64,000 nt of DNA, taken from the NCBI RefSeq assembly GCF_021215455.1, contig NZ_JAJPWV010000001.1, positions 62,001 through 126,000 on the forward strand, read 5' to 3'. The translations under genes and the position numbers were made by a program. The notes below the pieces were generated by a model, which was given only the letters and a program-made list of their open reading frames with translations, was not told the DNA's origin and did not search any database. Below, in pieces: positions 1-64,000 of the stretch. Source of the DNA: Mucilaginibacter roseus. Lineage in GTDB: Bacteria > Bacteroidota > Bacteroidia > Sphingobacteriales > Sphingobacteriaceae. The stretch's first letter is position 1; each line of letters opens with the position of its first letter.

Positions 1-2
1 TC

Positions 3-119
3 TTTCTTTGGTCCGCCGCAAAACTGATTCTGGAACCCTCAAGGAATAATGCCAGACAACTTATGTTTAATTCGTTGTTCTATCTGCCTGCCTTTCATTT
101 GGTTTTGTTATTCTGCTGA
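3..119 (+). CDS. C-terminal end of a heme O synthase-like (UbiA family) protein, partial
   Basis: An open frame runs from the window edge to a TGA at 117-119 and encodes the last 38 residues of a protein. The sequence includes PSRNNARQLMFNSLFYLPA and a hydrophobic tail. This resembles the C-terminal helix of protoheme IX farnesyltransferases, which often end with an NAR-K/Q-LF-AS-YLP pattern before a membrane segment. The family farnesylates heme B to heme O in the inner membrane for cytochrome oxidase. Only this fragment is visible, so the family call rests on a short motif and another polytopic membrane protein is possible. Confidence 0.4.
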   Translation, partial: FLWSAAKLILEPSRNNARQLMFNSLFYLPAFHLVLLFC

Positions 120-255
120 TCCGGTCGATAACTACTGAATTAAAATTGGAGAAGCAGTACCTCTAAACGATATACAGTTAACAATGGGCATCAATTGAGG
201 CTTGACCACCGAAGCTATCAAGGCGTGTAAAACCAGAGGGGTGGCTATATTGTTG

Positions 256-633
256 CTAAGCTTCCGGTTTACAGCCGAGCCCGTTTTCAATATTTGTTCT
301 GATAGATACCAGCCGTGACCTCATGTCATGAAAGTGCTTAATTTTATCATCAACCTCTTTAATTTTATCGCTTAAAATATTGACACGCTCTTCGATAGAA
401 ACTTCGCGGCTGTAATAATCGTGGAACATTTTTTTTATCTCAGCCAGCGTGAAGCCCAAGCCCTGAACATCTTTGATGATGGTGACTCTTTCCACTACTT
501 CTTCATCATAGTATTTGTAGTTATTACTTTTGAGTTCTGGGTTAACTTTTCCTTGTATAAGCGCCAAATTTTCATAATACCTGAGCGTATGTACCGTTAC
601 TCCGGTACGTTTAGCCAATTGGTTGATAAGCAT
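256..633 (-). CDS. MerR-family transcriptional regulator
   Basis: A 125-aa protein of usual MerR length. Residues 1-70 form the winged helix-turn-helix, with the family pattern LAKRTGVTVHTLRYYE followed by NNYKYYDEEVVERV. Residues about 75-115 are a charged helix fitting the dimerising coiled coil. There is one Cys near the C-terminus (GLGCKPEA) and no obvious metal site, so the inducer is unknown. It is divergent from the alpha/beta hydrolase at 758, which together with the nitronate monooxygenase-like gene is its likely target, since MerR regulators usually act on a divergent promoter. A TATATTTG -7 box on the minus strand (663-656) lies 22 nt before the start. Confidence 0.85.
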   Translation of the reverse strand: MLINQLAKRTGVTVHTLRYYENLALIQGKVNPELKSNNYKYYDEEVVERVTIIKDVQGLGFTLAEIKKMFHDYYSREVSIEERVNILSDKIKEVDDKIKHFHDMRSRLVSIRTNIENGLGCKPEA

Positions 634-757
634 GTTAATTTCAGAAATTTATCTGCAAATATAATTTATTTGTAAAATACTAAAGTATAGAGTATAGTCT
701 ATGGTTGCGTGTGTTTTATTCTGTGCTTAACATTGCCGCTTATAAACATAACACACC
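634..757. promoter_or_regulatory. Divergent promoter region between MerR gene and hydrolase
   Basis: The 124-bp gap holds a minus-strand TATATTTG box (663-656) that fits the Bacteroidota -7 consensus TAnnTTTG and would serve the MerR gene. A tandem AGTATAG repeat lies at 684-690 and 691-697. It is a candidate MerR binding site, but I could not fit a convincing dyad of the classic MerR type. Confidence 0.45.
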
Positions 758-1765
758 ATGTCAGGATTTAAAACGGCGCATTTGCTGGCCGAAGATTTCA
801 AGCACGTTCCTACGTCGCAACTGTTTATTGATATGACCAACCAGTTTCATCAATTAGATATTAACCGGCCTGAGCATACCAAAGCGTTGCTTGCCCAAAT
901 GAATGCCGATCAGCTTAATTACAATATAGCAAATTCACCGTCCCCGACCGGAAAACTCGTTGCTCCGGCAAACGGCCAGCAGCCGGCGGTGGAACTTTAC
1001 ACCTTCCATCCTGAGGCGAAAGAGCAAGGAAAATACCCAGTAATTTATTTTATTCATGCCAGTGGTTACTTACTCGGAAATGCCCGTCAGCAAAATCAGT
1101 CATTATTTGAACTTGCCAATGAAACTGGTGCCATCGTTGTAAGCGTGGAATATCGTATGGCAGGCGAAGCCCCGTACCCCGCAGACATTAACGATGCTTA
1201 CCACGGGTTATCATACCTAATTGATCACGCAGAAAAACTGGGCTTTGACCAAGAAAAGATCATTGTTATGGGTGAAAGCGCAGGTGGTGGATTGGCTGCC
1301 CGCCTGGCATTAAAAGTTCGGGACTTAGGTGAGTTTACGCTGAAAGGCCAGGTTTTGGTTTGCCCCATGCTGGATTATAGGACTGGGTCTGACGAATCGT
1401 TGTACAATAATCCTTATGCCGGCGAATTCATTTGGCTCCCTAAATTTAATTATACTGCATGGCAGATGTTGAAAGCCGGGCAGAATATTCCTGCAGAAGA
1501 AATGCCCTATTATTCGGCAAGTCTGGCCACGGACCTGAGTAAGTTGCCACAGACCTTTATCGCGGTCGGTAGCCTGGACCTTTTTGTTAATGAGAACATC
1601 GACTACGCCAACCGCCTGATTGCGTCGGGCGTACAGACAGATCTACTGGTACTAAACGGTGTACCCCACGGTATCGATGTGATTAGCCCAGAGTCACCGC
1701 AGGCAAAATTGTACTTAGATGCCCGCTCAAAAATTATGGCATCTATGCTCGGTAGCGAAGCATAG
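758..1765 (+). CDS. Alpha/beta hydrolase, esterase/lipase (HSL-like) family
   Basis: A 335-aa protein with the layout of the hormone-sensitive-lipase-like esterases. It has an oxyanion segment HASGYLLG, a variant of the usual HGGG, and the nucleophile elbow GESAGGGLAA at about residue 172. A C-terminal PHGID supplies the likely catalytic His, with an acidic residue in SLDLFVNEN upstream. No signal peptide is visible, so it is probably cytoplasmic and hydrolyses small esters. It is followed 44 bp later by a nitronate monooxygenase-like gene on the same strand and lies divergent from a MerR gene, suggesting a small inducible detoxification unit. Confidence 0.82.
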   Translation: MSGFKTAHLLAEDFKHVPTSQLFIDMTNQFHQLDINRPEHTKALLAQMNADQLNYNIANSPSPTGKLVAPANGQQPAVELYTFHPEAKEQGKYPVIYFIHASGYLLGNARQQNQSLFELANETGAIVVSVEYRMAGEAPYPADINDAYHGLSYLIDHAEKLGFDQEKIIVMGESAGGGLAARLALKVRDLGEFTLKGQVLVCPMLDYRTGSDESLYNNPYAGEFIWLPKFNYTAWQMLKAGQNIPAEEMPYYSASLATDLSKLPQTFIAVGSLDLFVNENIDYANRLIASGVQTDLLVLNGVPHGIDVISPESPQAKLYLDARSKIMASMLGSEA

Positions 1766-1809
1766 AACTTAACCGGATGTGTGAATAAATATTAAAGAGA
1801 GCTTTAAAC

Positions 1810-2799
1810 GTGAGCATAAATAAGAATATTCAGAAGTGGGAACTCCAAAGCAGAGTTCCTGAAATTTTAGGAATAAAATATCCCATCATCCAAGGGGCGA
1901 TGTCCTGGATGACAGATGCCAGACTGGTAGCTGAAGTGAGTGAAGCCGGAGGTTTAGGAATACTTGGCCCGCACGCAGGACAAACAACTAATCCTAAATC
2001 TAATGAGGAAGTGATCGGGCGGATGCGGACAGAAATACGGAAAGTGCAATCTTTGACCGATAAGCCTTTCGGGATACCGGTCATGATCGCAGGAAATCCG
2101 GATGTATATCCCCTGATGGTTGACTTGATCCTGGAGGAGAATGTGCCGGTGGTCCTGATCAACGGAATAGATGCCGCATTCTTTAAAATCTTTAAAGAAG
2201 CAGGGCGCAAGATATTATGCCGCCCGCTTGATGTCACGCCGGAAAACGCCCGTGAGGCAGAGCGGTTAGGTGCTGATATCATCATAGCAACAGGTTTCGA
2301 CGAAGGTGGAACGCTGCCGAGCAAAACCATCGGCACATTCTCTGTAACATCGCAGATAGCGCATGCGGTAACGATCCCGGTGATGTCCGCTGGTGGTATA
2401 ACCGACGTACATGGCGTGCGTTCCGTGTTTGCTTTAGGTGCCGAGGGCGTCTACGCCGGTACTTTATTTTTGGCTACCCTGGAAAGCCGCATGGCAGACA
2501 GTGTTAAAAAAATGGTGGTGAATAGCTCAGCGGACGATCTGCTGATGTTCCGCTCTGCACTATCATTCTACCGTTCTCTGCCAACTCCGTTCGCATATAA
2601 GCTGGTAGAGATGGATAAAGCAGGGAAAAGTACCGAAGAAATCACCAATGTGCTGGTTTCTAATCAGGGCATGCGTGTGGGCATGGTGGAAGGCAACCTT
2701 GAAGAGGGTTACATTTCAGTAGGAAACGGGATCACCTATATCAAGGAAATACGTTCTGTAAAAGCAGTGATCAATGATGTGATGCAGGACTTTATCTGA
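1810..2799 (+). CDS. Nitronate monooxygenase-like FMN-dependent oxidoreductase
   Basis: A 329-aa TIM-barrel protein of the 2-nitropropane dioxygenase/nitronate monooxygenase family. It begins with the hallmark KYPIIQGAMSWMTD, followed by SEAGGLGILG. The FMN phosphate-binding region is seen as IPVMSAGGITD and GAEGVYAGTLFLAT. The family uses FMN and O2 to oxidise alkyl nitronates, though members such as FabK-type enoyl reductases share the fold. The start at 1810 is GTG, after an AAGAGAG ribosome-binding stretch. It probably shares a transcript with the upstream esterase gene. The substrate cannot be told from sequence. Confidence 0.83.
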   Translation: MSINKNIQKWELQSRVPEILGIKYPIIQGAMSWMTDARLVAEVSEAGGLGILGPHAGQTTNPKSNEEVIGRMRTEIRKVQSLTDKPFGIPVMIAGNPDVYPLMVDLILEENVPVVLINGIDAAFFKIFKEAGRKILCRPLDVTPENAREAERLGADIIIATGFDEGGTLPSKTIGTFSVTSQIAHAVTIPVMSAGGITDVHGVRSVFALGAEGVYAGTLFLATLESRMADSVKKMVVNSSADDLLMFRSALSFYRSLPTPFAYKLVEMDKAGKSTEEITNVLVSNQGMRVGMVEGNLEEGYISVGNGITYIKEIRSVKAVINDVMQDFI

Positions 2800-3112
2800 A
2801 CTAGCCTTGCCGAAGTCAAAATAGATGGTTCCTGCTTGGAAATTAAAACAGCTTATTTGCGTCTTCCTCCTTGGCGATTCTGCAAATTAGAAACGTTGTC
2901 TTGCTAAACAGTAACTAAAAACCGTCATTGATTTTTGAACGTTTTCTATGCTCATAATGCGTATAGTTTGGTCAGCTTAAACGACCTGTCATGTTCAAAT
3001 TGTATGCGTGTCCAATTATATGACTGCCGACCGGATCCTATTGTAATCACATCAATTTTAGTCCGGCTGAGTCAGGCCTCGCACCATCCTTAAAATTAAT
3101 CCTGCGAAGAAA
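2800..3112. other. Intergenic stretch, nothing recognised
   Basis: About 313 bp between the nitronate monooxygenase-like gene and the AraC gene. I see no open frame with family signature, no strong hairpin and no clear TAnnTTTG box. It presumably carries the AraC promoter. Confidence 0.5.
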
Positions 3113-4012
3113 ATGAAAGGGACAGTTCCTGTTTACGATTTTGCTGATTTTCCGAATGATACAGATGCGCAGATGGAAGGTCATATAGACGGACTGAGTG
3201 TTCATATCAATATGTCGAATGTCGAGGAAGAGATGACCAAAAGACAGTTCCGAAGCAATTTTTTCTTGATTAGCTTAGTTGTTCGCGGGGAAATGAATGT
3301 CAATATAAATCTCACCGAGTACCAAGTACAGAAATATGGAATGGTTCTAATTGCGCCTAATGATTTAAAACAAGCCGGAAGTTTAAATGCAGAAAACAGC
3401 GGAATGATATCAACGCTTGCGTTTTCTGCTGACTTTTTATCAAAAGCCGGACTTTCACTGCATTCTTATTTGCTATTGGCGCCCTTTAGCTCCCAATATT
3501 CGCCTTTATGGGAATTAAAACCGACTGATTTCAAGCTAATTTATAACCTTTTCAAGCAGATCGCTAAACGCTGTGATGAGATAGGAGACCATCCTTATGG
3601 GATGGAACTTGTCATTACAACTTTCAGTATGTTGTTATACGAGATGGCGGGTTTAAGTAAAAAGTATGCTTTACAAATAAATGTAATCTTTACACGAAAA
3701 GAAAACCTCGTCACCAACTTTGCAACACTGGTACAACAACAATTCAGGAATGAGCGAAGCGTCAAATACTATGCTGAACAACTGAATATATCGGCCAAAT
3801 ATCTCACGGAAACGGTAAAGGAAATTTCCGGCAAAACTGCCGGCGAAGTGATTGACAGCTATGTTCTACAGGAAGCCATTGCGTTATTAGATGATCCCGC
3901 TTTAAGCATTCTTGAAATATCCGATTATTTGAACTTTTACGATCAGTCCTCGTTTGGTAAGTTTTTTAAGCGTCACAAAGGCCTTTCCCCCAAATCTCAC
4001 AGGCAGACTTAA
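3113..4012 (+). CDS. AraC-family transcriptional regulator
   Basis: A 299-aa protein. The N-terminal half (about residues 20-150) looks like a cupin-type sensing domain with alternating beta-strand pattern. The C-terminal 100 residues form the double helix-turn-helix of AraC regulators: LNISAKYLTETVKEISGKTA for the first and the typical IAL.D....I.EIS..L.F.DQSSFGKFFKRHKGLSPKSHR for the second. The Q-SSFGKFFKR stretch is the family signature. It stands alone, with an SDR remnant downstream, so its present target is unclear; AraC proteins in Bacteroidota often control adjacent SDR or oxidoreductase genes. Confidence 0.88.
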   Translation: MKGTVPVYDFADFPNDTDAQMEGHIDGLSVHINMSNVEEEMTKRQFRSNFFLISLVVRGEMNVNINLTEYQVQKYGMVLIAPNDLKQAGSLNAENSGMISTLAFSADFLSKAGLSLHSYLLLAPFSSQYSPLWELKPTDFKLIYNLFKQIAKRCDEIGDHPYGMELVITTFSMLLYEMAGLSKKYALQINVIFTRKENLVTNFATLVQQQFRNERSVKYYAEQLNISAKYLTETVKEISGKTAGEVIDSYVLQEAIALLDDPALSILEISDYLNFYDQSSFGKFFKRHKGLSPKSHRQT

Positions 4013-4214
4013 TAAGTGGTGATTCCCACCGGCCGGACCGGAATGTATCGACCCTTACCGACATTTAAACCAACTTTACCGCAACTCAGACCTTTTTGCC
4101 GGACAATGTTATTCTGAACTTTGTAGAGCAGCACTTTCTTGTCACAATTAAACGCGAGATTTTTAAAACAACGAATGAAGAAGCTACATGCAAGGTTCAT
4201 TTATAAAAAATTAA

Positions 4215-4385
4215 TTCCTGATTAAGGTAGTCCGGGTCAATGACCTCTCAAATCCCTCAGGAAGACTTAGTAAGTCAGAAGAAGTCGCAAATTTCGTTGC
4301 CTTTCTTGCAAGCAATGAAGCATCTCACGTGATCGGACAAGTTTAGTTAGTAGATGGCGGACGGTCAGCGGGCTTGAAACCTTGA
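4215..4385 (+). pseudogene. Remnant of a short-chain dehydrogenase (C-terminal part)
   Basis: A frame from 4215 to the TGA at 4383-4385 reads like the last 55 residues of an SDR: PSGRLSKSEEVANFVAFLAS, then NEASHVIGQV, a TAG stop (4344-4346), then LVDGGRSAGL. The matching SDR consensus is GRL-PEE-A-V-FL-S-AS-ITG-VDGG. The in-frame stop and the absence of any N-terminal Rossmann part show a decayed gene next to the AraC regulator that may once have controlled it. Confidence 0.7.
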
Positions 4386-4445
4386 ACTTATTCGAATGAG
4401 AAGAAGTGTAACAGAAATTGATGCCAAGGAACGCTCAAATATTTT

Positions 4446-5273
4446 TTGAGTCATTTGAAAACGATTTTAGGTAAAACGGTGAGACATAAAAGCAAAATAT
4501 TAGTTAAATGGACAGTTGGGGCAATTATAACTGCCTCCGGAGCATTGGCAATTTGGTATTTTTATATATCTGGTTATTTCGCAGAAGGAAATGATTCGGT
4601 ATATAGCGTGGAAAATACGCCGGTTCTGAAATCAAGTCCGCTTGAAGGCAAGACCCTATTCTTTTTAGGTTCATCAGTGACCGCGGGTTTTGCAGCTCGT
4701 GAAGAATCATTTGCAGATTATATCGCAAAAAGAAATAATTGCATTATCGGAAAGGAGGCGAAAGGTGCAACGGTGATGATGGACAATGGTCAAAATTCTT
4801 ATGTTGAGCGGATCAAAAAGCTTGACACCAAAGCCAAAGTGGACATTTTCATCTGCCAATTGTCTACCAATGATACCCGATATAATGGACTGAAAAAAAT
4901 AGGCCGTATAAGTCAGTCGACCAACATCCAGGACCTTGATAGAGAAACTACTGTTGGAGCTATTGAATACATTATTGCTTATGCAAAAAAAACGTGGAAC
5001 TGCCCAGTGGTCTTTTACACAAACAGCTACTTTGAGGATAAGTATTACAGCACAGTTATCAAAAAGCTGTATGACGTTCAAAAGAAATGGGACATTTCCA
5101 TTATTGATTTATATAACAACGAAAAATTTAATAATATTTCAGAGGATCAGATGAAACTCTACATGCTGAGTGACCATGTGCATCCGCATCGTTCAGGCTA
5201 CAAGTTATGGTGGACACCAGAGATTGAAAAACATCTATACAAGATTGTGAACCCGTCAGGCAACTGGCCATAG
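4446..5273 (+). CDS. Membrane-anchored SGNH/GDSL hydrolase
   Basis: A 275-aa protein. A single N-terminal membrane segment (about residues 22-42, IITASGALAIWYFYISGYF) is followed by an SGNH hydrolase domain. Block I is FFLGSSVTAGFAA with the nucleophile Ser. Block III is CQLSTNDTR with the Asn. Block V is DHVHPHRSGY with the catalytic Asp and His. The domain thus sits outside the inner membrane and probably deacetylates or de-esterifies an envelope polymer. The start used is a TTG; no in-frame ATG precedes the membrane segment, and the ribosome-binding signal is weak. No clear operon partner is present. Confidence 0.8.
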   Translation: MSHLKTILGKTVRHKSKILVKWTVGAIITASGALAIWYFYISGYFAEGNDSVYSVENTPVLKSSPLEGKTLFFLGSSVTAGFAAREESFADYIAKRNNCIIGKEAKGATVMMDNGQNSYVERIKKLDTKAKVDIFICQLSTNDTRYNGLKKIGRISQSTNIQDLDRETTVGAIEYIIAYAKKTWNCPVVFYTNSYFEDKYYSTVIKKLYDVQKKWDISIIDLYNNEKFNNISEDQMKLYMLSDHVHPHRSGYKLWWTPEIEKHLYKIVNPSGNWP

Positions 5274-5793
5274 TCATACCATCCCGGTCATTAAAGAATA
5301 GCCCGGATGTTCAACAGGTAGACCAGGGTTAAGCACATTTTTTTAAAAAAGACCGATCTCGTCCAAACCTATTTGTATTTACAGTCGACCACTACCGGCC
5401 AAGGTGGAATGGCATCATCAAGGACAAAGAACATTTTGCATGGCGAAAAGAAAATCGGTCGATTTCACCAAGCAGCTATTCCGTCACCATTCAGCTACAA
5501 ACAACAATAATGTACTGACCCCGGAGCAAAGTTTGCAAAACTCACAATTCAGCGGTGTTGCTGATCACCTGCAGGGATAGGAGGCGATCGTGAACCTTGA
5601 CCATTCGCTTTGAGCCTGTTCCTTATCACACATCAGGAAGGTCCGAAAGGACTTGTTTTAACCCACGATGACTTTTACCTGCATGCACACGGTAAGTGTC
5701 TGATCTGTATAAATAATTAAACTTATCGACACTTTGGTCCACATGACCCGGCAAGCAATCATACTTTTTTAAATAACAATCTATATACATACT
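5274..5793. other. Long intergenic stretch without a recognised gene
   Basis: About 520 bp between the SGNH hydrolase and the alcohol dehydrogenase. All frames are broken and none of the short peptides shows a family motif I recognise. It may be a decayed gene. The promoter of the dehydrogenase must lie near its 3' end, but no perfect TAnnTTTG box stands out. Confidence 0.5.
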
Positions 5794-6816
5794 ATGAAAA
5801 CAAATAAATTAAATCCTTCAGGCAGCTTTCAGGGAGTACATGATATCCGTGTGCTGGATCTGCCGATACCTGAACTGACCGATGATAGTGTATTGATCAA
5901 GATTGCTATGGCCGGAATCTGTGGTTCCGATCTGCATTTTTACCATGAACCGCTGCTGCCGCCCGGAACAGTCCTGGGGCACGAATTCACGGGCACGATA
6001 CAAGCTGTTGGTAAAAACATAAAAGACCTCGATGTGGGCAGCAGAGTGGTTGTGAATCCGATGATCGCGGGGACAGGTTTGGGTCATGCACCTGGGGGAT
6101 TCGCCCGCTATATCCTGATCGAAAAAGCTAAAGCCGGGTACAATGTGTTAACTATTCCCAATCAAATCACGGATGACAAGGGTGCGCTCATCGAGCCACT
6201 GACCGTTGGCTTGGCAGCAGTTAAGTTATCAGACATCAAGCCTGGGCAGACTGCACTGATCACTGGAGCCGGGCCCATCGGATTAGCTGTTCTGGCCTCG
6301 CTGAATGCCTTAGGTATTCACGATGTTGCTGTAAGTGATGTGAGCGAGACCCGGCTGAAGATCGCAGATGATATGGGTGCAAAATTCATATTCAATCCGT
6401 CTGAAGATGGTGACATGGCCAAATTCCTTTCGGACAGCTTCGGGAAAAATATCCCCGGCGTGATGGGTACCGAATTGCCTAACTTAAATTTTGCATTTGA
6501 ATGTTCCGGCGTAACACCTGTTTTCTGGCAATCAGTTGAAGTACTTGGCCAAAATGGTGAGTTGATCGTGGTTGCAGGCTATAGCAAAAAGGTTGAACTT
6601 GATCCGAACGTCGTCCTACAGCACGCGTTACGTATCAAAGGATCATTTGCCTATAGTAGTGAAGATATGCAGGATGCCATCGATCTGGTTGCTGAAGGGA
6701 AGATCGATCTGACCCCAATCATAACACACCGCTTCCTTCTGAAGGATCTTCCAGAGGCTTTTGCAACGCAGGCTGACGGAAAAATTTCTGTCAAGGTGTT
6801 GGTTAAACCGGAATAA
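5794..6816 (+). CDS. Zinc-dependent medium-chain alcohol dehydrogenase, 2,3-butanediol/threonine dehydrogenase-like
   Basis: A 340-aa MDR-superfamily enzyme. Catalytic zinc ligands are seen in GICGSDLHF (Cys) and VLGHEFTG (His-Glu). The nucleotide-binding Rossmann motif is ALITGAGPIGLAVLASL. The structural-zinc Cys cluster of classic alcohol dehydrogenases is missing in the region after GSRVVVNPMI, which is replaced by a short loop; this makes it closer to minimal sorbitol or butanediol dehydrogenase-like forms. It likely oxidises or reduces a small alcohol/ketone with NAD(H). It is followed 4 bp later by a type II NADH dehydrogenase gene, which would reoxidise NADH produced by it. Confidence 0.82.
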   Translation: MKTNKLNPSGSFQGVHDIRVLDLPIPELTDDSVLIKIAMAGICGSDLHFYHEPLLPPGTVLGHEFTGTIQAVGKNIKDLDVGSRVVVNPMIAGTGLGHAPGGFARYILIEKAKAGYNVLTIPNQITDDKGALIEPLTVGLAAVKLSDIKPGQTALITGAGPIGLAVLASLNALGIHDVAVSDVSETRLKIADDMGAKFIFNPSEDGDMAKFLSDSFGKNIPGVMGTELPNLNFAFECSGVTPVFWQSVEVLGQNGELIVVAGYSKKVELDPNVVLQHALRIKGSFAYSSEDMQDAIDLVAEGKIDLTPIITHRFLLKDLPEAFATQADGKISVKVLVKPE

Positions 6817-6820
6817 TATC

Positions 6821-8095
6821 ATGTCGAAAATGAATAATGCTTATAAGGAGGTCGTGATCATTGGCGGTGGGTTTGCCGGCGTGAATTTGGCAAAAAGCCT
6901 TGCTGACGAAGACGGGATACATGTGACCCTGGTAGATAAGAACAATTACAATTTTTTTCCACCGCTGCTTTACCAGGTGGCGACGGGATTTCTGGAGGTT
7001 TCTAATATTACCTACCCATTCAGAAAAATGTTTGCCCGTAAAAAAAACATACGCTTCCGGATGGCGGAACTTATCGAGATCGATGCGGAGCATAATACGG
7101 TGATCTTGAATAACGGGAAACTCATTTACGATTACCTGGTGCTGGCAACCGGGACGGAAAGTAATTATTTTGGCATTGATAACATCAAAAGGTCAGCGCT
7201 AACGATGAAAACAATCGACGATGCAGTCAATATTCGAAATTTCTTTCTTCTGCAGGCTGAAAGAGCTACACTGCAATCAGATCCGGTCGAGCGTGCGAAA
7301 TTGAGCAACATTGTCATAGCAGGAGGCGGACCCACCGGCGTAGAGTTGGCGGGCATGATCGCGCAAACCAGGAAGAAAGTACAGGAAGCGGAATATCCAG
7401 AGCTTAAAGGGGAGCATCCTGCAATCTATCTGGTTGATGCGCTTGATGTTGTTTTGGCACCGATGAGCGAGAAATCACAACGCTACACCAAAGATACCCT
7501 TATCAATATGGGTGTGAATGTGATGTTAGGAAAACAAGTAAAGGACTATATCCATGATGCCGTGATCTTTTCGGACGGTTCAAGCATACCTACAAAATCT
7601 TTGATCTGGACTGCAGGTGTTATGGCCAGGACATTCGCAGGCCTTCCCGAATCTTCCTATGGTCGCGGTAACAGACTACGGGTTGACGCTTATAACGCGG
7701 TGATCGGCCTCAGAAACATTTATGCTATCGGCGACACTTGTATTCAGACCACTGATCCGGATTTCGGGAATGGCCATCCGCAGTTGGCACAGGTTGCCAT
7801 TCAACAGGGTAAAAATTTAGCAGCAAACCTTAAGGCCATGCAATCAGATGCAAAGACAAAACCTTTTTCTTATAATGATAAAGGTTCAATGGCTATCATA
7901 GGTCGTTATAAAGCCGTTGCGGAGATACCTAGGCCGAAATTCTTTTTTAGAGGTTTCCTTGCATGGTCGGCATGGCTATTTGTACATCTCTTTTCCCTGG
8001 TAAGTTTTCAGAACAAGATCAAGACAATTCATAACTGGTTCATTTCATTTCTGACGAATGATCAGTCAATGCGGATCATTGAGCGTCCGAAATAA
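6821..8095 (+). CDS. ndh: Type II NADH dehydrogenase (NDH-2), FAD-dependent
   Basis: A 424-aa flavoprotein counted from the ATG at 6821. This start lies 4 bp after the dehydrogenase stop and is preferred over an upstream in-frame ATG inside that gene. The FAD-binding motif is EVVIIGGGFAGVNLAKSL. The NADH-binding motif is VIAGGGPTGVELAGMIA. A second FAD motif is NIYAIGDTC. The C-terminus carries an amphipathic/hydrophobic tail (FLAWSAWLFVHLFSLVSF) as in monotopic NDH-2 enzymes, which pass electrons from NADH to menaquinone without proton pumping. It forms a two-gene unit with the preceding dehydrogenase and ends at a strong hairpin. Confidence 0.9.
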   Translation: MSKMNNAYKEVVIIGGGFAGVNLAKSLADEDGIHVTLVDKNNYNFFPPLLYQVATGFLEVSNITYPFRKMFARKKNIRFRMAELIEIDAEHNTVILNNGKLIYDYLVLATGTESNYFGIDNIKRSALTMKTIDDAVNIRNFFLLQAERATLQSDPVERAKLSNIVIAGGGPTGVELAGMIAQTRKKVQEAEYPELKGEHPAIYLVDALDVVLAPMSEKSQRYTKDTLINMGVNVMLGKQVKDYIHDAVIFSDGSSIPTKSLIWTAGVMARTFAGLPESSYGRGNRLRVDAYNAVIGLRNIYAIGDTCIQTTDPDFGNGHPQLAQVAIQQGKNLAANLKAMQSDAKTKPFSYNDKGSMAIIGRYKAVAEIPRPKFFFRGFLAWSAWLFVHLFSLVSFQNKIKTIHNWFISFLTNDQSMRIIERPK

Positions 8096-8104
8096 TAAGT
8101 TAAC

Positions 8105-8144
8105 AAGTTCAAAGGCCACCTGTACGGATGACCTTTGAACTTTT
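8105..8144 (+). terminator. Rho-independent terminator after ndh
   Basis: The arms AAGTTCAAAGG (8105-8115) and CCTTTGAACTT (8132-8142) are perfect complements and are followed by T residues. The hairpin begins 9 bp after the ndh stop. Confidence 0.8.
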
Positions 8145-8501
8145 CCGCTTTACGATGTAATATGCTTATATAAACCTCTGATTAAAATTCTTTTTATTCA
8201 TATAAGACCAACTCTTCTTTACGCTGAACTGTTTGTATTGCTCATTGCTTGACCTTTCGTAAAAAATGTCCGGCAGATATACCTGGGCATAAGCTAAAAG
8301 TAAACCAGCAATGTACACGGGATCGTTAGAGACATAACGACAATTACCCTTGTTGACAATAGTCCATAAGTATGTTTTCCGGAAATTTCACCGATCAAGA
8401 AATAAATTAAAGACATAATGAAACCCGTAGGATCAAAGACATGAGAGTTTTGGTCAAACTAAGGTCAGGTTGTAAAAAAAAAAATCTAAACAGCCTTGTA
8501 T
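8145..8501. other. Intergenic stretch upstream of the SDR gene
   Basis: About 360 bp with no supported gene in any frame. It is AT-rich and ends at the operator/promoter element at 8502-8534. Confidence 0.5.
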
Positions 8502-8534
8502 TTGAACAGCGTTTAATATATTTGTACTGTTCAA
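8502..8534 (+). promoter_or_regulatory. Promoter with TetR-type operator before the SDR gene
   Basis: A TATATTTG -7 box (8517-8524) is flanked by inverted half-sites TTGAACAG (8502-8509) and CTGTTCAA (8527-8534). The left half extends to TTGAACAGCGTTTAA, nearly identical to TTGAACAGTGTTTAA at 10007-10021 before the efflux operon. The arrangement fits repression by occlusion of the promoter. The TetR gene at 9375 is the obvious candidate binder; that is inference. Confidence 0.65.
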
Positions 8535-8547
8535 TAAATATGGTTAT

Positions 8548-9309
8548 ATGAGAAAAGTATTGATCACGGGAGCAAGTGGTGGCATCGGGCTGGAAACGGC
8601 CAAACAACTGGCCGAATTAGGTGACAAGATCACCCTTGTAGCCCGTAACCAGGGTAAGTTAAAAAAGGCTGCAGAAGCTTTGTCCGGCTCCGGCCATGAT
8701 ATGCTGGTAGCCGACCTGACCAATGATGACGACCTCAAAAAAGTGTTAGGCCATTTAAAAATAGAGAAATACGATATACTGATCAATAATGCGGGTGCAG
8801 GCATCTACGGAAGATTTAACGATATCCCTTTAGCATACCAGTTGAACGGCATGCATCTTAATATGGATGCGTTGGTTAACCTCTCTTACGGCTTTTTACA
8901 GCACGCCAGACCTGGTGATACCCTGGTGAACGTGGGTTCGCTCCTGGCGCACTCTTCTTTACCTGGCGGCGCTGTGTATGCCGCTACCAAGAGTTTTGTA
9001 GCCAATTTTTCAGAATCACTATGGTACGAGTATAAGGACAGGAATATCTTTGTGATGGGTTTTAATCCTGGTGCAGCCAATTCTGACTTTCATACCAACG
9101 CCGGCGGGGATACCAGCGATTTTCCTGATTTTGTCATGTCGTCCGTTCAGAACGTTGCCGGAGAACTTATCAAGGCAATTAATAACAGAAGTAAGCCCAG
9201 GGTGGTTCAAGGCTGGAAAAACAGGTTCATGCTGTTTGGCTTCAAATTGCTGAGCAGGAAAGCTGCGGTTAACATCATGGGAAGGATCAGCCCCGGGATG
9301 CAGCATTGA
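8548..9309 (+). CDS. Short-chain dehydrogenase/reductase (SDR) family
   Basis: A 253-aa classical SDR. The NAD(P)-binding motif is GASGGIGLETAKQL, the structural motif is LINNAGAG, and the catalytic Ser and YxxxK appear as VGSLLAHSS and YAATKSF. There is no signal peptide. It lies upstream of a TetR gene and shares a putative operator with the TolC/MFP/RND operon downstream, so it is probably co-induced with efflux, perhaps reducing a toxic carbonyl compound. The substrate is not predictable from sequence. Confidence 0.87.
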   Translation: MRKVLITGASGGIGLETAKQLAELGDKITLVARNQGKLKKAAEALSGSGHDMLVADLTNDDDLKKVLGHLKIEKYDILINNAGAGIYGRFNDIPLAYQLNGMHLNMDALVNLSYGFLQHARPGDTLVNVGSLLAHSSLPGGAVYAATKSFVANFSESLWYEYKDRNIFVMGFNPGAANSDFHTNAGGDTSDFPDFVMSSVQNVAGELIKAINNRSKPRVVQGWKNRFMLFGFKLLSRKAAVNIMGRISPGMQH

Positions 9310-9374
9310 GCGAATGATGCTGCCCGGGAAAACAATTAGTCAGGACCACCTATATTTGTACTTAAATAATTAAA

Positions 9375-9986
9375 ATGAGCATAGCAGAACGCAAATTAGA
9401 AGAGAAGCAGGAAATGCATAAACGCATCTTGAATGGCGCGCGAAGGATATTCCTGGAAAAAGGCTATGAACAAACCAGCATGCGCAGCATCGCCAATGAG
9501 ATCAACTACAGCCCCGGTTCGCTTTATTTCTATTTCAAAGATAAAAGCGAAATATTTCAGGAACTCCATCAGGAGGGCTTTCGGTTGCTCGTTAACCAGT
9601 TCAGGGTATTGGACAAGGTTAGTGATCCTTTTGAGCGTCTAAAGGCTATGGGGCGAATTTTTATACAATTTGCGCAGGAGAACAAGGACTATTATAACCT
9701 GATGTTCCTGGTTGACGAACCTACGAAATTGTCAGAGAACCCGGGCGGCTTTCAGATCGCGCAGGAAGCAATAGAACGATTAACCGGTGTCGTCAGGGAC
9801 TGCCAGCAGGCGGGTAAGTTCAAAGATATGGATACAGATGATCTGACCTTCACGATCCTTTCCACTATGCATGGTATTTGCGCACTGTTCTGTAAAGACC
9901 GGACGGCCAGTTTTATGGGCAGGACCAACGAAGAACTGATGCAAAGCGGCTACGAGTGTTTTGTTGCCTTACTTGAAAAAGGGTAA
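9375..9986 (+). CDS. TetR/AcrR-family repressor of the efflux/SDR unit
   Basis: A 203-aa TetR regulator. The helix-turn-helix is at about residues 18-60: ARRIFLEKGYEQTSMRSIA then INYSPGSLYFYFKDKSEIF. The C-terminal ligand-binding part is divergent as usual. It has its own TATATTTG -7 box at 9351-9358. It sits between the SDR and the efflux operon, both preceded by the same TGAACAG-type site, so it very likely represses both. No copy of the site was seen before its own start, which suggests it is not tightly autoregulated. Confidence 0.88.
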   Translation: MSIAERKLEEKQEMHKRILNGARRIFLEKGYEQTSMRSIANEINYSPGSLYFYFKDKSEIFQELHQEGFRLLVNQFRVLDKVSDPFERLKAMGRIFIQFAQENKDYYNLMFLVDEPTKLSENPGGFQIAQEAIERLTGVVRDCQQAGKFKDMDTDDLTFTILSTMHGICALFCKDRTASFMGRTNEELMQSGYECFVALLEKG

Positions 9987-9997
9987 ACCCTTTTTTT
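9976..9997 (+). terminator. Terminator overlapping the tetR stop
   Basis: AAAAAGGG, loop TAAA, then CCCTTTTTTT. The loop includes the TAA stop codon of the TetR gene, so tetR is terminated before the efflux operon promoter. Confidence 0.75.
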
Positions 9998-10006
9998 AAT
10001 CAATAA

Positions 10007-10021
10007 TTGAACAGTGTTTAA
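10007..10021 (+). promoter_or_regulatory. Putative TetR operator before the efflux operon
   Basis: TTGAACAGTGTTTAA is an imperfect palindrome and differs by one base from the site at 8502-8516. It overlaps an AT-rich TAAATTTA stretch that is a near match to the -7 consensus, 21 bp before the TolC-like start. Confidence 0.6.
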
Positions 10022-10041
10022 ATTTATAACGATGATTAATA

Positions 10042-11406
10042 ATGAAAACTAAAAAGCCAGTAAATTATGGCTTGTTACTTTATGCGGCGGCCCTCTTAGC
10101 TGCAATGCCGGCAAAAGCGCAGAGCCAGTTGGATAACTATATCCAGGAAGGGCTCAACTCAAGTCAAAGTATCAAGCAGCAAAACTTCTTACTCCAAAAA
10201 AATATGTATGCTTTGAAAGAAGCGAAAAGCATGTTTGGGCCCGACGTGACCTTTTCCACCACCTATACCAAAGCCGACGGCGGTCGTACCATCGACTTCC
10301 CGACAGGTGACCTTTTCAACGGGGCTTACGCGACGCTCAATCAATTAACCGGAACCAATACTTTTCCGCAGCTTCAAAATCAGCAGATCCAGCTGAACCC
10401 GGATAACTTTTACGATGCCAGGTTCCGCACCACGCTGCCTATTTTGAACGCGGAACTGATCTATAACAAACGGATCAAAACACAGCAGGTCGATCTGCAG
10501 CAAACCGAGGTGCTGCTGTATAAGCGTGAGCTTGTTAAGGAGATCAAAACGGCCTATTATAATTATGCAAAAGCCGTAAACGCGACCGGCATCTACGAGT
10601 CCTCGCTTCGGGTGGTGGAAGAAGGCCAAAGGATCAATGCCAGGTTGTTCGATAATAGCAAAGTGAACCGGACCGTTGTGCTCAGAAGCCAGAACGAAGT
10701 ATCAAGGATCACTGCATCACTGACCACGGCAAAGAAGAATGCGGAATCGGCCCGTTACTATTTTAATTTCCTGATCAACCGTCCGCTTACGGACAGCATC
10801 CTGTTAGATCAGGTTGCCACGCCACCCACACAGGAGCAGCTATTGGGGAATAACGTAAATGGCAGGGAAGAATTATCCAAGCTCAAGTTAGCTACGGATA
10901 TTAATAGTAATCTCACAGGTTTGGCCAGATCTTACCTCATTCCTAAGGTTGGTACCTTCATTGACCTGGGCTCACAAGCCTTCGACTGGAAATTTAACAG
11001 GCAAAGCCGGTATTATTTGTTAGGCGTTTCATTAGAATGGAACCTGTTCTCTTCCGGCAAAAACAGTAACCGGGTCAAGCAAACCATTGCTGACCGCGAA
11101 GCCATAGCTGCCCAGACCGATTATATACAACAGCAACTGCTTACCGAGCTCAAGGTAAAACACGCAGGCATGCAAAGCGCTCTTGCGCAATATAATGCCG
11201 CACAATCTCAACTAAAAACCAGCCGGAACTACTACGCTGATGAGCTGAAACTATATAAACAGGGAATGGCCATTTACATAGAGTTGCTGGATGCCCAGAA
11301 CCAGTGGATAGATGCACAGCTTAACGCCAACATCGCCCTTTACGATACGTGGATAGCCCACGCGGCCATCGAACGTGCTAACGCCAGTTTTAATATTAAA
11401 CCATAA
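10042..11406 (+). CDS. TolC-family outer membrane efflux protein
   Basis: A 454-aa protein with a signal peptide (residues 1-26, LLYAAALLAAMPAKAQ) and two long helical repeats typical of the outer-membrane efflux (OEP/TolC) family. Motifs include a LNSSQSIKQQNF-type first helix and the second repeat ending ELKLYKQGMAIYIELLDAQN, a family landmark. It trimerises to form the outer-membrane channel. It is first in an operon with the membrane fusion protein (8 bp gap) and the RND pump (7 bp gap), so all three parts of a tripartite pump are encoded together. Confidence 0.92.
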   Translation: MKTKKPVNYGLLLYAAALLAAMPAKAQSQLDNYIQEGLNSSQSIKQQNFLLQKNMYALKEAKSMFGPDVTFSTTYTKADGGRTIDFPTGDLFNGAYATLNQLTGTNTFPQLQNQQIQLNPDNFYDARFRTTLPILNAELIYNKRIKTQQVDLQQTEVLLYKRELVKEIKTAYYNYAKAVNATGIYESSLRVVEEGQRINARLFDNSKVNRTVVLRSQNEVSRITASLTTAKKNAESARYYFNFLINRPLTDSILLDQVATPPTQEQLLGNNVNGREELSKLKLATDINSNLTGLARSYLIPKVGTFIDLGSQAFDWKFNRQSRYYLLGVSLEWNLFSSGKNSNRVKQTIADREAIAAQTDYIQQQLLTELKVKHAGMQSALAQYNAAQSQLKTSRNYYADELKLYKQGMAIYIELLDAQNQWIDAQLNANIALYDTWIAHAAIERANASFNIKP

Positions 11407-11414
11407 GAACGACC

Positions 11415-12467
11415 ATGAAAAAAATTCAAATACTCAGCATCGCCGTAGCAGCGATCGCCTTGATAACCGGGTGCAAAGAAAAGCACCAGGAGGCTGACCT
11501 GTCGGCTGTTGCGGACATTATTCCGGTTAAAGTCGCAACCATGACCGAACTTGGTGTACCAGACCACATCACTGCCACAGGATTAGTGAGTACAGAGGAC
11601 GAGGCCAGATATGCTTTCAAAATCGGCGGTGTGATCAACCGTATCCTCGTACAGGAAGGCCAGTTTTTCAAAAAGGGTCAGTTACTGGCCACACTCAACG
11701 CCACTGAAATATCAGCCGGCCTTACGCAAAGCAGCCTGGGTGTGGAAAAGGCGCAACGGGATTACAACCGGGCTGTTAGTCTTTATCAGGACAGTGTTTA
11801 TACATTGGAACAATTACAAAATACCAAAACGGCATTGGATGTCGCCAAAAAAGCAACGGAGGCGGTCGCATTCAATGAGCGCTATTCAAGAATATATGCG
11901 GCATCTGATGGCTTTGTAAGCAGTAAGATCGCCAACGAGGGCGAAGTTATCGCGGAGGGGATGCCGGTGCTGCTGGTAAATTCTACCGGGCAACACAACA
12001 GTTATTTGCTAAAGGTAGGCGTGACGGACCGGGAATGGGCCACTATCAAGCTGGGACAATTAGCTAAAGTGACGCTGGATGGCTATGCAGGTCAGCAGTT
12101 CGATGCCGAAGTGTTCCGTAAATCACAGGCTGCAGACCAGGCACTCGGCTCTTTCCAAATTGAGCTAAAACTAAGACTAAACGGTGTAAAGCCTGCAGTA
12201 GGTATGTTTGGCAAGGCAGAAATCGCCACCCGTCATGATGAAAGTGCAACGGTGATCCCGTATTCATCACTGGTGGAAGCGGACGGTAAAAAAGCTTTTG
12301 TATTTACCACGATCAGCCCGACCAAAGTCAAAAAGGTACCGGTAACCATTTTAAAGTTTGATACCGACAAGGTATATCTCCAGGCCAAACCGGAAGGGAT
12401 AAACCAGATCGTGGTATCCAACAGCGCTTATCTCAACGAGCAGTCGACTATAAAGATCATCAAATAA
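11415..12467 (+). CDS. Efflux RND transporter periplasmic adaptor (membrane fusion protein)
   Basis: A 350-aa lipoprotein-type adaptor. Residues 1-18 are a signal sequence ending in the lipobox LITGC. A lipoyl/biotinyl-like domain appears as KIGGVINRILVQEGQFFKKG and DGFVSSKIANEGEVIAEG, bracketing a short alpha-helical hairpin. Beta-barrel and membrane-proximal domains follow. It links the inner-membrane RND pump with the TolC-like channel encoded by its neighbours. Confidence 0.92.
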   Translation: MKKIQILSIAVAAIALITGCKEKHQEADLSAVADIIPVKVATMTELGVPDHITATGLVSTEDEARYAFKIGGVINRILVQEGQFFKKGQLLATLNATEISAGLTQSSLGVEKAQRDYNRAVSLYQDSVYTLEQLQNTKTALDVAKKATEAVAFNERYSRIYAASDGFVSSKIANEGEVIAEGMPVLLVNSTGQHNSYLLKVGVTDREWATIKLGQLAKVTLDGYAGQQFDAEVFRKSQAADQALGSFQIELKLRLNGVKPAVGMFGKAEIATRHDESATVIPYSSLVEADGKKAFVFTTISPTKVKKVPVTILKFDTDKVYLQAKPEGINQIVVSNSAYLNEQSTIKIIK

Positions 12468-12474
12468 GGCCGTC

Positions 12475-15400
12475 ATGAAAATTACAAACTTCGCCGTTAA
12501 GAATTATCAGTTCACGCTGATCATCTTTCTCCTCGTTGCCGTGGTTGGACTGCTGACGCTGTTCACCATGCCCCGTTCGGAAGATCCGACCACCCATCCC
12601 CCGCAGTATATCATCACGGTTATCTATCCGGGTACCAGCCCCAAGGATATGGAAGAACAGGTGGTAAAACCCATCGAAAACAAAATATATGGCCTGGAAA
12701 ATATTGAAAAGATCCTTACTACGGTAGAAGACGGTGTAGCGGTTATCCAGCCGAAGTTTAAATACGGCGTGGATGTAGACAACAAGTACCAGGAAATATC
12801 CACGGAGATAAACGCTTTGAAAACCAGCGAGCTGCCGAAGGACATCTACCTCATCAAGACCGAAAAGGTATCCTCTGCCGATGTTAAAGTGCTCCAGGTG
12901 GCATTGATATCAGATAACGCATCAGGTAAATTACTGCGTGACCAGGCAGACATTTTGAAAACACGCCTGGAAAAGATCACCAACCTGAAGGAGGTCAAAT
13001 ATTTCGGGATGCCGGAGCAGGAGATCCGTATTGATATGCAACTGGATAAGCTGGCGCAGCTTAAGATACCGCTTAATGTGGTTATGGGTAGTTTGCAAAG
13101 CGAGGCTGCTGATATACCGGGAGGAAGCATCAACCTGGACAGCAAAGTATTTAATGTCAAAACCAGCGGAAAATTTAAAAACACCGATGATGTAGCCAAT
13201 ACCGTGATCTATAATGCCAATGGAAAGATCATCTACCTGAAAGATGTAGCCGAGGTTGGTTATAAGGACGCCATCGTTAGCCATATTACCCGGTTGAACG
13301 GGCACCGTTGCGTATTGGTCGCGGCAGCCATGAAGGATAATGTAAACATAGCCGAAGTACAGAAGGAGTATCTACAGGTACTGGATGCCTACGAAAAGAC
13401 ACTGCCCGTAAACATCAGCATGGTTAAAAACTTTGACCAGGCCAACATGGTGTCTGAACGGCTGGGGCACTTGGGCTTTGATTTCGGACTGGCCATCGTA
13501 CTGGTCGTGGTTACCTTACTGCCCTTAGGTTTCAGGGCATCACTGATCGTGATGATCTCCATACCGTTGTCATTGGCCCTGGGCCTGATCGCCATGAACT
13601 TGCTGGGTTATTCCCTGAACCAACTGAGTATCGTAGGGCTTGTGGTAGCATTGGGTTTGCTTGTTGATGATAGTATTGTGGTAGTGGAAAATATTGAACG
13701 GTGGCTGCGTGAGGGGCATTCACGTAAAGACGCTATCCTGAAAGGCACCAAACAAATCGGGATAGCCGTAGTAGGCTGTACAGCAACCTTAGTGATCGCG
13801 TTTTTGCCGCTTGCCTTTTTACCTGACGTAGCAGGCGAATTTATACGCAGCCTGCCCATGGCGGTGATGACCAGCGTGCTGGCCTCCATGATCGTTGCAT
13901 TAACGCTGGTTCCTTTCCTGGGCAGCCGCATGCTTAAAACACACACTCATGGCGAGGGCAATTTCTTCCTGAAGCACCTGCAACGATTCTTGACCAAATC
14001 GTACGCCCGTGTCATGCCGCTTGCGCTGGAATGGCCAAAAGCCACGATCGGTATTTCCCTGGCTTTAAGCGGCCTTGCCTTTTTCTTGTTTACGGTAACG
14101 GGGTTCAAGCTTTTTCCTACGTCTGAAAAGCCCATGTTCCTGATCAATATCAAACTGCCTTTGCAAGCGGATATTCCGGAAAGCGACCGCGTAAGCAGGT
14201 TGGTGGAAAACGAATTGAGAAAACATAAAGAGGTGGTGTATTATACCTCAAACATTGGCAAGGGCAATCCACAGATCTATTACAACGTGCATCAGCAGGA
14301 CGTAAAGTCAGATTTTGCGCAAATATTTGTGCAGATGAGCGATGAAGCCAACCCCGGTGAAAAAACAGCGCTCATCAAAAAACTCAGAAAAAAATTCAAC
14401 AACATGCCTTATGCACGCGTGGAGGTCAAGGATTTCGAGCAAGGAACCCCTATCGAAGCCAATATTGTGGTGCGGGTTTTTGGCGATGACCAAAGTAAAC
14501 TGCGGGAGCTGTCCTTCAAAGTGGAAGAACTGCTGAAAAAACACCCCGGCACTTTCTTTATCAATAATGAGCTTAACGTCAATAAAACAGATGTGAAGAT
14601 CAAGATCGACAAGGAAAAAGCACGTACGCTGGGCGTATTGACCAGTGATGTGGATAAGGTCATCCGGATGGCCGTGGCCGGCCTAACCGTTGGCGATTAT
14701 ATCGATGACCGCGGCGATGCCAGGAATGTAACCATTACCCTCCCGCGCGATAAGTTCTCCAATCTTAATGTGTTGAAGAACCTGTACGTCAATAATATCC
14801 AGGGGGTCCCGGTTCTGGTTGATCAGATCGCCGTGGTGACTTTTGAAACCTCACCGACTGCCATCAACCATTTTAACAAATCCCGTTTTGCCAAAGTCAC
14901 TTCACTGACGAAGGAGGGCGTGTTGGCCAACGATGTTCTGAAAGACGTTATACCGCAACTCAATCAATTGAAAATGCCACCGGGATATTATTACAAACTT
15001 TCAGGCGAGGCCGAATCTGAGGGCGATGCACTGGGCGGCAACTTCCTGTCGGTGATCATACTGAGTACATTTCTGTTCGTGGCGGTACTGTTGCTGCAGT
15101 TCAAAACTTTTAAAGGCATCATTATCGTGCTTTCCATCATACCGTTAGGTGTATTGGGCGGGGTGGTATTGTTACTCATGACGGGCAACCCCATGTCATT
15201 GGTATCCATCATTGGTTTTATCGGTTTATCGGGCATCCAGGTTAAAAATTCTCTTTTGCTGGTTGATTTTACAAACCAGTTGCGTGCGGAGGGTTACAGC
15301 ATTGATGAAGCGATCCATATGGCCGGGGAAACACGCTTTCTGCCGGTGGTACTCACTTCGATCACTGCAATTTGCGGGTTGTTGCCTATAGCGTTGAACC

Positions 15401-15549
15401 CGAATCCCCTGATCGCGCCACTGGCCATTGTACTGATCGGTGGCTTGATCAGTTCCACCATACTTTCAAGAATTGTTACGCCGGTGATGTATAAACTGAT
15501 CCCCCCTAGTCTGGAAACGGATGAAGTAAAAGAAAGTGTTCAGTCTTAA
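12475..15549 (+). CDS. RND-family efflux pump, inner membrane permease
   Basis: A 1024-aa AcrB-like permease of full length with twelve predicted membrane segments and two large periplasmic loops. The fourth membrane helix shows GLVVALGLLVDDSIVVVENI, with the paired Asp residues used in proton relay in HAE-type pumps. The second half repeats this as IGFIGLSGIQVKNSLLLVDF, with Asn/Lys as usual. It exports drugs, detergents or metabolites by proton antiport. The substrate is unknown; the TetR operator indicates inducible expression. The end overlaps an upstream in-frame ATG of the DinB gene. Confidence 0.93.
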   Translation: MKITNFAVKNYQFTLIIFLLVAVVGLLTLFTMPRSEDPTTHPPQYIITVIYPGTSPKDMEEQVVKPIENKIYGLENIEKILTTVEDGVAVIQPKFKYGVDVDNKYQEISTEINALKTSELPKDIYLIKTEKVSSADVKVLQVALISDNASGKLLRDQADILKTRLEKITNLKEVKYFGMPEQEIRIDMQLDKLAQLKIPLNVVMGSLQSEAADIPGGSINLDSKVFNVKTSGKFKNTDDVANTVIYNANGKIIYLKDVAEVGYKDAIVSHITRLNGHRCVLVAAAMKDNVNIAEVQKEYLQVLDAYEKTLPVNISMVKNFDQANMVSERLGHLGFDFGLAIVLVVVTLLPLGFRASLIVMISIPLSLALGLIAMNLLGYSLNQLSIVGLVVALGLLVDDSIVVVENIERWLREGHSRKDAILKGTKQIGIAVVGCTATLVIAFLPLAFLPDVAGEFIRSLPMAVMTSVLASMIVALTLVPFLGSRMLKTHTHGEGNFFLKHLQRFLTKSYARVMPLALEWPKATIGISLALSGLAFFLFTVTGFKLFPTSEKPMFLINIKLPLQADIPESDRVSRLVENELRKHKEVVYYTSNIGKGNPQIYYNVHQQDVKSDFAQIFVQMSDEANPGEKTALIKKLRKKFNNMPYARVEVKDFEQGTPIEANIVVRVFGDDQSKLRELSFKVEELLKKHPGTFFINNELNVNKTDVKIKIDKEKARTLGVLTSDVDKVIRMAVAGLTVGDYIDDRGDARNVTITLPRDKFSNLNVLKNLYVNNIQGVPVLVDQIAVVTFETSPTAINHFNKSRFAKVTSLTKEGVLANDVLKDVIPQLNQLKMPPGYYYKLSGEAESEGDALGGNFLSVIILSTFLFVAVLLLQFKTFKGIIIVLSIIPLGVLGGVVLLLMTGNPMSLVSIIGFIGLSGIQVKNSLLLVDFTNQLRAEGYSIDEAIHMAGETRFLPVVLTSITAICGLLPIALNPNPLIAPLAIVLIGGLISSTILSRIVTPVMYKLIPPSLETDEVKESVQS

Positions 15550-15565
15550 CAGGAAAGCTATCGTC

Positions 15566-16024
15566 ATGCTACAATACTTCGATAAACTGGAAAATGACCG
15601 GGATGTGCTGCTGGAACAGACAAAAGATCTTTCCGCCGATCAATACAATATGATCCCTCCCGGCTCTAACAATAACATTATTTGGAACATGGGCCATATC
15701 CTCGTAGTCGGCGAGGATCTGCTCCATCCGGACTCTTCCGATCAGAACGGTGTAACGGAAACTTTTAAAAAGCGCTTCCGCCTGGGTTCGAAGCCGGATG
15801 TGTTCATAACGGAAAAAGAAATTCTTTACATCAGGGATGCTTTAAAGGATACCGCTAAACTTTATAAGCTGTCTGCCGGGAATGACCGATCGGCGGGCAA
15901 TAACAATTTATCAAACGGTGCCGGCCCTCCCGCGAGCGGTGATGACCTTATGCGGTTCATTCTTTTCCACGAACAGATGCATTACCGGAAGATCGCAAAG
16001 CTGATGGGACTTATAAAGAAGTAA
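15566..16024 (+). CDS. DinB-family (YfiT-like) putative metal-dependent protein
   Basis: A protein of about 152 aa counted from ATG 15566 (MLQYFDKLEND). The upstream in-frame ATG at 15536 lies within the pump gene and is less likely. The DinB four-helix fold is suggested by the conserved His triad positions: NMGHILVVGEDLL and FHEQMHYRKIAKL. Family members bind a metal and include thiol transferases (bacillithiol or mycothiol) and proteins of unknown role. It follows the pump gene by 16 bp and is likely co-transcribed. A glycine/asparagine-rich stretch (SAGNNNLSNGAGPPASG) is an odd linker before the last helix. Confidence 0.78.
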   Translation: MLQYFDKLENDRDVLLEQTKDLSADQYNMIPPGSNNNIIWNMGHILVVGEDLLHPDSSDQNGVTETFKKRFRLGSKPDVFITEKEILYIRDALKDTAKLYKLSAGNDRSAGNNNLSNGAGPPASGDDLMRFILFHEQMHYRKIAKLMGLIKK

Positions 16025-16061
16025 AAATACCTTACAATAAAATATATAGCAGACAGATACC

Positions 16062-17468
16062 ATGGAAAATCAATATGACATCATCGTTATCGGTTCAGGC
16101 CCCGGGGGGTATACTGCGGCCATCCGGGCCGCTCAGCTCGGGTACAAAACAGGGATCATAGAAAAATACGATAGCCTGGGCGGGACGTGTACCAATGTGG
16201 GATGTATCCCGGCAAAAGCTTTACTGGACAGTACGGAGCATTATCATCAGGCAAAAGAACAATTTGCGAAACACGGGATCGAACTGAACGGCGAACCGGT
16301 CATAAATTTCACGCAGCTCATCCACCGTAAAAATGAGGTCATCGCTTCTAACGTGTCCGGGTTGCGGTTCCTGATGAAGAAAAACAAGATTGACGTGTAT
16401 ACCGGTACAGGAAGTTTTATCGACCATCGATCCATTAAAGTCAGCGGAACAGATACGGAAAAAACCCTTACGGCTAAATATTTTATCATTGCCACGGGCT
16501 CCAAACCATCGACCATTCCCGGTGTGGTGATCGACAAGGACAGGATCATTACGTCTACAGAAGCGCTTTCACTTCCTGAAAGACCGGAATCTATGGTGAT
16601 CATTGGCGGCGGTGTTATCGGTGTGGAACTTGCCTCCGTTTACGCACGTATCGGAACTGCGGTAACCATCATTGAGTATGCCGGTTCGCTGATCCCTGCG
16701 ATGGACCGGGAACTGGGGAAAGCACTGTTTAAAACGCTGGAAAAGTTAAAGATCAGGACATTGTTAAACAGCAAGGTACAGTCCGCATCTGTCAATGGAA
16801 GCCAAGCCACCATAAAACTCCTAAACGGACAGGGCGAAGAGCAGCAACTTACCGCTGACTACTGCCTGGTGGCTGTCGGCAGGAAGGCCTATACGGAGGG
16901 CTTAAACCTTGCTGCCGCCGGTGTTGAACTTGAACCTGACGGTAAAATCAGGGTCAACAAGTTGTTGCAGACCAGTTCGCCCAATATCTATGCAATCGGC
17001 GATGTAATTGCCGGACAGATGCTCGCCCATAAGGCGGAAGATGAAGGCGTTTTCGTTGCCGAGGTGATCAGCGGACAAAAGCCGCATATCAATTACAACC
17101 TGATCCCAGGTGTGGTTTATACATGGCCTGAGTTAGCCTCCGTTGGCGCTACGGAAGAGGAACTCCGTTCAAAAGAAATTGAATTCCGTTCCGGTACATT
17201 TCCTTATTCGGCCAGTGGCAGAGCAAGGGCAGCAATGGATACCGACGGTTTCGCCAAAGTGCTGATCTCCCCCCAATATGGTGAAGTACTTGGCGTGCAT
17301 ATCATAGGCCCGAGAGCGGCTGACGTGATAGCACAGTCCGTTGTGGGAATGGAATACGAAGTAACTGCAGAAGACATGTACCGCATCAGTTATGCCCACC
17401 CTACCTATTCCGAGGCATTGAAAGATGCTTACCTGATTGCCTCCGGGCAGGGAGCGATCAACCTGTGA
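16062..17468 (+). CDS. lpdA: Dihydrolipoyl dehydrogenase (E3)
   Basis: A 468-aa full-length class I flavoprotein disulfide reductase. The FAD site is IIVIGSGPGGYTAAIRAAQL. The redox-active disulfide is GGTCTNVGCIPAK. The NAD site is MVIIGGGVIGVELASVYARI. The second FAD motif is IYAIGDV. The C-terminal catalytic His-Glu is in SYAHPTYSEALKDA. The enzyme reoxidises dihydrolipoamide of 2-oxoacid dehydrogenases or the glycine cleavage system. It is not next to E1/E2 genes, so it may be a second, stress-linked copy co-transcribed with the efflux/DinB unit; this is inference. Confidence 0.93.
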   Translation: MENQYDIIVIGSGPGGYTAAIRAAQLGYKTGIIEKYDSLGGTCTNVGCIPAKALLDSTEHYHQAKEQFAKHGIELNGEPVINFTQLIHRKNEVIASNVSGLRFLMKKNKIDVYTGTGSFIDHRSIKVSGTDTEKTLTAKYFIIATGSKPSTIPGVVIDKDRIITSTEALSLPERPESMVIIGGGVIGVELASVYARIGTAVTIIEYAGSLIPAMDRELGKALFKTLEKLKIRTLLNSKVQSASVNGSQATIKLLNGQGEEQQLTADYCLVAVGRKAYTEGLNLAAAGVELEPDGKIRVNKLLQTSSPNIYAIGDVIAGQMLAHKAEDEGVFVAEVISGQKPHINYNLIPGVVYTWPELASVGATEEELRSKEIEFRSGTFPYSASGRARAAMDTDGFAKVLISPQYGEVLGVHIIGPRAADVIAQSVVGMEYEVTAEDMYRISYAHPTYSEALKDAYLIASGQGAINL

Positions 17469-17658
17469 AAATGCTGAATCGAAGGGTAACCGGTCATACC
17501 GCGATAATGAAAGATGTCAGTTGCGATTTTTGTGTTAAGGCCGGTTGAGTTCGCTGCAGGCCCATAGTTCCGGTTGATCGATCAGGTAACAACTGCCGCT
17601 AACCACTTCGAAGCCATAATGTAAACATAATCCATTCATCCCCCTAAACCAATCGATT

Positions 17659-18276
17659 ATGGAAAAAAACATCAAAGATAAGGAGCAAACCAAGCGCAGG
17701 CTGATCGCCGCCGTGGCTCATGTTTTTAAAAATGAAGGACATACCGGTTTGGGGGTTAACAAGATCGCCAGGCTGGCGGGTGTTGATAAAAAACTGATCT
17801 ATCGCTATTTCGGCAGTTTTGATAGACTGGTCGAAGCCTATGTGGTCGAAACCGATTACTGGATGCGATTCGTAGATCAACTGCACGAACTTAAGGTTCC
17901 GGAGAATATGCAGGAGATGAAGCGCTTACTGGCATACGTGCTCAAGAATCAGTTTCGTTATTTCTACGAGGATAAGGAAATGCAGCGGCTTATCTTATGG
18001 GAACTGGCCGCTAAAAGCGATATCATGCGGAGCATCCATCATACCCGGGAGGTCAAGGGACAGTTGCTGCTGGAAATGACGGATCGTTATCTGCAAAAAA
18101 ATGATGTTAATTTCCGGGCGATCGCTGCTTTGCTGGTTGGCGGTATCTATTACATGATCCTGCACACCCGGAATAACGGCAGTATGTTCTCCGATATCGA
18201 CTTATCGAAACAGGAAGGCCGCCAGGCTATTCTGGATGCTATCGATTCAATACTTGAGATGACATTCAAATTGTAA
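17659..18276 (+). CDS. TetR-family transcriptional regulator
   Basis: A 205-aa protein with the N-terminal TetR helix-turn-helix: RRLIAAVAHVFKNEGHTGLG, then INKIARLAGVDKKLIYRYFG-type spacing. The C-terminal half is an unassigned ligand-binding bundle with repeated aromatic residues. It stands alone on the plus strand, 190 bp after lpdA, with no divergent partner, so its target is unknown. Confidence 0.87.
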   Translation: MEKNIKDKEQTKRRLIAAVAHVFKNEGHTGLGVNKIARLAGVDKKLIYRYFGSFDRLVEAYVVETDYWMRFVDQLHELKVPENMQEMKRLLAYVLKNQFRYFYEDKEMQRLILWELAAKSDIMRSIHHTREVKGQLLLEMTDRYLQKNDVNFRAIAALLVGGIYYMILHTRNNGSMFSDIDLSKQEGRQAILDAIDSILEMTFKL

Positions 18277-18544
18277 GTGCAGCTTAGCCCGAACTGATGC
18301 ATCCAGCAAAGTAACAGCCGGTGCCCCGCCGCTTTTCGCTAATTAACAGGGAGACGAAGCCCGTACAAAAGCACATCTTCGGTTAAATTGCTGGTTCTAG
18401 CCCAGTGTGGGATTCGAGATCGCGTATGAAGTTGCTTTTGGGTTTCCGAAGCATTTATATTGGCAATTAACTATTATATTGGTTATACCCTGGCAAGAAT
18501 ATACGCACCTTTATTATCAAATGTCCTTAAGCCCAAACTATAAA

Positions 18545-19828
18545 CTAGGCGACCTTTCCCGCAATTCTCCAATAGGACAATCCAACAGTCATTAAGCATG
18601 GTAACTCTTTCTTCCATTGCAAATCAGCACAGCAATCATTGATCAAGTTTTTTCCATTTTCTCTTGTTACACGATTACAGATCGGATATCTGATACATAC
18701 TTTACCATGACGCCCTAAGAATCTCTTTGTAATCAATTCTAGCGATAACAAACTTGCTGTTTCAGTATAACCTTTATTTGTATCGTGATCAAGAGGTATT
18801 ACAATATCGCTGTTGTTTGAATCAATTGCAGGCAGACCATAAAAATTTAAAATATCGTCTAAAGTTTTAATGCTGCTTAAATCTTCTTTGTAGATAGCGT
18901 TCAACAAAAACGAATCACCTTTACAGGATTCATTTTTACAATTTTCGATTACTTTTTTAACATAAACTGATTTATTCCCCAATACTTGCTCTAAATAATT
19001 TACAAAATCATCCATCAATGTATGCATCATCCTGTAGTTGGGCATATCCTGACCATTAAAGATCCTTGAATAATCCCTCATGTATCTTTTATATAGATCG
19101 ATTCCGTTTTCGGATTCGTCCACAGATTTTAATATCATTATGAATGCATGCCCCGGATTGTTAAAATAAAGCGCTGTGTAACATATTGCAATCAGTAATC
19201 TGGTATCATCTTTTATGTCGGGACGTAATCTATTACAAATTAACTGAGCCGATTTATAAGGAATGTCACCATGGTGAAGATCCGGATTAATAAGTGATTG
19301 TACAAGATGTGCCATGCTTTCGATTACACATGTATATCCGAATTGGAAACCATTTGGAAAAACCCTTTCGTTATCAAAATCGTAAACACCCACATTGACC
19401 GCTGTATCACCTGCCTTGGCTAAATCCAAGTCAGTTTGGCTTATTTCGATATCACCGATATTACCTTCCGAAAAATTCCTGCTACCATTTTTCCCACGTA
19501 ATTCTGATTCAAAAGCCTGCGCCGCGGGAATTATTTCAGAAAGCACCACGGGGACAGATATCATATCTTGTGCATCAATAAATTCTCTGAATAACAATAG
19601 ATTTTTGAGGAAAAACCTATTGTATTTTATTCCATATGGCGTTGTGATCTGCTGTAAGTAGTGCACATATTCATGTATAAAAGATGCATAATCCCGCACA
19701 CTGACATCTTTATACCCATTATTCAATACAGGTGACTCACCTTTTAAATACATGTGAAAAAATGTGCTTTCGTATATATTGATCCTTTCATCTGAAGTAT
19801 AATCGTATTCGGTAGCGCCCATGTGCAT
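18545..19828 (-). CDS. Uncharacterised protein with zincin-like HExxH motif
   Basis: A 427-aa protein that I do not recognise as a named family. Residues 52-56 read HEYVH within FIHEYVHYLQQITTPYG, a good fit to the HExxH zinc site of metallopeptidases placed after a short strand-rich N-terminus. No signal peptide or membrane segment is seen, so it should be cytoplasmic. Cys residues cluster near the end (ICNRVTRENG, NDCCADLQW). A TAATTTTG -7 box lies 35 bp upstream on the same strand. It is divergent from a SIR2-domain gene across 117 bp. The pair looks like accessory DNA and might be one defence module. Confidence 0.6.
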   Translation of the reverse strand: MHMGATEYDYTSDERINIYESTFFHMYLKGESPVLNNGYKDVSVRDYASFIHEYVHYLQQITTPYGIKYNRFFLKNLLLFREFIDAQDMISVPVVLSEIIPAAQAFESELRGKNGSRNFSEGNIGDIEISQTDLDLAKAGDTAVNVGVYDFDNERVFPNGFQFGYTCVIESMAHLVQSLINPDLHHGDIPYKSAQLICNRLRPDIKDDTRLLIAICYTALYFNNPGHAFIMILKSVDESENGIDLYKRYMRDYSRIFNGQDMPNYRMMHTLMDDFVNYLEQVLGNKSVYVKKVIENCKNESCKGDSFLLNAIYKEDLSSIKTLDDILNFYGLPAIDSNNSDIVIPLDHDTNKGYTETASLLSLELITKRFLGRHGKVCIRYPICNRVTRENGKNLINDCCADLQWKKELPCLMTVGLSYWRIAGKVA

Positions 19829-19863
19829 CTGCTATAATTAAAAAATCGGGGTCTTAATCAGCT

Positions 19864-19871
19864 CAAAATTA
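19864..19871 (-). promoter_or_regulatory. Candidate -7 box for the zincin-like gene
   Basis: On the minus strand the bases read TAATTTTG, a match to the Bacteroidota TAnnTTTG consensus, about 35 bp before the start at 19828. It lies in the divergent gap shared with the SIR2 gene. Confidence 0.5.
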
Positions 19872-19945
19872 TCAAATCTGTGCTCAAAGAACGAGGAACA
19901 GATGCAACTACTATTAGTAATAGTTAAAAACGCTAAATTGTATTT

Positions 19946-21235
19946 ATGAATATACCAGAACAACTTGTTGACGCGATCTTCGCCAGTCAAAGACCAGAAC
20001 CCACCGAACGTATTTCTTTTCTGCTGGGTTCCGGGTTTTCGAGACCAGATGGTATGCCTTTAGTAAGTGACATCAACCGGCAATTGAGCCAACTCAAAGA
20101 GAGCGACTTTTATTTGCGCCAGGAAATGTCCGCCGGCTTTTACACCGGTGATTACCGCGATCCAAACGCTTTCTCTACGCTAAACGATAGGCGCTTCGCA
20201 TCCGAATTCATCGCGTTTTACGTTGAAACCCAACTTAGGGGAAACCATGAAGCATTCAATTACGAACATTTTTTTGATTTTTTCAGTGAATATCTTCATG
20301 AGAGAAAACATGTAGCTGAAGTTGATAAATTCTGTAGTGTCTACAACGAAAAGTATACTTTCAAGGGACAATACGATAACGGACGGAATTACCTCAACAA
20401 GTTTTTAAACATCTTTAATCAACTGGTTGCAAGTTTACTGATCAGGGCAAAATATTATCAGGATGTAAGTTACACTGGCGGTTACGCTGGTTATGGCACC
20501 TTTTGCCGCTTGGTAACAGAGGTATTAAAAAATTATCGTGTGCATGTTCACAGCTTAAATCACGATATGTTGTTTGATCATATGGGCTCCAAGGTATCCG
20601 GCATGTTCGAACATTTCACAGACGGATTCAGCGAAGCAGGTTCAAAGTATTTTGGAGAACTCGATTATCGTCCAAGATATATTCAGGAAGAATTTTACAA
20701 GCAATACCGGGTAAGGCTTAAGCATTATGACGGGGATTACCGCAAGCGCCTGTCATTTTTCAAATTACATGGCAGTGTCGATTATTTTCCGACCTATTTG
20801 AGGGGGAATGATAAACCCGTTACGATCAAAAGAGATTATGGCGTTGGCGAAGTACTCCTAGAGCGATTTGATGAACCCTCTCAGAAATTCTTTTACGAGG
20901 ATCCGTTCACTAACAAATACCCCGCTTATCTGACCGGTACAACGCAAAAGATCAAACGCTATCAAGACGAATTCTACTATAATCTGTTTCAGCATTTCCA
21001 GGATAATTTAATCCATTCAAAGCAATTGATCGTTATTGGTTATGGTTTTCAGGATGCCGGGATCAACGAATATCTTGAAAAACACTATTTATCTCAGGGC
21101 AGGAAAATATTGGTCGTGGATATCAAGATGCCACAAGCGCAACTGATCGAAAAATATAAGCATCATTTCATTTTTTCCGGTGGCGGTGTCAGCGATACAC
21201 CCTACACCGTATATGAGAATTTTTTAAGAGCATAG
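19946..21235 (+). CDS. SIR2-like domain protein, putative defence NADase
   Basis: A 429-aa protein of the bacterial SIR2-like (SIR2_2) type. The nucleotide-binding start is ISFLLGSGFSRPDGMP at residues 23-38. The conserved Asn-Asp segment is VHSLNHDMLFDHMG. The active-site His is in FFKLHGSVDYFP. The Rossmann end is LIVIGYGFQDAGINEYL. In phage defence (for example Thoeris and DSR proteins) such domains degrade NAD+ to stop infection; here no second effector domain is evident. It is divergent from a zincin-like gene and lies beside a conjugative-element PRTRC cassette, a usual setting for defence cargo. It ends at a strong terminator. Confidence 0.78.
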   Translation: MNIPEQLVDAIFASQRPEPTERISFLLGSGFSRPDGMPLVSDINRQLSQLKESDFYLRQEMSAGFYTGDYRDPNAFSTLNDRRFASEFIAFYVETQLRGNHEAFNYEHFFDFFSEYLHERKHVAEVDKFCSVYNEKYTFKGQYDNGRNYLNKFLNIFNQLVASLLIRAKYYQDVSYTGGYAGYGTFCRLVTEVLKNYRVHVHSLNHDMLFDHMGSKVSGMFEHFTDGFSEAGSKYFGELDYRPRYIQEEFYKQYRVRLKHYDGDYRKRLSFFKLHGSVDYFPTYLRGNDKPVTIKRDYGVGEVLLERFDEPSQKFFYEDPFTNKYPAYLTGTTQKIKRYQDEFYYNLFQHFQDNLIHSKQLIVIGYGFQDAGINEYLEKHYLSQGRKILVVDIKMPQAQLIEKYKHHFIFSGGGVSDTPYTVYENFLRA

Positions 21236-21238
21236 AGG

Positions 21239-21293
21239 CGCCCTGTGTTTTTGCAACTAAATGGAAACAAGAAGCAAAACACAGGGCGTTTTT
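21239..21293. terminator. Strong bidirectional terminator
   Basis: CGCCCTGTGTTTTTGC (21239-21254) pairs with GCAAAACACAGGGCG (21274-21288), followed by five T residues. It separates the SIR2 gene from the convergent PRTRC operon. Confidence 0.85.
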
Positions 21294-21295
21294 CG

Positions 21296-21314
21296 GGGCC
21301 GGCTTCGCCGGCCC
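21296..21314. terminator. Second short GC-rich hairpin
   Basis: GGGCCGGC, loop TTC, GCCGGCCC, a perfect 8-bp stem. It lies between the main terminator and the end of the PRTRC thiF gene and probably backs up termination of the leftward operon. Confidence 0.55.
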
Positions 21315-21354
21315 GCCGGGCAATTTTTCTCACCCGGCAAGCCTGATACAGGGT

Positions 21355-22167
21355 TTAAGTGATCTTGAGCGGCTGTGTCCTGAACTCCCGCAGGTTCAAA
21401 AAGAAGCCCCTGTTAAACAGTAATCCCTCCCTGAATAGTTGCCATAGAAGCGATGCGCCACAATTGGCGAGTGCGGAATTAATAAATAAATCCTGTTTGG
21501 TCAGGGCTTCGGCCAGCGAACAGCTTGGCGTATGATCGGCTTGTTCAGATGCGCTTAACAGTTCCTTAAATTCATCGGTCACTAAGGGCAAAGTTTCTAC
21601 AGGACGGTATAGTTCCGAAGCGGGTTGTTTGATCTTCTCTAAAGTAGAAAGGATAACCTGACCGCTCGAACGGCTGTTCCCAAAATCCATCCAGTACCGC
21701 ACCCGGTTGCGACCAGCGTATTGCGCGGCTAATTGTTTTAAGATATCCGCGATCTCATAACGGGCAGCTACGGTATCTACGCAGGAAATGGTAATCGTAG
21801 CACTGGCCAAATCCCTGTCCTTTACCGATGCCTTATCATAACGGGTCGTTTCCGCTTTCCAGTTCGTACCAAAAAAACGGTTGATGCGGTTGATCAAAGC
21901 GACCGATTTGTGCAAGCCTAACTCGGCAGTCGTAAACAACTGTCTCCCGAGATTGGCGGCATCTACCGTATCATGATCAAATACCCGCACGAACAAACCC
22001 GCATGGCCTAAAGCGTTCAGGGCATGGTTCATTCTCGCCAGTGCGGTCAGCACCTGACCGCCTGTGCCACCTGCGCCAATAAGGTTTATCGTAACAGGGT
22101 TATAGGGCTGTAACAATTCCTTTTGAACAATATGTACAGCAGGTCTGTCTTTTTTCTTCGTTTTCAT
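21355..22167 (-). CDS. PRTRC system ThiF-family protein
   Basis: A 270-aa member of the ThiF/E1-like adenylating superfamily. The nucleotide-binding motif is INLIGAGGTGGQVLTALARM (about residues 24-43). The PRTRC cassette (ParB-related, ThiF-related) is a conserved set of about six genes found on plasmids and integrative elements; its function is not established. E1-like proteins adenylate a C-terminal carboxylate of a small partner, but no ubiquitin-like partner is obvious here. Its ATG overlaps the stop of the PRTRC B gene by 4 bp, showing translational coupling. It is the last gene of the leftward operon. Confidence 0.85.
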   Translation of the reverse strand: MKTKKKDRPAVHIVQKELLQPYNPVTINLIGAGGTGGQVLTALARMNHALNALGHAGLFVRVFDHDTVDAANLGRQLFTTAELGLHKSVALINRINRFFGTNWKAETTRYDKASVKDRDLASATITISCVDTVAARYEIADILKQLAAQYAGRNRVRYWMDFGNSRSSGQVILSTLEKIKQPASELYRPVETLPLVTDEFKELLSASEQADHTPSCSLAEALTKQDLFINSALANCGASLLWQLFREGLLFNRGFFLNLREFRTQPLKIT

Positions 22168-22913
22168 TGGATGATCTGTTTAAGGGTCAAACTGGTTTTA
22201 ATCAACTCATGCTGCGGGAATGGTTCACGTTTACCCGCAAGGGAACGCCACAACTCGGTCGTGTTGCTTTTGGTGCTGTTGTTCCCGCTGATGGAGTGGC
22301 TGAAATTGCTGTTAAAGAAATACTGCTCCCATGTTTTCATGAACTCCTCCAAACAGGTGCTTTTACCGATATTGATCTGCACCGTTCCCATACAGACCTG
22401 ACCGCTTGTATAGATATTTAAGTATGGGGCGTGGCAAAGTTTGGTCTTTTCAGTCGGCTTGGCTTTGCCCGTTAGGCCATAGACCGACAAATGATCGGCA
22501 TTCGCTTTCCAAAGCATGGCGGGAACATGAAATCTGCCTGACGGAATGTTCAAGCCATCCACAAAAAACAAGTTCACTTCCTGCGGTGGCGTGTACCAAA
22601 CGGCGTAGCCGTTCGCCTTTTGATTGACGTATAAAACATGGGATGGCAGTAATCCTTTACTTTTGAGGTAACTGCTTTTGGTTTCCTGCGTGGTTTGTAA
22701 TAATTCACTTAGTGCCGACACTTCCTTTTCATTCAGGGGGTGCGCATTGATGGGCTTACCGTTCCTGCCGATGTCATAACTTTCCACGTAAATTTCCGTG
22801 GTCTTTTCGTCCCTTTGAAACTGGTTGATCTCTTCAGCTTTATCATAGCGGTAGATCAGCAGGGCTTTGAACGGTTCAAAACCGCTGTTAAACTGTTGGG
22901 TGATGTTCTTCAT
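22164..22913 (-). CDS. PRTRC system protein B
   Basis: A 249-aa protein matching PRTRC protein B in length, position and content, including the phrases SHVLYVNQKANGYAVWYTPP and LCHAPYLNIYTSGQVCMGT. No catalytic motif is visible. It lies directly upstream of the ThiF gene with a 4-bp overlap, and its start overlaps the end of the preceding 373-aa gene by 26 bp. The role of this family is unknown; the fixed neighbourhood suggests a physical partner of the ThiF protein. Confidence 0.8.
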   Translation of the reverse strand: MKNITQQFNSGFEPFKALLIYRYDKAEEINQFQRDEKTTEIYVESYDIGRNGKPINAHPLNEKEVSALSELLQTTQETKSSYLKSKGLLPSHVLYVNQKANGYAVWYTPPQEVNLFFVDGLNIPSGRFHVPAMLWKANADHLSVYGLTGKAKPTEKTKLCHAPYLNIYTSGQVCMGTVQINIGKSTCLEEFMKTWEQYFFNSNFSHSISGNNSTKSNTTELWRSLAGKREPFPQHELIKTSLTLKQIIQ

Positions 22914-24009
22914 GGTCGTATCTGTTTAGTAAATCACGCAGCCGTTCGATCAGGTCAAACAGCCTTTCCTCAAAATCAAAGTCTTTTCTTTCAGGGTCGG
23001 GCATGGTATCGAAATAATGAACGGCGGTCGGTTCATCCATGACCGGCCTTTCCTGAAAGGAGCAATTGATCATTTCCAGTAATTCATGCTGAAAACAATC
23101 CTTTTCGCTCCAATAAAAACTGGTGTATTCCCAAACACTGATCCGTTCTTCCTCATCAGGATAGATCAGATCGGGATGAACGCTTTCCGTTAGGGAGCGT
23201 TTAGGGTACTGGCGGTACAACTGTAAAAATTCAATGCCTAAAAGTTCCCATTCCATTTCATGTTTGTCCCTGTGATGGAAACCCGTTACCACGCTTTCCA
23301 TTTTGCCGAGCCAATCGGGATTTTTGATGACGGGCATGATATGTCCGCCCGCCCGTCTTAATTCATACAAGGTATCTTCCTGTTGCTGCCGCCACGCCTG
23401 ATCTTCCTCGTCGGTGTTGCCCTCGTCTTCGGTTTCGCTTACCCATTGTTCCAAGATATCATACTGGTAATCCATAAAACTCCCGCTTTCGGCATAAAAA
23501 GGAATGTCAACCACCTGGTGCAGGTAGGCAAAAATGACCGTGACCAGTTCGGTGATGTCTTGTTTTTCTGCATCCTGTGACCATTGCCAGTAAGCCCTGA
23601 CAGGAATGTAAAACAGGCAATGGCTCAGATCAAAGGTCTTGACAACGGATAAAACCGCCTGTTTGCCTTTATCCTGCAAGATCAGGCAATGGTTCTCCCG
23701 GCTAAGCGCACTTACCTGTTTTTCCACCGTTTGCCATGTCGTGTAGATATTTTGAGGGAAAGGCAGATCAGTTTTGGGTATGTCCCATTGGTAGTGCTTG
23801 CAGAGGTTGGCAAGGGAGTTGAAATACTCCCTTGCTATCCTTTCCTTATTACCTGTAAAAGCCCAAAACGGCAGGAAACGGTGGTTCAGAAAACCATTTC
23901 CGTCAGCCCTGCGGGTGCGCTCCTTAGCGGATTTCGCCTGACCTCGTCTGCATCGGGCAAGCGGTTTAAGCGCTCTGCCAGTTCGCCGAATAATTGCTGT
24001 AGTTTCCAT
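22888..24009 (-). CDS. PRTRC-locus protein, possible PRTRC F equivalent
   Basis: A 373-aa protein, rich in Trp, Tyr and acidic residues, in the slot between PRTRC B and PRTRC C. PRTRC F proteins are of similar size, but I see no motif that decides this, so the F assignment rests on position and length. The first 35 residues are strongly basic (RRTGRALKPLARCRRGQAK) and differ in character from the rest; the true start may be a little downstream. A highly acidic stretch (SETEDEGNTDEEDQAWRQ) is in the middle. Confidence 0.5.
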   Translation of the reverse strand: METTAIIRRTGRALKPLARCRRGQAKSAKERTRRADGNGFLNHRFLPFWAFTGNKERIAREYFNSLANLCKHYQWDIPKTDLPFPQNIYTTWQTVEKQVSALSRENHCLILQDKGKQAVLSVVKTFDLSHCLFYIPVRAYWQWSQDAEKQDITELVTVIFAYLHQVVDIPFYAESGSFMDYQYDILEQWVSETEDEGNTDEEDQAWRQQQEDTLYELRRAGGHIMPVIKNPDWLGKMESVVTGFHHRDKHEMEWELLGIEFLQLYRQYPKRSLTESVHPDLIYPDEEERISVWEYTSFYWSEKDCFQHELLEMINCSFQERPVMDEPTAVHYFDTMPDPERKDFDFEERLFDLIERLRDLLNRYDHEEHHPTV

Positions 24010-24063
24010 TGCTCACCTTTCCTGTTGATCCTGACAATCCTGTTCACTGTTTTCGCTCTCATA

Positions 24064-24279
24064 TTATCCTTTCGTCCCTATGGTACTCTCGAACCTGTAC
24101 TGCGCTTCATCGTCCCTGATCTCGGGACCGGTTACTTTGGCATTGGTCAGGACGGGGTACGTCCCGGCGTAGAAGTTCTGTACATCGGCTACTGTAAATC
24201 CCTCATTCGGGTCGTTCAGCCTGATCTCCCGACCGTTCTCTTTGTGCAGGAATACCCGCTTTAAAATCATCGCTTTCAT
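24064..24279 (-). CDS. PRTRC system protein C
   Basis: A 71-aa protein beginning MKAMILKRVFLHKENGREI and containing LNDPNEGFTVADVQNFYAGT, the typical content of PRTRC protein C, a short beta-rich family similar in size to small modifier proteins. It lies between the E and F-position genes on the same strand. If the ThiF protein has a small substrate, this is the natural candidate by size, but its C-terminus (STIGTKG) ends in a single Gly, not the di-Gly of ubiquitin-like proteins. Confidence 0.8.
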   Translation of the reverse strand: MKAMILKRVFLHKENGREIRLNDPNEGFTVADVQNFYAGTYPVLTNAKVTGPEIRDDEAQYRFESTIGTKG

Positions 24280-24289
24280 CGCCTTATCA

Positions 24290-24880
24290 TTAATCGTTAA
24301 AACTTGCGGTTAATTTATCGTAGGCCTCTTTACCCGCTTGCAGGGTTTTGCGCTTGGCTTCGATGGCTTCGGCCTTATCGGGGTGATCAGCAACATCGGG
24401 CAGTTGTGCCAATGCTTCCGCATATTTGGTATGCTGCGCCAAAGTTTTAACCCGTTCCATCGCTTCGTCATACAGCCGTTTCTTTTCGGCTTTGGCCTGT
24501 TTGTCGTCCTCCGGCGGGGTAAACAGGTCGTTATTTTCGTCATTGTCGTCCTCGTCAGGGTCGGTTTCCGCAGCTTTTCCGGCTTTAGCCTTATCGGGCT
24601 TGGCATTCTTTTTGGCTTTATCCAGTTCCTTTTGATAGCTTTCGAGATTACTGATCAGACCTGCGGTCTGCTGAACAGGTCGAGCCAGTTGTTCAAAAAA
24701 GCCCTCGTCCAGTTCTCCGGCGGTCGCCTTGAACAGCATGGGCGGTAAACCCTCGACAGCCTTGTCCTTTTTGAGTACCACCGATACAGTTTGTAAACCT
24801 GTTTCGTCCTGATGGATATTGAGCAGAAAATTACCCTGAAAGCCTAAACCTGCTATTTGCTGAAAAAAGTTCGTTTTCAT
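24290..24880 (-). CDS. PRTRC system protein E
   Basis: A 196-aa protein. The N-terminal 70 residues (MKTNFFQQIAGLGFQGNFLL onward) fit PRTRC protein E. A middle segment is Lys/Ala- and Asp/Glu-rich (KAAETDPDEDDNDENNDLF), clearly disordered, and the last 60 residues form a charged helix. It is separated by 10 bp from PRTRC C. Its role is unknown. Confidence 0.78.
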   Translation of the reverse strand: MKTNFFQQIAGLGFQGNFLLNIHQDETGLQTVSVVLKKDKAVEGLPPMLFKATAGELDEGFFEQLARPVQQTAGLISNLESYQKELDKAKKNAKPDKAKAGKAAETDPDEDDNDENNDLFTPPEDDKQAKAEKKRLYDEAMERVKTLAQHTKYAEALAQLPDVADHPDKAEAIEAKRKTLQAGKEAYDKLTASFND

Positions 24881-24884
24881 GATC

Positions 24885-25136
24885 TTAAAATTTGAGATGG
24901 TTAAATCCTGCGATGGCGAGTAAAAACAGTCCCGCCAGTCCGCAGCTATTTGCTATAATTAACAGCAGCCTTTCCAGCAGCGTGACGATCACCGACCTGT
25001 CATAGCCCGAAAAGTGCTGCACACCGCCAATTCCCCTGCGGTTGAACCTGCGTTTGCCGATCTGATAGCGGATGAACAGGCAAACCGCCAGTAACGCTAA
25101 ACCGCAGGGGATGCTCATATTTGGACGGGTATTCAT
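24885..25136 (-). CDS. Small membrane protein of the PRTRC locus
   Basis: An 83-aa protein with two hydrophobic segments, about residues 8-22 (IPCGLALLAVCLFI) and 55-80 (LLIIANSCGLAGLFLLAIAG), separated by a basic stretch with RRFNRRGIGG. It would be a two-pass inner membrane protein. It lies 4 bp from the PRTRC E gene. I do not recognise the family. Confidence 0.55.
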   Translation of the reverse strand: MNTRPNMSIPCGLALLAVCLFIRYQIGKRRFNRRGIGGVQHFSGYDRSVIVTLLERLLLIIANSCGLAGLFLLAIAGFNHLKF

Positions 25137-25138
25137 GG

Positions 25139-25513
25139 TCAGCCGAATAAAAGTTCAACGGCAGGTTTAAACTTCGGGTCGGCATGCTTACCCTGCGCGG
25201 TATATTGCAACAGCGCATGCGCGGCAAACATGGCCATAAAGCCCCCGAACAACTGGTCAGCGAACACAGGCGCACTTTTGGCGAGGTCTTTCGGGTACTT
25301 GCCCAGTACCTTTTGCGTTTCTTTCGCCAGTTCAAACCATAGTTCCACGCCGAACAACTGGTCTTTCCATTCGGCGGCGATGCGTTCCCTGTCGTTTAAC
25401 ACCGTTTCGGCCAACTCTCCGAGATACCCCAGGAACGGGGGTATCTCGCTACTCATTAAGCTGTGCAAAAGCCTTGCTTTCTGCACGTTATTCAATATCT
25501 TCAATGGCTGCAT
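25139..25513 (-). CDS. Uncharacterised protein of the PRTRC locus
   Basis: A 124-aa mostly helical soluble protein with no motif I recognise. Its start overlaps the end of the DUF932 gene by 26 bp and its stop is 2 bp from the next gene, so it belongs to the same operon. Confidence 0.55.
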   Translation of the reverse strand: MQPLKILNNVQKARLLHSLMSSEIPPFLGYLGELAETVLNDRERIAAEWKDQLFGVELWFELAKETQKVLGKYPKDLAKSAPVFADQLFGGFMAMFAAHALLQYTAQGKHADPKFKPAVELLFG

Positions 25514-26591
25514 GATCTTTAGTTTTTAATGAAATTAACGCATCCGCACCCTGACGGGCGAAGTTCCCGCAGAGGTCAAAAGCTACCTGCGACCTTTGTT
25601 TGGCTGTTCCGTCCATGATGGATTTGAATTTGGCATCCCCGTCCTTAAAATTGCGGACGTTCTGATAATAGCCGGTAATGGCATTATATGCCCCGAACAC
25701 CGTCCCTGCGGTGGTTTCCATCTGTTGGGTCGGGTTACCCATCGCATAGGCATAGGCGTTATCCACGATATTGGTGTAGGTGCTCGATAACCGATCAGCC
25801 AAACCCAATTCCAGATTTTGAATAACTTCCTTATTAGGCGCCATAGCCACCTGTATCAGTTTCTTCACCTGCGCATCGGTAATACGCACCTTAGCCCAAT
25901 GATTAAAGAGTTCTTCCAGTTCCCCGGCCATCACATGGGAAATGCCCATCAAGGTATGCGCCTGTTTCAAACGGTCGTTAGCCGAAGCCGTATGCCTGAT
26001 CTTGATACCGCCGGATTGGTTCTTCATCGCTGCGTTCAGCGTGTTGTTGCAAACCACACGGGTCGGTGTAAAAGCAGCGGTGATACTCCCAAAACCATCG
26101 TGCGAAGTGGTCAGGAACAAATATTGTTCGATCAGATCCTGTTTACCCACCTTGATGTATTCAGGTAGTTTGGCCGTGATAAAGATGCGTTCACCCTTAC
26201 CCAAAGCCCCCGCCGTTTCGTACTTGATGCCGTCAGCACCACCCACAATGGCATCAAAGAACTGGAACGCATCAGCGTTCTGTACCACCGCATAGTCCTT
26301 ACCCACTACACCCAATACCGCATCGTTATCGGTGCGCACGGTCGCATAAAAACCGGGTACTTCGATGGATGGAAATGCCAAGTCCGTATCGATGTTGTCC
26401 AAACCCAGCCCCGCGCCATTGGTAAACAAAGGCCGTTTCTCCACCACATAGTCCAAACCTGCAAATCGGATGGCTTCCGCACTGGTCGGGTAATCCTCGA
26501 CGATCTGCCCCAAGCCGTGCCATGCTTTTTCCTTAACACTAAAGAAACTGTGCTTTGCGGTCTGTTCGTTATAAAAAAGGTTGTGTGCCAT
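25488..26591 (-). CDS. DUF932 domain protein (phage/plasmid-like)
   Basis: A 367-aa protein of the DUF932/phage-plasmid-like (TIGR03299) family. It begins MAHNLFYNEQTAKHSFFSVK and contains AWHGLGQIVEDYPTSAEAIR, YAVVQNADAFQFFDAIVG and FTPTRVVCNNTLNAA, all usual for this family. Members are common on plasmids, phages and integrative elements, often near SSB and anti-restriction genes; the function is unknown. Here it lies 38 bp downstream of an SSB gene and leads into the PRTRC cassette. Confidence 0.85.
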   Translation of the reverse strand: MAHNLFYNEQTAKHSFFSVKEKAWHGLGQIVEDYPTSAEAIRFAGLDYVVEKRPLFTNGAGLGLDNIDTDLAFPSIEVPGFYATVRTDNDAVLGVVGKDYAVVQNADAFQFFDAIVGGADGIKYETAGALGKGERIFITAKLPEYIKVGKQDLIEQYLFLTTSHDGFGSITAAFTPTRVVCNNTLNAAMKNQSGGIKIRHTASANDRLKQAHTLMGISHVMAGELEELFNHWAKVRITDAQVKKLIQVAMAPNKEVIQNLELGLADRLSSTYTNIVDNAYAYAMGNPTQQMETTAGTVFGAYNAITGYYQNVRNFKDGDAKFKSIMDGTAKQRSQVAFDLCGNFARQGADALISLKTKDHAAIEDIE

Positions 26592-26629
26592 GATCTTAAA
26601 TTTGAATGTCCTTTAATCTGTGAATTGCC

Positions 26630-26992
26630 TTAAGCTGCCTGTTTGTTCCCGTTCCTTTTGGCTTTCGGCTTGGCTGCTCCGGCCTTCCGTGATGCCCCCA
26701 ATAAGGTGATCTCGTTGGTGTGAAAGTTCAGGCTCGCCATCGGCTCCCCGTCACGGCTCACCCACGGCCTTGCGCTGATGTGGCCGAACAACTGCACCAA
26801 TAAACCTTTGGTTAGATACGGCGCAACGGCATCCGAACGCCAGTAAGCGCAATCAATAAAGGTGGTGTCCTCTCTTTTTTCCCCGCCCGATACATACCTG
26901 CGGTTCACCGCAATGGTGAAATTGGTTACTGTCCTGTCTCCCTCAATGTTCCTTACGGCAGCATCTGCTACCAGTCTTCCTGTAATTTCCAT
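26630..26992 (-). CDS. ssb: Single-stranded DNA-binding protein, element-borne
   Basis: A 120-aa protein with one OB fold (residues 1-100), seen in MEITGRLVADAAVRNIEGDR, VTNFTIAVNRRY and FIDCAYWRSDAVAPYL. The C-terminal tail is basic (KAGAAKPKAKRNGNKQAA) and lacks the acidic DDDIPF-type tip of housekeeping SSB that recruits repair partners. Such tail-less SSBs are common on conjugative elements. It is the first gene of the leftward operon that runs into the PRTRC genes. Confidence 0.87.
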   Translation of the reverse strand: MEITGRLVADAAVRNIEGDRTVTNFTIAVNRRYVSGGEKREDTTFIDCAYWRSDAVAPYLTKGLLVQLFGHISARPWVSRDGEPMASLNFHTNEITLLGASRKAGAAKPKAKRNGNKQAA

Positions 26993-27496
26993 GAACTTTA
27001 AATTTTAGTCGTTAAAAAAATAAAATGAACTAACTGCTTTCCCTTTACCTGTGCGACCCTCCCGGATAGCTATTTTTCAAAAGAAAAAACGGTAAAAAAG
27101 AAAGTCAAAAGAGCGGTCCTAAAGACGGAGCGGGAGAACTATAAGTCCCGGAGGGTGACCGGAACGAAGTGGAGGGCATTATGCGTTCGTACGGTACGGC
27201 TGACCGAACTTGACGCCTCTTTTGTCCGTTTTCTTTGGAAAATAGCGTAAGTGGCTACTCACTCCCAGCAGTCCTGTCCGTGTTTTGCAAATCCGGGAAA
27301 ACCGGTTTTTGCGCCCTTCAGCGGGAAGCTTTTGAGGAACCCGAAAATGCTGAGCGGCATTCTGGAAGTGATCAAAATGAAAAGCATTTCTCCGCAGCAA
27401 TTCGCTAACGCGCAGTTTACGCTCCTAATCTCAACCGGACAGCAAGCACAAAACGAACGGATCGAAACTTCAACCCCGTTTCCTTGTTCCCTATCC
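26993..27496. other. Divergent intergenic region between ssb and the UvrA2 gene
   Basis: About 500 bp. The left part is AT-rich and must carry the ssb-operon promoter. A GC-rich segment follows, with CCCTCCCGG near 27057 and CCCGGAGGGTG near 27148 that could pair imperfectly. An open frame extends upstream of the UvrA start to 27251, but that part shows no UvrA similarity. Because it lies between an ssb gene and a cargo gene on a mobile element, a replication or transfer origin here is possible but unproven. Confidence 0.4.
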
Positions 27497-30019
27497 ATGG
27501 CGAAGAACGATACGGACCTATCCGGCTTTGTGCGGGTACGGGGTGCACGTGAACATAATTTAAAGAATGTAAACCTGGATATTCCCCGCGATGCACTGGT
27601 GGTCTTTACGGGGATCTCCGGCTCCGGTAAATCCTCATTAGCGTTCGGTACGCTCTATGCAGAAGCGCAGCGACGATACCTGGAATCGGTATCCCCTTAT
27701 GCCCGCCGGTTGTTCAACCAAATGGCTATCCCGGAAGTGGATGAGATCGAAGGCCTGCCACCTGCGGTCGCTTTGCAGCAGCAACGCGGCGCGGCCAGCA
27801 CCCGCTCCTCGGTAGGCAGCGTGACGACCCTGTCTAATTTATTACGCATGCTGTATTCCCGCGCGGGCGACTACCCGGCAGGGCAATCGATTATTTACGC
27901 GGAATCTTTTTCGCCCAATACACCCGAAGGTGCCTGTACGGAATGCCATGGCCTCGGCCGGGTTTACGAGATCACCGAAAAAACGATGGTGCCCGACGAC
28001 ACCCTGACCATCCGGGAAAAAGCGATCGCCGCCTGGCCATCGGCCTGGCAGGGACAAAACCAGCGGGATATCCTGACCACCATGGGTTACGATATTGACA
28101 TCCCCTGGAAAGACCTGCCCAAAAAAGACCGGGACTGGATCCTGTTCACCGAAGAACAGCCTATCGTGCCGGTATATTCCGGTCATACCCACGAAGAAAT
28201 TCAGCGCTTTATCCAAAACAAGCGCCAGCCGGACTATATGGGCACCTTTACCGGCGCGCGCCGGTATGTCAGGCATACGTTCGCCAATACGCAAAGCGCG
28301 CTGATGAAGAAAAGGGTCGCGCAATATATGATCAGCAGCGAATGCCCGCTATGCCATGGCAAGCGCCTGCGGCAGGAATCCTTGGCCGTCAAATTCGCGG
28401 GCTATGATATTGCGGAACTGTCCCGGCTGGCCCTCAATAAACTGGCCACCATATTTGCGCCATATGCCAGCGGCGAGGCCAAAGCCCTCAAACAACTGGA
28501 AGAAAAACACCCGGAAAAGGTCGTGGTCGCCAAACGAATCGCCGAAGACTTCCTGGCCCGCGTACAGGTCATGCTGGACCTGGGCTTAGGTTATTTGACC
28601 ATCGAAAGAAGTACCCCAACCTTGTCGCCGGGAGAATTGCAGCGGCTGCGGTTGGCCACCCAGGTTCGCTCGAATCTTTTCGGCGTAGTCTATGTACTGG
28701 ACGAGCCATCGGCAGGCCTGCACCCGGCTGATACCGAGGCCCTGCTGCGGGCACTGGACAAACTCAAGGCATCCGGTAATTCCTTATTCGTGGTGGAGCA
28801 TGAGATCGATGTTATCCGGCATGCCGACTGGATCGTGGATGTCGGCCCGGCAGCAGGTGAAAAAGGCGGCCATATTTTATACAGCGGCTTGCCCGAAGGT
28901 TTGCGCGACGTAAAGGAATCGCTGACGCGGCACTATATTTATGAAGATACCCGCAAAACGATCAGCGATCCCAGGAAACCTAAAGACCGGTTAACACTGG
29001 AGGGCGTCACGAGAAACAATTTACAAAACCTCGATGCCGCTTTTCCTTTAGGCGTGTTAACGAGCGTTACCGGAGTATCAGGCTCCGGCAAAAGCAGCCT
29101 GGTCAGCCAGGTCCTGGTGGAACTGGTGGCGGAGCATTTGGGCTTGCAGGTGGATATCACAGCCGATAGTGAAGCAGATCCGCTGGACGAGGCGCCAATA
29201 CAAACATTGGGCGGCCATATTACCGGTGGTATGCAAAACATCAAAAGACTGGTGGTGGTCGACCAGAAGCCTATCGGGCGTACACCGCGTTCTAACCTGG
29301 CCACTTATACCGGCCTTTTCGACCATGTCCGTAAACTCTTTGCGGCTACGCCCATGGCCAAAGCGCGCAAGTTCGATGCCGGCCGCTTTTCATTCAATGT
29401 CGTCAAAGGCCGCTGCCCGCATTGCGAGGGTGAAGGCATGGTCATGGTCGAACTGCTGTTCCTGCCAAGTGTCTACACCCCTTGCCCGACCTGCGGCGGT
29501 ACCCGTTATAACCCTAAAACATTGGAAGTTACCTATAAGGACAAAAATATCGCGGAGGTACTGGCCCTGACCGTAGACGAGGCGGCCATCTTCTTTGATG
29601 AAGAACCGGCGATCAGCCGCGCGCTGGAGGTCGTGCGGGAAGTTGGACTGGGCTACCTGCGGCTCGGACAGCCTGCGACCGAACTTTCGGGCGGTGAAGC
29701 GCAGCGGATCAAACTGGCGACAGAACTGCAACGTGCCCAGCATGGTCAAACGCTGTATGTGCTGGACGAACCGACCACGGGGCTGCATCCTTCAGACGTG
29801 GAGCGTTTATTAACGCAGTTGAACCGCCTGGTCAATACCGGTAATACGGTGATCCTGGTAGAACATGATATGGACGTGATCGCGGCCAGCGACTGGGTGA
29901 TCGATATCGGGCCGGGCGCAGGTGAATCAGGCGGCCGGATCGTGGCCGAAGGTGAGCCGGCAGCGATCGTCAAAAACAAAGGGAGCCGCACCGCTCCTTA
30001 CCTGGCCAAACACTTATGA
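27497..30019 (+). CDS. UvrA2-like excinuclease ABC subunit A paralogue
   Basis: An 840-aa protein counted from ATG 27497 (MAKNDTDLSGFVRVRGAREH), where UvrA similarity begins. It has two ABC ATPase modules. Walker A is TGISGSGKSSLAFGT and TGVSGSGKSSLVSQV. Signatures are LSPGELQRLRLATQ and LSGGEAQRIKLATE. Walker B is YVLDEPSAGLHP and YVLDEPTTGLHP. Zn-finger Cys pairs appear as CTECHGLG, CPLCHG, CPHCEG and CPTCGGT. It is about 100 residues shorter than housekeeping UvrA, as in UvrA2 proteins that lack the UvrB-binding domain and are linked to drug or DNA-damage tolerance. GC content is visibly higher than in the island to its right. Confidence 0.9.
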   Translation: MAKNDTDLSGFVRVRGAREHNLKNVNLDIPRDALVVFTGISGSGKSSLAFGTLYAEAQRRYLESVSPYARRLFNQMAIPEVDEIEGLPPAVALQQQRGAASTRSSVGSVTTLSNLLRMLYSRAGDYPAGQSIIYAESFSPNTPEGACTECHGLGRVYEITEKTMVPDDTLTIREKAIAAWPSAWQGQNQRDILTTMGYDIDIPWKDLPKKDRDWILFTEEQPIVPVYSGHTHEEIQRFIQNKRQPDYMGTFTGARRYVRHTFANTQSALMKKRVAQYMISSECPLCHGKRLRQESLAVKFAGYDIAELSRLALNKLATIFAPYASGEAKALKQLEEKHPEKVVVAKRIAEDFLARVQVMLDLGLGYLTIERSTPTLSPGELQRLRLATQVRSNLFGVVYVLDEPSAGLHPADTEALLRALDKLKASGNSLFVVEHEIDVIRHADWIVDVGPAAGEKGGHILYSGLPEGLRDVKESLTRHYIYEDTRKTISDPRKPKDRLTLEGVTRNNLQNLDAAFPLGVLTSVTGVSGSGKSSLVSQVLVELVAEHLGLQVDITADSEADPLDEAPIQTLGGHITGGMQNIKRLVVVDQKPIGRTPRSNLATYTGLFDHVRKLFAATPMAKARKFDAGRFSFNVVKGRCPHCEGEGMVMVELLFLPSVYTPCPTCGGTRYNPKTLEVTYKDKNIAEVLALTVDEAAIFFDEEPAISRALEVVREVGLGYLRLGQPATELSGGEAQRIKLATELQRAQHGQTLYVLDEPTTGLHPSDVERLLTQLNRLVNTGNTVILVEHDMDVIAASDWVIDIGPGAGESGGRIVAEGEPAAIVKNKGSRTAPYLAKHL

Positions 30020-30231
30020 AAGCAGATACCCCATCTTATCTGAATTTTGATACCGGCAAATATGCCTGGAAGCCGGACATCGACTATAAAAAGCATCCCG
30101 AACTTTATCGTGTGGGCAAAGGCGAACAAGGCGTACTGATCTGCGAACCGTACAAAAGCGAGATCGGGCCGAACTGGCGCTTCAAGACCGAGGAGCTTGC
30201 AGCGACCGATTGCGGAGCACTTTGTCGTTAG
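30016..30231 (+). pseudogene. DUF4385 gene, 3'-truncated
   Basis: The frame begins at an ATGA overlap with the UvrA2 stop and encodes 71 residues. The first about 60 fit the DUF4385 family: DIDYKKHPELYRVGKGEQGV then CEPYKSEIGPNWRFKTEE. The usual protein continues for roughly another 80-100 residues; here the match stops near 30200 and the frame ends in unrelated sequence (ATDCGALCR). The break marks a recombination point at the left edge of the lower-GC island. Confidence 0.7.
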
Positions 30232-30312
30232 AGGCACCGAATTCCCAACGCGCTATCCACCCATCAAAATCTTGAGAGTGATTCAGAACGCCATCTTACT
30301 TCATAGATGATG

Positions 30313-30933
30313 CTATTTTCTATTGGACCGTCGCTTTTTCTTTTGCTGTTTTTGCCAGCCTTCGAAATCGAGCTCGATCTTGGGTTTTAATATGCGTTGC
30401 CCAGCCCAAAAGGCATCGGTCGGATTGTCATAAGACTCCGAAATGATCTTGGGATTCAAGCCTTCGCCGAACGGACCATCAATCGCCACATACTCGTATG
30501 TCGTAGTCAGGCCCAAGTGTATCTTATATTCTTGAGGTTCTTCGCCAAAGAAAACCCAAAACGTCCGGTGCGGTACCTGTGCCGGCGGTCGCTCCCTTTT
30601 TTTGACCAGGTATTTTTCGGAGATCAGTGCATCTTCATTCCAACTGCGGCCCCAATCGTCACTGCTGCAAGGAGATTGTACTCGGGTAATGGATAATAAA
30701 ATTTCTTCGTTTCCGGTGCTGAGATCATTTGTAAAATCGTATTCAGAAAATTCAGCCGCAATGGTTTCATCAATAAAATAAGTGTCCTCGTTACTGTCGA
30801 ATTGCATTTGCGCACACGTACCGATCTGAAAGATATACAGCGGGTGGTTGGTTAGATTAGCGGTGATCGCTTCACGTATTTTACGTAAATGTTCGGTATC
30901 GTGGACGAAGTAGGTATAATTCAAGTATAACAT
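30313..30933 (-). CDS. Uncharacterised protein
   Basis: A 206-aa soluble protein, rich in aromatic and acidic residues, with a strongly basic C-terminal tail (GWQKQQKKKRRSNRK). I do not recognise a family. It is orphaned between the truncated DUF4385 gene and the rightward defence-like operon. Its divergent orientation and the 313-bp gap to the DUF4007 gene suggest independent expression. Confidence 0.5.
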   Translation of the reverse strand: MLYLNYTYFVHDTEHLRKIREAITANLTNHPLYIFQIGTCAQMQFDSNEDTYFIDETIAAEFSEYDFTNDLSTGNEEILLSITRVQSPCSSDDWGRSWNEDALISEKYLVKKRERPPAQVPHRTFWVFFGEEPQEYKIHLGLTTTYEYVAIDGPFGEGLNPKIISESYDNPTDAFWAGQRILKPKIELDFEGWQKQQKKKRRSNRK

Positions 30934-31246
30934 GATAAGTGTTGAAGGACGTTTTTATTTTCGGCTCTATGGCAATTACTTAGATAGAATTTAAGTGATT
31001 AATTTTGGTAAAATCATATATAATGGATATTTTTATAGATTAATTAACCTAAGCCTATTTCGATGAACATAATGCTTTCTATTCCTCAAGTTTAGTCAGT
31101 TTTTTTAACACTGAAAAGGTTGACTGTGAGTATATTTTTTCCTTAAAGTACCTTCCATCTTTTTGTTGTTAATAAATGTTGATGTACGCTCTGATAAAGA
31201 TTGGATAGCTTTGTTTTTGGATAGGCAGTTTTAAGGGGATAGAAGT
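30934..31246. other. AT-rich leader region of the DUF4007 operon
   Basis: A 313-bp AT-rich gap with no gene. It must carry the promoters for the leftward 206-aa gene and the rightward operon. Apart from the box at 31206-31213 no repeat or strong hairpin is seen. Confidence 0.5.
31206..31213 (+). promoter_or_regulatory. Candidate -7 box of the six-gene operon
   Basis: TAGCTTTG is an exact TAnnTTTG match, 33 bp before the DUF4007 start. An AAGGGGAT ribosome-binding-like stretch lies at about 31233-31240. Confidence 0.55.
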
Positions 31247-32122
31247 ATGAAAATAGGCTTTTCAGGCCATGAGACATTTGTTTGCCGCACCTTTTGGTTG
31301 AAGAAGGGTTACGACTATGTTACGGCTGGTCGTTCCTTCACTCAGGAGGATGCGGTCGTGCGGTTGGGTGTGGGTAAGAACATGGTGACGTCAATCAGTT
31401 TCTGGATGCGGGGATTCCATATTTTAGATCGCGAGCAACAGCAGATAACCCAATTAGGTAATTTTCTTTTTGAAGAACGCGATCCTTTTTTAGAGGATAT
31501 CGGTTCACTTTGGTTGCTGCATTACTCGGCAATCAAAAATGAAAAATTGTTTATTTTCAATAGTTTCTTTAACGAATTTTCTAAAGAACGAAGTGAGTTT
31601 ACCAAGGAGCATCTGATCAGCTTCATGAAGCGAAAAACAGAAGCAGAGGAGATGCGGCTGTTTAGCGATAAAACTTACGATTCTGACGCGAACGTATTAT
31701 TACGTACCTATCTGCGTTCGAATGATGGTAAAGTGGACTTGGAAGACGAAACGGCTAACTTATTAGTAGAACTTAATTTGCTTAGCGATTTTTACAAGGA
31801 AAATACGGAGGGTAGGCTGGTTCAATGGTATCGCATTGGCCGACAGGCACGCTACAATCTGCCGGGAGCCATATTGTTGTTTTCCATTTTGGATCGTTTT
31901 GGCGAGGAAAGTCAAAGTTTGTCTTTCGGCGACCTGCTGGAAGCGCCAAATAGCCCCGGCGTGATCTTCCGCTTGTCCGAAAAAGGTTTGGAAGAGCAAA
32001 TCAAAGAATTGGTCGATCAGTATGATGGCGAACTTATCTTTAGTGAAACAGCGGGAAACCAAGTCCTGCAAATCAAAAACAGGTTAGACAAGTGGCAAAT
32101 TTTGGAGGAATATTATGCGTAA
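31247..32122 (+). CDS. DUF4007 family protein
   Basis: A 291-aa protein. The N-terminus MKIGFSGHETFVCRTFWLKK is the DUF4007 hallmark (F-HETF-R-WL-K), followed by a predicted winged-helix part (VVRLGVGKNMVTSISFWMRG) that looks suited to DNA binding. The family is uncharacterised but, to my knowledge, tends to occur beside PAPS-reductase-type proteins in defence loci, as it does here. It is the first gene of the operon and overlaps the next by 8 bp, which points to a stable protein partnership with the P-loop ATPase. A role in target recognition is inference. Confidence 0.82.
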   Translation: MKIGFSGHETFVCRTFWLKKGYDYVTAGRSFTQEDAVVRLGVGKNMVTSISFWMRGFHILDREQQQITQLGNFLFEERDPFLEDIGSLWLLHYSAIKNEKLFIFNSFFNEFSKERSEFTKEHLISFMKRKTEAEEMRLFSDKTYDSDANVLLRTYLRSNDGKVDLEDETANLLVELNLLSDFYKENTEGRLVQWYRIGRQARYNLPGAILLFSILDRFGEESQSLSFGDLLEAPNSPGVIFRLSEKGLEEQIKELVDQYDGELIFSETAGNQVLQIKNRLDKWQILEEYYA

Positions 32123-35100
32123 TCATTTTTCACCTTCAGTCAATATTCTTACCCAGGAACTTGATCTTAGCCAATACTTCCTGACGACCAACGTGCAGGA
32201 TGTATACGATATGCTGAGGAATAATTACCGTTCCGGTCAACGGGCGATCAACCTGATCGGTGCCTACGGAACCGGCAAATCGTCATTTTTATCGGCGGTG
32301 ATGCAACATTTATCAGGTGAACGACTTTTTTATGAAGCCAAACCTTGGGTAGATACTAAGTCCTTCCACTTTTTGAAAGCGGTCAGTGAATATGATTCAT
32401 TTATCGGTCAATTTGCTGGATTGATTGGCTCAACTTCCGATAGACCACAACAGTTGCTTAAGGATTTTATTGCCTTACTGAGGTCAGCTAACAAACAAAA
32501 CGAAGTTGTTGTACTGATCTTTGATGAATTCGGCAAGATCCTGGAATATGCGGCCAAGCATGAGCCAGAAAAAGAGTTATACTTTATACAACAATTGGCC
32601 GAGCTTGTTAATAGTGGCGATGCCGAAGTGTTGTTACTGACCACTTTGCACCAGGACTTTGCGGGTTATGCCCAGCAACTGTCTAAACTGCAACGAAATG
32701 AGTGGGTGAAAGTCAAGGGCCGCTTTAAAGAGATCACTTTTAATGAACCGGTCGAACAATTGCTTTATCTGGCCAGCCAGCGACTAAATTCAGCAGTACC
32801 GGTAGCAGTTACAACTGCTTTCGAAAAGGTTTTTCAGGCTATCGTAGAGGCAAAAGTTTATCCATTGCGTGACTTTTTTAATGCCGAAGTAGCAGCCAAG
32901 CTTTATCCCTTGGATATATTAGCGGCGGCTGTACTTGCGCAGGCGCTACAACGTTATGGTCAGAACGAGCGTTCCTTGTTTAGTTTCCTTAATGGCGATA
33001 ATTATTTTGATCTGACGGACTTTGAATCTGGCAAGGCCAATTTCTATGGACTAAATGCTGTTTACGATTACCTCAACTATAATCTCAACTCGTTCCTGCA
33101 ATCCAAAGCAAATCCGGATTATACCTATTGGGCCGAAATTCGCAATGCGCTGGAACGAGTTGACGGCGAGTTTGATTTCACCAGACAGGCCACCTATCAG
33201 GCAGCAGTGAAAACCATTGGTATGATGCAGGTATTCCTCCCAGGGAGTGCTCGCATAGATCGGGAATTCCTGGCCACTTACCTGGACGGCATTTTAAATA
33301 CCAAGGACGGTGATGCAACTATTGGTGATCTTCAACAGCGCTGTATCATCCGTTATTACAAACGTACCGCTCGCTATACTTTGTATGAGGCGAGTGATGT
33401 TGATATCGATGTGGCTATTTCCAGCGCCGCAGCCGAGGTAAGTCGGGCCAATGATGTGGTCAAATATTTGAGTACATATTTTAATTTCCCTACCGTTTCG
33501 GCTAAACGCGCCTATTTTGAAAGGGGCACGCCACGTGTTTTTGAGTTTAAAATATCGGACAATCCTTATATATCCCAGTTACCTCAAGGTGAAATTGATG
33601 GTTTCGTTAATCTGCTCTTCAGCGATCTATTGACCGAAGCAGACATGATACGAATTTCTGGTGAACGCCGCGAGCCGATCCTTTATGGGCATTATCAAAA
33701 CACAGCCGAGATCAAGGAATTGATCGAAGAGATCGAAAAAGCGGAGATTGCCCGTGAAAAACACAAAAGTGACCGGATCGCTAAAAAGGAACTGGATGCG
33801 ATTATCGACCGGCAGCGTAATTTGCTTAATCACTATGTGATGAATAGCTTTTATAATCCGGCTATCGTGCGCTGGTTCTACCGCGGGGAGGAAGATCTGA
33901 CCATCACCAATGGCCGGCGTTTCAATGCGAAGCTTTCCGAAATCTGTGCTGATGTTTATGCCGACACGCCGATCTTCCGTAGTGAGTTGGCTAATAAAAC
34001 CAAACTTTCACCGTCCATATCCACAGCACGAAGGGAACTATTCCAAGCCCTATTCAACCATGAAGGCGCTGAAGACTTGAATATCAAAGGTTCGCCTCCG
34101 CAAAAAAGCATTTACTATTCGTTATTAAGGCAAACGGGTATACACGCACTGACGGATGGCCATTGGTTGCTTCAACAACCCGGACTTCAATTAGACCCCT
34201 TCCAATTCGGTCCTTTGTTTGCGTCTTGTGACCAATTCCTGGAAACCTCTCGCGGCATTAAACGCAGTGTAAGCGATCTTTATGGACAATTGAGCAAAGC
34301 GCCGTTCAAGTTAAAAAAAGGCTTTCTTGATTTTTGGGTGCCGATCTATCTGATATTAAAAAGATCAGATTATGCGCTTTATGGGGAATTTGGCTACATC
34401 ACCGATCTAAATGCTGAGATCTTGGAATTATTGGTCAAAAAACCGGGAGATTATGCGGTCAAAGCATTCGATGTAGCGGGTATCCGCATCAATATGTTTA
34501 ACCGGTACCGGGAAATGCTGCAATTACCTCAAAAGGAACGAACCGATAATGAGGCCTTCGTCCAAACGATCGTACCTTTTATCCGCTTCTATAAGGAATT
34601 GAATAGCTATGCGCAACATACCCGCCGCATCAGCACTTCCAGTCAGAAGATCAGAAAGGCGCTAACTAATGCCGAAGATCCGGAGCGATTATTTTTTGAG
34701 GATTTTCCGTCGGCGTTGGGCTTTGACCTGGTCCAATTGAATAAAGAGCCAGCCTTGTTAGCCGAATTCACTGAAGCTTTACAGCATGCGATCCGGGAAT
34801 TGCGGTCCGCCTATGAACAGTTATTAACCCGTTTCGAACTGGCCATTTGCTCGTTATGGGACAGCGAATTGTCATTCGGCGAATACAAAGCGAGGATCAG
34901 GGCACGTTACGAAAATGGCCTCAAAGAATATCTGTTGTTGCCCTATCAGCGCACTTTTTATAACCGCTTGTTGTCACCACTCGATGATCGCAAAGCCTGG
35001 TTATCCTCTGTGGCACAGTCAATCATTAATAAGCCCCTGGAGCAAAGTAACGATGAGGATGAATTACGCCTATTTAACCGGTTTCCCGAACTGATTCATG

Positions 35101-35348
35101 AACTGGATAATCTAAATGACATCGGCAAGAAAGAGGGCCAATCCGAATTAGAGGAAACATTCAAGATCGAGATCACTGTACCAGGCACTGCGGTTCGTCA
35201 ACAAGTTGTGACCATGCCCAAAAAGCAAAGCCGGAAATTCAGCGCCGCGCAGGAAGGCATCGCAACTGTTCTTGAAGGCGAGAACCGCTTTACTAAAATC
35301 GCTATATTAGCAGAAATGCTCAAAAAAGAATTGGCAAAAGATGGGTAA
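32115..35348 (+). CDS. Large P-loop ATPase, BrxC/DUF499-like
   Basis: A 1077-aa AAA-type ATPase. Walker A is GAYGTGKSS (residues 49-57). Walker B is VVVLIFDEFG (131-140). A sensor-like EVLLLTTLHQDF follows at 171-182, then QRNEWVKVKGRFKEITFNEP. The pattern TLHQ-F then R-EW-K--GRF is, as I recall it, shared with the large ATPases of BREX-type systems (BrxC). About 700 residues follow with coiled-coil segments (for example IEEIEKAEIAREKHKSDRIA near 540) and no other motif I recognise. In related defence systems such ATPases form large assemblies on DNA. It overlaps its neighbours by 8 bp on both sides, so it is probably the scaffold of the operon's complex. Confidence 0.75.
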   Translation: MRNHFSPSVNILTQELDLSQYFLTTNVQDVYDMLRNNYRSGQRAINLIGAYGTGKSSFLSAVMQHLSGERLFYEAKPWVDTKSFHFLKAVSEYDSFIGQFAGLIGSTSDRPQQLLKDFIALLRSANKQNEVVVLIFDEFGKILEYAAKHEPEKELYFIQQLAELVNSGDAEVLLLTTLHQDFAGYAQQLSKLQRNEWVKVKGRFKEITFNEPVEQLLYLASQRLNSAVPVAVTTAFEKVFQAIVEAKVYPLRDFFNAEVAAKLYPLDILAAAVLAQALQRYGQNERSLFSFLNGDNYFDLTDFESGKANFYGLNAVYDYLNYNLNSFLQSKANPDYTYWAEIRNALERVDGEFDFTRQATYQAAVKTIGMMQVFLPGSARIDREFLATYLDGILNTKDGDATIGDLQQRCIIRYYKRTARYTLYEASDVDIDVAISSAAAEVSRANDVVKYLSTYFNFPTVSAKRAYFERGTPRVFEFKISDNPYISQLPQGEIDGFVNLLFSDLLTEADMIRISGERREPILYGHYQNTAEIKELIEEIEKAEIAREKHKSDRIAKKELDAIIDRQRNLLNHYVMNSFYNPAIVRWFYRGEEDLTITNGRRFNAKLSEICADVYADTPIFRSELANKTKLSPSISTARRELFQALFNHEGAEDLNIKGSPPQKSIYYSLLRQTGIHALTDGHWLLQQPGLQLDPFQFGPLFASCDQFLETSRGIKRSVSDLYGQLSKAPFKLKKGFLDFWVPIYLILKRSDYALYGEFGYITDLNAEILELLVKKPGDYAVKAFDVAGIRINMFNRYREMLQLPQKERTDNEAFVQTIVPFIRFYKELNSYAQHTRRISTSSQKIRKALTNAEDPERLFFEDFPSALGFDLVQLNKEPALLAEFTEALQHAIRELRSAYEQLLTRFELAICSLWDSELSFGEYKARIRARYENGLKEYLLLPYQRTFYNRLLSPLDDRKAWLSSVAQSIINKPLEQSNDEDELRLFNRFPELIHELDNLNDIGKKEGQSELEETFKIEITVPGTAVRQQVVTMPKKQSRKFSAAQEGIATVLEGENRFTKIAILAEMLKKELAKDG

Positions 35349-36450
35349 TAACACGGTCAGACATGTCTTGGGAATATCAGGTGGTAAAGATAGTGCGGCA
35401 TTAGCGATCTACATGCAAACGCTGTACCCAGCCATGCAAATCGAGTACTATACCTGTGATACCGGAAAAGAGCTGGACGAAACGTACCAACTAATCCGCA
35501 ACCTGGAATCCAAGTTAGGTGTTAATGTGCATAAACTTTATGCACCGACGGCTGATAAAGAAAATCCATTTGACTATTATCACCATTTATATGGTGGTTT
35601 TTTGCCATCTTCCAATACCCGTTGGTGTACCCAGAAATTGAAGATAGAGCCTTTTGAGAACTATATAGGAACAACACCTGTGCTCTCCTATGTGGGTATA
35701 CGTGGTGATGAAGACCGAGAAGGTTATATTTCGACCAAATCCAATGTACAGTCCATTTTTCCGTTCCGAAAAAATATTTGGAGTGAAGAAGTGGTTCTTA
35801 AGGCGATGTCTAACAGCAATATTTCCAAGATGGGAAAATTGTACAAAGAATTTTTGCCGGCTAACCTTTACCAGCGGGCGTTGGATATCGTTAACACGCC
35901 ATTATCTTTTTCTTACGGGCAAAACCAAAAAGTAAAGAACCTGCTTGATCTGGGTCCTAAGGCATTCAATCACGTCATCTTTGAATTGCTCAGATCAACG
36001 AATTTCCCGGTCGCGTCGCTTGATGATTTCCCGTTACTGGATAACGATGAAGTACTTGTCCGGGCTGATATTTTCCGTATACTCGAAGAAAGTGGTGTGG
36101 GTATTCCGCAGTATTATAAAGAGATCCCTTACCAGGTCAATGGCAAAACCGGGAATTATAACCGGAGCCGTTCCGGCTGCTTTTTCTGCTTCTTCCAGCA
36201 AAAGATCGAATGGGTATGGCTTTATGAGCAAAACCCGGCCAAGTTTTTCCTGGCCATGGAGTACGAAAAAGACGGCTATACCTGGAACCAGAACGAACGC
36301 CTCGAAGATCTGATCAACCCCGAGCGTATCCAACAGATTAAAGAAGAATTTTTAACCAAGCAAGTACTTGCTAAAAGCCGTATGCAATCAGGAAGACTTA
36401 TTGATATTCTTGATGCTGAAGAAGAAGGCTGCGCGAGTTGCTTTATCTAA
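35341..36450 (+). CDS. PAPS reductase-family PP-loop protein (DndC/BrxP-like)
   Basis: A 369-aa protein. The PP-loop is VLGISGGKDSAALAI (SGGKDS at residues 13-18), which binds ATP for adenylation. NTRWCTQKLK (Cys 96) matches the C-x-x-x-LK element of the family. Further Cys pairs are at 280/283 (SGCFFCFF) and at the very C-terminus 364/367 (GCASCFI), which could bind an iron-sulfur cluster or zinc. Relatives include PAPS reductase, DndC (DNA phosphorothioation) and BrxP of BREX type 4. No dndA/B/D/E, sspA-D or pglZ gene is in the window, so it is not a standard version of those systems. It overlaps the ATPase gene by 8 bp. Confidence 0.85.
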   Translation: MGNNTVRHVLGISGGKDSAALAIYMQTLYPAMQIEYYTCDTGKELDETYQLIRNLESKLGVNVHKLYAPTADKENPFDYYHHLYGGFLPSSNTRWCTQKLKIEPFENYIGTTPVLSYVGIRGDEDREGYISTKSNVQSIFPFRKNIWSEEVVLKAMSNSNISKMGKLYKEFLPANLYQRALDIVNTPLSFSYGQNQKVKNLLDLGPKAFNHVIFELLRSTNFPVASLDDFPLLDNDEVLVRADIFRILEESGVGIPQYYKEIPYQVNGKTGNYNRSRSGCFFCFFQQKIEWVWLYEQNPAKFFLAMEYEKDGYTWNQNERLEDLINPERIQQIKEEFLTKQVLAKSRMQSGRLIDILDAEEEGCASCFI

Positions 36451-36469
36451 CCTAAATATCATATCATCA

Positions 36470-37600
36470 ATGGTCTACTCAACTACTGAATGGGACTTAC
36501 AAACGCTTATTGATTATTATAATAATAATCAGATCAACTTGAACCCGCCTTATCAACGCGGCGATATTTGGAGCGCTGCTTCGAAAAAGAGGCTGATCGA
36601 ATCTATCAAATCAGAATACCCGTTGCCAATTTTCTTTTTATATCGGACCGATACCGGGGTATTTGATATGGTGGACGGTCAGCAAAGAACCAGAACGATA
36701 TTAGGTTATGCCAAGGGCTTATTTGCTGACACTGAGAAAAAGACAATCAATGAAACAGATCGTAATTTCTTTTTCAAACAATACAAAATTGCGGTATGTG
36801 TCATCACTAAGGCACAAGAAGGTGAAGTTGAGGACTTTTATTTTCGAGTAAATAAATTTGGTTCTAAACTAAATCGTCCGGAAATCTTAAAGGCCCAGTT
36901 CAGGAATTCCGTATTGCAAAAATTGGTTGAAAGCATTTCTGATAGTCCACAGTTTACTTCGCTGAATATTTTTACAACCGCTACGTTAAACCGGTTAAGC
37001 GATCTGGATTTTGTCGGAGAGTTGTTAACGCTGACCAAGGACGGTATAACTGACAAAAAGATAGCGGTTGACCGCTTTTATGAAGATGCAAACTTTACGG
37101 AGCATGCCGCCAAGGATTTAGAAGTGAAATTTTATAATGTTTTAGATGACGTTATCCGTTTCAATGAGATTTACGAAATTGAAAAAACAAGGTATAAACA
37201 ACGAAACGACTTTTATACGCTATTTAATTTTTTGCTCAATAATCGGGAGCTGCATAAAGATACCTTAGATTATTTTTATCAATTGTTAGTGGTTATAGAT
37301 CCGGACATTTCCCCTTCACAAGAGAACTGTTATGCTTTTCAAGAATATGCGACTAATTGTGTGACCCAATCCAATTCTAAGAAAGCAAGGGAAGAGCGAT
37401 TAAGATTTTTTAACGAATTCTTACTCAACGAAACAAGTCTGATTGACTTGGATGATGCATCTGAAAGTACGATGAAGGATGTATTATTGTTTTATGGATT
37501 TCAGACCGATGTTTTAGTATCGGTGGAAAAATTTCAAGTGGTGAACAGGGATAGGTTGATTGAGAAAACTCAAAGAAACTATTTCGATGAAGTTGTTTAG
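36470..37600 (+). CDS. DUF262 (ParB/Srx-like) protein
   Basis: A 376-aa protein from ATG 36470, 19 bp after the PP-loop gene; an upstream in-frame ATG inside that gene is unlikely. The DUF262 signature is clear: LNPPYQRGDIWSAASKKRLI, then PLPIFFLYR and VDGQQRTRTI near residues 20-80. DUF262 is found in the DNA-targeting nucleases GmrSD and SspE, where it binds nucleotide and senses modification. No DUF1524 HNH nuclease domain is visible here; the C-terminal 200 residues are helical and unassigned. It might be a reader subunit that acts with another nuclease of the island. That role is inferred. Confidence 0.85.
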   Translation: MVYSTTEWDLQTLIDYYNNNQINLNPPYQRGDIWSAASKKRLIESIKSEYPLPIFFLYRTDTGVFDMVDGQQRTRTILGYAKGLFADTEKKTINETDRNFFFKQYKIAVCVITKAQEGEVEDFYFRVNKFGSKLNRPEILKAQFRNSVLQKLVESISDSPQFTSLNIFTTATLNRLSDLDFVGELLTLTKDGITDKKIAVDRFYEDANFTEHAAKDLEVKFYNVLDDVIRFNEIYEIEKTRYKQRNDFYTLFNFLLNNRELHKDTLDYFYQLLVVIDPDISPSQENCYAFQEYATNCVTQSNSKKAREERLRFFNEFLLNETSLIDLDDASESTMKDVLLFYGFQTDVLVSVEKFQVVNRDRLIEKTQRNYFDEVV

Positions 37601-38543
37601 AAACAATATCAGTCTGTCCGAGAAGGCTGATTATAGCCTGGATGACGATGCCAATATCATTGTAGCCGATGGTAACGAATATATATTGTCTTATTTAACG
37701 GAAGATTTCAAGTCTTCCAAAGGTGGTAATAGCAGTGTGTTTTTAGCCACCAACAAAAAAACCAAAGATACTGTCGTTATTAAAATATCTAGTTACGCTA
37801 AGCCCGGTCGTAAAACAAAACCAACCATTATTCGTCGTTATGGGCGATTTATTGAAGAAATCAAGGTTTTGTATGAATTGAAAGAAAAAGGGAAAGACAA
37901 CGTTGTCGAGATTTTGTTCGACGGCGTGATTACGTTAGAAAATAAGGAGTTCCCTTACTACGCGATGGAGAAAGCCGATACGGATTTGAAAGAGTACATT
38001 TTCAGCAACAAAGATCTGGATAGCCAGGAAAAGGTAAAATTTTGTATCAACGTATATGATGCGATCAATCAATTACATACTGAAGGATATTACCACAGAG
38101 ATATCAAACCTGATAACATTTTATTGTTTTTAGAGGATAAAGAAAATCCTAGTGGCAACGCCGTGTGGAAAATCGGTGACCTGGGTTTACTCCAACATCG
38201 TGAAAAAGATTATGATGACCTGGGCGAGAAAATTGGACCTTTTGGCTGGCTTTCTCCCGAAGCTGGTAACAAATTTTTGACGGAAGAGGCTCAGCTAGGC
38301 TTCGACTGCGCTATCGATGACCGTTCCGATGTATTTCAATTAGGTAAATTATTCTGGTTCATATTCCAGGGGAATATTCCTATTGGTCAATTAAAGGAAG
38401 AGGATTTTGTCTGTAAGATCGACCATAGTCAATACATATTTTCTGTAATCGAGTGCATGTTGAGTTATGCTAAGCCTAGACGTATCGATATGTCGGGTTT
38501 AGGAGGATTATTACACGATCTGAAATTATCTTTTGCTGTATGA
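37587..38543 (+). CDS. Hanks-type Ser/Thr protein kinase
   Basis: A 318-aa kinase from ATG 37587 (MKLFRNNISLS); an alternative ATG lies 27 bp upstream, inside the DUF262 gene. The gly-rich loop is SKGGNSSVFLA, the ATP-anchoring Lys is in TVVIKISS, the catalytic loop is YYHRDIKPDNILL, and the DFG position reads IGDLGLL, a variant found in some active bacterial kinases. GPFGWLSPE stands for the APE region. No membrane segment is present, so it is cytosolic and consists of little more than the kinase domain. The start overlaps DUF262 by 14 bp and the end overlaps kptA by 4 bp. It may phosphorylate an operon partner or host target. Confidence 0.87.
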   Translation: MKLFRNNISLSEKADYSLDDDANIIVADGNEYILSYLTEDFKSSKGGNSSVFLATNKKTKDTVVIKISSYAKPGRKTKPTIIRRYGRFIEEIKVLYELKEKGKDNVVEILFDGVITLENKEFPYYAMEKADTDLKEYIFSNKDLDSQEKVKFCINVYDAINQLHTEGYYHRDIKPDNILLFLEDKENPSGNAVWKIGDLGLLQHREKDYDDLGEKIGPFGWLSPEAGNKFLTEEAQLGFDCAIDDRSDVFQLGKLFWFIFQGNIPIGQLKEEDFVCKIDHSQYIFSVIECMLSYAKPRRIDMSGLGGLLHDLKLSFAV

Positions 38544-39085
38544 GTAATAACCTGAGCGTTAAGATCAGTCGACTAATGAGTTTAGCCCTACGGCATTCGC
38601 CAGAGACGCTTGGTATCACATTAGATGAGAACGGATGGTGTGAAGTACCAAAACTCTTAACTGGTCTCGAAAATAAGGGGCATTCAATTAATATAGATAC
38701 GTTAACTGCGATCGTCAAGTCAAATGAAAAGCAACGATTCGCTTTTGATGACTCGGGAACGCGTATTCGCGCGAATCAGGGACATTCATTAAATGTTGAC
38801 CTGGGATTGAGCGAAGCCGTTCCACCGGAATATTTGTTCCATGGCTCTACAGTTTCGAATCTTGCCTCCATTCAAGCTAACGGTTTACTAAAAGGTGGTC
38901 GCCAACACGTTCATCTCTCTACGGATTTTGATACCGTCTTAGCGGTGGGTAAAAGACATGGCAAACCCCTGATATTTCAGGTTTCAGCTGGCAAGATGGC
39001 TACTGAGGGGTATAAATTTTTCGTTTCCGCTAACGAGGTGTGGTTAACGGATTTTGTGCCACCTGAATTTATTCAAGTGTTGTAG
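38540..39085 (+). CDS. kptA: RNA 2'-phosphotransferase, Tpt1/KptA family
   Basis: A 181-aa protein of normal KptA length. Key family motifs are present: SLALRHSPETLGITLDENGW (with Arg18-His19), RANQGHS at residues 77-83, LFHGST at 99-104, and HVHLSTD at 123-129. KptA removes an internal 2'-phosphate from RNA with NAD+, giving ADP-ribose 1'',2''-cyclic phosphate; it completes tRNA splicing in eukaryotes, while bacterial roles are unclear. Some family members ADP-ribosylate RNA or DNA ends. The start overlaps the kinase stop by 4 bp (ATGA), so it is clearly part of this operon. That context suggests nucleic acid end-modification linked to defence. Confidence 0.9.
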   Translation: MSNNLSVKISRLMSLALRHSPETLGITLDENGWCEVPKLLTGLENKGHSINIDTLTAIVKSNEKQRFAFDDSGTRIRANQGHSLNVDLGLSEAVPPEYLFHGSTVSNLASIQANGLLKGGRQHVHLSTDFDTVLAVGKRHGKPLIFQVSAGKMATEGYKFFVSANEVWLTDFVPPEFIQVL

Positions 39086-39090
39086 GATAA

Positions 39091-41724
39091 CTAAGCTCTG
39101 CCGCAACAATGCTTGTATTTCTTTTGACTTCCGCAGGGACATAGCTGATTTCTTCCAATACTGTTTGTACTGGCAACTGGTATTTTCCGTTGGATCATCC
39201 TAATGTATTGCTCATACATTTCAATATTGTTGTGTCCACCCGGAAAGTTATAGCGGTAAATCTCAATCGCTTTCTCCGCGCACTGGATACTTTCGTGATA
39301 TTGTCTTAAACCATCTTTAATTACTGCCAGCGTGCTGTATGAATTAGCCACTTCATAGTGCATTTCGCCTAAGCCATTGATTTCTAATGCGATGGCCTGA
39401 AGCTGATATTCCTCGGCTTTAATGTAATTTCTTCTTTTAATGTATATGGCCGCCAAATTGTTAAAGGTGGTACCCAAGGTAAATGACTCCTCGCCAAAGT
39501 ATTGTTTCTTAAAGTCCAGTGATTCGTTAAATAATGTTTCTGCTTTGTCAAGTTGGTTCAGCCCTTCATAAACAGCAGCTAAATTGTTCCTGGATTCATC
39601 AAGTTGAGGATGTCCGGCTTCGAGTACCCGTTTTCTCATTTCAAAGGCTTTTAATTGGTAGCCCAACGCCTTATTGTCTTCGCCTATGCGACTTAGCAGT
39701 GACGCGTAAGTCGAATAAGTAGAGGCTAAATTTGGATGTTCGCCACTGAAAGCGTTTTCCGCAATCGCCAGGGATTTTTCCATTAAGGTGAGGGCCAAAT
39801 TTAAATTGCCCTTGATGTCATAAAGTAGCGCTAAGTTGTTATATGACGCGCCAATATCAAAATGCGGCGGCTGAGAAATCCGCTCTTGTATTTTTAATGC
39901 TTTATATTGATAATCGATGGCGTTGTCTATCGATCCCAGTGTCTTATAAACCGATTGAAGATTATTATATATACCTGCGAGATCATCCTCATACTCTTCC
40001 GCACGTGTTTTATAAAAGGCCTCTGCGGCGTGATAGTTATTCACTGCAGGGCCAAACTCATCAAAATCCTCTAGTCTGAGTCCAAGCGCGTTACATAAGG
40101 TTGCCATTTCAGATGAATGACATGGTATATAATTAATCATATGCTGCGCATGGGCGATAAAACGTTTGGTTTTAATGGGATTACCGTCCCAATCTATTAG
40201 CAAGAGATCCGTAAGAGATATGATCAATGGTTTAACGGTTTCTGGATCAGGTTGCAGTTGTTCACGAATTACCTCCTGGATCACTTGGTGCATAGTGTAA
40301 CTGTTGTTTTCCTGCAGTAACCAGCCACGCCCAGCTAGCTCGGTAATAAGATCGAAAAAATCGTTGTCATCGTCGAGGACAGCAAACAGCAATTTTAGAT
40401 CGTCGTAAATGACATAATCGGATCTTAAGACTGAAAAGAAACTTAATGCGTGTTGCTGTTTGGTATCAAGCCCCGCCAAAGAAAATATCTTTTTCAAATA
40501 GGCCATTAAATGGGTTGGTAGGCCCGTAGGGTCATGTTCGGTCGTGACTTTTGCAGTTCTGGAAATATTCAGGCCTTCTTCCTTGAGCATCTGAGAAAGT
40601 TCTTTCAATTTAAAGGACCTCTTCTGCGCGGTCTTGGCCAATAGTTCAATCGTCAGGGTGTGGTTTCCGATTTGTTCGACGATCCATTTTGTTGTTACTA
40701 CATCAGATTCCAATAAGTAAAATTTTTGGAATAATAGCACAGAAGCATCCTGGTCAAGCAATGGCAGTTCAATAATCGTTTCAAAGGGAATCTTGATCCT
40801 TGATGTTATCAGGGCTTGCCATCTTGGAAAGCCGGGTAGCTGGTTTCTGACCCTCATGATGGACAGCGGTGCATTGTCTACCATCAATAAGTTTTTACCC
40901 GGCATATTGGCCAACTTATTTAATAAAATTTGCATGGCATTTTCCAACGCTATCCCCGGTTCAAAATTTAATTTCAGATTTTTGAGCAATACCGGGTTCG
41001 CTATGAACGATTTTATCAAGAAATCATTTTCGTAATTACCTTGTTCATCAGCAGCGTAATCTATCCATAAAATATGGTCATAATTCTCGAGCAGTGCATC
41101 AGCTGCAAGTTTTAACAATGTCGTTTTCCCGATCCCGCCCATTCCGTGAATTAAGATTGTTGGAGAGCCGGCAGTCACCAACTGTTCCAATCGAGTAAGA
41201 TCAGCTGCCCTGCCTATTACATCATTAGCGGCGACAGGCGGCATTGTTGTTAGTATTTTCGGAATCTCGTCTGCTTCGTGATCAAATTGCGGATAATATT
41301 TTTTTCTGATCGTTAAATACTCTGAAATGTAAACCTCCAACTCTTCCCAGGAAATGAATTTAATTCTGAAGGTCAATAATTGGCTTTGTTGAGCGGCGTA
41401 ATCTTCAATTACACTATATCTTTTGGTATTGGTAGCAAAAACGAGTTCATCAAATGTAAAAGGTAAGCGTTTTACCAGGTTAAGCGTTTCCTTCAAATCT
41501 GCTAAAAGTTCCTTTTCAATTGCTTTATCAGACCTTAGCAGTTTTTTCTTTTTACTTTGAATAACGGTCCGAAACCGGAGCGAATAGGAGTCTATTCCAA
41601 ACTGTGCTGCGCCTTTTGTTTTATATAACTGGAAGTCTTCGGTTTGATAGAGCGCATTGTAAATATCTTTGCATAACTGCTGAAATAGGTTCTCGTCGCT
41701 AATGGCCGGATATTGATAGAACAT
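39091..41724 (-). CDS. NLR-like protein: nuclease-like domain, STAND NTPase, TPR, SEC-C
   Basis: An 877-aa multidomain protein. Residues 1-150 resemble a restriction-endonuclease-like (PD-(D/E)xK) domain: LFQQLCKDIYN, QFGIDSYS with Asp45, and VIQSKKK with the Q-x-K at 56-58. Residues 165-480 form an NB-ARC/NACHT-type ATPase: GRAADLTRLEQL, Walker A GMGGIGKTT (194-202), Walker B KNLLMVDNA, sensor ALITSR. About residues 590-830 are tetratricopeptide repeats of the 42-residue kind (for example YNNLALLYDIKGN). The C-terminus is a SEC-C zinc motif with Cys 862, 864, 873 and 874. Such proteins sense phage products through repeats and fire the N-terminal effector. It lies 2 bp from the GHKL gene. Confidence 0.82.
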   Translation of the reverse strand: MFYQYPAISDENLFQQLCKDIYNALYQTEDFQLYKTKGAAQFGIDSYSLRFRTVIQSKKKKLLRSDKAIEKELLADLKETLNLVKRLPFTFDELVFATNTKRYSVIEDYAAQQSQLLTFRIKFISWEELEVYISEYLTIRKKYYPQFDHEADEIPKILTTMPPVAANDVIGRAADLTRLEQLVTAGSPTILIHGMGGIGKTTLLKLAADALLENYDHILWIDYAADEQGNYENDFLIKSFIANPVLLKNLKLNFEPGIALENAMQILLNKLANMPGKNLLMVDNAPLSIMRVRNQLPGFPRWQALITSRIKIPFETIIELPLLDQDASVLLFQKFYLLESDVVTTKWIVEQIGNHTLTIELLAKTAQKRSFKLKELSQMLKEEGLNISRTAKVTTEHDPTGLPTHLMAYLKKIFSLAGLDTKQQHALSFFSVLRSDYVIYDDLKLLFAVLDDDNDFFDLITELAGRGWLLQENNSYTMHQVIQEVIREQLQPDPETVKPLIISLTDLLLIDWDGNPIKTKRFIAHAQHMINYIPCHSSEMATLCNALGLRLEDFDEFGPAVNNYHAAEAFYKTRAEEYEDDLAGIYNNLQSVYKTLGSIDNAIDYQYKALKIQERISQPPHFDIGASYNNLALLYDIKGNLNLALTLMEKSLAIAENAFSGEHPNLASTYSTYASLLSRIGEDNKALGYQLKAFEMRKRVLEAGHPQLDESRNNLAAVYEGLNQLDKAETLFNESLDFKKQYFGEESFTLGTTFNNLAAIYIKRRNYIKAEEYQLQAIALEINGLGEMHYEVANSYSTLAVIKDGLRQYHESIQCAEKAIEIYRYNFPGGHNNIEMYEQYIRMIQRKIPVASTNSIGRNQLCPCGSQKKYKHCCGRA

Positions 41725-41725
41725 T

Positions 41726-44176
41726 TTATTCGCTGATCATTTGTAGTAAATCGTTCGTGCCGAAGTTCAAGATGAATTCGGAGTAAAAGCTGGAAAATAG
41801 ATCTCGTAAATATACTTCCAGGTCTATTTCCTTGTTATTATCATCTTCTTTAGAGATCGCATATTTACGGTTCTTGGTGATGGTATAGAGAAACAGCGTA
41901 TGGAAATAAACGGAGGAGATGTATTTTTTATCGGCTATTTCGATGGTCGTGGCATCTTTATGTTTGGATTTGAAGGCTTTCAGGACGTGGCTGTCCATGT
42001 TGATGATGATCTTGTCGAGGTTGCCGCCGCTGACCTGCGGGGCCATGACGGTGTTATAGTCGATCTCGGCATCAATGCCTTCTGATACTTTGTCCCAGGT
42101 TTGGAAACCTTCGCGGGCTTCTTTATAGACCAAAACAAAAGGCGGTAATCCGATATGTTGGTCGTCTTCTTTTTCGATCTTCTTGGTTTCTTCTTTTTTC
42201 TGTTCCGGGTCGCTGATCTTGACCAGGAACAATTCTTCAAAGTCTTCGCCCGGACCGGTCAGGGTCACTTTCATTTCGATTTCGTCACCGACCCGTACCT
42301 CGTTTTTAGTGTTCAGATTCAATCGGATAGTGCCTTCGTGCGGACTGGAGGTGGTGACGTTGAAGATCGTTTCGATCACCTCTTCCTTACCGGGTGCCGT
42401 GCCGCCATTGGCCTCGTTTTTCCCTTTATAGCTGATGATGCCCACTTTGAACTCGCCGGGTTCTTCGATACGGTCAAAATAATGGTTCTCGACATCGGTT
42501 TTAAAGAAAATTGTCTTGTCCTGGCCCCGGGGCAGGTTGATCGCGGCGATGCCTTTATCTGTCGAGGATTTGATCTTTAAAAAAGAGGGAAAGCGTTGTG
42601 GCTTGAACGGCTCTTTTTCTTCCCGGTGCTGAACTTCTTTTTTCTGTTCTTTTGGTTTGGGCTTATCGTCCTTTTGTTCCAGTTTGAATGTCTGGTTGAG
42701 CAGGCGCATCAGCGCGCTGTCCATCGGTAGGTTCTTGGAAAACGACTTCAGCATCTCCGTCGTGTCTTTGGAGTCCACTGAGATGGAATCCTTGCGGCGC
42801 TTTTCGATCTCGGCCAGGCGACCTTTAACGGTACCGAGTTTGGAGGCGAGAAATTTTCGCAGCTGGGTGGTCTCGTCACCTTCTTTCAACCGGTCACGGG
42901 AGGCCATAAACAGTTCCTTCCGGAAATTGTAATGCATATGGGTACAGTCCACATGGATAAGCAGGTGGTATTTCAGCAAATTGAATTTGAGCGAGCGGGT
43001 AATGAATTCCGAGGTAAAATTGCCATGCACCTGTCCGTTAACCGAGAACATGACCGACATGTTGTTCTTGAAGAACTCCCGCTGGATCGCTTCTTTGGTT
43101 TCTTTGATGTTTTTATCCTCGATGCGGGTTTTGAATACATAACACGTTACTTTGAACTTGCCAAAGGGTTCTTCCGCGTAGTTTTCGGAAAAATAGTCTT
43201 CGACATAACGGTTATCCTCCAACTCTAAACGGCGTTTTAAGCCGTAAAGGTCACGTTCCAGATTCCGGTCATCGGGATAACGATATTTGCGATCAACCGT
43301 CAGGATCGGTAATGCCGGCTCAAATAAATATTCATTAATGCTTTGATTCAGGTCGCGGGAGATCACCGAACGGCTTCCGGCGGGTAAGTCATAAGAGTAC
43401 AATTTCATGACCGTACCGGTCTCGAACCAGGTCTCGTGCAAACCTAAGTCTAACTTACTGATCTTAAAAGCCGGGATCACCCCGTCGATTTTTAAAAACT
43501 CGTACCAGGTATTTTTCTTACGGCCTTCTTCTTCTTTGGTCAAAGGATGTTCCCGAACGAAAGTGAAGCCAAAATCTCCGGTCTTATCAAAACGGCGTGA
43601 ACCGATCAACTGGTAACCTTTCTTGCCACAAAATATAATCGCACCGCTACCTCCCATATTGTATTTACCCTGTACAAAATGGATCTCGTTCTTATTGCCG
43701 CGCAGCAAGGATAAAAAAGTCTGTTCAAAATCATCAGGGTGCTGCCCCTCACCATTGTCATAAATGGTCAAGGACGGCGTCAGCTTCGGCCCGTCAGCCA
43801 GGATCTGTAAATTCTTCGCCTGGTTCTTACGCGGATTATTCAAGTCCCAATTCTTGTAATCCGGAAAAAAAAGCTCCCGTGCTTCATCCATCGTTTTCGG
43901 CGCCGAAGCGGATTTCGGATCGATATTCGTTTCATAACATTTCTTCATCAACGTGGCATCAATCGAATTCGTGATCTTTTCGATCAAAGCCGCGATCGGC
44001 GAAGCCTGCTGGTTCTCAATCACCCCGTAATTATTTTCATTCCCACCTAAGGGGTACCAATTATTACCGTTAAATATATTCGGATTGTCGTTGATCACTT
44101 GGTCGACTTGTTCTTCGGTATGAGCGGCGTATAAATTTTCGAATAGCTGTTGTGGTGTAAGTGAAGGTCCGGACAT
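41726..44176 (-). CDS. GHKL (Hsp90-like) ATPase, large
   Basis: An 816-aa protein. The Bergerat fold has an N-box LIEKITNSIDATLM (residues 64-77), the G1 box IYDNGEGQHP (138-147) and the G2 box VQGKYNMGGSGAI (168-180). A transducer-like segment follows to about residue 450 with SRDRLKEG. A Lys/Glu-rich linker (about 500-530) leads to a beta-rich region and an unassigned helical C-terminus. It has no topoisomerase or MutL signature; it is closest in layout to uncharacterised large HATPase proteins of defence islands. It lies 2 bp upstream of the NLR-like gene, so both are made together. Confidence 0.78.
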   Translation of the reverse strand: MSGPSLTPQQLFENLYAAHTEEQVDQVINDNPNIFNGNNWYPLGGNENNYGVIENQQASPIAALIEKITNSIDATLMKKCYETNIDPKSASAPKTMDEARELFFPDYKNWDLNNPRKNQAKNLQILADGPKLTPSLTIYDNGEGQHPDDFEQTFLSLLRGNKNEIHFVQGKYNMGGSGAIIFCGKKGYQLIGSRRFDKTGDFGFTFVREHPLTKEEEGRKKNTWYEFLKIDGVIPAFKISKLDLGLHETWFETGTVMKLYSYDLPAGSRSVISRDLNQSINEYLFEPALPILTVDRKYRYPDDRNLERDLYGLKRRLELEDNRYVEDYFSENYAEEPFGKFKVTCYVFKTRIEDKNIKETKEAIQREFFKNNMSVMFSVNGQVHGNFTSEFITRSLKFNLLKYHLLIHVDCTHMHYNFRKELFMASRDRLKEGDETTQLRKFLASKLGTVKGRLAEIEKRRKDSISVDSKDTTEMLKSFSKNLPMDSALMRLLNQTFKLEQKDDKPKPKEQKKEVQHREEKEPFKPQRFPSFLKIKSSTDKGIAAINLPRGQDKTIFFKTDVENHYFDRIEEPGEFKVGIISYKGKNEANGGTAPGKEEVIETIFNVTTSSPHEGTIRLNLNTKNEVRVGDEIEMKVTLTGPGEDFEELFLVKISDPEQKKEETKKIEKEDDQHIGLPPFVLVYKEAREGFQTWDKVSEGIDAEIDYNTVMAPQVSGGNLDKIIINMDSHVLKAFKSKHKDATTIEIADKKYISSVYFHTLFLYTITKNRKYAISKEDDNNKEIDLEVYLRDLFSSFYSEFILNFGTNDLLQMISE

Positions 44177-44249
44177 GTGAAAAAGGTTATTGTTGACAAA
44201 AAATAAATATAACTATATTTCATATAGTAAGTATAATATTTTCAAATGG

Positions 44250-44609
44250 TTAACCGCCATAGGTAAAGTTTCCTTTGCAAGTTCGCTTGGCATCTTTTAA
44301 GGAAACATATTGCCCGATGTAATCGAAACCATCAGGGTCAAGCAAACGGTAATGACCGCGTTGATAGCGAACAATGTGAAATGGATGATCGGTGGTGAAA
44401 TTCCGCAAGTGGTCAGTCAGCTTATTAATCGTCAGGTCGTAAAGCCTGGTCGTTCCTATAAATAAGCTACAGCTTCTTTGCTCATCAATAGAAATAACAA
44501 AGTCAAAACTGAAATAGTAGCCATTAATTATGGTCATGTGGCCGCAGTTAATGGGTATATCAAAGTGGATTAGCTTGTGCTGTTGTTGGAGTCTGTCGAT
44601 GATCTTCAT
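44250..44609 (-). CDS. Small uncharacterised protein between two GHKL genes
   Basis: A 119-aa protein, beta-rich in appearance, beginning MKIIDRLQQQHKLIHFD. It has no motif or membrane segment that I recognise. It lies 73 bp before the 816-aa GHKL gene and 166 bp after the 1586-aa gene on the same strand. It has plausible composition and sits in a coherent operon, but its coding status is supported only by length and position. Confidence 0.5.
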   Translation of the reverse strand: MKIIDRLQQQHKLIHFDIPINCGHMTIINGYYFSFDFVISIDEQRSCSLFIGTTRLYDLTINKLTDHLRNFTTDHPFHIVRYQRGHYRLLDPDGFDYIGQYVSLKDAKRTCKGNFTYGG

Positions 44610-44775
44610 GGCTAAATTTTAATTGAAATGCCGCACCAACCGGCCTGCGCTTGCAACCGCAAAAAGGAAACGGAATAAGTCCGGAACGGTCGAACGCCAG
44701 GTAGCGTTCGATTATGCCGTAGTCTTTTTTGGTTACCCCAGCGCAGGTTGACCTTTGTGGTATTTTAATTGGCAT

Positions 44776-47700
44776 TTAGCCCGTCGCGGGCTCTGCCCAG
44801 CGTAAGCGCACGATGTAGTTGTCATTCGTCACTGTAAATTGCGGATTGTCCAATAACGACTCTTCTTTTTTAAACCGGAAAGGGCTGCGTAGGTAACGAA
44901 ATGAGGGTTTGCCACTCAAAATATTTTCGATAATCAGCAGGTCATATTTTTCAGGTAGCGCTAATGCCTTAGCCATTTCTGTGTCAGTCATTTTAAAACC
45001 ACTGGTCACATCCATCACCGCTTTGACCTCTATATAACGTAATCGGTCGTGATCGGTGACTTCAAAATCATAACCCTTTCCGGCTTCTGAAGAAAATTTA
45101 CCTTCTGCACGATAAGCATTTTCGGAGACCCATTGTACATTATCTCCCCCGAAGCGATTTTGGAGAGCATATTTGGCATAGAGTTCGGCTACAAATCCGA
45201 TCTGTTCTTCTCCGGCGCTGCCGAATATCACCTTTCGGCTACCGCTTTTGCCACCGCTTTTACCTTTCGGTCCGCCGCCGGTTTCGATGGCTTCCGTCTT
45301 GCTGGGTTTTAGTTTGAATTTGGTCAAATCGACCAACTCCAAGGCCTGTTCGGCCAAAGAGACATAATTATCAAAATCAATGATCTTGTCGCCGATCTTG
45401 ATGCGTTGTCCATTCCCTTGTTCACCTGTGCGGGTTTCCGGTTCTTTCGATTTAAATTCTTCAAAAAGTTGCATGAGCGCCTGGAACTGACGGAAGATCA
45501 GCAGGGATTGCACCTCTTTTTTTAACAAGAAAATTTCCGAAAATTGAACACCATTTTGTAGCAGCTCATTGATCGAATCAGCGATCAAGGTATTGGCATT
45601 GAAGTCCGAAGGCTTGAGTGAAAGATCGATCTTAAGTTGCCCCGATACGAGTGCTTTAAAATAAATGGCCATATCAGAGACATAGCTATCTGCCGGGTCG
45701 TAGCCAAGATGATCATAGCGATCAACGGTCTGAAAATATTTTTTTTGTTCATTGACTGTCGTCGTTCGAAGCTGCTCATATAACGAAGCATTAAATTCTG
45801 CCGCAGCGATTCTTTTAAGATCCTCCAACCGGTCTTTAAATAAATGCACAAAATCGATACCCGAGAAATGACGGTTGAAGATCGAAAAGTTGACTCGAAA
45901 TTGTTGAAACAGCGGGTAAAATAACTCTTCCGTTTCCAGCTCTGTTAGGTTATTATAGTGTTCCGGTTCAGCAAGCTGAACACTTAACGCTGGGTCTAAT
46001 GCCAGGTTTTTGCTGAAGTAACGTTGAAGCGACTGTTCATCCCGGATATCGGCTTTTGTTGGTTTAGGCAAGGCCAATTGAAAAGCCTGCCAAAAAGACA
46101 AGCGCAGGTCATCCACAATATCCAATATCTTCCTTGCACGGACAATCTTGAAATTATTGTTTTCATCCAGCTCTTTAAGCAGTAATTCTTCCCGGCGGCT
46201 TCTCCTGACCCGATAGAGCTCTCTAATAAATGAACGATGCTCTTCCACGGGCAAAACAGCGGTAAAGATCTCAGCCAGTGCATCAGCGAACTCAATGCTT
46301 TCGCGCAGGTCGTCCAACGAACGGTAGTCTTCGCTGATTTTCAAGTAAAACTCCGTCCGGAGGTTAACGAACTCGTGCGCATCCAGTTCAAAATCTTCCG
46401 GTTCGCCATTTTTGAATTGATAAGTTGCCTCGATTGCGGTGACCAACTGTACCCGCATCCGTTTGATCCGGCTATGAGAATCATTCCTCGTGTCCAGATC
46501 CATCCGCAAGACATAGACCAAAGCTTTAAAATGATTAAACTCCTCTTGAAACTGGTTATTGAGAAAATGGAGTGTTGGTGCTGATCTGAATTGAAAAGTG
46601 ATCTTTTCCAGGGGCTGTACGCCAAATAATTTCCGAACCCGTATAGAACCGCTCTTGCGATCAATATTGATCAGCGGGAAACGTTTCAATAAATTATCCC
46701 CATAGGATTTCGTATGAATGTAAAAAGCTTCTCCGACAGGCACATACAACCGCTGTTTTCCTAAGTGGCATAATACTTTCCCGTTTTTTAGGAACTGCTG
46801 ATAAGCTGCGTGTGAAGCATCCAAGCGGTTGACATCATAATTTTTGATGATCTCCCTGTATAATGCGGGAGCAGCTGATCCGGCGGTATCCGATTCCGGT
46901 AACGAGGTCAGCATATCATACAAGGTATCCATTCCAAACGTGCTGATCTCCTGATGAACGCCGCAACTCACCAACATGGTTTCTACGACAGTTTCCGCAA
47001 TGCTAAGCTGCTCAGCTAATTGTGCGGTTTTTAACATAGGCTTTTCTACGTAAGGGCTGTATTGTTTGGTGATGGTTTTCGACAGGCAACATCTGGCCGG
47101 CTCAGCTTTCCTACCAGATTCCACAGGCAGCCAGGCCGTATGGGCGATCAGCCATTTGGTATAGTTCCTGATCTGCCGGTGCGGCACAGTACGATCGGAT
47201 GATTTACCTTTAAGTTCAAAAGTGATGCGGGCGTTGGCGCTGCTCTCAAAAGGATCTTCGAGTACTTTTCGGAGACGGTCATCTTCTTTGAGCCAAAGGA
47301 ATAGTGTCGCGGGCCTTACCTTGGCTAGAATACGGGGCATATCGTCGAACTGACCAACATTAATATGCTTCAGGTATCGTAATTCCTGCTCAAATTGCGA
47401 ATAATCTTTAAACTGGGTGCCATAATCTGCAATCTGTTTCTTAAAATCAAAAGCCCGGGTGGCGAAATCGGCATATTGCTCAGTGTTAGGGTCATCCCAA
47501 TTCAAATTCACAATCCTGTACTTCGGCATTTTCAAGCAACCCAACCATAGTGCATAAGAAATATGTCTTGACAAATTTGCAGCCTGCTGTGACGGAAAAA
47601 CACCGAGCAGTCTATTTTTATCATGGGCGTACAACTGCTGCGCGAGTGCGTTCCCAAATTCAATACCTAAATAAGTATCGTCGGCCCAAGCGGTGTTGCC

Positions 47701-49536
47701 TTTGGCCGTGACCACCCGAACCCGGCGAGTCAAAGGTTCCGGTACAAGCTCCTTTTTAAAGATGGGAAATAAATATTGATGCAACTCTTGTACTTGTTTC
47801 TTGTCATCCTCATGGTAATGGTCGATCAGCAGCTGGCAGATGTCGGCAAAGGAATATTGATGCAGACCCAATACATTCAATTTTGAGCTGACCGCACTGA
47901 GATCATCCACTTCAAAAACCTGCAAAAAGGCGTTGGACACATCATTATTTAAAAAAGCAACTTTTACCTCGTCTGGCAAGGTAAAAGCTTGTTTTTCCCC
48001 ATTAGGCAAAAATACACGAGACGTCCAAGGGATTGCGCGCATATCCTCCGCAGGCAAAAACGGCGGACAGTCATCCAACTTGAATTTGGGTGAACGAAGA
48101 TCTTCCTTGTAATTTGGATTCGTTATGACATAATGGATCAACCGAGCGATCTTAGCAACCGAAAGTTGATGTAGCCGATCTGCGATAAAACCGGTGAAAG
48201 AAGTGAGTAAATAATAAAAGTCAAAAAAACTTTTGACGAAGCTTGCCAAAGTCGCATCAGTGGTACTCAATAATAACTCATCCAGACCTTCCCCCTGTAA
48301 TATTTCGGGTATCGGCGATTCACAATAGACTGGCTCATCCGCTACTTTAATATACTTTCCGTTTACCGTTGGGAAGAGGGCATGCTCTTTAATGCGCGAG
48401 CGTAGTGCGGATTTCAGACCAAGCGTTTCGAGTTTTTTGTCTACTTTCTCGAAATCAATATTCAACAACTGGAGGGGTTTGTAACTAGGCTTGTCTTCAG
48501 CGGCAATCTTTTGAGCACCGACCACTAGTAAGGCAGCTAATTGCTCTATCAGGAATTCATTATGGCCTTCCGTGTCAATGATCAAATTATTCCGGTCATC
48601 AGTTAGTTCAAACGTTCCATGCACTAATCCAGGAAAAGGTAATTTCACATCGGTCTTGAAGAAAGAGAACAAGGTACCTATCGTGTCATCCAACCCATCC
48701 GTCCAGGCTAATGAAAGCTCATATTGCTTACTTTTGCGTTTACCGCTTTTATACTGGACATTCCAGGTTTTGCTGTCTTGCTTTTTCTCGCGACGATCGT
48801 TTGTCGTTACAGTTACTTTGCCGGCTTTTTTGCGACGGCTAAAAATGACAGATCTGCCTGGACTATCAATCTCGATTTCATCCAGATGATTTAGAAAAAG
48901 CATGGTCTCCGCGGAAATGATAGTATCTATCTGGTCTTGTACATCTTTTAGCACGTGTGGCTTTAATGTCAGGCGGATCGTCGTTTGATAGACCGGTTCC
49001 GTAACCTCAGCTTCGAGCAATTTAGGCACTCTTAATATGGCCATTCCGATATTCGGTGTAGAACTTTTAAGCATCGGCAATAAGCCCGGGTCTTTATTGA
49101 TGAGCATTTGCAGAAAATCAGTCGCATAACGCTCCGAGAAACCTACACAGCTACCGCCGCTTTCTATCTCCACATGTTCAGCCCAACTCAATACCGAACG
49201 AAACCCAAGCCCCTTTTGTCCGATCTTGTTTTTTTGCATCGGCTTATGACTGCGGTGCAGATAAAATAACGAGCGATAGCCTTCTTTAGTGAACGCTTCG
49301 CCGTTATTTGAGATTGTTAATACATTATTATCCAAACGGATCAGTGCTTTCTTGTTCTTAGCCGGACCACTGGCGTCATCCGCGTTTTGCAGCATTTCCA
49401 AAAGTTGCCGGCCATTATAGGACTCGATATTCCGCTGTTCGGCTTGAAAATGTTCAATGATATAGTCGGGAGAGTTCGTATAATCGATCACCCTTTTTGT
49501 TAATTCTGAATGAATAAATGCTGCAAGTCCCTCCAT
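44776..49536 (-). CDS. Giant sacsin-like GHKL ATPase with C-terminal DUF3883
   Basis: A 1586-aa protein. The sacsin-type GHKL domain has LLEMLQNADDASG (residues 45-57), ISNNGEAF (75-82) and KIGQKGLGFRSV (104-115). About 1300 residues follow, mostly helical, without a motif I can name. The C-terminus carries DUF3883, a PD-(D/E)xK-like fold: GFVAELYAKYAL, then GKGYDFEV and LRYIEVKAV, which supply the Glu, Asp and ExK of a nuclease site. A Gly/Lys/Ser-rich linker (GGGPKGKSGGKSGSRK) precedes it. Such ATPase-nuclease fusions are frequent in anti-phage islands. The gene lies 33 bp after the ImmA-like remnant and leads the leftward block. Confidence 0.83.
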   Translation of the reverse strand: MEGLAAFIHSELTKRVIDYTNSPDYIIEHFQAEQRNIESYNGRQLLEMLQNADDASGPAKNKKALIRLDNNVLTISNNGEAFTKEGYRSLFYLHRSHKPMQKNKIGQKGLGFRSVLSWAEHVEIESGGSCVGFSERYATDFLQMLINKDPGLLPMLKSSTPNIGMAILRVPKLLEAEVTEPVYQTTIRLTLKPHVLKDVQDQIDTIISAETMLFLNHLDEIEIDSPGRSVIFSRRKKAGKVTVTTNDRREKKQDSKTWNVQYKSGKRKSKQYELSLAWTDGLDDTIGTLFSFFKTDVKLPFPGLVHGTFELTDDRNNLIIDTEGHNEFLIEQLAALLVVGAQKIAAEDKPSYKPLQLLNIDFEKVDKKLETLGLKSALRSRIKEHALFPTVNGKYIKVADEPVYCESPIPEILQGEGLDELLLSTTDATLASFVKSFFDFYYLLTSFTGFIADRLHQLSVAKIARLIHYVITNPNYKEDLRSPKFKLDDCPPFLPAEDMRAIPWTSRVFLPNGEKQAFTLPDEVKVAFLNNDVSNAFLQVFEVDDLSAVSSKLNVLGLHQYSFADICQLLIDHYHEDDKKQVQELHQYLFPIFKKELVPEPLTRRVRVVTAKGNTAWADDTYLGIEFGNALAQQLYAHDKNRLLGVFPSQQAANLSRHISYALWLGCLKMPKYRIVNLNWDDPNTEQYADFATRAFDFKKQIADYGTQFKDYSQFEQELRYLKHINVGQFDDMPRILAKVRPATLFLWLKEDDRLRKVLEDPFESSANARITFELKGKSSDRTVPHRQIRNYTKWLIAHTAWLPVESGRKAEPARCCLSKTITKQYSPYVEKPMLKTAQLAEQLSIAETVVETMLVSCGVHQEISTFGMDTLYDMLTSLPESDTAGSAAPALYREIIKNYDVNRLDASHAAYQQFLKNGKVLCHLGKQRLYVPVGEAFYIHTKSYGDNLLKRFPLINIDRKSGSIRVRKLFGVQPLEKITFQFRSAPTLHFLNNQFQEEFNHFKALVYVLRMDLDTRNDSHSRIKRMRVQLVTAIEATYQFKNGEPEDFELDAHEFVNLRTEFYLKISEDYRSLDDLRESIEFADALAEIFTAVLPVEEHRSFIRELYRVRRSRREELLLKELDENNNFKIVRARKILDIVDDLRLSFWQAFQLALPKPTKADIRDEQSLQRYFSKNLALDPALSVQLAEPEHYNNLTELETEELFYPLFQQFRVNFSIFNRHFSGIDFVHLFKDRLEDLKRIAAAEFNASLYEQLRTTTVNEQKKYFQTVDRYDHLGYDPADSYVSDMAIYFKALVSGQLKIDLSLKPSDFNANTLIADSINELLQNGVQFSEIFLLKKEVQSLLIFRQFQALMQLFEEFKSKEPETRTGEQGNGQRIKIGDKIIDFDNYVSLAEQALELVDLTKFKLKPSKTEAIETGGGPKGKSGGKSGSRKVIFGSAGEEQIGFVAELYAKYALQNRFGGDNVQWVSENAYRAEGKFSSEAGKGYDFEVTDHDRLRYIEVKAVMDVTSGFKMTDTEMAKALALPEKYDLLIIENILSGKPSFRYLRSPFRFKKEESLLDNPQFTVTNDNYIVRLRWAEPATG

Positions 49537-49569
49537 GAAGATAGGTTAAGGTTTTTGGTCAATACAATA

Positions 49570-50022
49570 TTAAGAATTCTTGGAACAAGAATGGAGTAAA
49601 GCATCCCGGAAGCGCATAAAATCTGCAGCATGTACGTGCAAGGCGGGGTCTCGTTCCATGAGTTCCTGCGCCTTGTCCAAAGCATCTTTTTCCCTTACCT
49701 GCTCAGCATCGCCTTTCCTTAGGATCTCGTCCAAGTTAGGCGTGCCTTGCAAAATATGCCCATACTCATGTAAAATAGACCAAACGACTTCTAAAGGGCT
49801 TTTCCGGTCTTTAAGGCCGGTAAATAGTAGAGGACGGTTGTTGACCTTGTTAAACGGTGTCTGCTCTAAACGCGAAAAAGGCATATGCTCATCACAGATG
49901 ATTCCGCAGTTCGCTTCATATATCGAACGAATAACTGCCCCAATACTTTGCTAAAATGGACCAAGTCCGCTTGCGATCAACTGTCGCATGGTATCGCGGA
50001 TATCATTTTCAAGTCTTGACAT
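49570..50022 (-). pseudogene. ImmA/IrrE-like metallopeptidase gene with an in-frame TAG
   Basis: A frame from ATG 50022 encodes 23 residues (MSRLENDIRDTMRQLIASGL and three more), meets TAG at 49953-49951, and continues in the same frame for 126 residues to 49570. The part after the stop reads QSIGAVIRSIYEANCG and then carries the zinc site SILHEYGHILQG (HExxH). The peptide on both sides looks like one ImmA-type protein of about 150 aa. The longest clean frame from an ATG starts at 49884 and gives 104 aa that still hold the HEYGH site. Either the gene is disrupted, restarts internally, or the base is an assembly error. ImmA-type peptidases cleave phage-type repressors; an XRE gene lies about 640 bp away. 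Confidence 0.6.
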
Positions 50023-50068
50023 ATTGTTTTTGACGAAAAAAATTATTAAATACCCAGATATTTACATA

Positions 50069-50515
50069 ATGATGTTCAGAGATCAGGTTTACAAAACATT
50101 TTTAGCCGAAAATCGGCCTTTTTATCACATTACCCCAACAAGCTGCGTAACCGAAATTCTGAGTTTAGGATTGCATAAAAGAAATCTTTTCGGCATTTGT
50201 TGTACAATAGTCAATGATGAGATTATTATGCGGCATATTATTGATACCCAACTCCAAACGACTGATGAAATTGATTTTACTATTATTAAAATAGAACCTG
50301 AAAAATTTGGACTTGTGTTAGGAGAAATTGCACGTGATAAAACTTTGGAATCGACAAATCTAATGCACTTGAATATCATAAGGGAGTCGTTGCCTGTTAC
50401 TTCCGATGACATAGTTGGTTCTATTAAAGTTGAGAAAGAGAAAATACCGGATGAGGAGACTGTTATTCAACGAACAAAGAAATTACAGTATGATATTAAT
50501 GTGTCCGTACTTTAA
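50069..50515 (+). CDS. Uncharacterised small protein, weakly ADP-ribosyltransferase-like
   Basis: A 148-aa protein counted from ATG 50069 (MMFRDQVYKTFLAENR). The segment FYHITPTSCVTEILSLGLHK has the H-x-T....I...GL arrangement found at the start of several ADP-ribosyltransferase-type folds (KptA, DarT), but no full set of catalytic residues is visible. It faces away from the ImmA-like gene across 46 bp. The function is unknown and the ART idea is weak. Confidence 0.45.
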   Translation: MMFRDQVYKTFLAENRPFYHITPTSCVTEILSLGLHKRNLFGICCTIVNDEIIMRHIIDTQLQTTDEIDFTIIKIEPEKFGLVLGEIARDKTLESTNLMHLNIIRESLPVTSDDIVGSIKVEKEKIPDEETVIQRTKKLQYDINVSVL

Positions 50516-50582
50516 CTCTGCCAATGGTTCGGTAACTGTTGCTTCAATTTTATCTTGAAACAAAGTTAAATATTATGTTCTG

Positions 50583-50640
50583 CGATAGGGATCGCAGCGG
50601 CATCCTGCCCAGCAGATATAGCGAAGAGCCCGGGCCGAAG
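50583..50640. repeat. Short intergenic element of a type common in Bacteroidota
   Basis: The element reads GATAGGGATCGCAGCGG then CATCCT, a short spacer, and AGATATAGCGAAGAGCCCGG. I recall similar paired blocks (GGGAT-GCAGCGG-ATCC ... AGAT-AGCG--AGCCC) between genes in many Sphingobacteria and Flavobacteria. It occurs once in this window, downstream of the 148-aa gene. Its role is unknown; a transcribed hairpin is possible. Confidence 0.45.
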
Positions 50641-50662
50641 GCATCGCCAAAATGAAATGATG

Positions 50663-50947
50663 TTATTTCCCTTTCCTGTCTTTTCGCAAAGGGGGGTATT
50701 TGGGTAGCTCGAAATCAAATTCTAACAACTCTTTTGGGTGAACTTCTAATGCTTTCGCTACTGCTTCTAAAGTTGAGATAGTGGGATTTATTTTGGCGTT
50801 TAATATTTTCCAAACTTGCTTTTGAGTAAAGCCTGTTCGGTCAACTATGTCTTCTTGAACAATACCTTTCGACCCTCTTATTTCAGAAATTTTATTTGCT
50901 ATTTGGTCGATAAATTCTTGATTACGGTATTGTTTAGCCACAATCAA
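50663..50947 (-). CDS. XRE-family helix-turn-helix regulator
   Basis: A 94-aa protein with one HTH (about residues 18-72): ISEIRGSKGIVQEDIVDRTG, then FTQKQVWKILNAKINPTIST and LEAVAKALEVHPKELL. It is the size of small Cro/C-type regulators that often control restriction or toxin genes. It stands alone on the minus strand between the island and the GC-rich cargo. It may regulate island expression; the ImmA-like remnant nearby would be a natural antagonist, since XRE-ImmA pairs are common. Confidence 0.85.
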   Translation of the reverse strand: MIVAKQYRNQEFIDQIANKISEIRGSKGIVQEDIVDRTGFTQKQVWKILNAKINPTISTLEAVAKALEVHPKELLEFDFELPKYPPLRKDRKGK

Positions 50948-51286
50948 AGAGAAGATTATAAAATTTTTTAATTTACGCCTTATAAGACGTATTTGTTATT
51001 ATATTTGAGTTTATGTAGAATATAAACTGTAAATTTTAAATTTGCGAATCTTCACAAAAAATTGAAGCATTCGCTTTGAGTCTTGCTCTGGAAAATTGAC
51101 ACTTTCAAGTTGAGCACAAGATGAGAAGCCGGAATGCCCATGCTACAGGTATGGGTATCCCTTCTTATTCGTGCTTATAGGGCGTGTCAACCCTTCCAGA
51201 GCGATAAGTTGGGACCCATGCCTGTAGTATTTATCACAGACCAATCCCCTTCAGCGGACTCCATACTTGAAAACAAATTCAGTGTC
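50948..51286. other. Intergenic region at the right edge of the low-GC island
   Basis: About 340 bp. The left third is AT-rich and holds the promoter for the XRE gene. The rest holds two interleaved inverted repeats (51083-51227, listed separately). An open frame runs from 51134 into the following gene, but its first part overlaps the repeats and has no convincing protein character. Confidence 0.5.
51083..51227. repeat. Two interleaved long inverted repeats (A-B-A'-B' order)
   Basis: Repeat A, TTGCTCTGGAAAATTGACA (51083-51101), is complementary to A' at 51185-51204 (TGTCAACCCTTCCAGAGCGA) with few mismatches and a one-base length difference. Repeat B, CTACAGGTATGGGT (51143-51156), is complementary to B' ACCCATGCCTGTAG (51214-51227) with one mismatch. 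The order A-B-A'-B' is that of a pseudoknot if transcribed, or of paired recombinase/regulator sites if acting as DNA. Confidence 0.65.
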
Positions 51287-51565
51287 ATGGAAAAATTAGA
51301 ACCACATCAAGACAAACCTGACTTCGGTACTTTAACCGGGATCATGGAACGCTTTGCTCAAATCCCCTATGAGCAGTTCCAGCAGGAATTGAACGACTGG
51401 TTCTATACCTCGCTATCGGAAAAAGGGATCGATCTTCAACAATTACAGCAAAATGGGCTTGCCCACTTACCCGAACTGGTCAGCGCCATTTACCATGAAG
51501 CCGAGGTCCAGCAATTGTTGAACGATCAATCCCATCCCGATGAACCGCACAACGATCAAGCTTAG
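51287..51565 (+). CDS. Small uncharacterised acidic protein
   Basis: A 92-aa protein from ATG 51287 (MEKLEPHQDKPDFGTLTGIM). The start was chosen over in-frame ATGs at 51134 and 51218 because the sequence before it overlaps inverted repeats. It is helical, Gln-rich and acidic (FQQELNDWFYTSLSEKGIDL), with a polar tail. No family is recognised. A long hairpin follows its stop. Confidence 0.5.
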   Translation: MEKLEPHQDKPDFGTLTGIMERFAQIPYEQFQQELNDWFYTSLSEKGIDLQQLQQNGLAHLPELVSAIYHEAEVQQLLNDQSHPDEPHNDQA

Positions 51566-51604
51566 GATCTGGTTTCTGATCATCTGCCCGCCCGAATGAC
51601 CTAC

Positions 51605-51662
51605 CGATAACGGCAGGCCCGCGATCAGTTAATAGTTAAGCTCCTGCGGGCCGCCGTTATCG
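51605..51662. terminator. Long GC-rich hairpin
   Basis: CGATAACGGC (51605-51614) plus the adjoining GGCCCGC pairs with GCGGGCC and GCCGTTATCG (51646-51662). The stem is about 17 bp with one bulged base. There is no T-tract, so it may be a terminator or a boundary hairpin ahead of the TlpA-SusCD operon. Confidence 0.6.
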
Positions 51663-51705
51663 CGCATCCCATTCCTGAACAGTTCCCTTCATTTAAAATG
51701 AACCC

Positions 51706-53007
51706 ATGAAAAAAACGATACTTTACCGTGTCCTGGCCGCGCTTTGCCTTTTTTCCAGCGCCAGCGCACAGGACAACACCACGATACCACCGCTGAAAAC
51801 AGGCGATACACTGCCCGCGCTGACCTTTACCCGGCTGGTCAACAGCCAAGCCCGGACGATCAGGACAACGGACTACAAAGACCAACTGCTGATCATTGAC
51901 TTCTGGGCCACCTGGTGCAGTTCCTGCATCAAGATGTTCCCGGCCGTAGAAGAATTGCAGCAGAAATTCCAAGGCAAAGTCAAATTCCTGGCGGTAAACG
52001 CCTGGCACGGGGACAGTAAGGAAAAGCTCAGTGCTTTTTTCGTCCGTCACCCCGAGTTCCATTTCCCCAGTGTCTGGGGCGACACGGTGCTCAGCCGCTT
52101 ACTGCCGCACCAGACCGTGCCCTTCTATGCCTGGATCAGAAACAACCAGTTACTGGCCACAACGGGCACCGAGGCCATCGATGCCGATACGATCGCAGCC
52201 GTCCTGGCCGGCACGTTCCGTCCCGGCGACCAGGAGAACCGGCCATTGAACCTGAACCGTCCCCTATACCTGGGCGGTAATGGCGGCGAGCCTGCCCGGT
52301 ACATCTACCGTTCCCTGCTGACCCCTTATTCACCCGGCTACCGGAACCCGGTCATGCGCAGCACCAATGACCAGGGGCAAACCGACCGCTTACTGTTCGT
52401 GAACCATACCGCTTATGCGCTCATCCGGTCCGCCTTCCCGGCCTTAGGGCGGGTCAATGAGAACCGGATCATGACCGCAAAGGATGTCGGGCCCGGCTTC
52501 CTCCAGGACAGCAGCTCTTACCAGTGGCGGGCCAGACACCGCTTCACGTATGAGGCGATCTTCCCGCCACGTTCCCGTGCGGAGGCGCTGCGGCTAATGC
52601 AGGAAGATATACGCCGCTATTTCGGCCTGACGGTAGACAGTATCGTGACCGAACGGGAATGCCTGGTATTTAAAACTACCCAAGAGACCCCTAGTAACCA
52701 CACTGACCTTCCAAACAGGAAACCCGAAACCAACTGGTACACGCCTGAAAGCAACATCCCGGTCATCCTGGCTCATTACCCGCTCAGCGAGGCCCTGCAA
52801 CTGTTTGACGAAGTGTCGGAACTGCCCGTACTGAACGAAACGGGCTTCGACCCGGTGATCGATCTCCGCTTAAAAAAGGCCGCTGTAGAGGAGCCCGAAC
52901 TCCTCGCGGCGCTGAAAAAGTACGGCGTGACGCTCAGCCACGAAAAAAGAAAGATCCGGATGTATGTCATCCATCAAGTCAATGAATCCATTACTCCAAC
53001 ACCTTAA
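51706..53007 (+). CDS. TlpA-like thioredoxin-fold protein with extra C-terminal domain
   Basis: A 433-aa exported protein. The signal peptide is residues 1-21 (VLAALCLFSSASAQ). A TlpA/AhpC-type thioredoxin domain follows, with LLIIDFWATWCSSCIKMFP giving the redox pair CSSC near residue 70, and a cis-Pro region HQTVPFYAW. Residues about 180-430 are an added domain of unknown function. It is first in an operon with susC (6-bp gap) and susD, a combination seen in Bacteroidota uptake loci, where the thioredoxin part may reduce disulfides in imported ligands or in the SusCD proteins. Confidence 0.83.
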   Translation: MKKTILYRVLAALCLFSSASAQDNTTIPPLKTGDTLPALTFTRLVNSQARTIRTTDYKDQLLIIDFWATWCSSCIKMFPAVEELQQKFQGKVKFLAVNAWHGDSKEKLSAFFVRHPEFHFPSVWGDTVLSRLLPHQTVPFYAWIRNNQLLATTGTEAIDADTIAAVLAGTFRPGDQENRPLNLNRPLYLGGNGGEPARYIYRSLLTPYSPGYRNPVMRSTNDQGQTDRLLFVNHTAYALIRSAFPALGRVNENRIMTAKDVGPGFLQDSSSYQWRARHRFTYEAIFPPRSRAEALRLMQEDIRRYFGLTVDSIVTERECLVFKTTQETPSNHTDLPNRKPETNWYTPESNIPVILAHYPLSEALQLFDEVSELPVLNETGFDPVIDLRLKKAAVEEPELLAALKKYGVTLSHEKRKIRMYVIHQVNESITPTP

Positions 53008-53013
53008 TCCACT

Positions 53014-56000
53014 ATGAAACTATTCTACTATTGCCTCTTGGCCTGCCTGCTGCCCGTTCTTGCCCTAGGCCAGCAGATCAGCGGAACGGTCCTGGACGAG
53101 CAGCGGCAGGCGCTGCCCGCGATCACGGTCAGCATCAAAGGCACCGGCATCGTCCGTATCACCGATGAAAAAGGACATTTTACCATTCCGGCACCAGCCG
53201 GTCCGGTGACCCTTCGCTTTACCGGCGTTGGTTTTGAAATTAAAGAGCTGCCCTGGACCGGCGAAAAAGAACTGACGGTCAGCCTCCGGCCCAGCCGCAG
53301 TTCCCTGGACGAGGTCCAGGTGATCGCCTACGGTACCAACACCCAGCGTTATAACACGGGCTCCGTGACCAGGGTAACTGCGGCCGATATTGCACGCCAG
53401 CCGGTAAGCAACCCGCTCAGCGCCCTGCAGGGGCGGGTCCCCGGCCTGGTGGTCACCTCCAGCAGCGGGCTGCCGGGCGCTTCGGTCAACCTGCAGATCA
53501 GGGGCCAGAACACCCTGCGTCCCACGATAGCGAACATACAAGCCCCCCGCGATAACCCTTTGTTCATCGTTGACGGCGTTCCGTTCGCCACGGGCAACGG
53601 CAACATCAACCAATATGCCTCCGCACAGTCGCCGGGCCAGTCCGCCATGTATAACAACAGCTATGGGGGGATCAGTCCCTTCAGCAGTATCGATCCCCAG
53701 GATATCGAAAGCATCGAAGTGCTCCGCGATGCGGATGCCACGGCTATTTACGGCTCACGCGGCGGTAACGGGGTGATCCTGATCACGACCAAAAAAGGCA
53801 AGGCCGGGATCACGAAGATCGACCTGAACCTGAACAGCGGCCTGAGCTTCACCGGCAGGACCATGCAAATGATGAACACCACCGAGTACCTGGCCATGCG
53901 CCGGGAGGCGATGGCCAATGACGGCGTTGAACCCAACCTGATCCGCAATGACGAGGGTTATGCCCCGGACCTGCTCCTGTTCGACCAGCACAAAAGCACC
54001 GACTGGCGGAAATACTTCACGGGAAATCAGGCGGCTATGACCAACGCCAACCTGTCCATTTCCGGGGGCAATGCCCAGACCACTTTCCACCTGAGCGGGG
54101 GCTATAACCGGGAAAGTTATATTTTCCCGGGTGACTTCGCCGGAAAGCGCGGTAACATGGCGGTGAACCTGCATCACGGCAGTTCCGGTAACCGGCTGAG
54201 CCTGGACTTTTCAGCGGGTTATTCGGCTTACCGGAATAACAGCAGCGGTGCACGCGAATTGCTGGGCACCTTCGGCCTCGATCCCAATTATCCCGACCTG
54301 CTGGATGGTAACGGTAACCTGGTCTGGAACTATAAGGGCCAGCAACTGTCCAACTACCCCTCGGGCAACAATGTACTGGCTTACCTCAGACAACCTTACC
54401 GCGTATCGAATAACCTGCTGACCAGCAACCTGCTGGCCGCTTACAAGATCGCCAGGGGACTGACTTTCCGGACCAGTTTTGGTTACACCACTTTTAACGG
54501 CGGTGAATACCGGGGAACGCCCAAAAGCACGCTGAGCCCGTATAATAATCCACAGGCCACCGCCAGTTTCGGCACCAACAATTACCGCACCTGGATCATA
54601 GAACCCCAACTGGAATACCGTGGCTATACCGGTAAGCATACTTACAGCGCACTGATCGGCGGCACTTTCCAGCAGAACAACAATGAGCGGACGGATGCCA
54701 CGGGCACCGGCTACCTGAGCGATGAACTCATCGGATCCATCGCCGGCGCGCCTAACCGGACCATTACCGATGCCTACAGCGGGTATAAGTACCAGGCCAT
54801 TTTCGGGCGGCTGACCTACCGCTACGACGAACGGTACCTGCTGAACGTCAGTGTCCGCAGGGACGGTTCCAGCCGGTTCGGGCCAGACCGCAGGTTCGGC
54901 AATTTCGGGGCTATCGGCGCAGGCTGGCTGTTTGCCGAAGAAAGCTTTCTGAAAGACCATCTGCCCTGGCTCAGCTATGGCAAACTGCGGGGCAGTTACG
55001 GCATCACGGGCAGTGACCAGATCGGCGATTACGGTTACCTGTCGCGCTGGGCGACCGGGAGTTATTTTTATGACGGCGCACTGGGGTATCTGCCACGGAA
55101 CCTGTTCAACAACCGGTTCGGCTGGGCGACGACCAAAAAACTGGAAGCCGGGCTGGAACTGGGCTTTTTCAAAGACCGCATCCTCACCAATGTGACCTGG
55201 TACCGCAACCGTACAGGCAATCAACTGGTCAGCTACCGGCTCCCTTCCCAAAGCGGCTTTACCACGGTGACCGAGAACCTCGATGCGCTGGTCCAGAATT
55301 CCGGCTGGGAATTCACCCTGCAGGGTTCCCCGGTCAAGAAGGAAACCTTCACCTGGACGGCCTCGATGAACCTGACCATCCCCCGGAACAAACTGGTCGC
55401 CTTTCCGGGACTGGCCGCCTCCAGTTACAACAACCAGTATTTCATCGGGCAGCCGCTTAACGTGGTCAGGGGTTACCGGTATGCCGGTGTGAACCCGGAG
55501 ACCGGGCTGTTCGAGTTCTTTGGTGCTGACGGTACACGTACGAGTACCCCGGTCTCGCCCTCGGGCGGCAGCCTGAACGACCAGGCCGTCACCGGCCATA
55601 CCGATCCGAAATGGTACGGCGGCCTGCAGAACAGTTTCCGCTACCGCAGTTTGCAACTGGACGTGTTCGTGGAATTCCGGAAGCAATGGGGAACGAGCTA
55701 CCTGAAACAGATCTACAGCAACCTGCCGGGCTTTGAGCAGAACCTGCCCGTGGCCTTCAACCAAAGGTGGCAAAAACCGGGCGACCAGGCACCGTTCCAG
55801 CGCCTGTCGGTACAATACGGCGAGGCCTATGATGCCGGTTCCGCTTTTTTCGAGTCCAGCGGGGTTTATGGCGATGCCTCGTATGCGCGTCTGAAGAACG
55901 TCGCCTTATCCTGGCAACTGCCGGCGAAATTCCTGAACCGTCTTCACCTGCAGCATGTCCGCGTCTACGCCAATGCACAGAACCTGCTGACCATCACCGA

Positions 56001-56088
56001 TTATGCCGGCAATGACCCGGAAACCCAGAATTTTTACGGGGTGCCGCCGCTGAAAACGGTGGTACTCGGCCTGCAACTAACCCTTTAA
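53014..56088 (+). CDS. SusC/RagA-family TonB-dependent outer membrane receptor
   Basis: A 1024-aa receptor. The signal peptide is residues 1-19 (LLACLLPVLALGQ). A carboxypeptidase-regulatory-like domain comes first (ISGTVLDEQRQALPAITVSI), then the plug with LDEVQVIAYGTN, GRVPGLVVTSSSGLPG and ATAIYGSRGGNGVILITTKK, and a 22-strand barrel ending LGLQLTL. It imports a ligand bound by SusD using TonB energy. There is no N-terminal STN domain, so no FecR-type signalling is expected, and no FecI/FecR genes are adjacent. The ligand is unknown. GC content is high compared with the defence island. Confidence 0.93.
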   Translation: MKLFYYCLLACLLPVLALGQQISGTVLDEQRQALPAITVSIKGTGIVRITDEKGHFTIPAPAGPVTLRFTGVGFEIKELPWTGEKELTVSLRPSRSSLDEVQVIAYGTNTQRYNTGSVTRVTAADIARQPVSNPLSALQGRVPGLVVTSSSGLPGASVNLQIRGQNTLRPTIANIQAPRDNPLFIVDGVPFATGNGNINQYASAQSPGQSAMYNNSYGGISPFSSIDPQDIESIEVLRDADATAIYGSRGGNGVILITTKKGKAGITKIDLNLNSGLSFTGRTMQMMNTTEYLAMRREAMANDGVEPNLIRNDEGYAPDLLLFDQHKSTDWRKYFTGNQAAMTNANLSISGGNAQTTFHLSGGYNRESYIFPGDFAGKRGNMAVNLHHGSSGNRLSLDFSAGYSAYRNNSSGARELLGTFGLDPNYPDLLDGNGNLVWNYKGQQLSNYPSGNNVLAYLRQPYRVSNNLLTSNLLAAYKIARGLTFRTSFGYTTFNGGEYRGTPKSTLSPYNNPQATASFGTNNYRTWIIEPQLEYRGYTGKHTYSALIGGTFQQNNNERTDATGTGYLSDELIGSIAGAPNRTITDAYSGYKYQAIFGRLTYRYDERYLLNVSVRRDGSSRFGPDRRFGNFGAIGAGWLFAEESFLKDHLPWLSYGKLRGSYGITGSDQIGDYGYLSRWATGSYFYDGALGYLPRNLFNNRFGWATTKKLEAGLELGFFKDRILTNVTWYRNRTGNQLVSYRLPSQSGFTTVTENLDALVQNSGWEFTLQGSPVKKETFTWTASMNLTIPRNKLVAFPGLAASSYNNQYFIGQPLNVVRGYRYAGVNPETGLFEFFGADGTRTSTPVSPSGGSLNDQAVTGHTDPKWYGGLQNSFRYRSLQLDVFVEFRKQWGTSYLKQIYSNLPGFEQNLPVAFNQRWQKPGDQAPFQRLSVQYGEAYDAGSAFFESSGVYGDASYARLKNVALSWQLPAKFLNRLHLQHVRVYANAQNLLTITDYAGNDPETQNFYGVPPLKTVVLGLQLTL

Positions 56089-56101
56089 ACCTGCTACCGA
56101 T

Positions 56102-57454
56102 ATGAAACAACTAATTTTCCGCTATACCATTTTCCTGCTGATCCTGTGCAGCAGCGCGCTGACCTCCTGTAACAAATTTGTGGACGCGGGTTCACCCAAA
56201 AATGAACTGACCACGGACAAAGTGTTCGCGGACAGTACCGGTGCGGCAGCGGCGGTAACCGGCATTTACATTTCGCTTCAGGGCAATTCCACGGGGATCA
56301 CCGTTCCCGGCGGGCTTTCCGCTGACGAGATCTCTACGACAAGGCAGGGAGCCGAAACAGAATTTTTCGCCGGTAATGTCAAACCCGCCAATACCCTTAA
56401 TGCAGCGTTATGGGCGGTCATCTATCAGCAATTGTACCAGACGAATGCCTGTATCGAGGGCATCATCGCATCACCAGGCCTCAGCGCGGTACAACAAGAA
56501 CGCTTGTCCGCGGAGGCCCGCTTTGTGCGTGCCTGTTTACTCTTTAACCTGGTCAACTTATACGGTCCGGTACCCCTGGTCACGATGACCGACTACCGCA
56601 TCAGCCGTTCATTGCCGCGTGCGGCGGTCAGCGAGGTCTATGGCCTGATCCTGGACGACCTGACGTATGCGCAGTCCCGGCTCAGTCCCCACAGCCCGGA
56701 CACCCGGCGGGCAAATTATTATGCCGCAACGGCGCTACTGGCCAGGGTCTACCTGTACAACAAGCAATATGCAGCAGCCGCCGCCGAAGCCAGCAAGGTC
56801 ATCGGTTCCGGCTCCTTCAGGCTGATGGATGAACCTGACCAGGTATTCCTGGCTACGAGCAGGGAATCGATCTGGCGCCTGGTGCCGGTCGTTAACGGCC
56901 GGGAGACCTGGGAAGCCTCACTGTTCGTCCCGTCCTCATCCGGTGCCGTTCCGCCATTCGTCCTGAGCGACAAACTGCTGGCAGATCTTGCCCCAACTGA
57001 TAAACGCAGGCTGCAATGGACCGCTACCAATACCGTTAGCGGACGGGCATATCCCTACCCGTATAAGTATAAAAAGGTGTTCAGCAGTGGCGCGCCGTCA
57101 GAAAACTATGTGGTATTAAGGCTGGCCGAACAATACCTGATCCGCGCGGAAGCACGGGCCAACACCGGCGATATGGCCGGGGCGGTCAGCGATCTGAACA
57201 GCATCCGGAAACGTGCGAACGCGGCGCTGTATAGCGGAACGTCCGCCGGTCTGCCAGAAGCTATTGCGCAGGAAAAACGTAAGGAATTTTTTTGTGAGTC
57301 CGCCCACCGGTGGTTCGACCTGAAGAGGACCGGCCGGGCTGATGCGGTGCTTGGCGTGGTCAAAACAGGCTGGAAACCGACCGCCGCTTTGTTTCCCATA
57401 CCGCAGACTGAACTGGATGTCAATGCGGCCCTGGCGCAGAATCCGGGTTATTGA
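56102..57454 (+). CDS. SusD/RagB-family lipoprotein
   Basis: A 450-aa lipoprotein with lipobox ALTSCNKFVDAGSPKN at about residues 20-35. It has TPR-like helices and family motifs: YQQLYQTNACIEGI, AEARFVRACLLFNLVNLYG, VSEVYGLILDDLTYAQ and the C-terminal KEFFCESAHRWFDLKRTG. It binds the substrate at the cell surface as the lid of the SusC channel encoded 13 bp upstream. No glycoside hydrolase or protease gene is present to reveal the substrate, in contrast with polysaccharide loci. Confidence 0.92.
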   Translation: MKQLIFRYTIFLLILCSSALTSCNKFVDAGSPKNELTTDKVFADSTGAAAAVTGIYISLQGNSTGITVPGGLSADEISTTRQGAETEFFAGNVKPANTLNAALWAVIYQQLYQTNACIEGIIASPGLSAVQQERLSAEARFVRACLLFNLVNLYGPVPLVTMTDYRISRSLPRAAVSEVYGLILDDLTYAQSRLSPHSPDTRRANYYAATALLARVYLYNKQYAAAAAEASKVIGSGSFRLMDEPDQVFLATSRESIWRLVPVVNGRETWEASLFVPSSSGAVPPFVLSDKLLADLAPTDKRRLQWTATNTVSGRAYPYPYKYKKVFSSGAPSENYVVLRLAEQYLIRAEARANTGDMAGAVSDLNSIRKRANAALYSGTSAGLPEAIAQEKRKEFFCESAHRWFDLKRTGRADAVLGVVKTGWKPTAALFPIPQTELDVNAALAQNPGY

Positions 57455-57489
57455 TCCGGGTCAGCCGCAACTGAAAGGCCGTTGACAAG

Positions 57490-57521
57490 AGAGGCTTCAG
57501 GCAGCTACCTGAAGCCTCTTT
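57490..57521. terminator. Terminator after the SusCD operon
   Basis: AGAGGCTTCAGG, loop CAGCTA, CCTGAAGCCTCT followed by TT. A perfect 12-bp stem 35 bp after the susD stop. Confidence 0.85.
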
Positions 57522-57578
57522 GATGATCGCAGGACAGCGGACCTGTATTAACTGCTGCCGTTAACGCATCATGCCAGG

Positions 57579-58025
57579 TCAGTGCATTTCAACGGCCAAC
57601 TGATCGATCAGTTCCCGGTATACGGATGGCTGATCGATGATGCCTTTATCTTCCAGTGATATTACCTTATTCTGGGTGCTGCCGCCCCAACGCAGTGTTT
57701 CCGCATACATGTTCAGGGAGAGCAGCGTTTCGTTACCAGCCTGACGGAATAAAAAACTAATGGTCGTTCGCTCACCCACTTTAGTTGAAAAAACTTTACT
57801 GTTTTTCGCATAAGTTTTCGCCTTGATATAACCGCTTGCCTTATCCACCGCTTCAATGAAATAGGCCTGCTTTTCCAGGAAGTTCAATGTTCTCATAAAG
57901 CAGGTATCGGCATTCCGGGTGAACTTCGTTTGTTTGTAGGCTTTGGCTTGTGCAGCAGCCGGTGACGATGCGGAGACGCACAAACATGCGCTGATCAGCG
58001 TGGCAAGCAGGATCTTGTGGTTCAT
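57579..58025 (-). CDS. Secreted protein of unknown function
   Basis: A 148-aa protein with a signal peptide (residues 1-25, LISACLCVSASSPAAAQA). The mature part has a beta-alpha pattern: FMRTLNFLEKQAYFIEAVDK, SGYIKAKTYAKNSKVF and ERTTISFLFRQAG, reminiscent of small beta-sheet lipoprotein-like folds, but I do not recognise a family. It is the only complete gene between the SusCD terminator and the broken gene at 58154. Confidence 0.65.
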   Translation of the reverse strand: MNHKILLATLISACLCVSASSPAAAQAKAYKQTKFTRNADTCFMRTLNFLEKQAYFIEAVDKASGYIKAKTYAKNSKVFSTKVGERTTISFLFRQAGNETLLSLNMYAETLRWGGSTQNKVISLEDKGIIDQPSVYRELIDQLAVEMH

Positions 58026-58153
58026 CAGATAGATTTATGATTGATAACGGGCAATTCCAGCCAAATGGTATCCTATCCGTCTATTTAGTAAGTTGCGAAA
58101 ACAAATCCGATAGCTGCAGCGCGGTCGCTGTCACCAGGTTACCCATAAAGCGT

Positions 58154-58555
58154 TCATGTGTAGATACGGGGAGGCCGCCGGTTGCCGGAGGCGGAGATGA
58201 ACGGGCCGGCCAATCCATTGGCGACCGATACGCCGCTGTGTCGGCCCGCCAGTTGCGCAGACAGATGCGGGAACTGCTCCCTGAGAATAGCTTCGCGATA
58301 TAAGACGACCACGATCTCGGCCACGTCTTTGGTGCAACGCGTATTTAAACGTTCGGCTAAAAGTAATTGTCCTCCCGTCATCTTCCGGAAGGCTCCGATC
58401 ACCAGTGTGTCGTCAAAGAATTCCCCGGTCTGGAAATCTACAGTGTCCCCGGTGCTGGGCGCCTGTGAAGGATCTTACAAAATGATGTTCGTTTTACCGT
58501 TGTAGGCCGGGTAGAACCATTGCTGGCCGGGTTCGAAGCGAAGGATGGTTTTCAT
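58154..58555 (-). pseudogene. Uncharacterised gene broken by an in-frame TAA
   Basis: From ATG 58555 the frame codes for 26 residues (MKTILRFEPGQQWFYPAYNG onward), meets TAA at 58477-58475, and continues in frame as DPSQAPSTGDTVDFQTGEFF for 106 more codons to 58154. The peptide is uniform on both sides, which argues for one original protein of about 133 aa. The family is unknown. It could be a pseudogene or a base-call error. Confidence 0.5.
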
Positions 58556-58620
58556 ACGCCTTGATCTTCAGAATTTAATACGGTTTATACGAAAAAATAA
58601 AGATAACAGCCCGCAAAAAA

Positions 58621-58641
58621 AGAGAGCTCAGGGAGCTCTCT
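58621..58641. terminator. Terminator of the DUF6520-like gene
   Basis: AGAGAGCTC, loop AGG, GAGCTCTCT with A-runs on one side and T-runs on the other, so it works in both directions. It lies 20 bp after the stop of the minus-strand gene at 58662. Confidence 0.8.
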
Positions 58642-58661
58642 TTTAGTCATCTGTTCGTTGC

Positions 58662-58988
58662 TCAGTTACGCGTTGCGGCGATCGCTTCCGGCACCTGTGG
58701 GCCATCCAGTTGGTTGGAACCGGTCACCTGAGCGGCGGTAAAGCCGGATACGCATTGCCTGTTGGAAAGGTTGTTACATCCGCTGCCGGTCGGTGGCGTT
58801 TCACTTTCCCCAAGATAAGTGGCCCCGGAGGCCGGAACCGATTGATCGGTCGTTCTGTTCGCGGTGATCTGGAACCATTTATAGGTCACCAGCTTAGCAT
58901 TTGATCTGTTCGGCGCGGTGAAAGCGCTTGCACTTAAAGCCATGACAATGGCAGCGATGCCTAAGAAATTTTTACGCATGATGTTCAA
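58662..58988 (-). CDS. Small exported DUF6520-like protein
   Basis: A 108-aa protein (an alternative start 9 bp later gives MRKNFLGIAAIVMALSASAF). The signal peptide is residues 1-24. The short mature part holds two Cys in SGCNNLSNRQCVSGFTAAQV, probably a disulfide. This matches the layout of DUF6520 proteins, small secreted Bacteroidota products often found beside MauE/DoxX-type membrane proteins, as here. The function is unknown. GC-rich spacing and its own terminator suggest a separate transcript with the downstream-oriented MauE gene upstream. Confidence 0.7.
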   Translation of the reverse strand: MNIMRKNFLGIAAIVMALSASAFTAPNRSNAKLVTYKWFQITANRTTDQSVPASGATYLGESETPPTGSGCNNLSNRQCVSGFTAAQVTGSNQLDGPQVPEAIAATRN

Positions 58989-59109
58989 AGCTTTATTAAT
59001 TCAAAAAGCTCAGGAAAAACTTTGGTTAAAAAATTAATTGTGTTACCCATCTGGCGGCGCATAGCCGCGGCCGGTATCCGCACTTTGCTTTTACCGGTAG
59101 ACTGAAGAT

Positions 59110-59538
59110 TTATGAAGCGGCGGTCCTCCTTTCCCTGACCGTGCGTACTATGGCGTAGCTATTTGACAGCAAAAAGAAAAGATTGAACCAGAAATGAAGT
59201 TTCCAGCCCATCCGGCGAAACACCCCGCCGCAGGAACAGGGCACCCGGTCAAAAACATGAACTAATGCCAGCCCGATATACAGGGTAAATGCCAGCAACA
59301 GGACGGCTGATAAGCCAAGGCCTGTCTGCCTGGTGGACGGGATCAGCAGCAACACTGCCACAAATAATTCTGCAAGGGGCAGTATCCAGATCAGTACTTC
59401 TTTGAACCAGGCCGGAAATACCTGTTGACGCATCTGCATCTGGAAGTCGTTGAAGGATAATAACTTGCTGGCTGCTGTGTAGACGTACAGCAGGATGAGC
59501 AGTGCGGCAATGAGGTCGGAGGCGTTGATTCTTTTCAT
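59110..59538 (-). CDS. MauE/DoxX-family redox-associated membrane protein
   Basis: A 142-aa protein with four membrane helices (about residues 7-24, 46-66, 72-93 and 112-130). The motif VPCSCGGVF between helices 3 and 4 is typical of the MauE/DoxX redox branch, where the Cys pair is thought to exchange disulfides with thioredoxin-like partners. It neighbours a Cys-pair-bearing small secreted protein and lies about 6 kb from a TlpA-like gene, so an envelope thiol role is likely. Confidence 0.82.
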   Translation of the reverse strand: MKRINASDLIAALLILLYVYTAASKLLSFNDFQMQMRQQVFPAWFKEVLIWILPLAELFVAVLLLIPSTRQTGLGLSAVLLLAFTLYIGLALVHVFDRVPCSCGGVFRRMGWKLHFWFNLFFLLSNSYAIVRTVRERRTAAS

Positions 59539-59619
59539 GGTGACTCCGGTAAAGTTAGCCTGCCGTTTTCCGACCGGCGGTGATCCCGATCACCAGTTCA
59601 CAGGAACGGCATCACCAGA

Positions 59620-60192
59620 TCAGCCCTCGCGGTCACGCCCGATCAGCCGGCTGAGGTTTTCCCGGGTCATGTGGAGAAAGGATGCGATCAGGCGCAGCGG
59701 CACCTCCCGGAATATCCCGGGATAAGCCTTCCGGTACTGCCGGTAACGCTGATCTGCACTTTGCAGCAACAGGCGGTTCCGGAAAAGCTCGGTACGCCGT
59801 TGTTGCAGGATAAAATACCGGAACAAGGTTTCCGTTTCCGGAAAATCCCGCAAGGTATCCAGATCGGTATAGCGCAGGGAATACAGGTTTACGTTGTGTA
59901 AAGCTTCCAGGTAATGATCGGTGCGCTGCGCCAGGTAGCCCTCCCAAAAGAAGATCAGGTCATTCGCCGTGTAAAACGCCTGGGTGATCTCCCTGCCGCG
60001 TTCATCCGGGTAATAGCTCCGGATGATGCCCGATTCCACCAGCCAGAGGCGGTGCTGGTTATGGCCCGGCGAGGCGATCACCTGGCGGGGATGATAGACC
60101 TCACTGATCAGTAATGTCCGTAACCTGTCGGTCAGACCCGGCGAGAGCGCCGTTATTTTAGCCAGTTCAGCTATGATGTCTTCTACACTCAT
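59620..60192 (-). CDS. Crp/Fnr-family transcriptional regulator
   Basis: A 190-aa protein. An N-terminal cyclic-nucleotide-binding-type barrel (residues about 20-120) lacks the Fnr Cys cluster and the classic cAMP-binding RxS motif. The C-terminal winged helix includes VPLRLIASFLHMTRENLSRL, the recognition helix. This short form is common in Bacteroidota. It is divergent from the PLP enzyme/rteC operon across 185 bp that carry perfect inverted repeats, so it is a candidate regulator of that operon. Confidence 0.85.
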   Translation of the reverse strand: MSVEDIIAELAKITALSPGLTDRLRTLLISEVYHPRQVIASPGHNQHRLWLVESGIIRSYYPDERGREITQAFYTANDLIFFWEGYLAQRTDHYLEALHNVNLYSLRYTDLDTLRDFPETETLFRYFILQQRRTELFRNRLLLQSADQRYRQYRKAYPGIFREVPLRLIASFLHMTRENLSRLIGRDREG

Positions 60193-60265
60193 CTTTTCCT
60201 TTCTATGGCGATCATTCAGGTTAATTCAGAAAAAAACGCAAAGCAACAATTAAAAAACGGCCCGG

Positions 60266-60335
60266 GTGGTGACATGCGCGAAGTGAAATTAATTTTAAAT
60301 AAATGTTAGGTAAAAGTTACCATGTCACCACTTCG
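60266..60335. promoter_or_regulatory. Composite inverted repeat in the crp/PLP divergent promoter
   Basis: GTGGTGACATG (60266-60276) and CATGTCACCAC (60321-60331) are perfect complements separated by 44 bp of AT-rich promoter-like sequence. A second pair, CGAAGTG (60279-60285) and CACTTCG (60329-60335), overlaps it. Two binding sites for a dimeric regulator that loops or flanks the promoter would explain this. Confidence 0.6.
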
Positions 60336-60356
60336 AACATTTTCGAGGAGTAGGTT

Positions 60357-60372
60357 TAGGTTTTAAAACCTA
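60357..60372. promoter_or_regulatory. 16-bp perfect palindrome just before the PLP enzyme start
   Basis: TAGGTTTTAAAACCTA is its own reverse complement and ends 5 bp before the ATG at 60378, covering the ribosome-binding position. It could be an operator or a translation-control hairpin. Confidence 0.6.
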
Positions 60373-60377
60373 TTCCC

Positions 60378-61640
60378 ATGACTAAAATCGACTTCCACAA
60401 AGCCAGTTTCCGCGACTTTGAGAACATTCCCGGCATGGACGCTTTCGCGACCGCTGCCTATTTCCAGGAATACCTGAATTACCTGCGCGAGAACGGCCAC
60501 CTGAACTACCGTATCGAATCCCGGAGTCCCGTCGGCCCCGAAATGGATCTGGTGCTGCCCGGCAGCGCACAGGCGACCCGTTGCGTCTGCCTGGTTTCCA
60601 ATGACTACCTGGGTTTCAGCCAGCACCCGGCGATCAAAGCCGCGGTGATCGCTGCGACGCAGCAGTTCGGCACCGGCTCGGGTGCATCCCCGGCTATCGG
60701 CGGCCACTTTTCCTACCATGCGCAACTCGAAAAAAGGATAGCGGCGTTCTACCGCCAGGAAGACGCCATCCTGTATACGACCGGTTATACGGCCAACAGC
60801 GCCACCTTACAGTGCCTGCTCCATAAAGAAGACCTGGCCATCCTGGATATGGCCGTACATGCCAGCGTTTACGAGGGCGTGTACAATACCACGGTCAAGA
60901 CCTTTTTACACAACGATCTGGACATGCTGGAACAGGTACTGCGGCACGCGCAGGATAAGTACCGCAGCAAAATGGTGATCATCGACGGCGTTTACAGCCA
61001 GGACGGCGATGTGGCACCCGTCCGCATGATCGCTGAACTGGCGCACCGCTACGGCGCTTACCTGGTCGTCGACGATGCACACGGTGTCGGCGTGGTCGGT
61101 GATTCCGGCCGGGGTGTGATCGAATCCGACAACGCCTTCGGCGAGGTGGACCTCATCACCGGCACGTTCAGCAAAGCGCTGGGTAATATCGGCGGCTATG
61201 TTACCGGCAAACCGGAGATCATCAATTACCTGAAGTACCAGTCCAAACAGCACCTGTTCTCGACCACGGCCACACCGGCGATCCTGGGTATCATCCGGGC
61301 CATTGAACTGGTAGATGAAGAGCCGCAATGGCGGACCAAACTCTGGGAAAATATCACTTACCTTAAAAAAGGCCTGAGCGAACTGGGACTGGACATCGGG
61401 ACGACCGCCTCGGCCGTCATTCCCGTTAAGATCGGCGACATTCCAAAAACCCTGGAAGCAGGCAGACTGCTCCTCCGGGCGGGGATCTATGCCAACCCGA
61501 TCATGTACCCGGCGGTCTCTAAAAAGAACGCGCGTATCCGGATGAACGTCATGGCGACCCATACCTTCGCGCACCTGGACCGGGTGCTGAATGCCTTTGA
61601 TGAGATCAATACCCGGCTTTTGATCAGGAAGAACTTATGA
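60378..61640 (+). CDS. PLP-dependent alpha-oxoamine synthase (AONS/KBL/CqsA-like)
   Basis: A 420-aa fold-type I enzyme. Motifs: SNDYLGFSQHP (74-84), FGTGSGASPAIGGHFSYH (97-114), His161 in DMAVHASVYEG that stacks on PLP, VDDAHGVGVVG (231-241), and the Schiff-base Lys266 in TGTFSKALGNIGGY. The family condenses an amino acid with an acyl-CoA and releases CO2: KBL, BioF, serine palmitoyltransferase and the autoinducer synthase CqsA. It is not next to biotin genes. Its stop overlaps the rteC start by 4 bp. A product acting as a signal or lipid is possible; the substrate is unknown. Confidence 0.85.
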   Translation: MTKIDFHKASFRDFENIPGMDAFATAAYFQEYLNYLRENGHLNYRIESRSPVGPEMDLVLPGSAQATRCVCLVSNDYLGFSQHPAIKAAVIAATQQFGTGSGASPAIGGHFSYHAQLEKRIAAFYRQEDAILYTTGYTANSATLQCLLHKEDLAILDMAVHASVYEGVYNTTVKTFLHNDLDMLEQVLRHAQDKYRSKMVIIDGVYSQDGDVAPVRMIAELAHRYGAYLVVDDAHGVGVVGDSGRGVIESDNAFGEVDLITGTFSKALGNIGGYVTGKPEIINYLKYQSKQHLFSTTATPAILGIIRAIELVDEEPQWRTKLWENITYLKKGLSELGLDIGTTASAVIPVKIGDIPKTLEAGRLLLRAGIYANPIMYPAVSKKNARIRMNVMATHTFAHLDRVLNAFDEINTRLLIRKNL

Positions 61641-62482
61641 AGCGTACCACAGAACGGTTACTTGCGGCCATGGAGCATCAACTGGCAGCCGTTACCCTGA
61701 ACGGGCAAACGCCGACAGATCAATACCGCAGTTCGATCCTGATCTGCAAAAAGGCGATGACCAAGCTCAAAAGTTATATTTCCAGTTATTCCTTTGAAAG
61801 CCCTGCTGAGGAGATCCATTTCTTCAAGGAGGTCAAACCTTTATTCTACAGCAAATACATCTATTTCATCAACGTTTATAATTTTCTGATGCAGTTACCG
61901 CTTGGCGGCGAAGAAAGTCTGCGGAGTTATATCAGCTTCCAGTTGACCGACCTCCAGCGTTTCTTCGACAGCAACAAGGCTTTTTACCAGTATTACCGTT
62001 CCGGCAGCACGAAAATGGATGAAGTGTATTTTACCCGGGGCGGTTTCGACGTGCAGATGGAGCTGGAGGATTTCGAGGAAGATGAACAATACAGCACCAG
62101 TCATGACTACAAGTTATCCAAGATCATGGCCAATGAAAAGTTCCAGGATTACCTGAAACTCGAATATGCCCGCATCGGCAACGAGGATGCTTACCCGCTC
62201 AACGGGCAGGAAATATTCCCGTTCGTTCATCCCAACTGGACGGCCAGCCAGACGGATGCGATCGAACTGATCTATTCGTTGAAATCTTCCGCAGCGGTCA
62301 ACCACGGCAATATCGACATCAATGAACTGGTGGCCATCTTCGAATTTATCTTCCAGATGGAGATCCATGAGACCTATCACAAACTGCTGGACATTACCCG
62401 GCGGAAAAAGGAAATGTTCATCTTTCTGAACCGGCTGCGCAACAGCCTGGAAAACTTTATCAACGATAAACTGAGTTTGTGA
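61637..62482 (+). CDS. rteC: RteC-family protein, regulator of conjugative element excision
   Basis: A 281-aa protein matching RteC of the CTnDOT type in length and content (SYSFESPAEEIHFFKEVKPL, YSKYIYFINVYNF, then a C-terminal FIFQMEIHETYHKLLDITRR). RteC activates excision genes of Bacteroidetes conjugative transposons; in CTnDOT it is controlled by the RteAB two-component system. No rteA or rteB is in the window. The ATG overlaps the stop of the PLP enzyme gene (ATGA), which couples their translation. A terminator follows, so the two genes form a closed unit. Confidence 0.88.
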   Translation: MKRTTERLLAAMEHQLAAVTLNGQTPTDQYRSSILICKKAMTKLKSYISSYSFESPAEEIHFFKEVKPLFYSKYIYFINVYNFLMQLPLGGEESLRSYISFQLTDLQRFFDSNKAFYQYYRSGSTKMDEVYFTRGGFDVQMELEDFEEDEQYSTSHDYKLSKIMANEKFQDYLKLEYARIGNEDAYPLNGQEIFPFVHPNWTASQTDAIELIYSLKSSAAVNHGNIDINELVAIFEFIFQMEIHETYHKLLDITRRKKEMFIFLNRLRNSLENFINDKLSL

Positions 62483-62607
62483 ATGAGCCGCCAGGGAGCC
62501 ACTTTTGGGCGCATCAGCACATGATCATAGCCGGGCAGACCGGAAACTTTAGACAGTTGAATAAAATGGCCGCAGCGACCTGACCAATGAAAGCTTGAGG
62601 TGCTTTC

Positions 62608-62633
62608 AAAAGCCGGCATCGTCCGGCTTTTTT
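62608..62633 (+). terminator. Terminator after rteC
   Basis: AAAAGCCGG, loop CATCGT, CCGGCTTTTTT. A perfect 9-bp stem with a T-tract, about 126 bp after the rteC stop. Confidence 0.85.
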
Positions 62634-62792
62634 GATGCCGTTAATTTTATTTTCAGATCTTCCCCAATCCATTAGGGTCTTTCCTTCAGGCATTTACACA
62701 CCACCCGTTCCCAGATGGTGAAGTAAAAACCGGAGATCATAACACTTTTGTTCCGCCGGGCGGCATGGAGCCCCCGCTTAAAACGAAAGACT

Positions 62793-63296
62793 ATGTTAAA
62801 CGCGATCTCCTGGCAGCAATACCTGACTGTCATCCTCTTAAGCACCATCGCCTGGTACACTTATGTCGGTTTGCGGTACTACCGGACTGAACTGGCCGCC
62901 CTGTTAAAGATCAAGCCGGGCAGATCAACCGCCACGCCACCGGTTGCCGCCCGGCATCAAAACGTTATGGGCGCGGTCAGGCCCGATGTGGGTACAAGCC
63001 TTCATGCTGCGGAAGAACTCGTTTTCTCGGCTGGTCAGCCCGATGAAATCGAGGACCAGACCATTCCCAGGGGGCCTTCAGACGACCTGCTCGACGAAGC
63101 GAAAGTCCTGGTCGATGCCTTCAGCGGGAATGATAATAAAACGGAGTTTCTCGGTCTTCTCCAACTTTTACTGGGCAAGTACGAGGTACTCAGTGATGAG
63201 ATCAGCCTCCCGGCATTGATCCCTGAACTGAGTGATTATGCCAAAGACCGCTTACCCTTTCCTATCAAACAGGGCGAATGGCCCATCACCTTTTAA
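62793..63296 (+). CDS. Conjugation-locus protein with one membrane segment
   Basis: A 167-aa protein from ATG 62793 (MLNAISWQQYLTVILLSTIA); the in-frame ATG at 62748 is less likely because it precedes the natural membrane-segment start. One N-terminal helix is followed by an acidic soluble part (EIEDQTIPRGPSDDLLDEAK). It is the first gene of the transfer operon and lies 11 bp before the TraE-like gene, where related elements carry a small uncharacterised gene. No motif is recognised. Confidence 0.6.
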   Translation: MLNAISWQQYLTVILLSTIAWYTYVGLRYYRTELAALLKIKPGRSTATPPVAARHQNVMGAVRPDVGTSLHAAEELVFSAGQPDEIEDQTIPRGPSDDLLDEAKVLVDAFSGNDNKTEFLGLLQLLLGKYEVLSDEISLPALIPELSDYAKDRLPFPIKQGEWPITF

Positions 63297-63307
63297 ATCA
63301 ATTCATC

Positions 63308-63613
63308 ATGAAAAAAACACGCAAAACACTTTACGCCGCATTGGCACTGCTGATCATCAGTATCAGTGCGTCTGCGCAGGATGGCAACGCCGGTATCAAT
63401 GAAGCCACCAACCAGGTCAAAAGCTATTTTGATACGGGTACGAACCTGATGTATGCCATCGGGGCGATCGTCGGCCTGGTCGGCGCGATCAAGGTCTACA
63501 AAAAATGGAACGACGGGGAGCAGGATACTGGCAAGGTCGCTTCGAGTTGGTTTGGCAGTTGCATCTTCCTGGTCGTGGTCGCCACGGTCCTTAAATCATT
63601 CTTTGGCGTATGA
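63308..63613 (+). CDS. TraE-like DUF4134 conjugation protein
   Basis: A 101-aa protein from ATG 63308. The signal-like helix is ALALLIISISASAQ, and two further hydrophobic segments surround the motif YAIGAIVGLVGAIKVYKKWN, ending FLVVVATVLKSFFGV. This is the DUF4134/TraE family of Bacteroidetes conjugative transposons, a small VirB2-like or inner-membrane component of the type IV secretion apparatus. The stop overlaps the next start (ATGA). Confidence 0.9.
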   Translation: MKKTRKTLYAALALLIISISASAQDGNAGINEATNQVKSYFDTGTNLMYAIGAIVGLVGAIKVYKKWNDGEQDTGKVASSWFGSCIFLVVVATVLKSFFGV

Positions 63614-64000
63614 AAGCAATTATTGATCACATCCGCTGTCCGCTCCACCGGTATACCTTTTCGGTGCGGCCGATACGCCAATGGGTCGAGGACCATTGTG
63701 AAGGCAGTGTACTTAATCTGTTTGCCGGTACAACACGACTGAACGTAGACGAGATCAGAAACGATGCAGACCAGGAAGCCGATGCAGACTATCATATGGA
63801 CGCGCTGGCCTTTTTAGAAAACTGGAAAGGCGGACCATTCGATACCATCCTGCTCGACCCGCCGTATGCCTACCGTAAAAGTATGGAGATGTACAAAGGC
63901 ATGGTCTGCAGCCCGTTCCGTGCGCTCAAGGATGCCATGATCAGGCACCTCAAACCTGCCGGTAAGGTGATCACGTTCGGCTACCATACCGTGGTCATGG
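63610..64000 (+). CDS. DNA methyltransferase-like protein, partial (cut by window end)
   Basis: The ATG at 63610 overlaps the TraE-like stop. The 130 visible residues begin MKAIIDHIRCPLHRYTFSVR and contain LNLFAGTTRL (AdoMet-binding site) and TILLDPPYAYR, the DPPY catalytic motif of N6-adenine or N4-cytosine methyltransferases. The gene runs off the right edge. Small methylases occur in transfer operons of Bacteroidetes elements and may protect the element from host restriction. Confidence 0.75.
   Translation, partial: MKAIIDHIRCPLHRYTFSVRPIRQWVEDHCEGSVLNLFAGTTRLNVDEIRNDADQEADADYHMDALAFLENWKGGPFDTILLDPPYAYRKSMEMYKGMVCSPFRALKDAMIRHLKPAGKVITFGYHTVVM

Follow-up and report, generated by a model that had tools for sequence, protein, structure and literature searches.

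Which system, named or unnamed, do six tightly packed genes in the genome of Mucilaginibacter roseus belong to? In the stretch of 64,000 nucleotides that was analysed (the window), six co-directional open frames with zero internal stops occupy positions 31247–39085. The spacings between them are −8, −8, +19, −14 and −4 bp, in agreement with the tightly coupled operon of the initial annotation. The Pfam domains of genes 1–6 are, in this order, DUF4007, an AAA-type ATPase domain, PAPS_reduct, GmrSD_N (equivalent to DUF262), Pkinase and PTS_2-RNA/KptA. Judged from its sequence, the locus is a defence system of the Ssp DNA phosphorothioation (PT) type, extended by a recurring, so far unnamed add-on which consists of a nuclease-less DUF262 protein and a kinase. 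The features are listed in Table 1.

Table 1. Features of the ssp locus of M. roseus (positions in the window).
Feature	Position	Strand	Evidence
SspB (DUF4007)	31247..32122	+	PADLOC SspB 1.3e-90; Pfam DUF4007 1.1e-73
SspC (BrxC/PglY-related AAA+ ATPase)	32115..35348	+	PADLOC SspC E=0, 1182 bits versus BrxC 242 bits
SspD (PAPS-reductase-like ATP pyrophosphatase)	35341..36450	+	PADLOC SspD 6.9e-87; PAPS_reduct 6e-9
DUF262-only protein related to the N-terminal domain of SspE, without HNH	36470..37600	+	ATG at 36470; GmrSD_N profile; DGQQR; model fold
Stand-alone Hanks-type protein kinase	37587..38543	+	ATG at 37587; Pkinase; invariant catalytic residues
KptA/Tpt1 RNA 2'-phosphotransferase	38540..39085	+	NF002014 239.1 bits (cut-off 239); tetrad residues; 4-bp overlap with kinase
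STAND-type protein: NB-ARC, TPRs, SEC-C	39091..41724	-	Pfam; 1 bp behind GHKL gene
paraMORC-like GHKL ATPase ('HATP')	41726..44176	-	recurrence beside ssp genes; Hsp90/SMCHD1/ParE-type fold

SspB, SspC and SspD insert sulfur into the DNA backbone, a bacterial DNA-marking defence in which SspB is the DNA-binding/nicking subunit of PT modification. Homologues of all three are found together in the operon, and genes 1–3 are assigned to SspB-SspC-SspD because of their PADLOC E-values. The proposal of the initial annotation that a DUF4007 protein, an ATPase and a PP-loop enzyme form a core that modifies nucleic acid is supported by these identities; its statement that the set does not match Ssp has to be corrected. 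A sequence search of solved structures with SspC found nothing. The operon does not contain a gene for the cysteine desulfurase SspA/IscS; SspA was seen in only eight of the 45 sister loci introduced below, and three strong class-V aminotransferase matches (310, 267 and 247 bits) are located elsewhere in the genome. Type-4 BREX is described in excerpts of PMC12839542 as having a similar SspB/C/D-like PT modification set. The locus differs from it in that none of the 10 window proteins of 27251–44176 has a PADLOC match to PglZ or BrxL, and in that DUF4007 and PAPS reductase are encoded separately.

A search of the genome collection with DUF262 alone as query (query rows taken from ssp loci) yielded 45 loci. 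The kinase is present at 44 of these, and the remaining locus stops at a contig edge. The pair spans seven bacterial lineages and plasmids of two more, although three of the five plasmid DUF262 places examined are without the kinase. Genes of the ssp set are present at 41 of the 45 loci, with SspD as the preceding frame in 34 (33 of these spacings fall between −47 and +31 bp, and one is 415 bp). In the genomes of the other four loci, all of them MAGs, SspC was not found either. Among 395 genomes of the phylum, the best DUF262 scores (475, 461 and 396 bits) come from three genomes, in each case from an ssp locus; the next best score is 146 bits, and none of the 10 next-best loci fetched contains this kinase or ssp genes. 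Evolutionary distances of DUF262 and kinase co-vary with r 0.86, and those of each with SspC with r 0.56. The DUF262–kinase pair is thus conserved and co-varies as a unit. It is not named as part of Ssp in the profile libraries used, and searches confined to a single open-access library turned up no paper on the links reported here. What had been presented as a candidate for an undescribed system is a named system as regards the trio, with which the pair is conserved.

The DUF262 protein was compared with nucleases of the same fold. GmrSD_N is present in all 41 aligned relatives, and none of the 41 has GmrSD_C, the C-terminal DUF1524 HNH nuclease. This alignment (A4) covers 39 of the 45 loci together with L068 and the window copy, leaving out L079, L099, L107, L119 and L121; judged by length, the contig of L091 is that of L068. 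The motif D69-GQQR-73 is invariant; the copy of L062 is broken. As Foldseek returned ParB-type matches at E 0.01 and none below 0.001, a direct fold comparison was made, in which the structure model superposes on the N-terminal domain of SspE with Z 8.5–8.8. For SspE, reading of PT and a DGQQR-dependent GTPase activity are described in excerpts of two reports (PMC9646914, PMC13251355). The model suggests that the DUF262 protein has the fold with which this PT-reading domain hydrolyses nucleotides, but no HNH nuclease. The PT-pocket motif of SspE, Y28-Q29-R30, is also present (Tyr in 40 of 41 members, Phe in one). We rejected it as proof of PT sensing, since the same motif occurs in a control, the DUF262 protein of L173, which neighbours an ordinary R-M system of the methylation type. 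The window therefore shares SspB, SspC, SspD and a DUF262 protein with DGQQR with SspABCD-SspE, but its DUF262 protein has no DUF1524/HNH nuclease, a kinase gene comes next, and a GHKL ATPase is present in addition. DndI of DndBCDE-DndI and BrxU of the GmrSD family have the DUF262 (ParB-like) fold in common with it (Z 6.7 and 9.3, respectively, both with rmsd 9–11 over about 280 residues), but these are single-chain DUF262-HNH nucleases, whereas the window protein is nuclease-less and stands beside a kinase.

The Pkinase domain was found in all 44 aligned kinases (alignment A5, leaving out L111 and L119), with K66, E91, H170-R-D172, K174, N177 and D198 invariant. The kinase of the window has 318 residues and no other Pfam domain. 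PglW, in contrast, is a large NERD-kinase-wHTH protein of 1400–1600 residues, and the BREX_PglW model gives only 31 bits for the lone window kinase (cut-off 990). The MADS kinase MAD6 was ruled out likewise (33 bits versus an NCBIfam cut-off of 460). Protein kinases within DNA-modification or DndFGH defence are described in excerpts on Pgl/type-2 BREX (PglW) and on kinase-fused DndF, and in Pgl the kinase stands beside a BrxC-like ATPase (PMC12839542, PMC10853773).

The range 31247–39085 proved too short on its right side, as HATP recurs with these genes. Of the 11 genomes of the phylum that have a match, the six best carry it beside ssp genes, as do all three plasmids examined (of seven with a match), and it occurs in 15 of the 45 DUF262 loci. 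Its model fold matches those of Hsp90, SMCHD1 and ParE (E between 1e-9 and 1e-8), revealing a GHKL plus S5-like transducer module; sequence support is weaker than that from fold (HATPase_c_3 scores 21.8 bits for the copy in the window against a cut-off of 25, and 25.6 bits in L062). No nuclease domain was seen in HATP, and a search of solved structures by sequence found nothing. Its distances co-vary with those of SspC (r 0.66). paraMORC ATPases of R-M systems, as described in an excerpt of PMC2292703, also combine GHKL and transducer and stand beside DNA-modification genes. HATP differs in being coupled to PT marking, and no helicase gene was identified beside it in the window.

At the 45 DUF262 loci, the third component is HATP in 15, PbeA/C-like genes in 15 and a helicase-MORC-PLD triad in two, never two together. 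PT systems with PbeABCD have PT modification and an exchangeable arm in common with the window, which carries the GHKL ATPase at that place. The same three arms are distributed 6/6/6 over 21 ssp loci, again never two together (permutation 1.4e-4 with the triad defined as helicase plus MORC). Under this definition L073, which has a lone 601-residue HATPase_c_3 protein (95 bits), has one arm; counting that protein as a second arm gives 0.00125. The sample leaves out G387, the 22nd genome with strong SspC, and the weak matches. Along the tree of the pair, which leaves out L079 (without a kinase) and L121, the arm label switches nine times. The PbeA assignment is confirmed by PADLOC in a single locus, L058 (1111 bits), where the PbeC match is weak. 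The triad is not SspF/SspG/SspH: the two tested, L059 and L075, consist of an SF2 helicase, a MORC-like GHKL ATPase (HATPase_c_3) and a PLD-like protein; other triads were identified by our own profiles. A fourth GHKL type, the HEF_HK-like 'c11', occurs together with PbeA in L065, L072 and L074, so that exclusivity fails for c11; a 24-bit c11 match in L103 was set aside as chance. HATP is a candidate alternative restriction arm of Ssp.

The reading that we favour, at somewhat better than even confidence, is an Ssp PT defence with two independently mobile add-ons: a DUF262 protein that gates a kinase, forming a phospho-signalling layer, and a GHKL restriction arm. It explains best the SspBCD identity, the linkage of the pair, the gap between DUF262 subfamilies, the co-variation, the exclusion of arms, the intact active sites and the SspE-like fold. 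SspB, SspC and SspD would place PT on host DNA, as established for their homologues and expected here from gene identity; the cysteine desulfurase would be supplied by a gene at another place in the genome. The DUF262 protein may sense whether DNA is PT-marked as self, or may sense nucleotides. As it lacks an HNH nuclease, it must act through something else, most likely the kinase, whose gene follows with an overlap. This kinase could phosphorylate proteins of the Ssp system, its restriction arm or a host target that is essential. HATP would act as restriction arm, in the slot held by PbeA/C-like or helicase-MORC-PLD genes in sister loci, and probably closes on unmarked DNA as a clamp driven by ATP.

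A less probable though serious alternative is that the pair provides a backup by suicide (abortive infection), with DUF262 noticing loss of PT marking or an attack on it, the kinase poisoning the cell and the arm carrying out restriction. On a Hymenobacter plasmid a SIR2-domain protein takes the slot of the kinase between an ssp-linked DUF262 gene and HATP, but this is a single locus with a distant DUF262 (94 bits). Nuc_deoxyri_tr2-like proteins follow SspD in L058 and L067 and lie near the kinase in L081. The kinase/HATP junction harbours an Mrr_cat-like protein in L086 (below the family cut-off) and proteins in L105 and L110 that by eye look membrane-bound. The absence of a further domain from the window kinase and the occurrence of the pair with all three arm types argue against a backup of this kind.

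That coexistence would fit a regulator tuning PT modification, in a DndB-like role rather than as defence output, a possibility to which we give about one chance in four. DndB is placed in the ParB superfamily and termed a negative regulator in an excerpt of PMC10853773, and L067, an ssp and HATP locus of the window's own family, has DndB and lacks the pair. DndB and the pair are, however, found together in L109 and on an Asticcacaulis plasmid, which argues against simple replacement.

It is improbable that the pair and HATP merely gather with Ssp in defence islands, as defence genes in their own right. The pairs of L103 and L117 do have long flanks free of ssp (10 kb upstream), HATP relatives of 24–38% identity occur outside ssp loci, and HATP co-varies weakly with the pair (r 0.21 and 0.24; 51 and 46 of 2000 permutations as high). 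Against this stand the ssp genes at most DUF262 loci, the position directly behind SspD, the co-variation with SspC and the mutual exclusion of the arms.

Most improbable is a single machine of all six genes, with KptA repairing or ADP-ribosylating RNA: KptA overlaps the kinase gene and appears intact, judged by its tetrad R18, H19, R66 and R121 (invariant across 19 aligned KptAs; for the Arg-His-Arg-Arg tetrad of KptA/Tpt1 see the excerpt of PMC6333775), but it is absent from the 45 DUF262 loci and from 20 other ssp loci, 20 loci viewed from 46 other KptA-bearing genomes have no ssp, DUF262 or this kinase family near KptA, and elsewhere other inserts fill the kinase/HATP junction. KptA was therefore rejected as a core part; being beside ssp nowhere else in the loci examined, it is probably a passenger. 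Of the sensor/effector arms of the initial annotation the DUF262–kinase pair stands, and counting KptA among them is not supported. No paper joining KptA with phosphorothioation was found in the open-access library. The STAND-type protein, whose N-terminal region by eye resembles a PD-(D/E)xK nuclease, has no relative in 73 other loci (one-sequence profile). KptA and the STAND-type gene would thus be local insertions at the kinase/GHKL junction.

An excerpt of a survey (PMC8092258) reports 2,211 of 2,678 sspBCD loci with neither sspE nor sspFGH and asks about other restriction partners. The locus and its relatives supply testable candidates for such partners, namely the GHKL ATPase arm, the helicase-MORC-PLD arm and PbeA/C-like arms; the DUF262–kinase pair, accompanying all three, is a further one. 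We tentatively propose, at slightly less than even confidence, that signalling by phosphorylation forms a layer of PT immunity, with a DUF262 PT reader devoid of a nuclease and its partner kinase as a standard exchangeable Ssp module in many lineages. Under the same proposal, many apparently 'orphan' sspBCD loci would be explained by three restriction arms that exclude one another, among them a paraMORC GHKL ATPase which itself has no nuclease. Should this be confirmed, antiphage defence would use protein phosphorylation as a signal alongside PT marking, a parallel to the Pgl/BREX kinases and some DndF kinases as these are described in the excerpts cited above.

The six open frames of the operon have the strand, order and spacings (−8, −8, +19, −14 and −4 bp) described in the initial annotation. 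Its claim that the set is unlike Ssp, a phosphorothioation (PT) defence system, was wrong, because PADLOC assigns genes 1–3 to SspB, SspC and SspD. SspA is missing from the operon, and other class-V aminotransferases are present in the source genome; in known systems an IscS ortholog can stand in for SspA, according to the accessible part of PMC8092258. Judged by its gene sequences, the locus is a phosphorothioation locus. The G+C content of genes 1–3 (0.43–0.45), of DUF262 and kinase (0.37–0.38) and of KptA (0.44) hints at separate origins of the operon parts.

Location and assignment of features in the window and in fetched loci
Feature	Location	Strand	Remarks
Six-gene operon	31247–39085	+	
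SspB (gene 1)		+	PADLOC 1.3e-90
SspC (gene 2)		+	PADLOC E = 0, 1182 bits; BrxC model 242 bits
SspD (gene 3)		+	PADLOC 6.9e-87
DUF262 protein (gene 4)	36470–37600	+	
Kinase (gene 5)	37587–38543	+	
KptA (gene 6)		+	
NB-ARC/TPR/SEC-C protein	39091–41724	−	1 bp from GHKL gene
HATP (GHKL ATPase)	41726–44176	−	recurs at other loci; outside range of initial annotation
1586-aa protein	44776–49536	−	sacsin-like GHKL N-terminus, NO VEIN C-terminal domain
429-aa protein	19946–21235	+	weak SIR2_2 match (20.8 bits, cut-off 24.5)
PRTRC system protein E and DUF932 protein	24290–26591	−	about 5 kb left of ssp operon
UvrA-like protein	27251–30019	+	TIGR00630, 899 bits; directly left of region
Broken DUF262 gene	L062 7516–8612		
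DUF262 and SIR2-domain genes	L123 14433–16311		
Deoxyribosyltransferase-like protein and partner	L058 8058–9084		
Deoxyribosyltransferase-like protein and partner	L067 5803–6820		
Deoxyribosyltransferase-like protein and partner	L081 12786–13781		

In the alignment of 41 DUF262 proteins, every member matches GmrSD_N and keeps DGQQR, and none matches GmrSD_C. Comparison of the predicted structure (mean pLDDT 92) gave moderate Z scores throughout: 8.5–8.8 (rmsd 3.1–3.3) for residues 1–132 against the N-terminal domain of SspE, 9.3 (rmsd 10) for BrxU, about 7–8.5 for ParB-type CTPases and 6.7 (rmsd 9) for DndI. The protein is like SspE, a DUF262 and HNH nuclease protein, in its N-terminal fold but was negative for the SspE nuclease. 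A tyrosine motif belongs to the SspE pocket, as stated in the available portions of PMC9646914 and PMC13251355, and this position is Tyr in 40 and Phe in one of the 41 proteins. We rejected the motif as proof of PT sensing, because it is also found in a DUF262 protein adjoining a methylation R-M system. Pkinase was matched by all 44 aligned kinases, and the catalytic residues are kept in every one of the 44 rows.

The distribution of the DUF262–kinase pair was surveyed across a collection of 84,980 genomes. The query was a DUF262 alignment of three rows, which came from ssp loci and included no ssp gene. Two short peptide patterns were used and 228 stretches matched. The survey recovered 45 loci, whose gene content was scored with our own profiles on open frames. 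The kinase is present in 44 of them, directly adjoining in 43 and separated by two inserted frames in L099; the sole locus without a visible kinase, L079, stops at a contig edge. At least one of sspB, sspC and sspD was found in the fetched DNA of 41 loci (L079 and L098 by weak sspD pieces only), and SspA in eight. No ssp gene was seen in L101 and L119, both cut by contig ends, or in L103 and L117, where 10 kb upstream is visible. The source genomes of these four loci and of L079 yielded no SspC, and that of L098 contains one; five of these six records have MAG in the title. By record, 37 loci belong to Bacteroidota, two to Ignavibacteriota and one each to Planctomycetota, Nitrospirota, Thermodesulfobacteriota, Elusimicrobiota, Campylobacterota and Aminicenantes (no phylum in the table). 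Planctomycetota is represented by L079, in which no kinase is visible, and this leaves seven of the eight lineages with the pair. In L062, whose genome is among the three of the window's phylum that carry the pair, the DUF262 gene is broken by a frame change.

Within the window's phylum (395 genomes), the DUF262 subfamily is set off from other matches: three genomes, each with its match at an ssp locus, score 475, 461 and 396 bits, against 146 bits for the next best. The ten next-best loci that were fetched contained neither this kinase nor ssp genes. Distances of DUF262 and kinase co-vary with r 0.86 (45 rows), and each co-varies with SspC with r 0.56 (34 rows; 0/2000 permutations as high); the comparison value for SspB and SspC is 0.92.

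DUF262 matches occurred in 109 plasmid records, and five with high-ranking matches were examined. The pair is convergent with genes for PAPS reductase, ATPase, DUF4007 and cysteine desulfurase on an Asticcacaulis plasmid. On a Pseudanabaena plasmid its neighbours are genes for an FtsK-type protein and a cysteine desulfurase, with DUF4007 16 kb off. A Sphingopyxis plasmid has an FtsK-type gene adjoining DUF262 and an IS element at the expected kinase place. Neither kinase nor ssp genes were seen in the stretches inspected on Rhizobium and Rhodococcus plasmids. In L123, a Hymenobacter plasmid locus, an ssp-linked DUF262 gene is followed by a SIR2-domain gene in the kinase's place.

The third component (arm) of the 45 DUF262 loci is HATP, a paraMORC-like GHKL ATPase, in 15, PbeA/C-like in 15 and a helicase-MORC-PLD triad in two; 13 have none. 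Two of these arms never occur together (0/45; permutation 6.5e-5, which is optimistic because the loci share ancestry). The 21 phylum ssp loci (the window's own and 20 fetched out of 22 strong) carry the same arms in six loci each without overlap, and three have no arm. Unlike the three exclusive arms, a HEF_HK-like GHKL type does occur together with PbeA. On the DUF262–kinase tree (44 rows) the arm label needs nine changes (minimum two; mean 12.6 on shuffling, with nine or fewer in 1/200); the arms are somewhat clustered yet often swapped. HATP co-varies with SspC (0.66, 16 rows; 0/2000 permutations as high) and weakly with DUF262 (0.21) and kinase (0.24), for which 51 and 46 of 2000 permutations were as high. 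The arm of SF2 helicase, MORC-like GHKL ATPase and PLD-like protein was seen in L059, L060, L061, L064, L070 and L075 and in L092 and L097, the names being tested on L059 and L075; L064 ends early, and its PLD-like protein was not seen.

An alignment search revealed HATP relatives in 11 of the 395 phylum genomes. The six best (939–1589 bits) are all located at ssp loci (hypergeometric 1.5e-8 against 22/395 genomes with strong SspC, i.e. 300 bits or more); in genome G267 the relative adjoins sspB and a short sspC, and no sspD was seen. No sspB, sspC or sspD was found near the five weaker relatives (85–620 bits), one of which adjoins a MutH-like gene. Seven plasmid records matched HATP, and the best three, which were examined, all contain ssp genes. 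HATP is convergent with the kinase in 13 DUF262 loci and co-directional in two. Its model (mean pLDDT 76.5) matches the ATPase modules of Hsp90, SMCHD1 and ParE and agrees with the paraMORC families whose presence in R-M systems was predicted in 2008, as described in the accessible text of PMC2292703. L066 (30%/125 aa) and L077 (25%/564 aa) each carry a weak partial relative of the 1586-aa protein next to ssp genes.

KptA, initially counted as part of the system, probably does not belong to it: it was found neither in the 45 DUF262 loci nor in 20 ssp loci, and the surroundings of 20 KptA genes from elsewhere contained no ssp gene, no DUF262 of this subfamily and no kinase of this family. The window's enzyme, overlapping the kinase by 4 bp, has the Arg-His-Arg-Arg tetrad named as a KptA feature in the portion of PMC6333775 consulted. 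At the kinase/HATP junction the window carries KptA and a STAND-type TPR protein, and L086, L105 and L110 carry other inserts. The best reading of KptA, otherwise treated as an RNA-repair enzyme (PMC9503650, accessible part), is that of a passenger gene at an insertion point, though it may have a private role in the window's strain. The N-terminus of the NB-ARC/TPR/SEC-C protein resembles a restriction-type nuclease by eye, and its gene is possibly on one transcript with the GHKL gene. A nucleoside deoxyribosyltransferase-like protein with a 210–212-aa partner, placed after SspD or near the kinase in L058, L067 and L081, looks like a further Ssp add-on.

In the accessible parts of the open-access literature we found no description of a link of Ssp, DUF4007 or DUF262 with such a kinase, or of PT with GHKL, MORC or KptA. 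Among the nearest published systems, as far as these sources were available, are the kinase-fused DndF (PMC10853773) and type-4 BREX (PMC12839542). Gene identities, linkage, conserved active-site residues and modular exchange were observed here; DNA marking by SspABCD and GTP hydrolysis on PT by the DUF262 domain of SspE are known from homologues. The nuclease-less DUF262 protein would hand its signal to the kinase, which would govern the arm or the cell, and the GHKL ATPase would act as restriction arm. The pair may instead be a suicide backup or a regulator. Loci L103 and L117, in which no ssp gene was seen, would fit the view that the pair and HATP may be unlinked neighbours of Ssp, against which the linkage stands. 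We read the system as an Ssp core plus two separately mobile modules.
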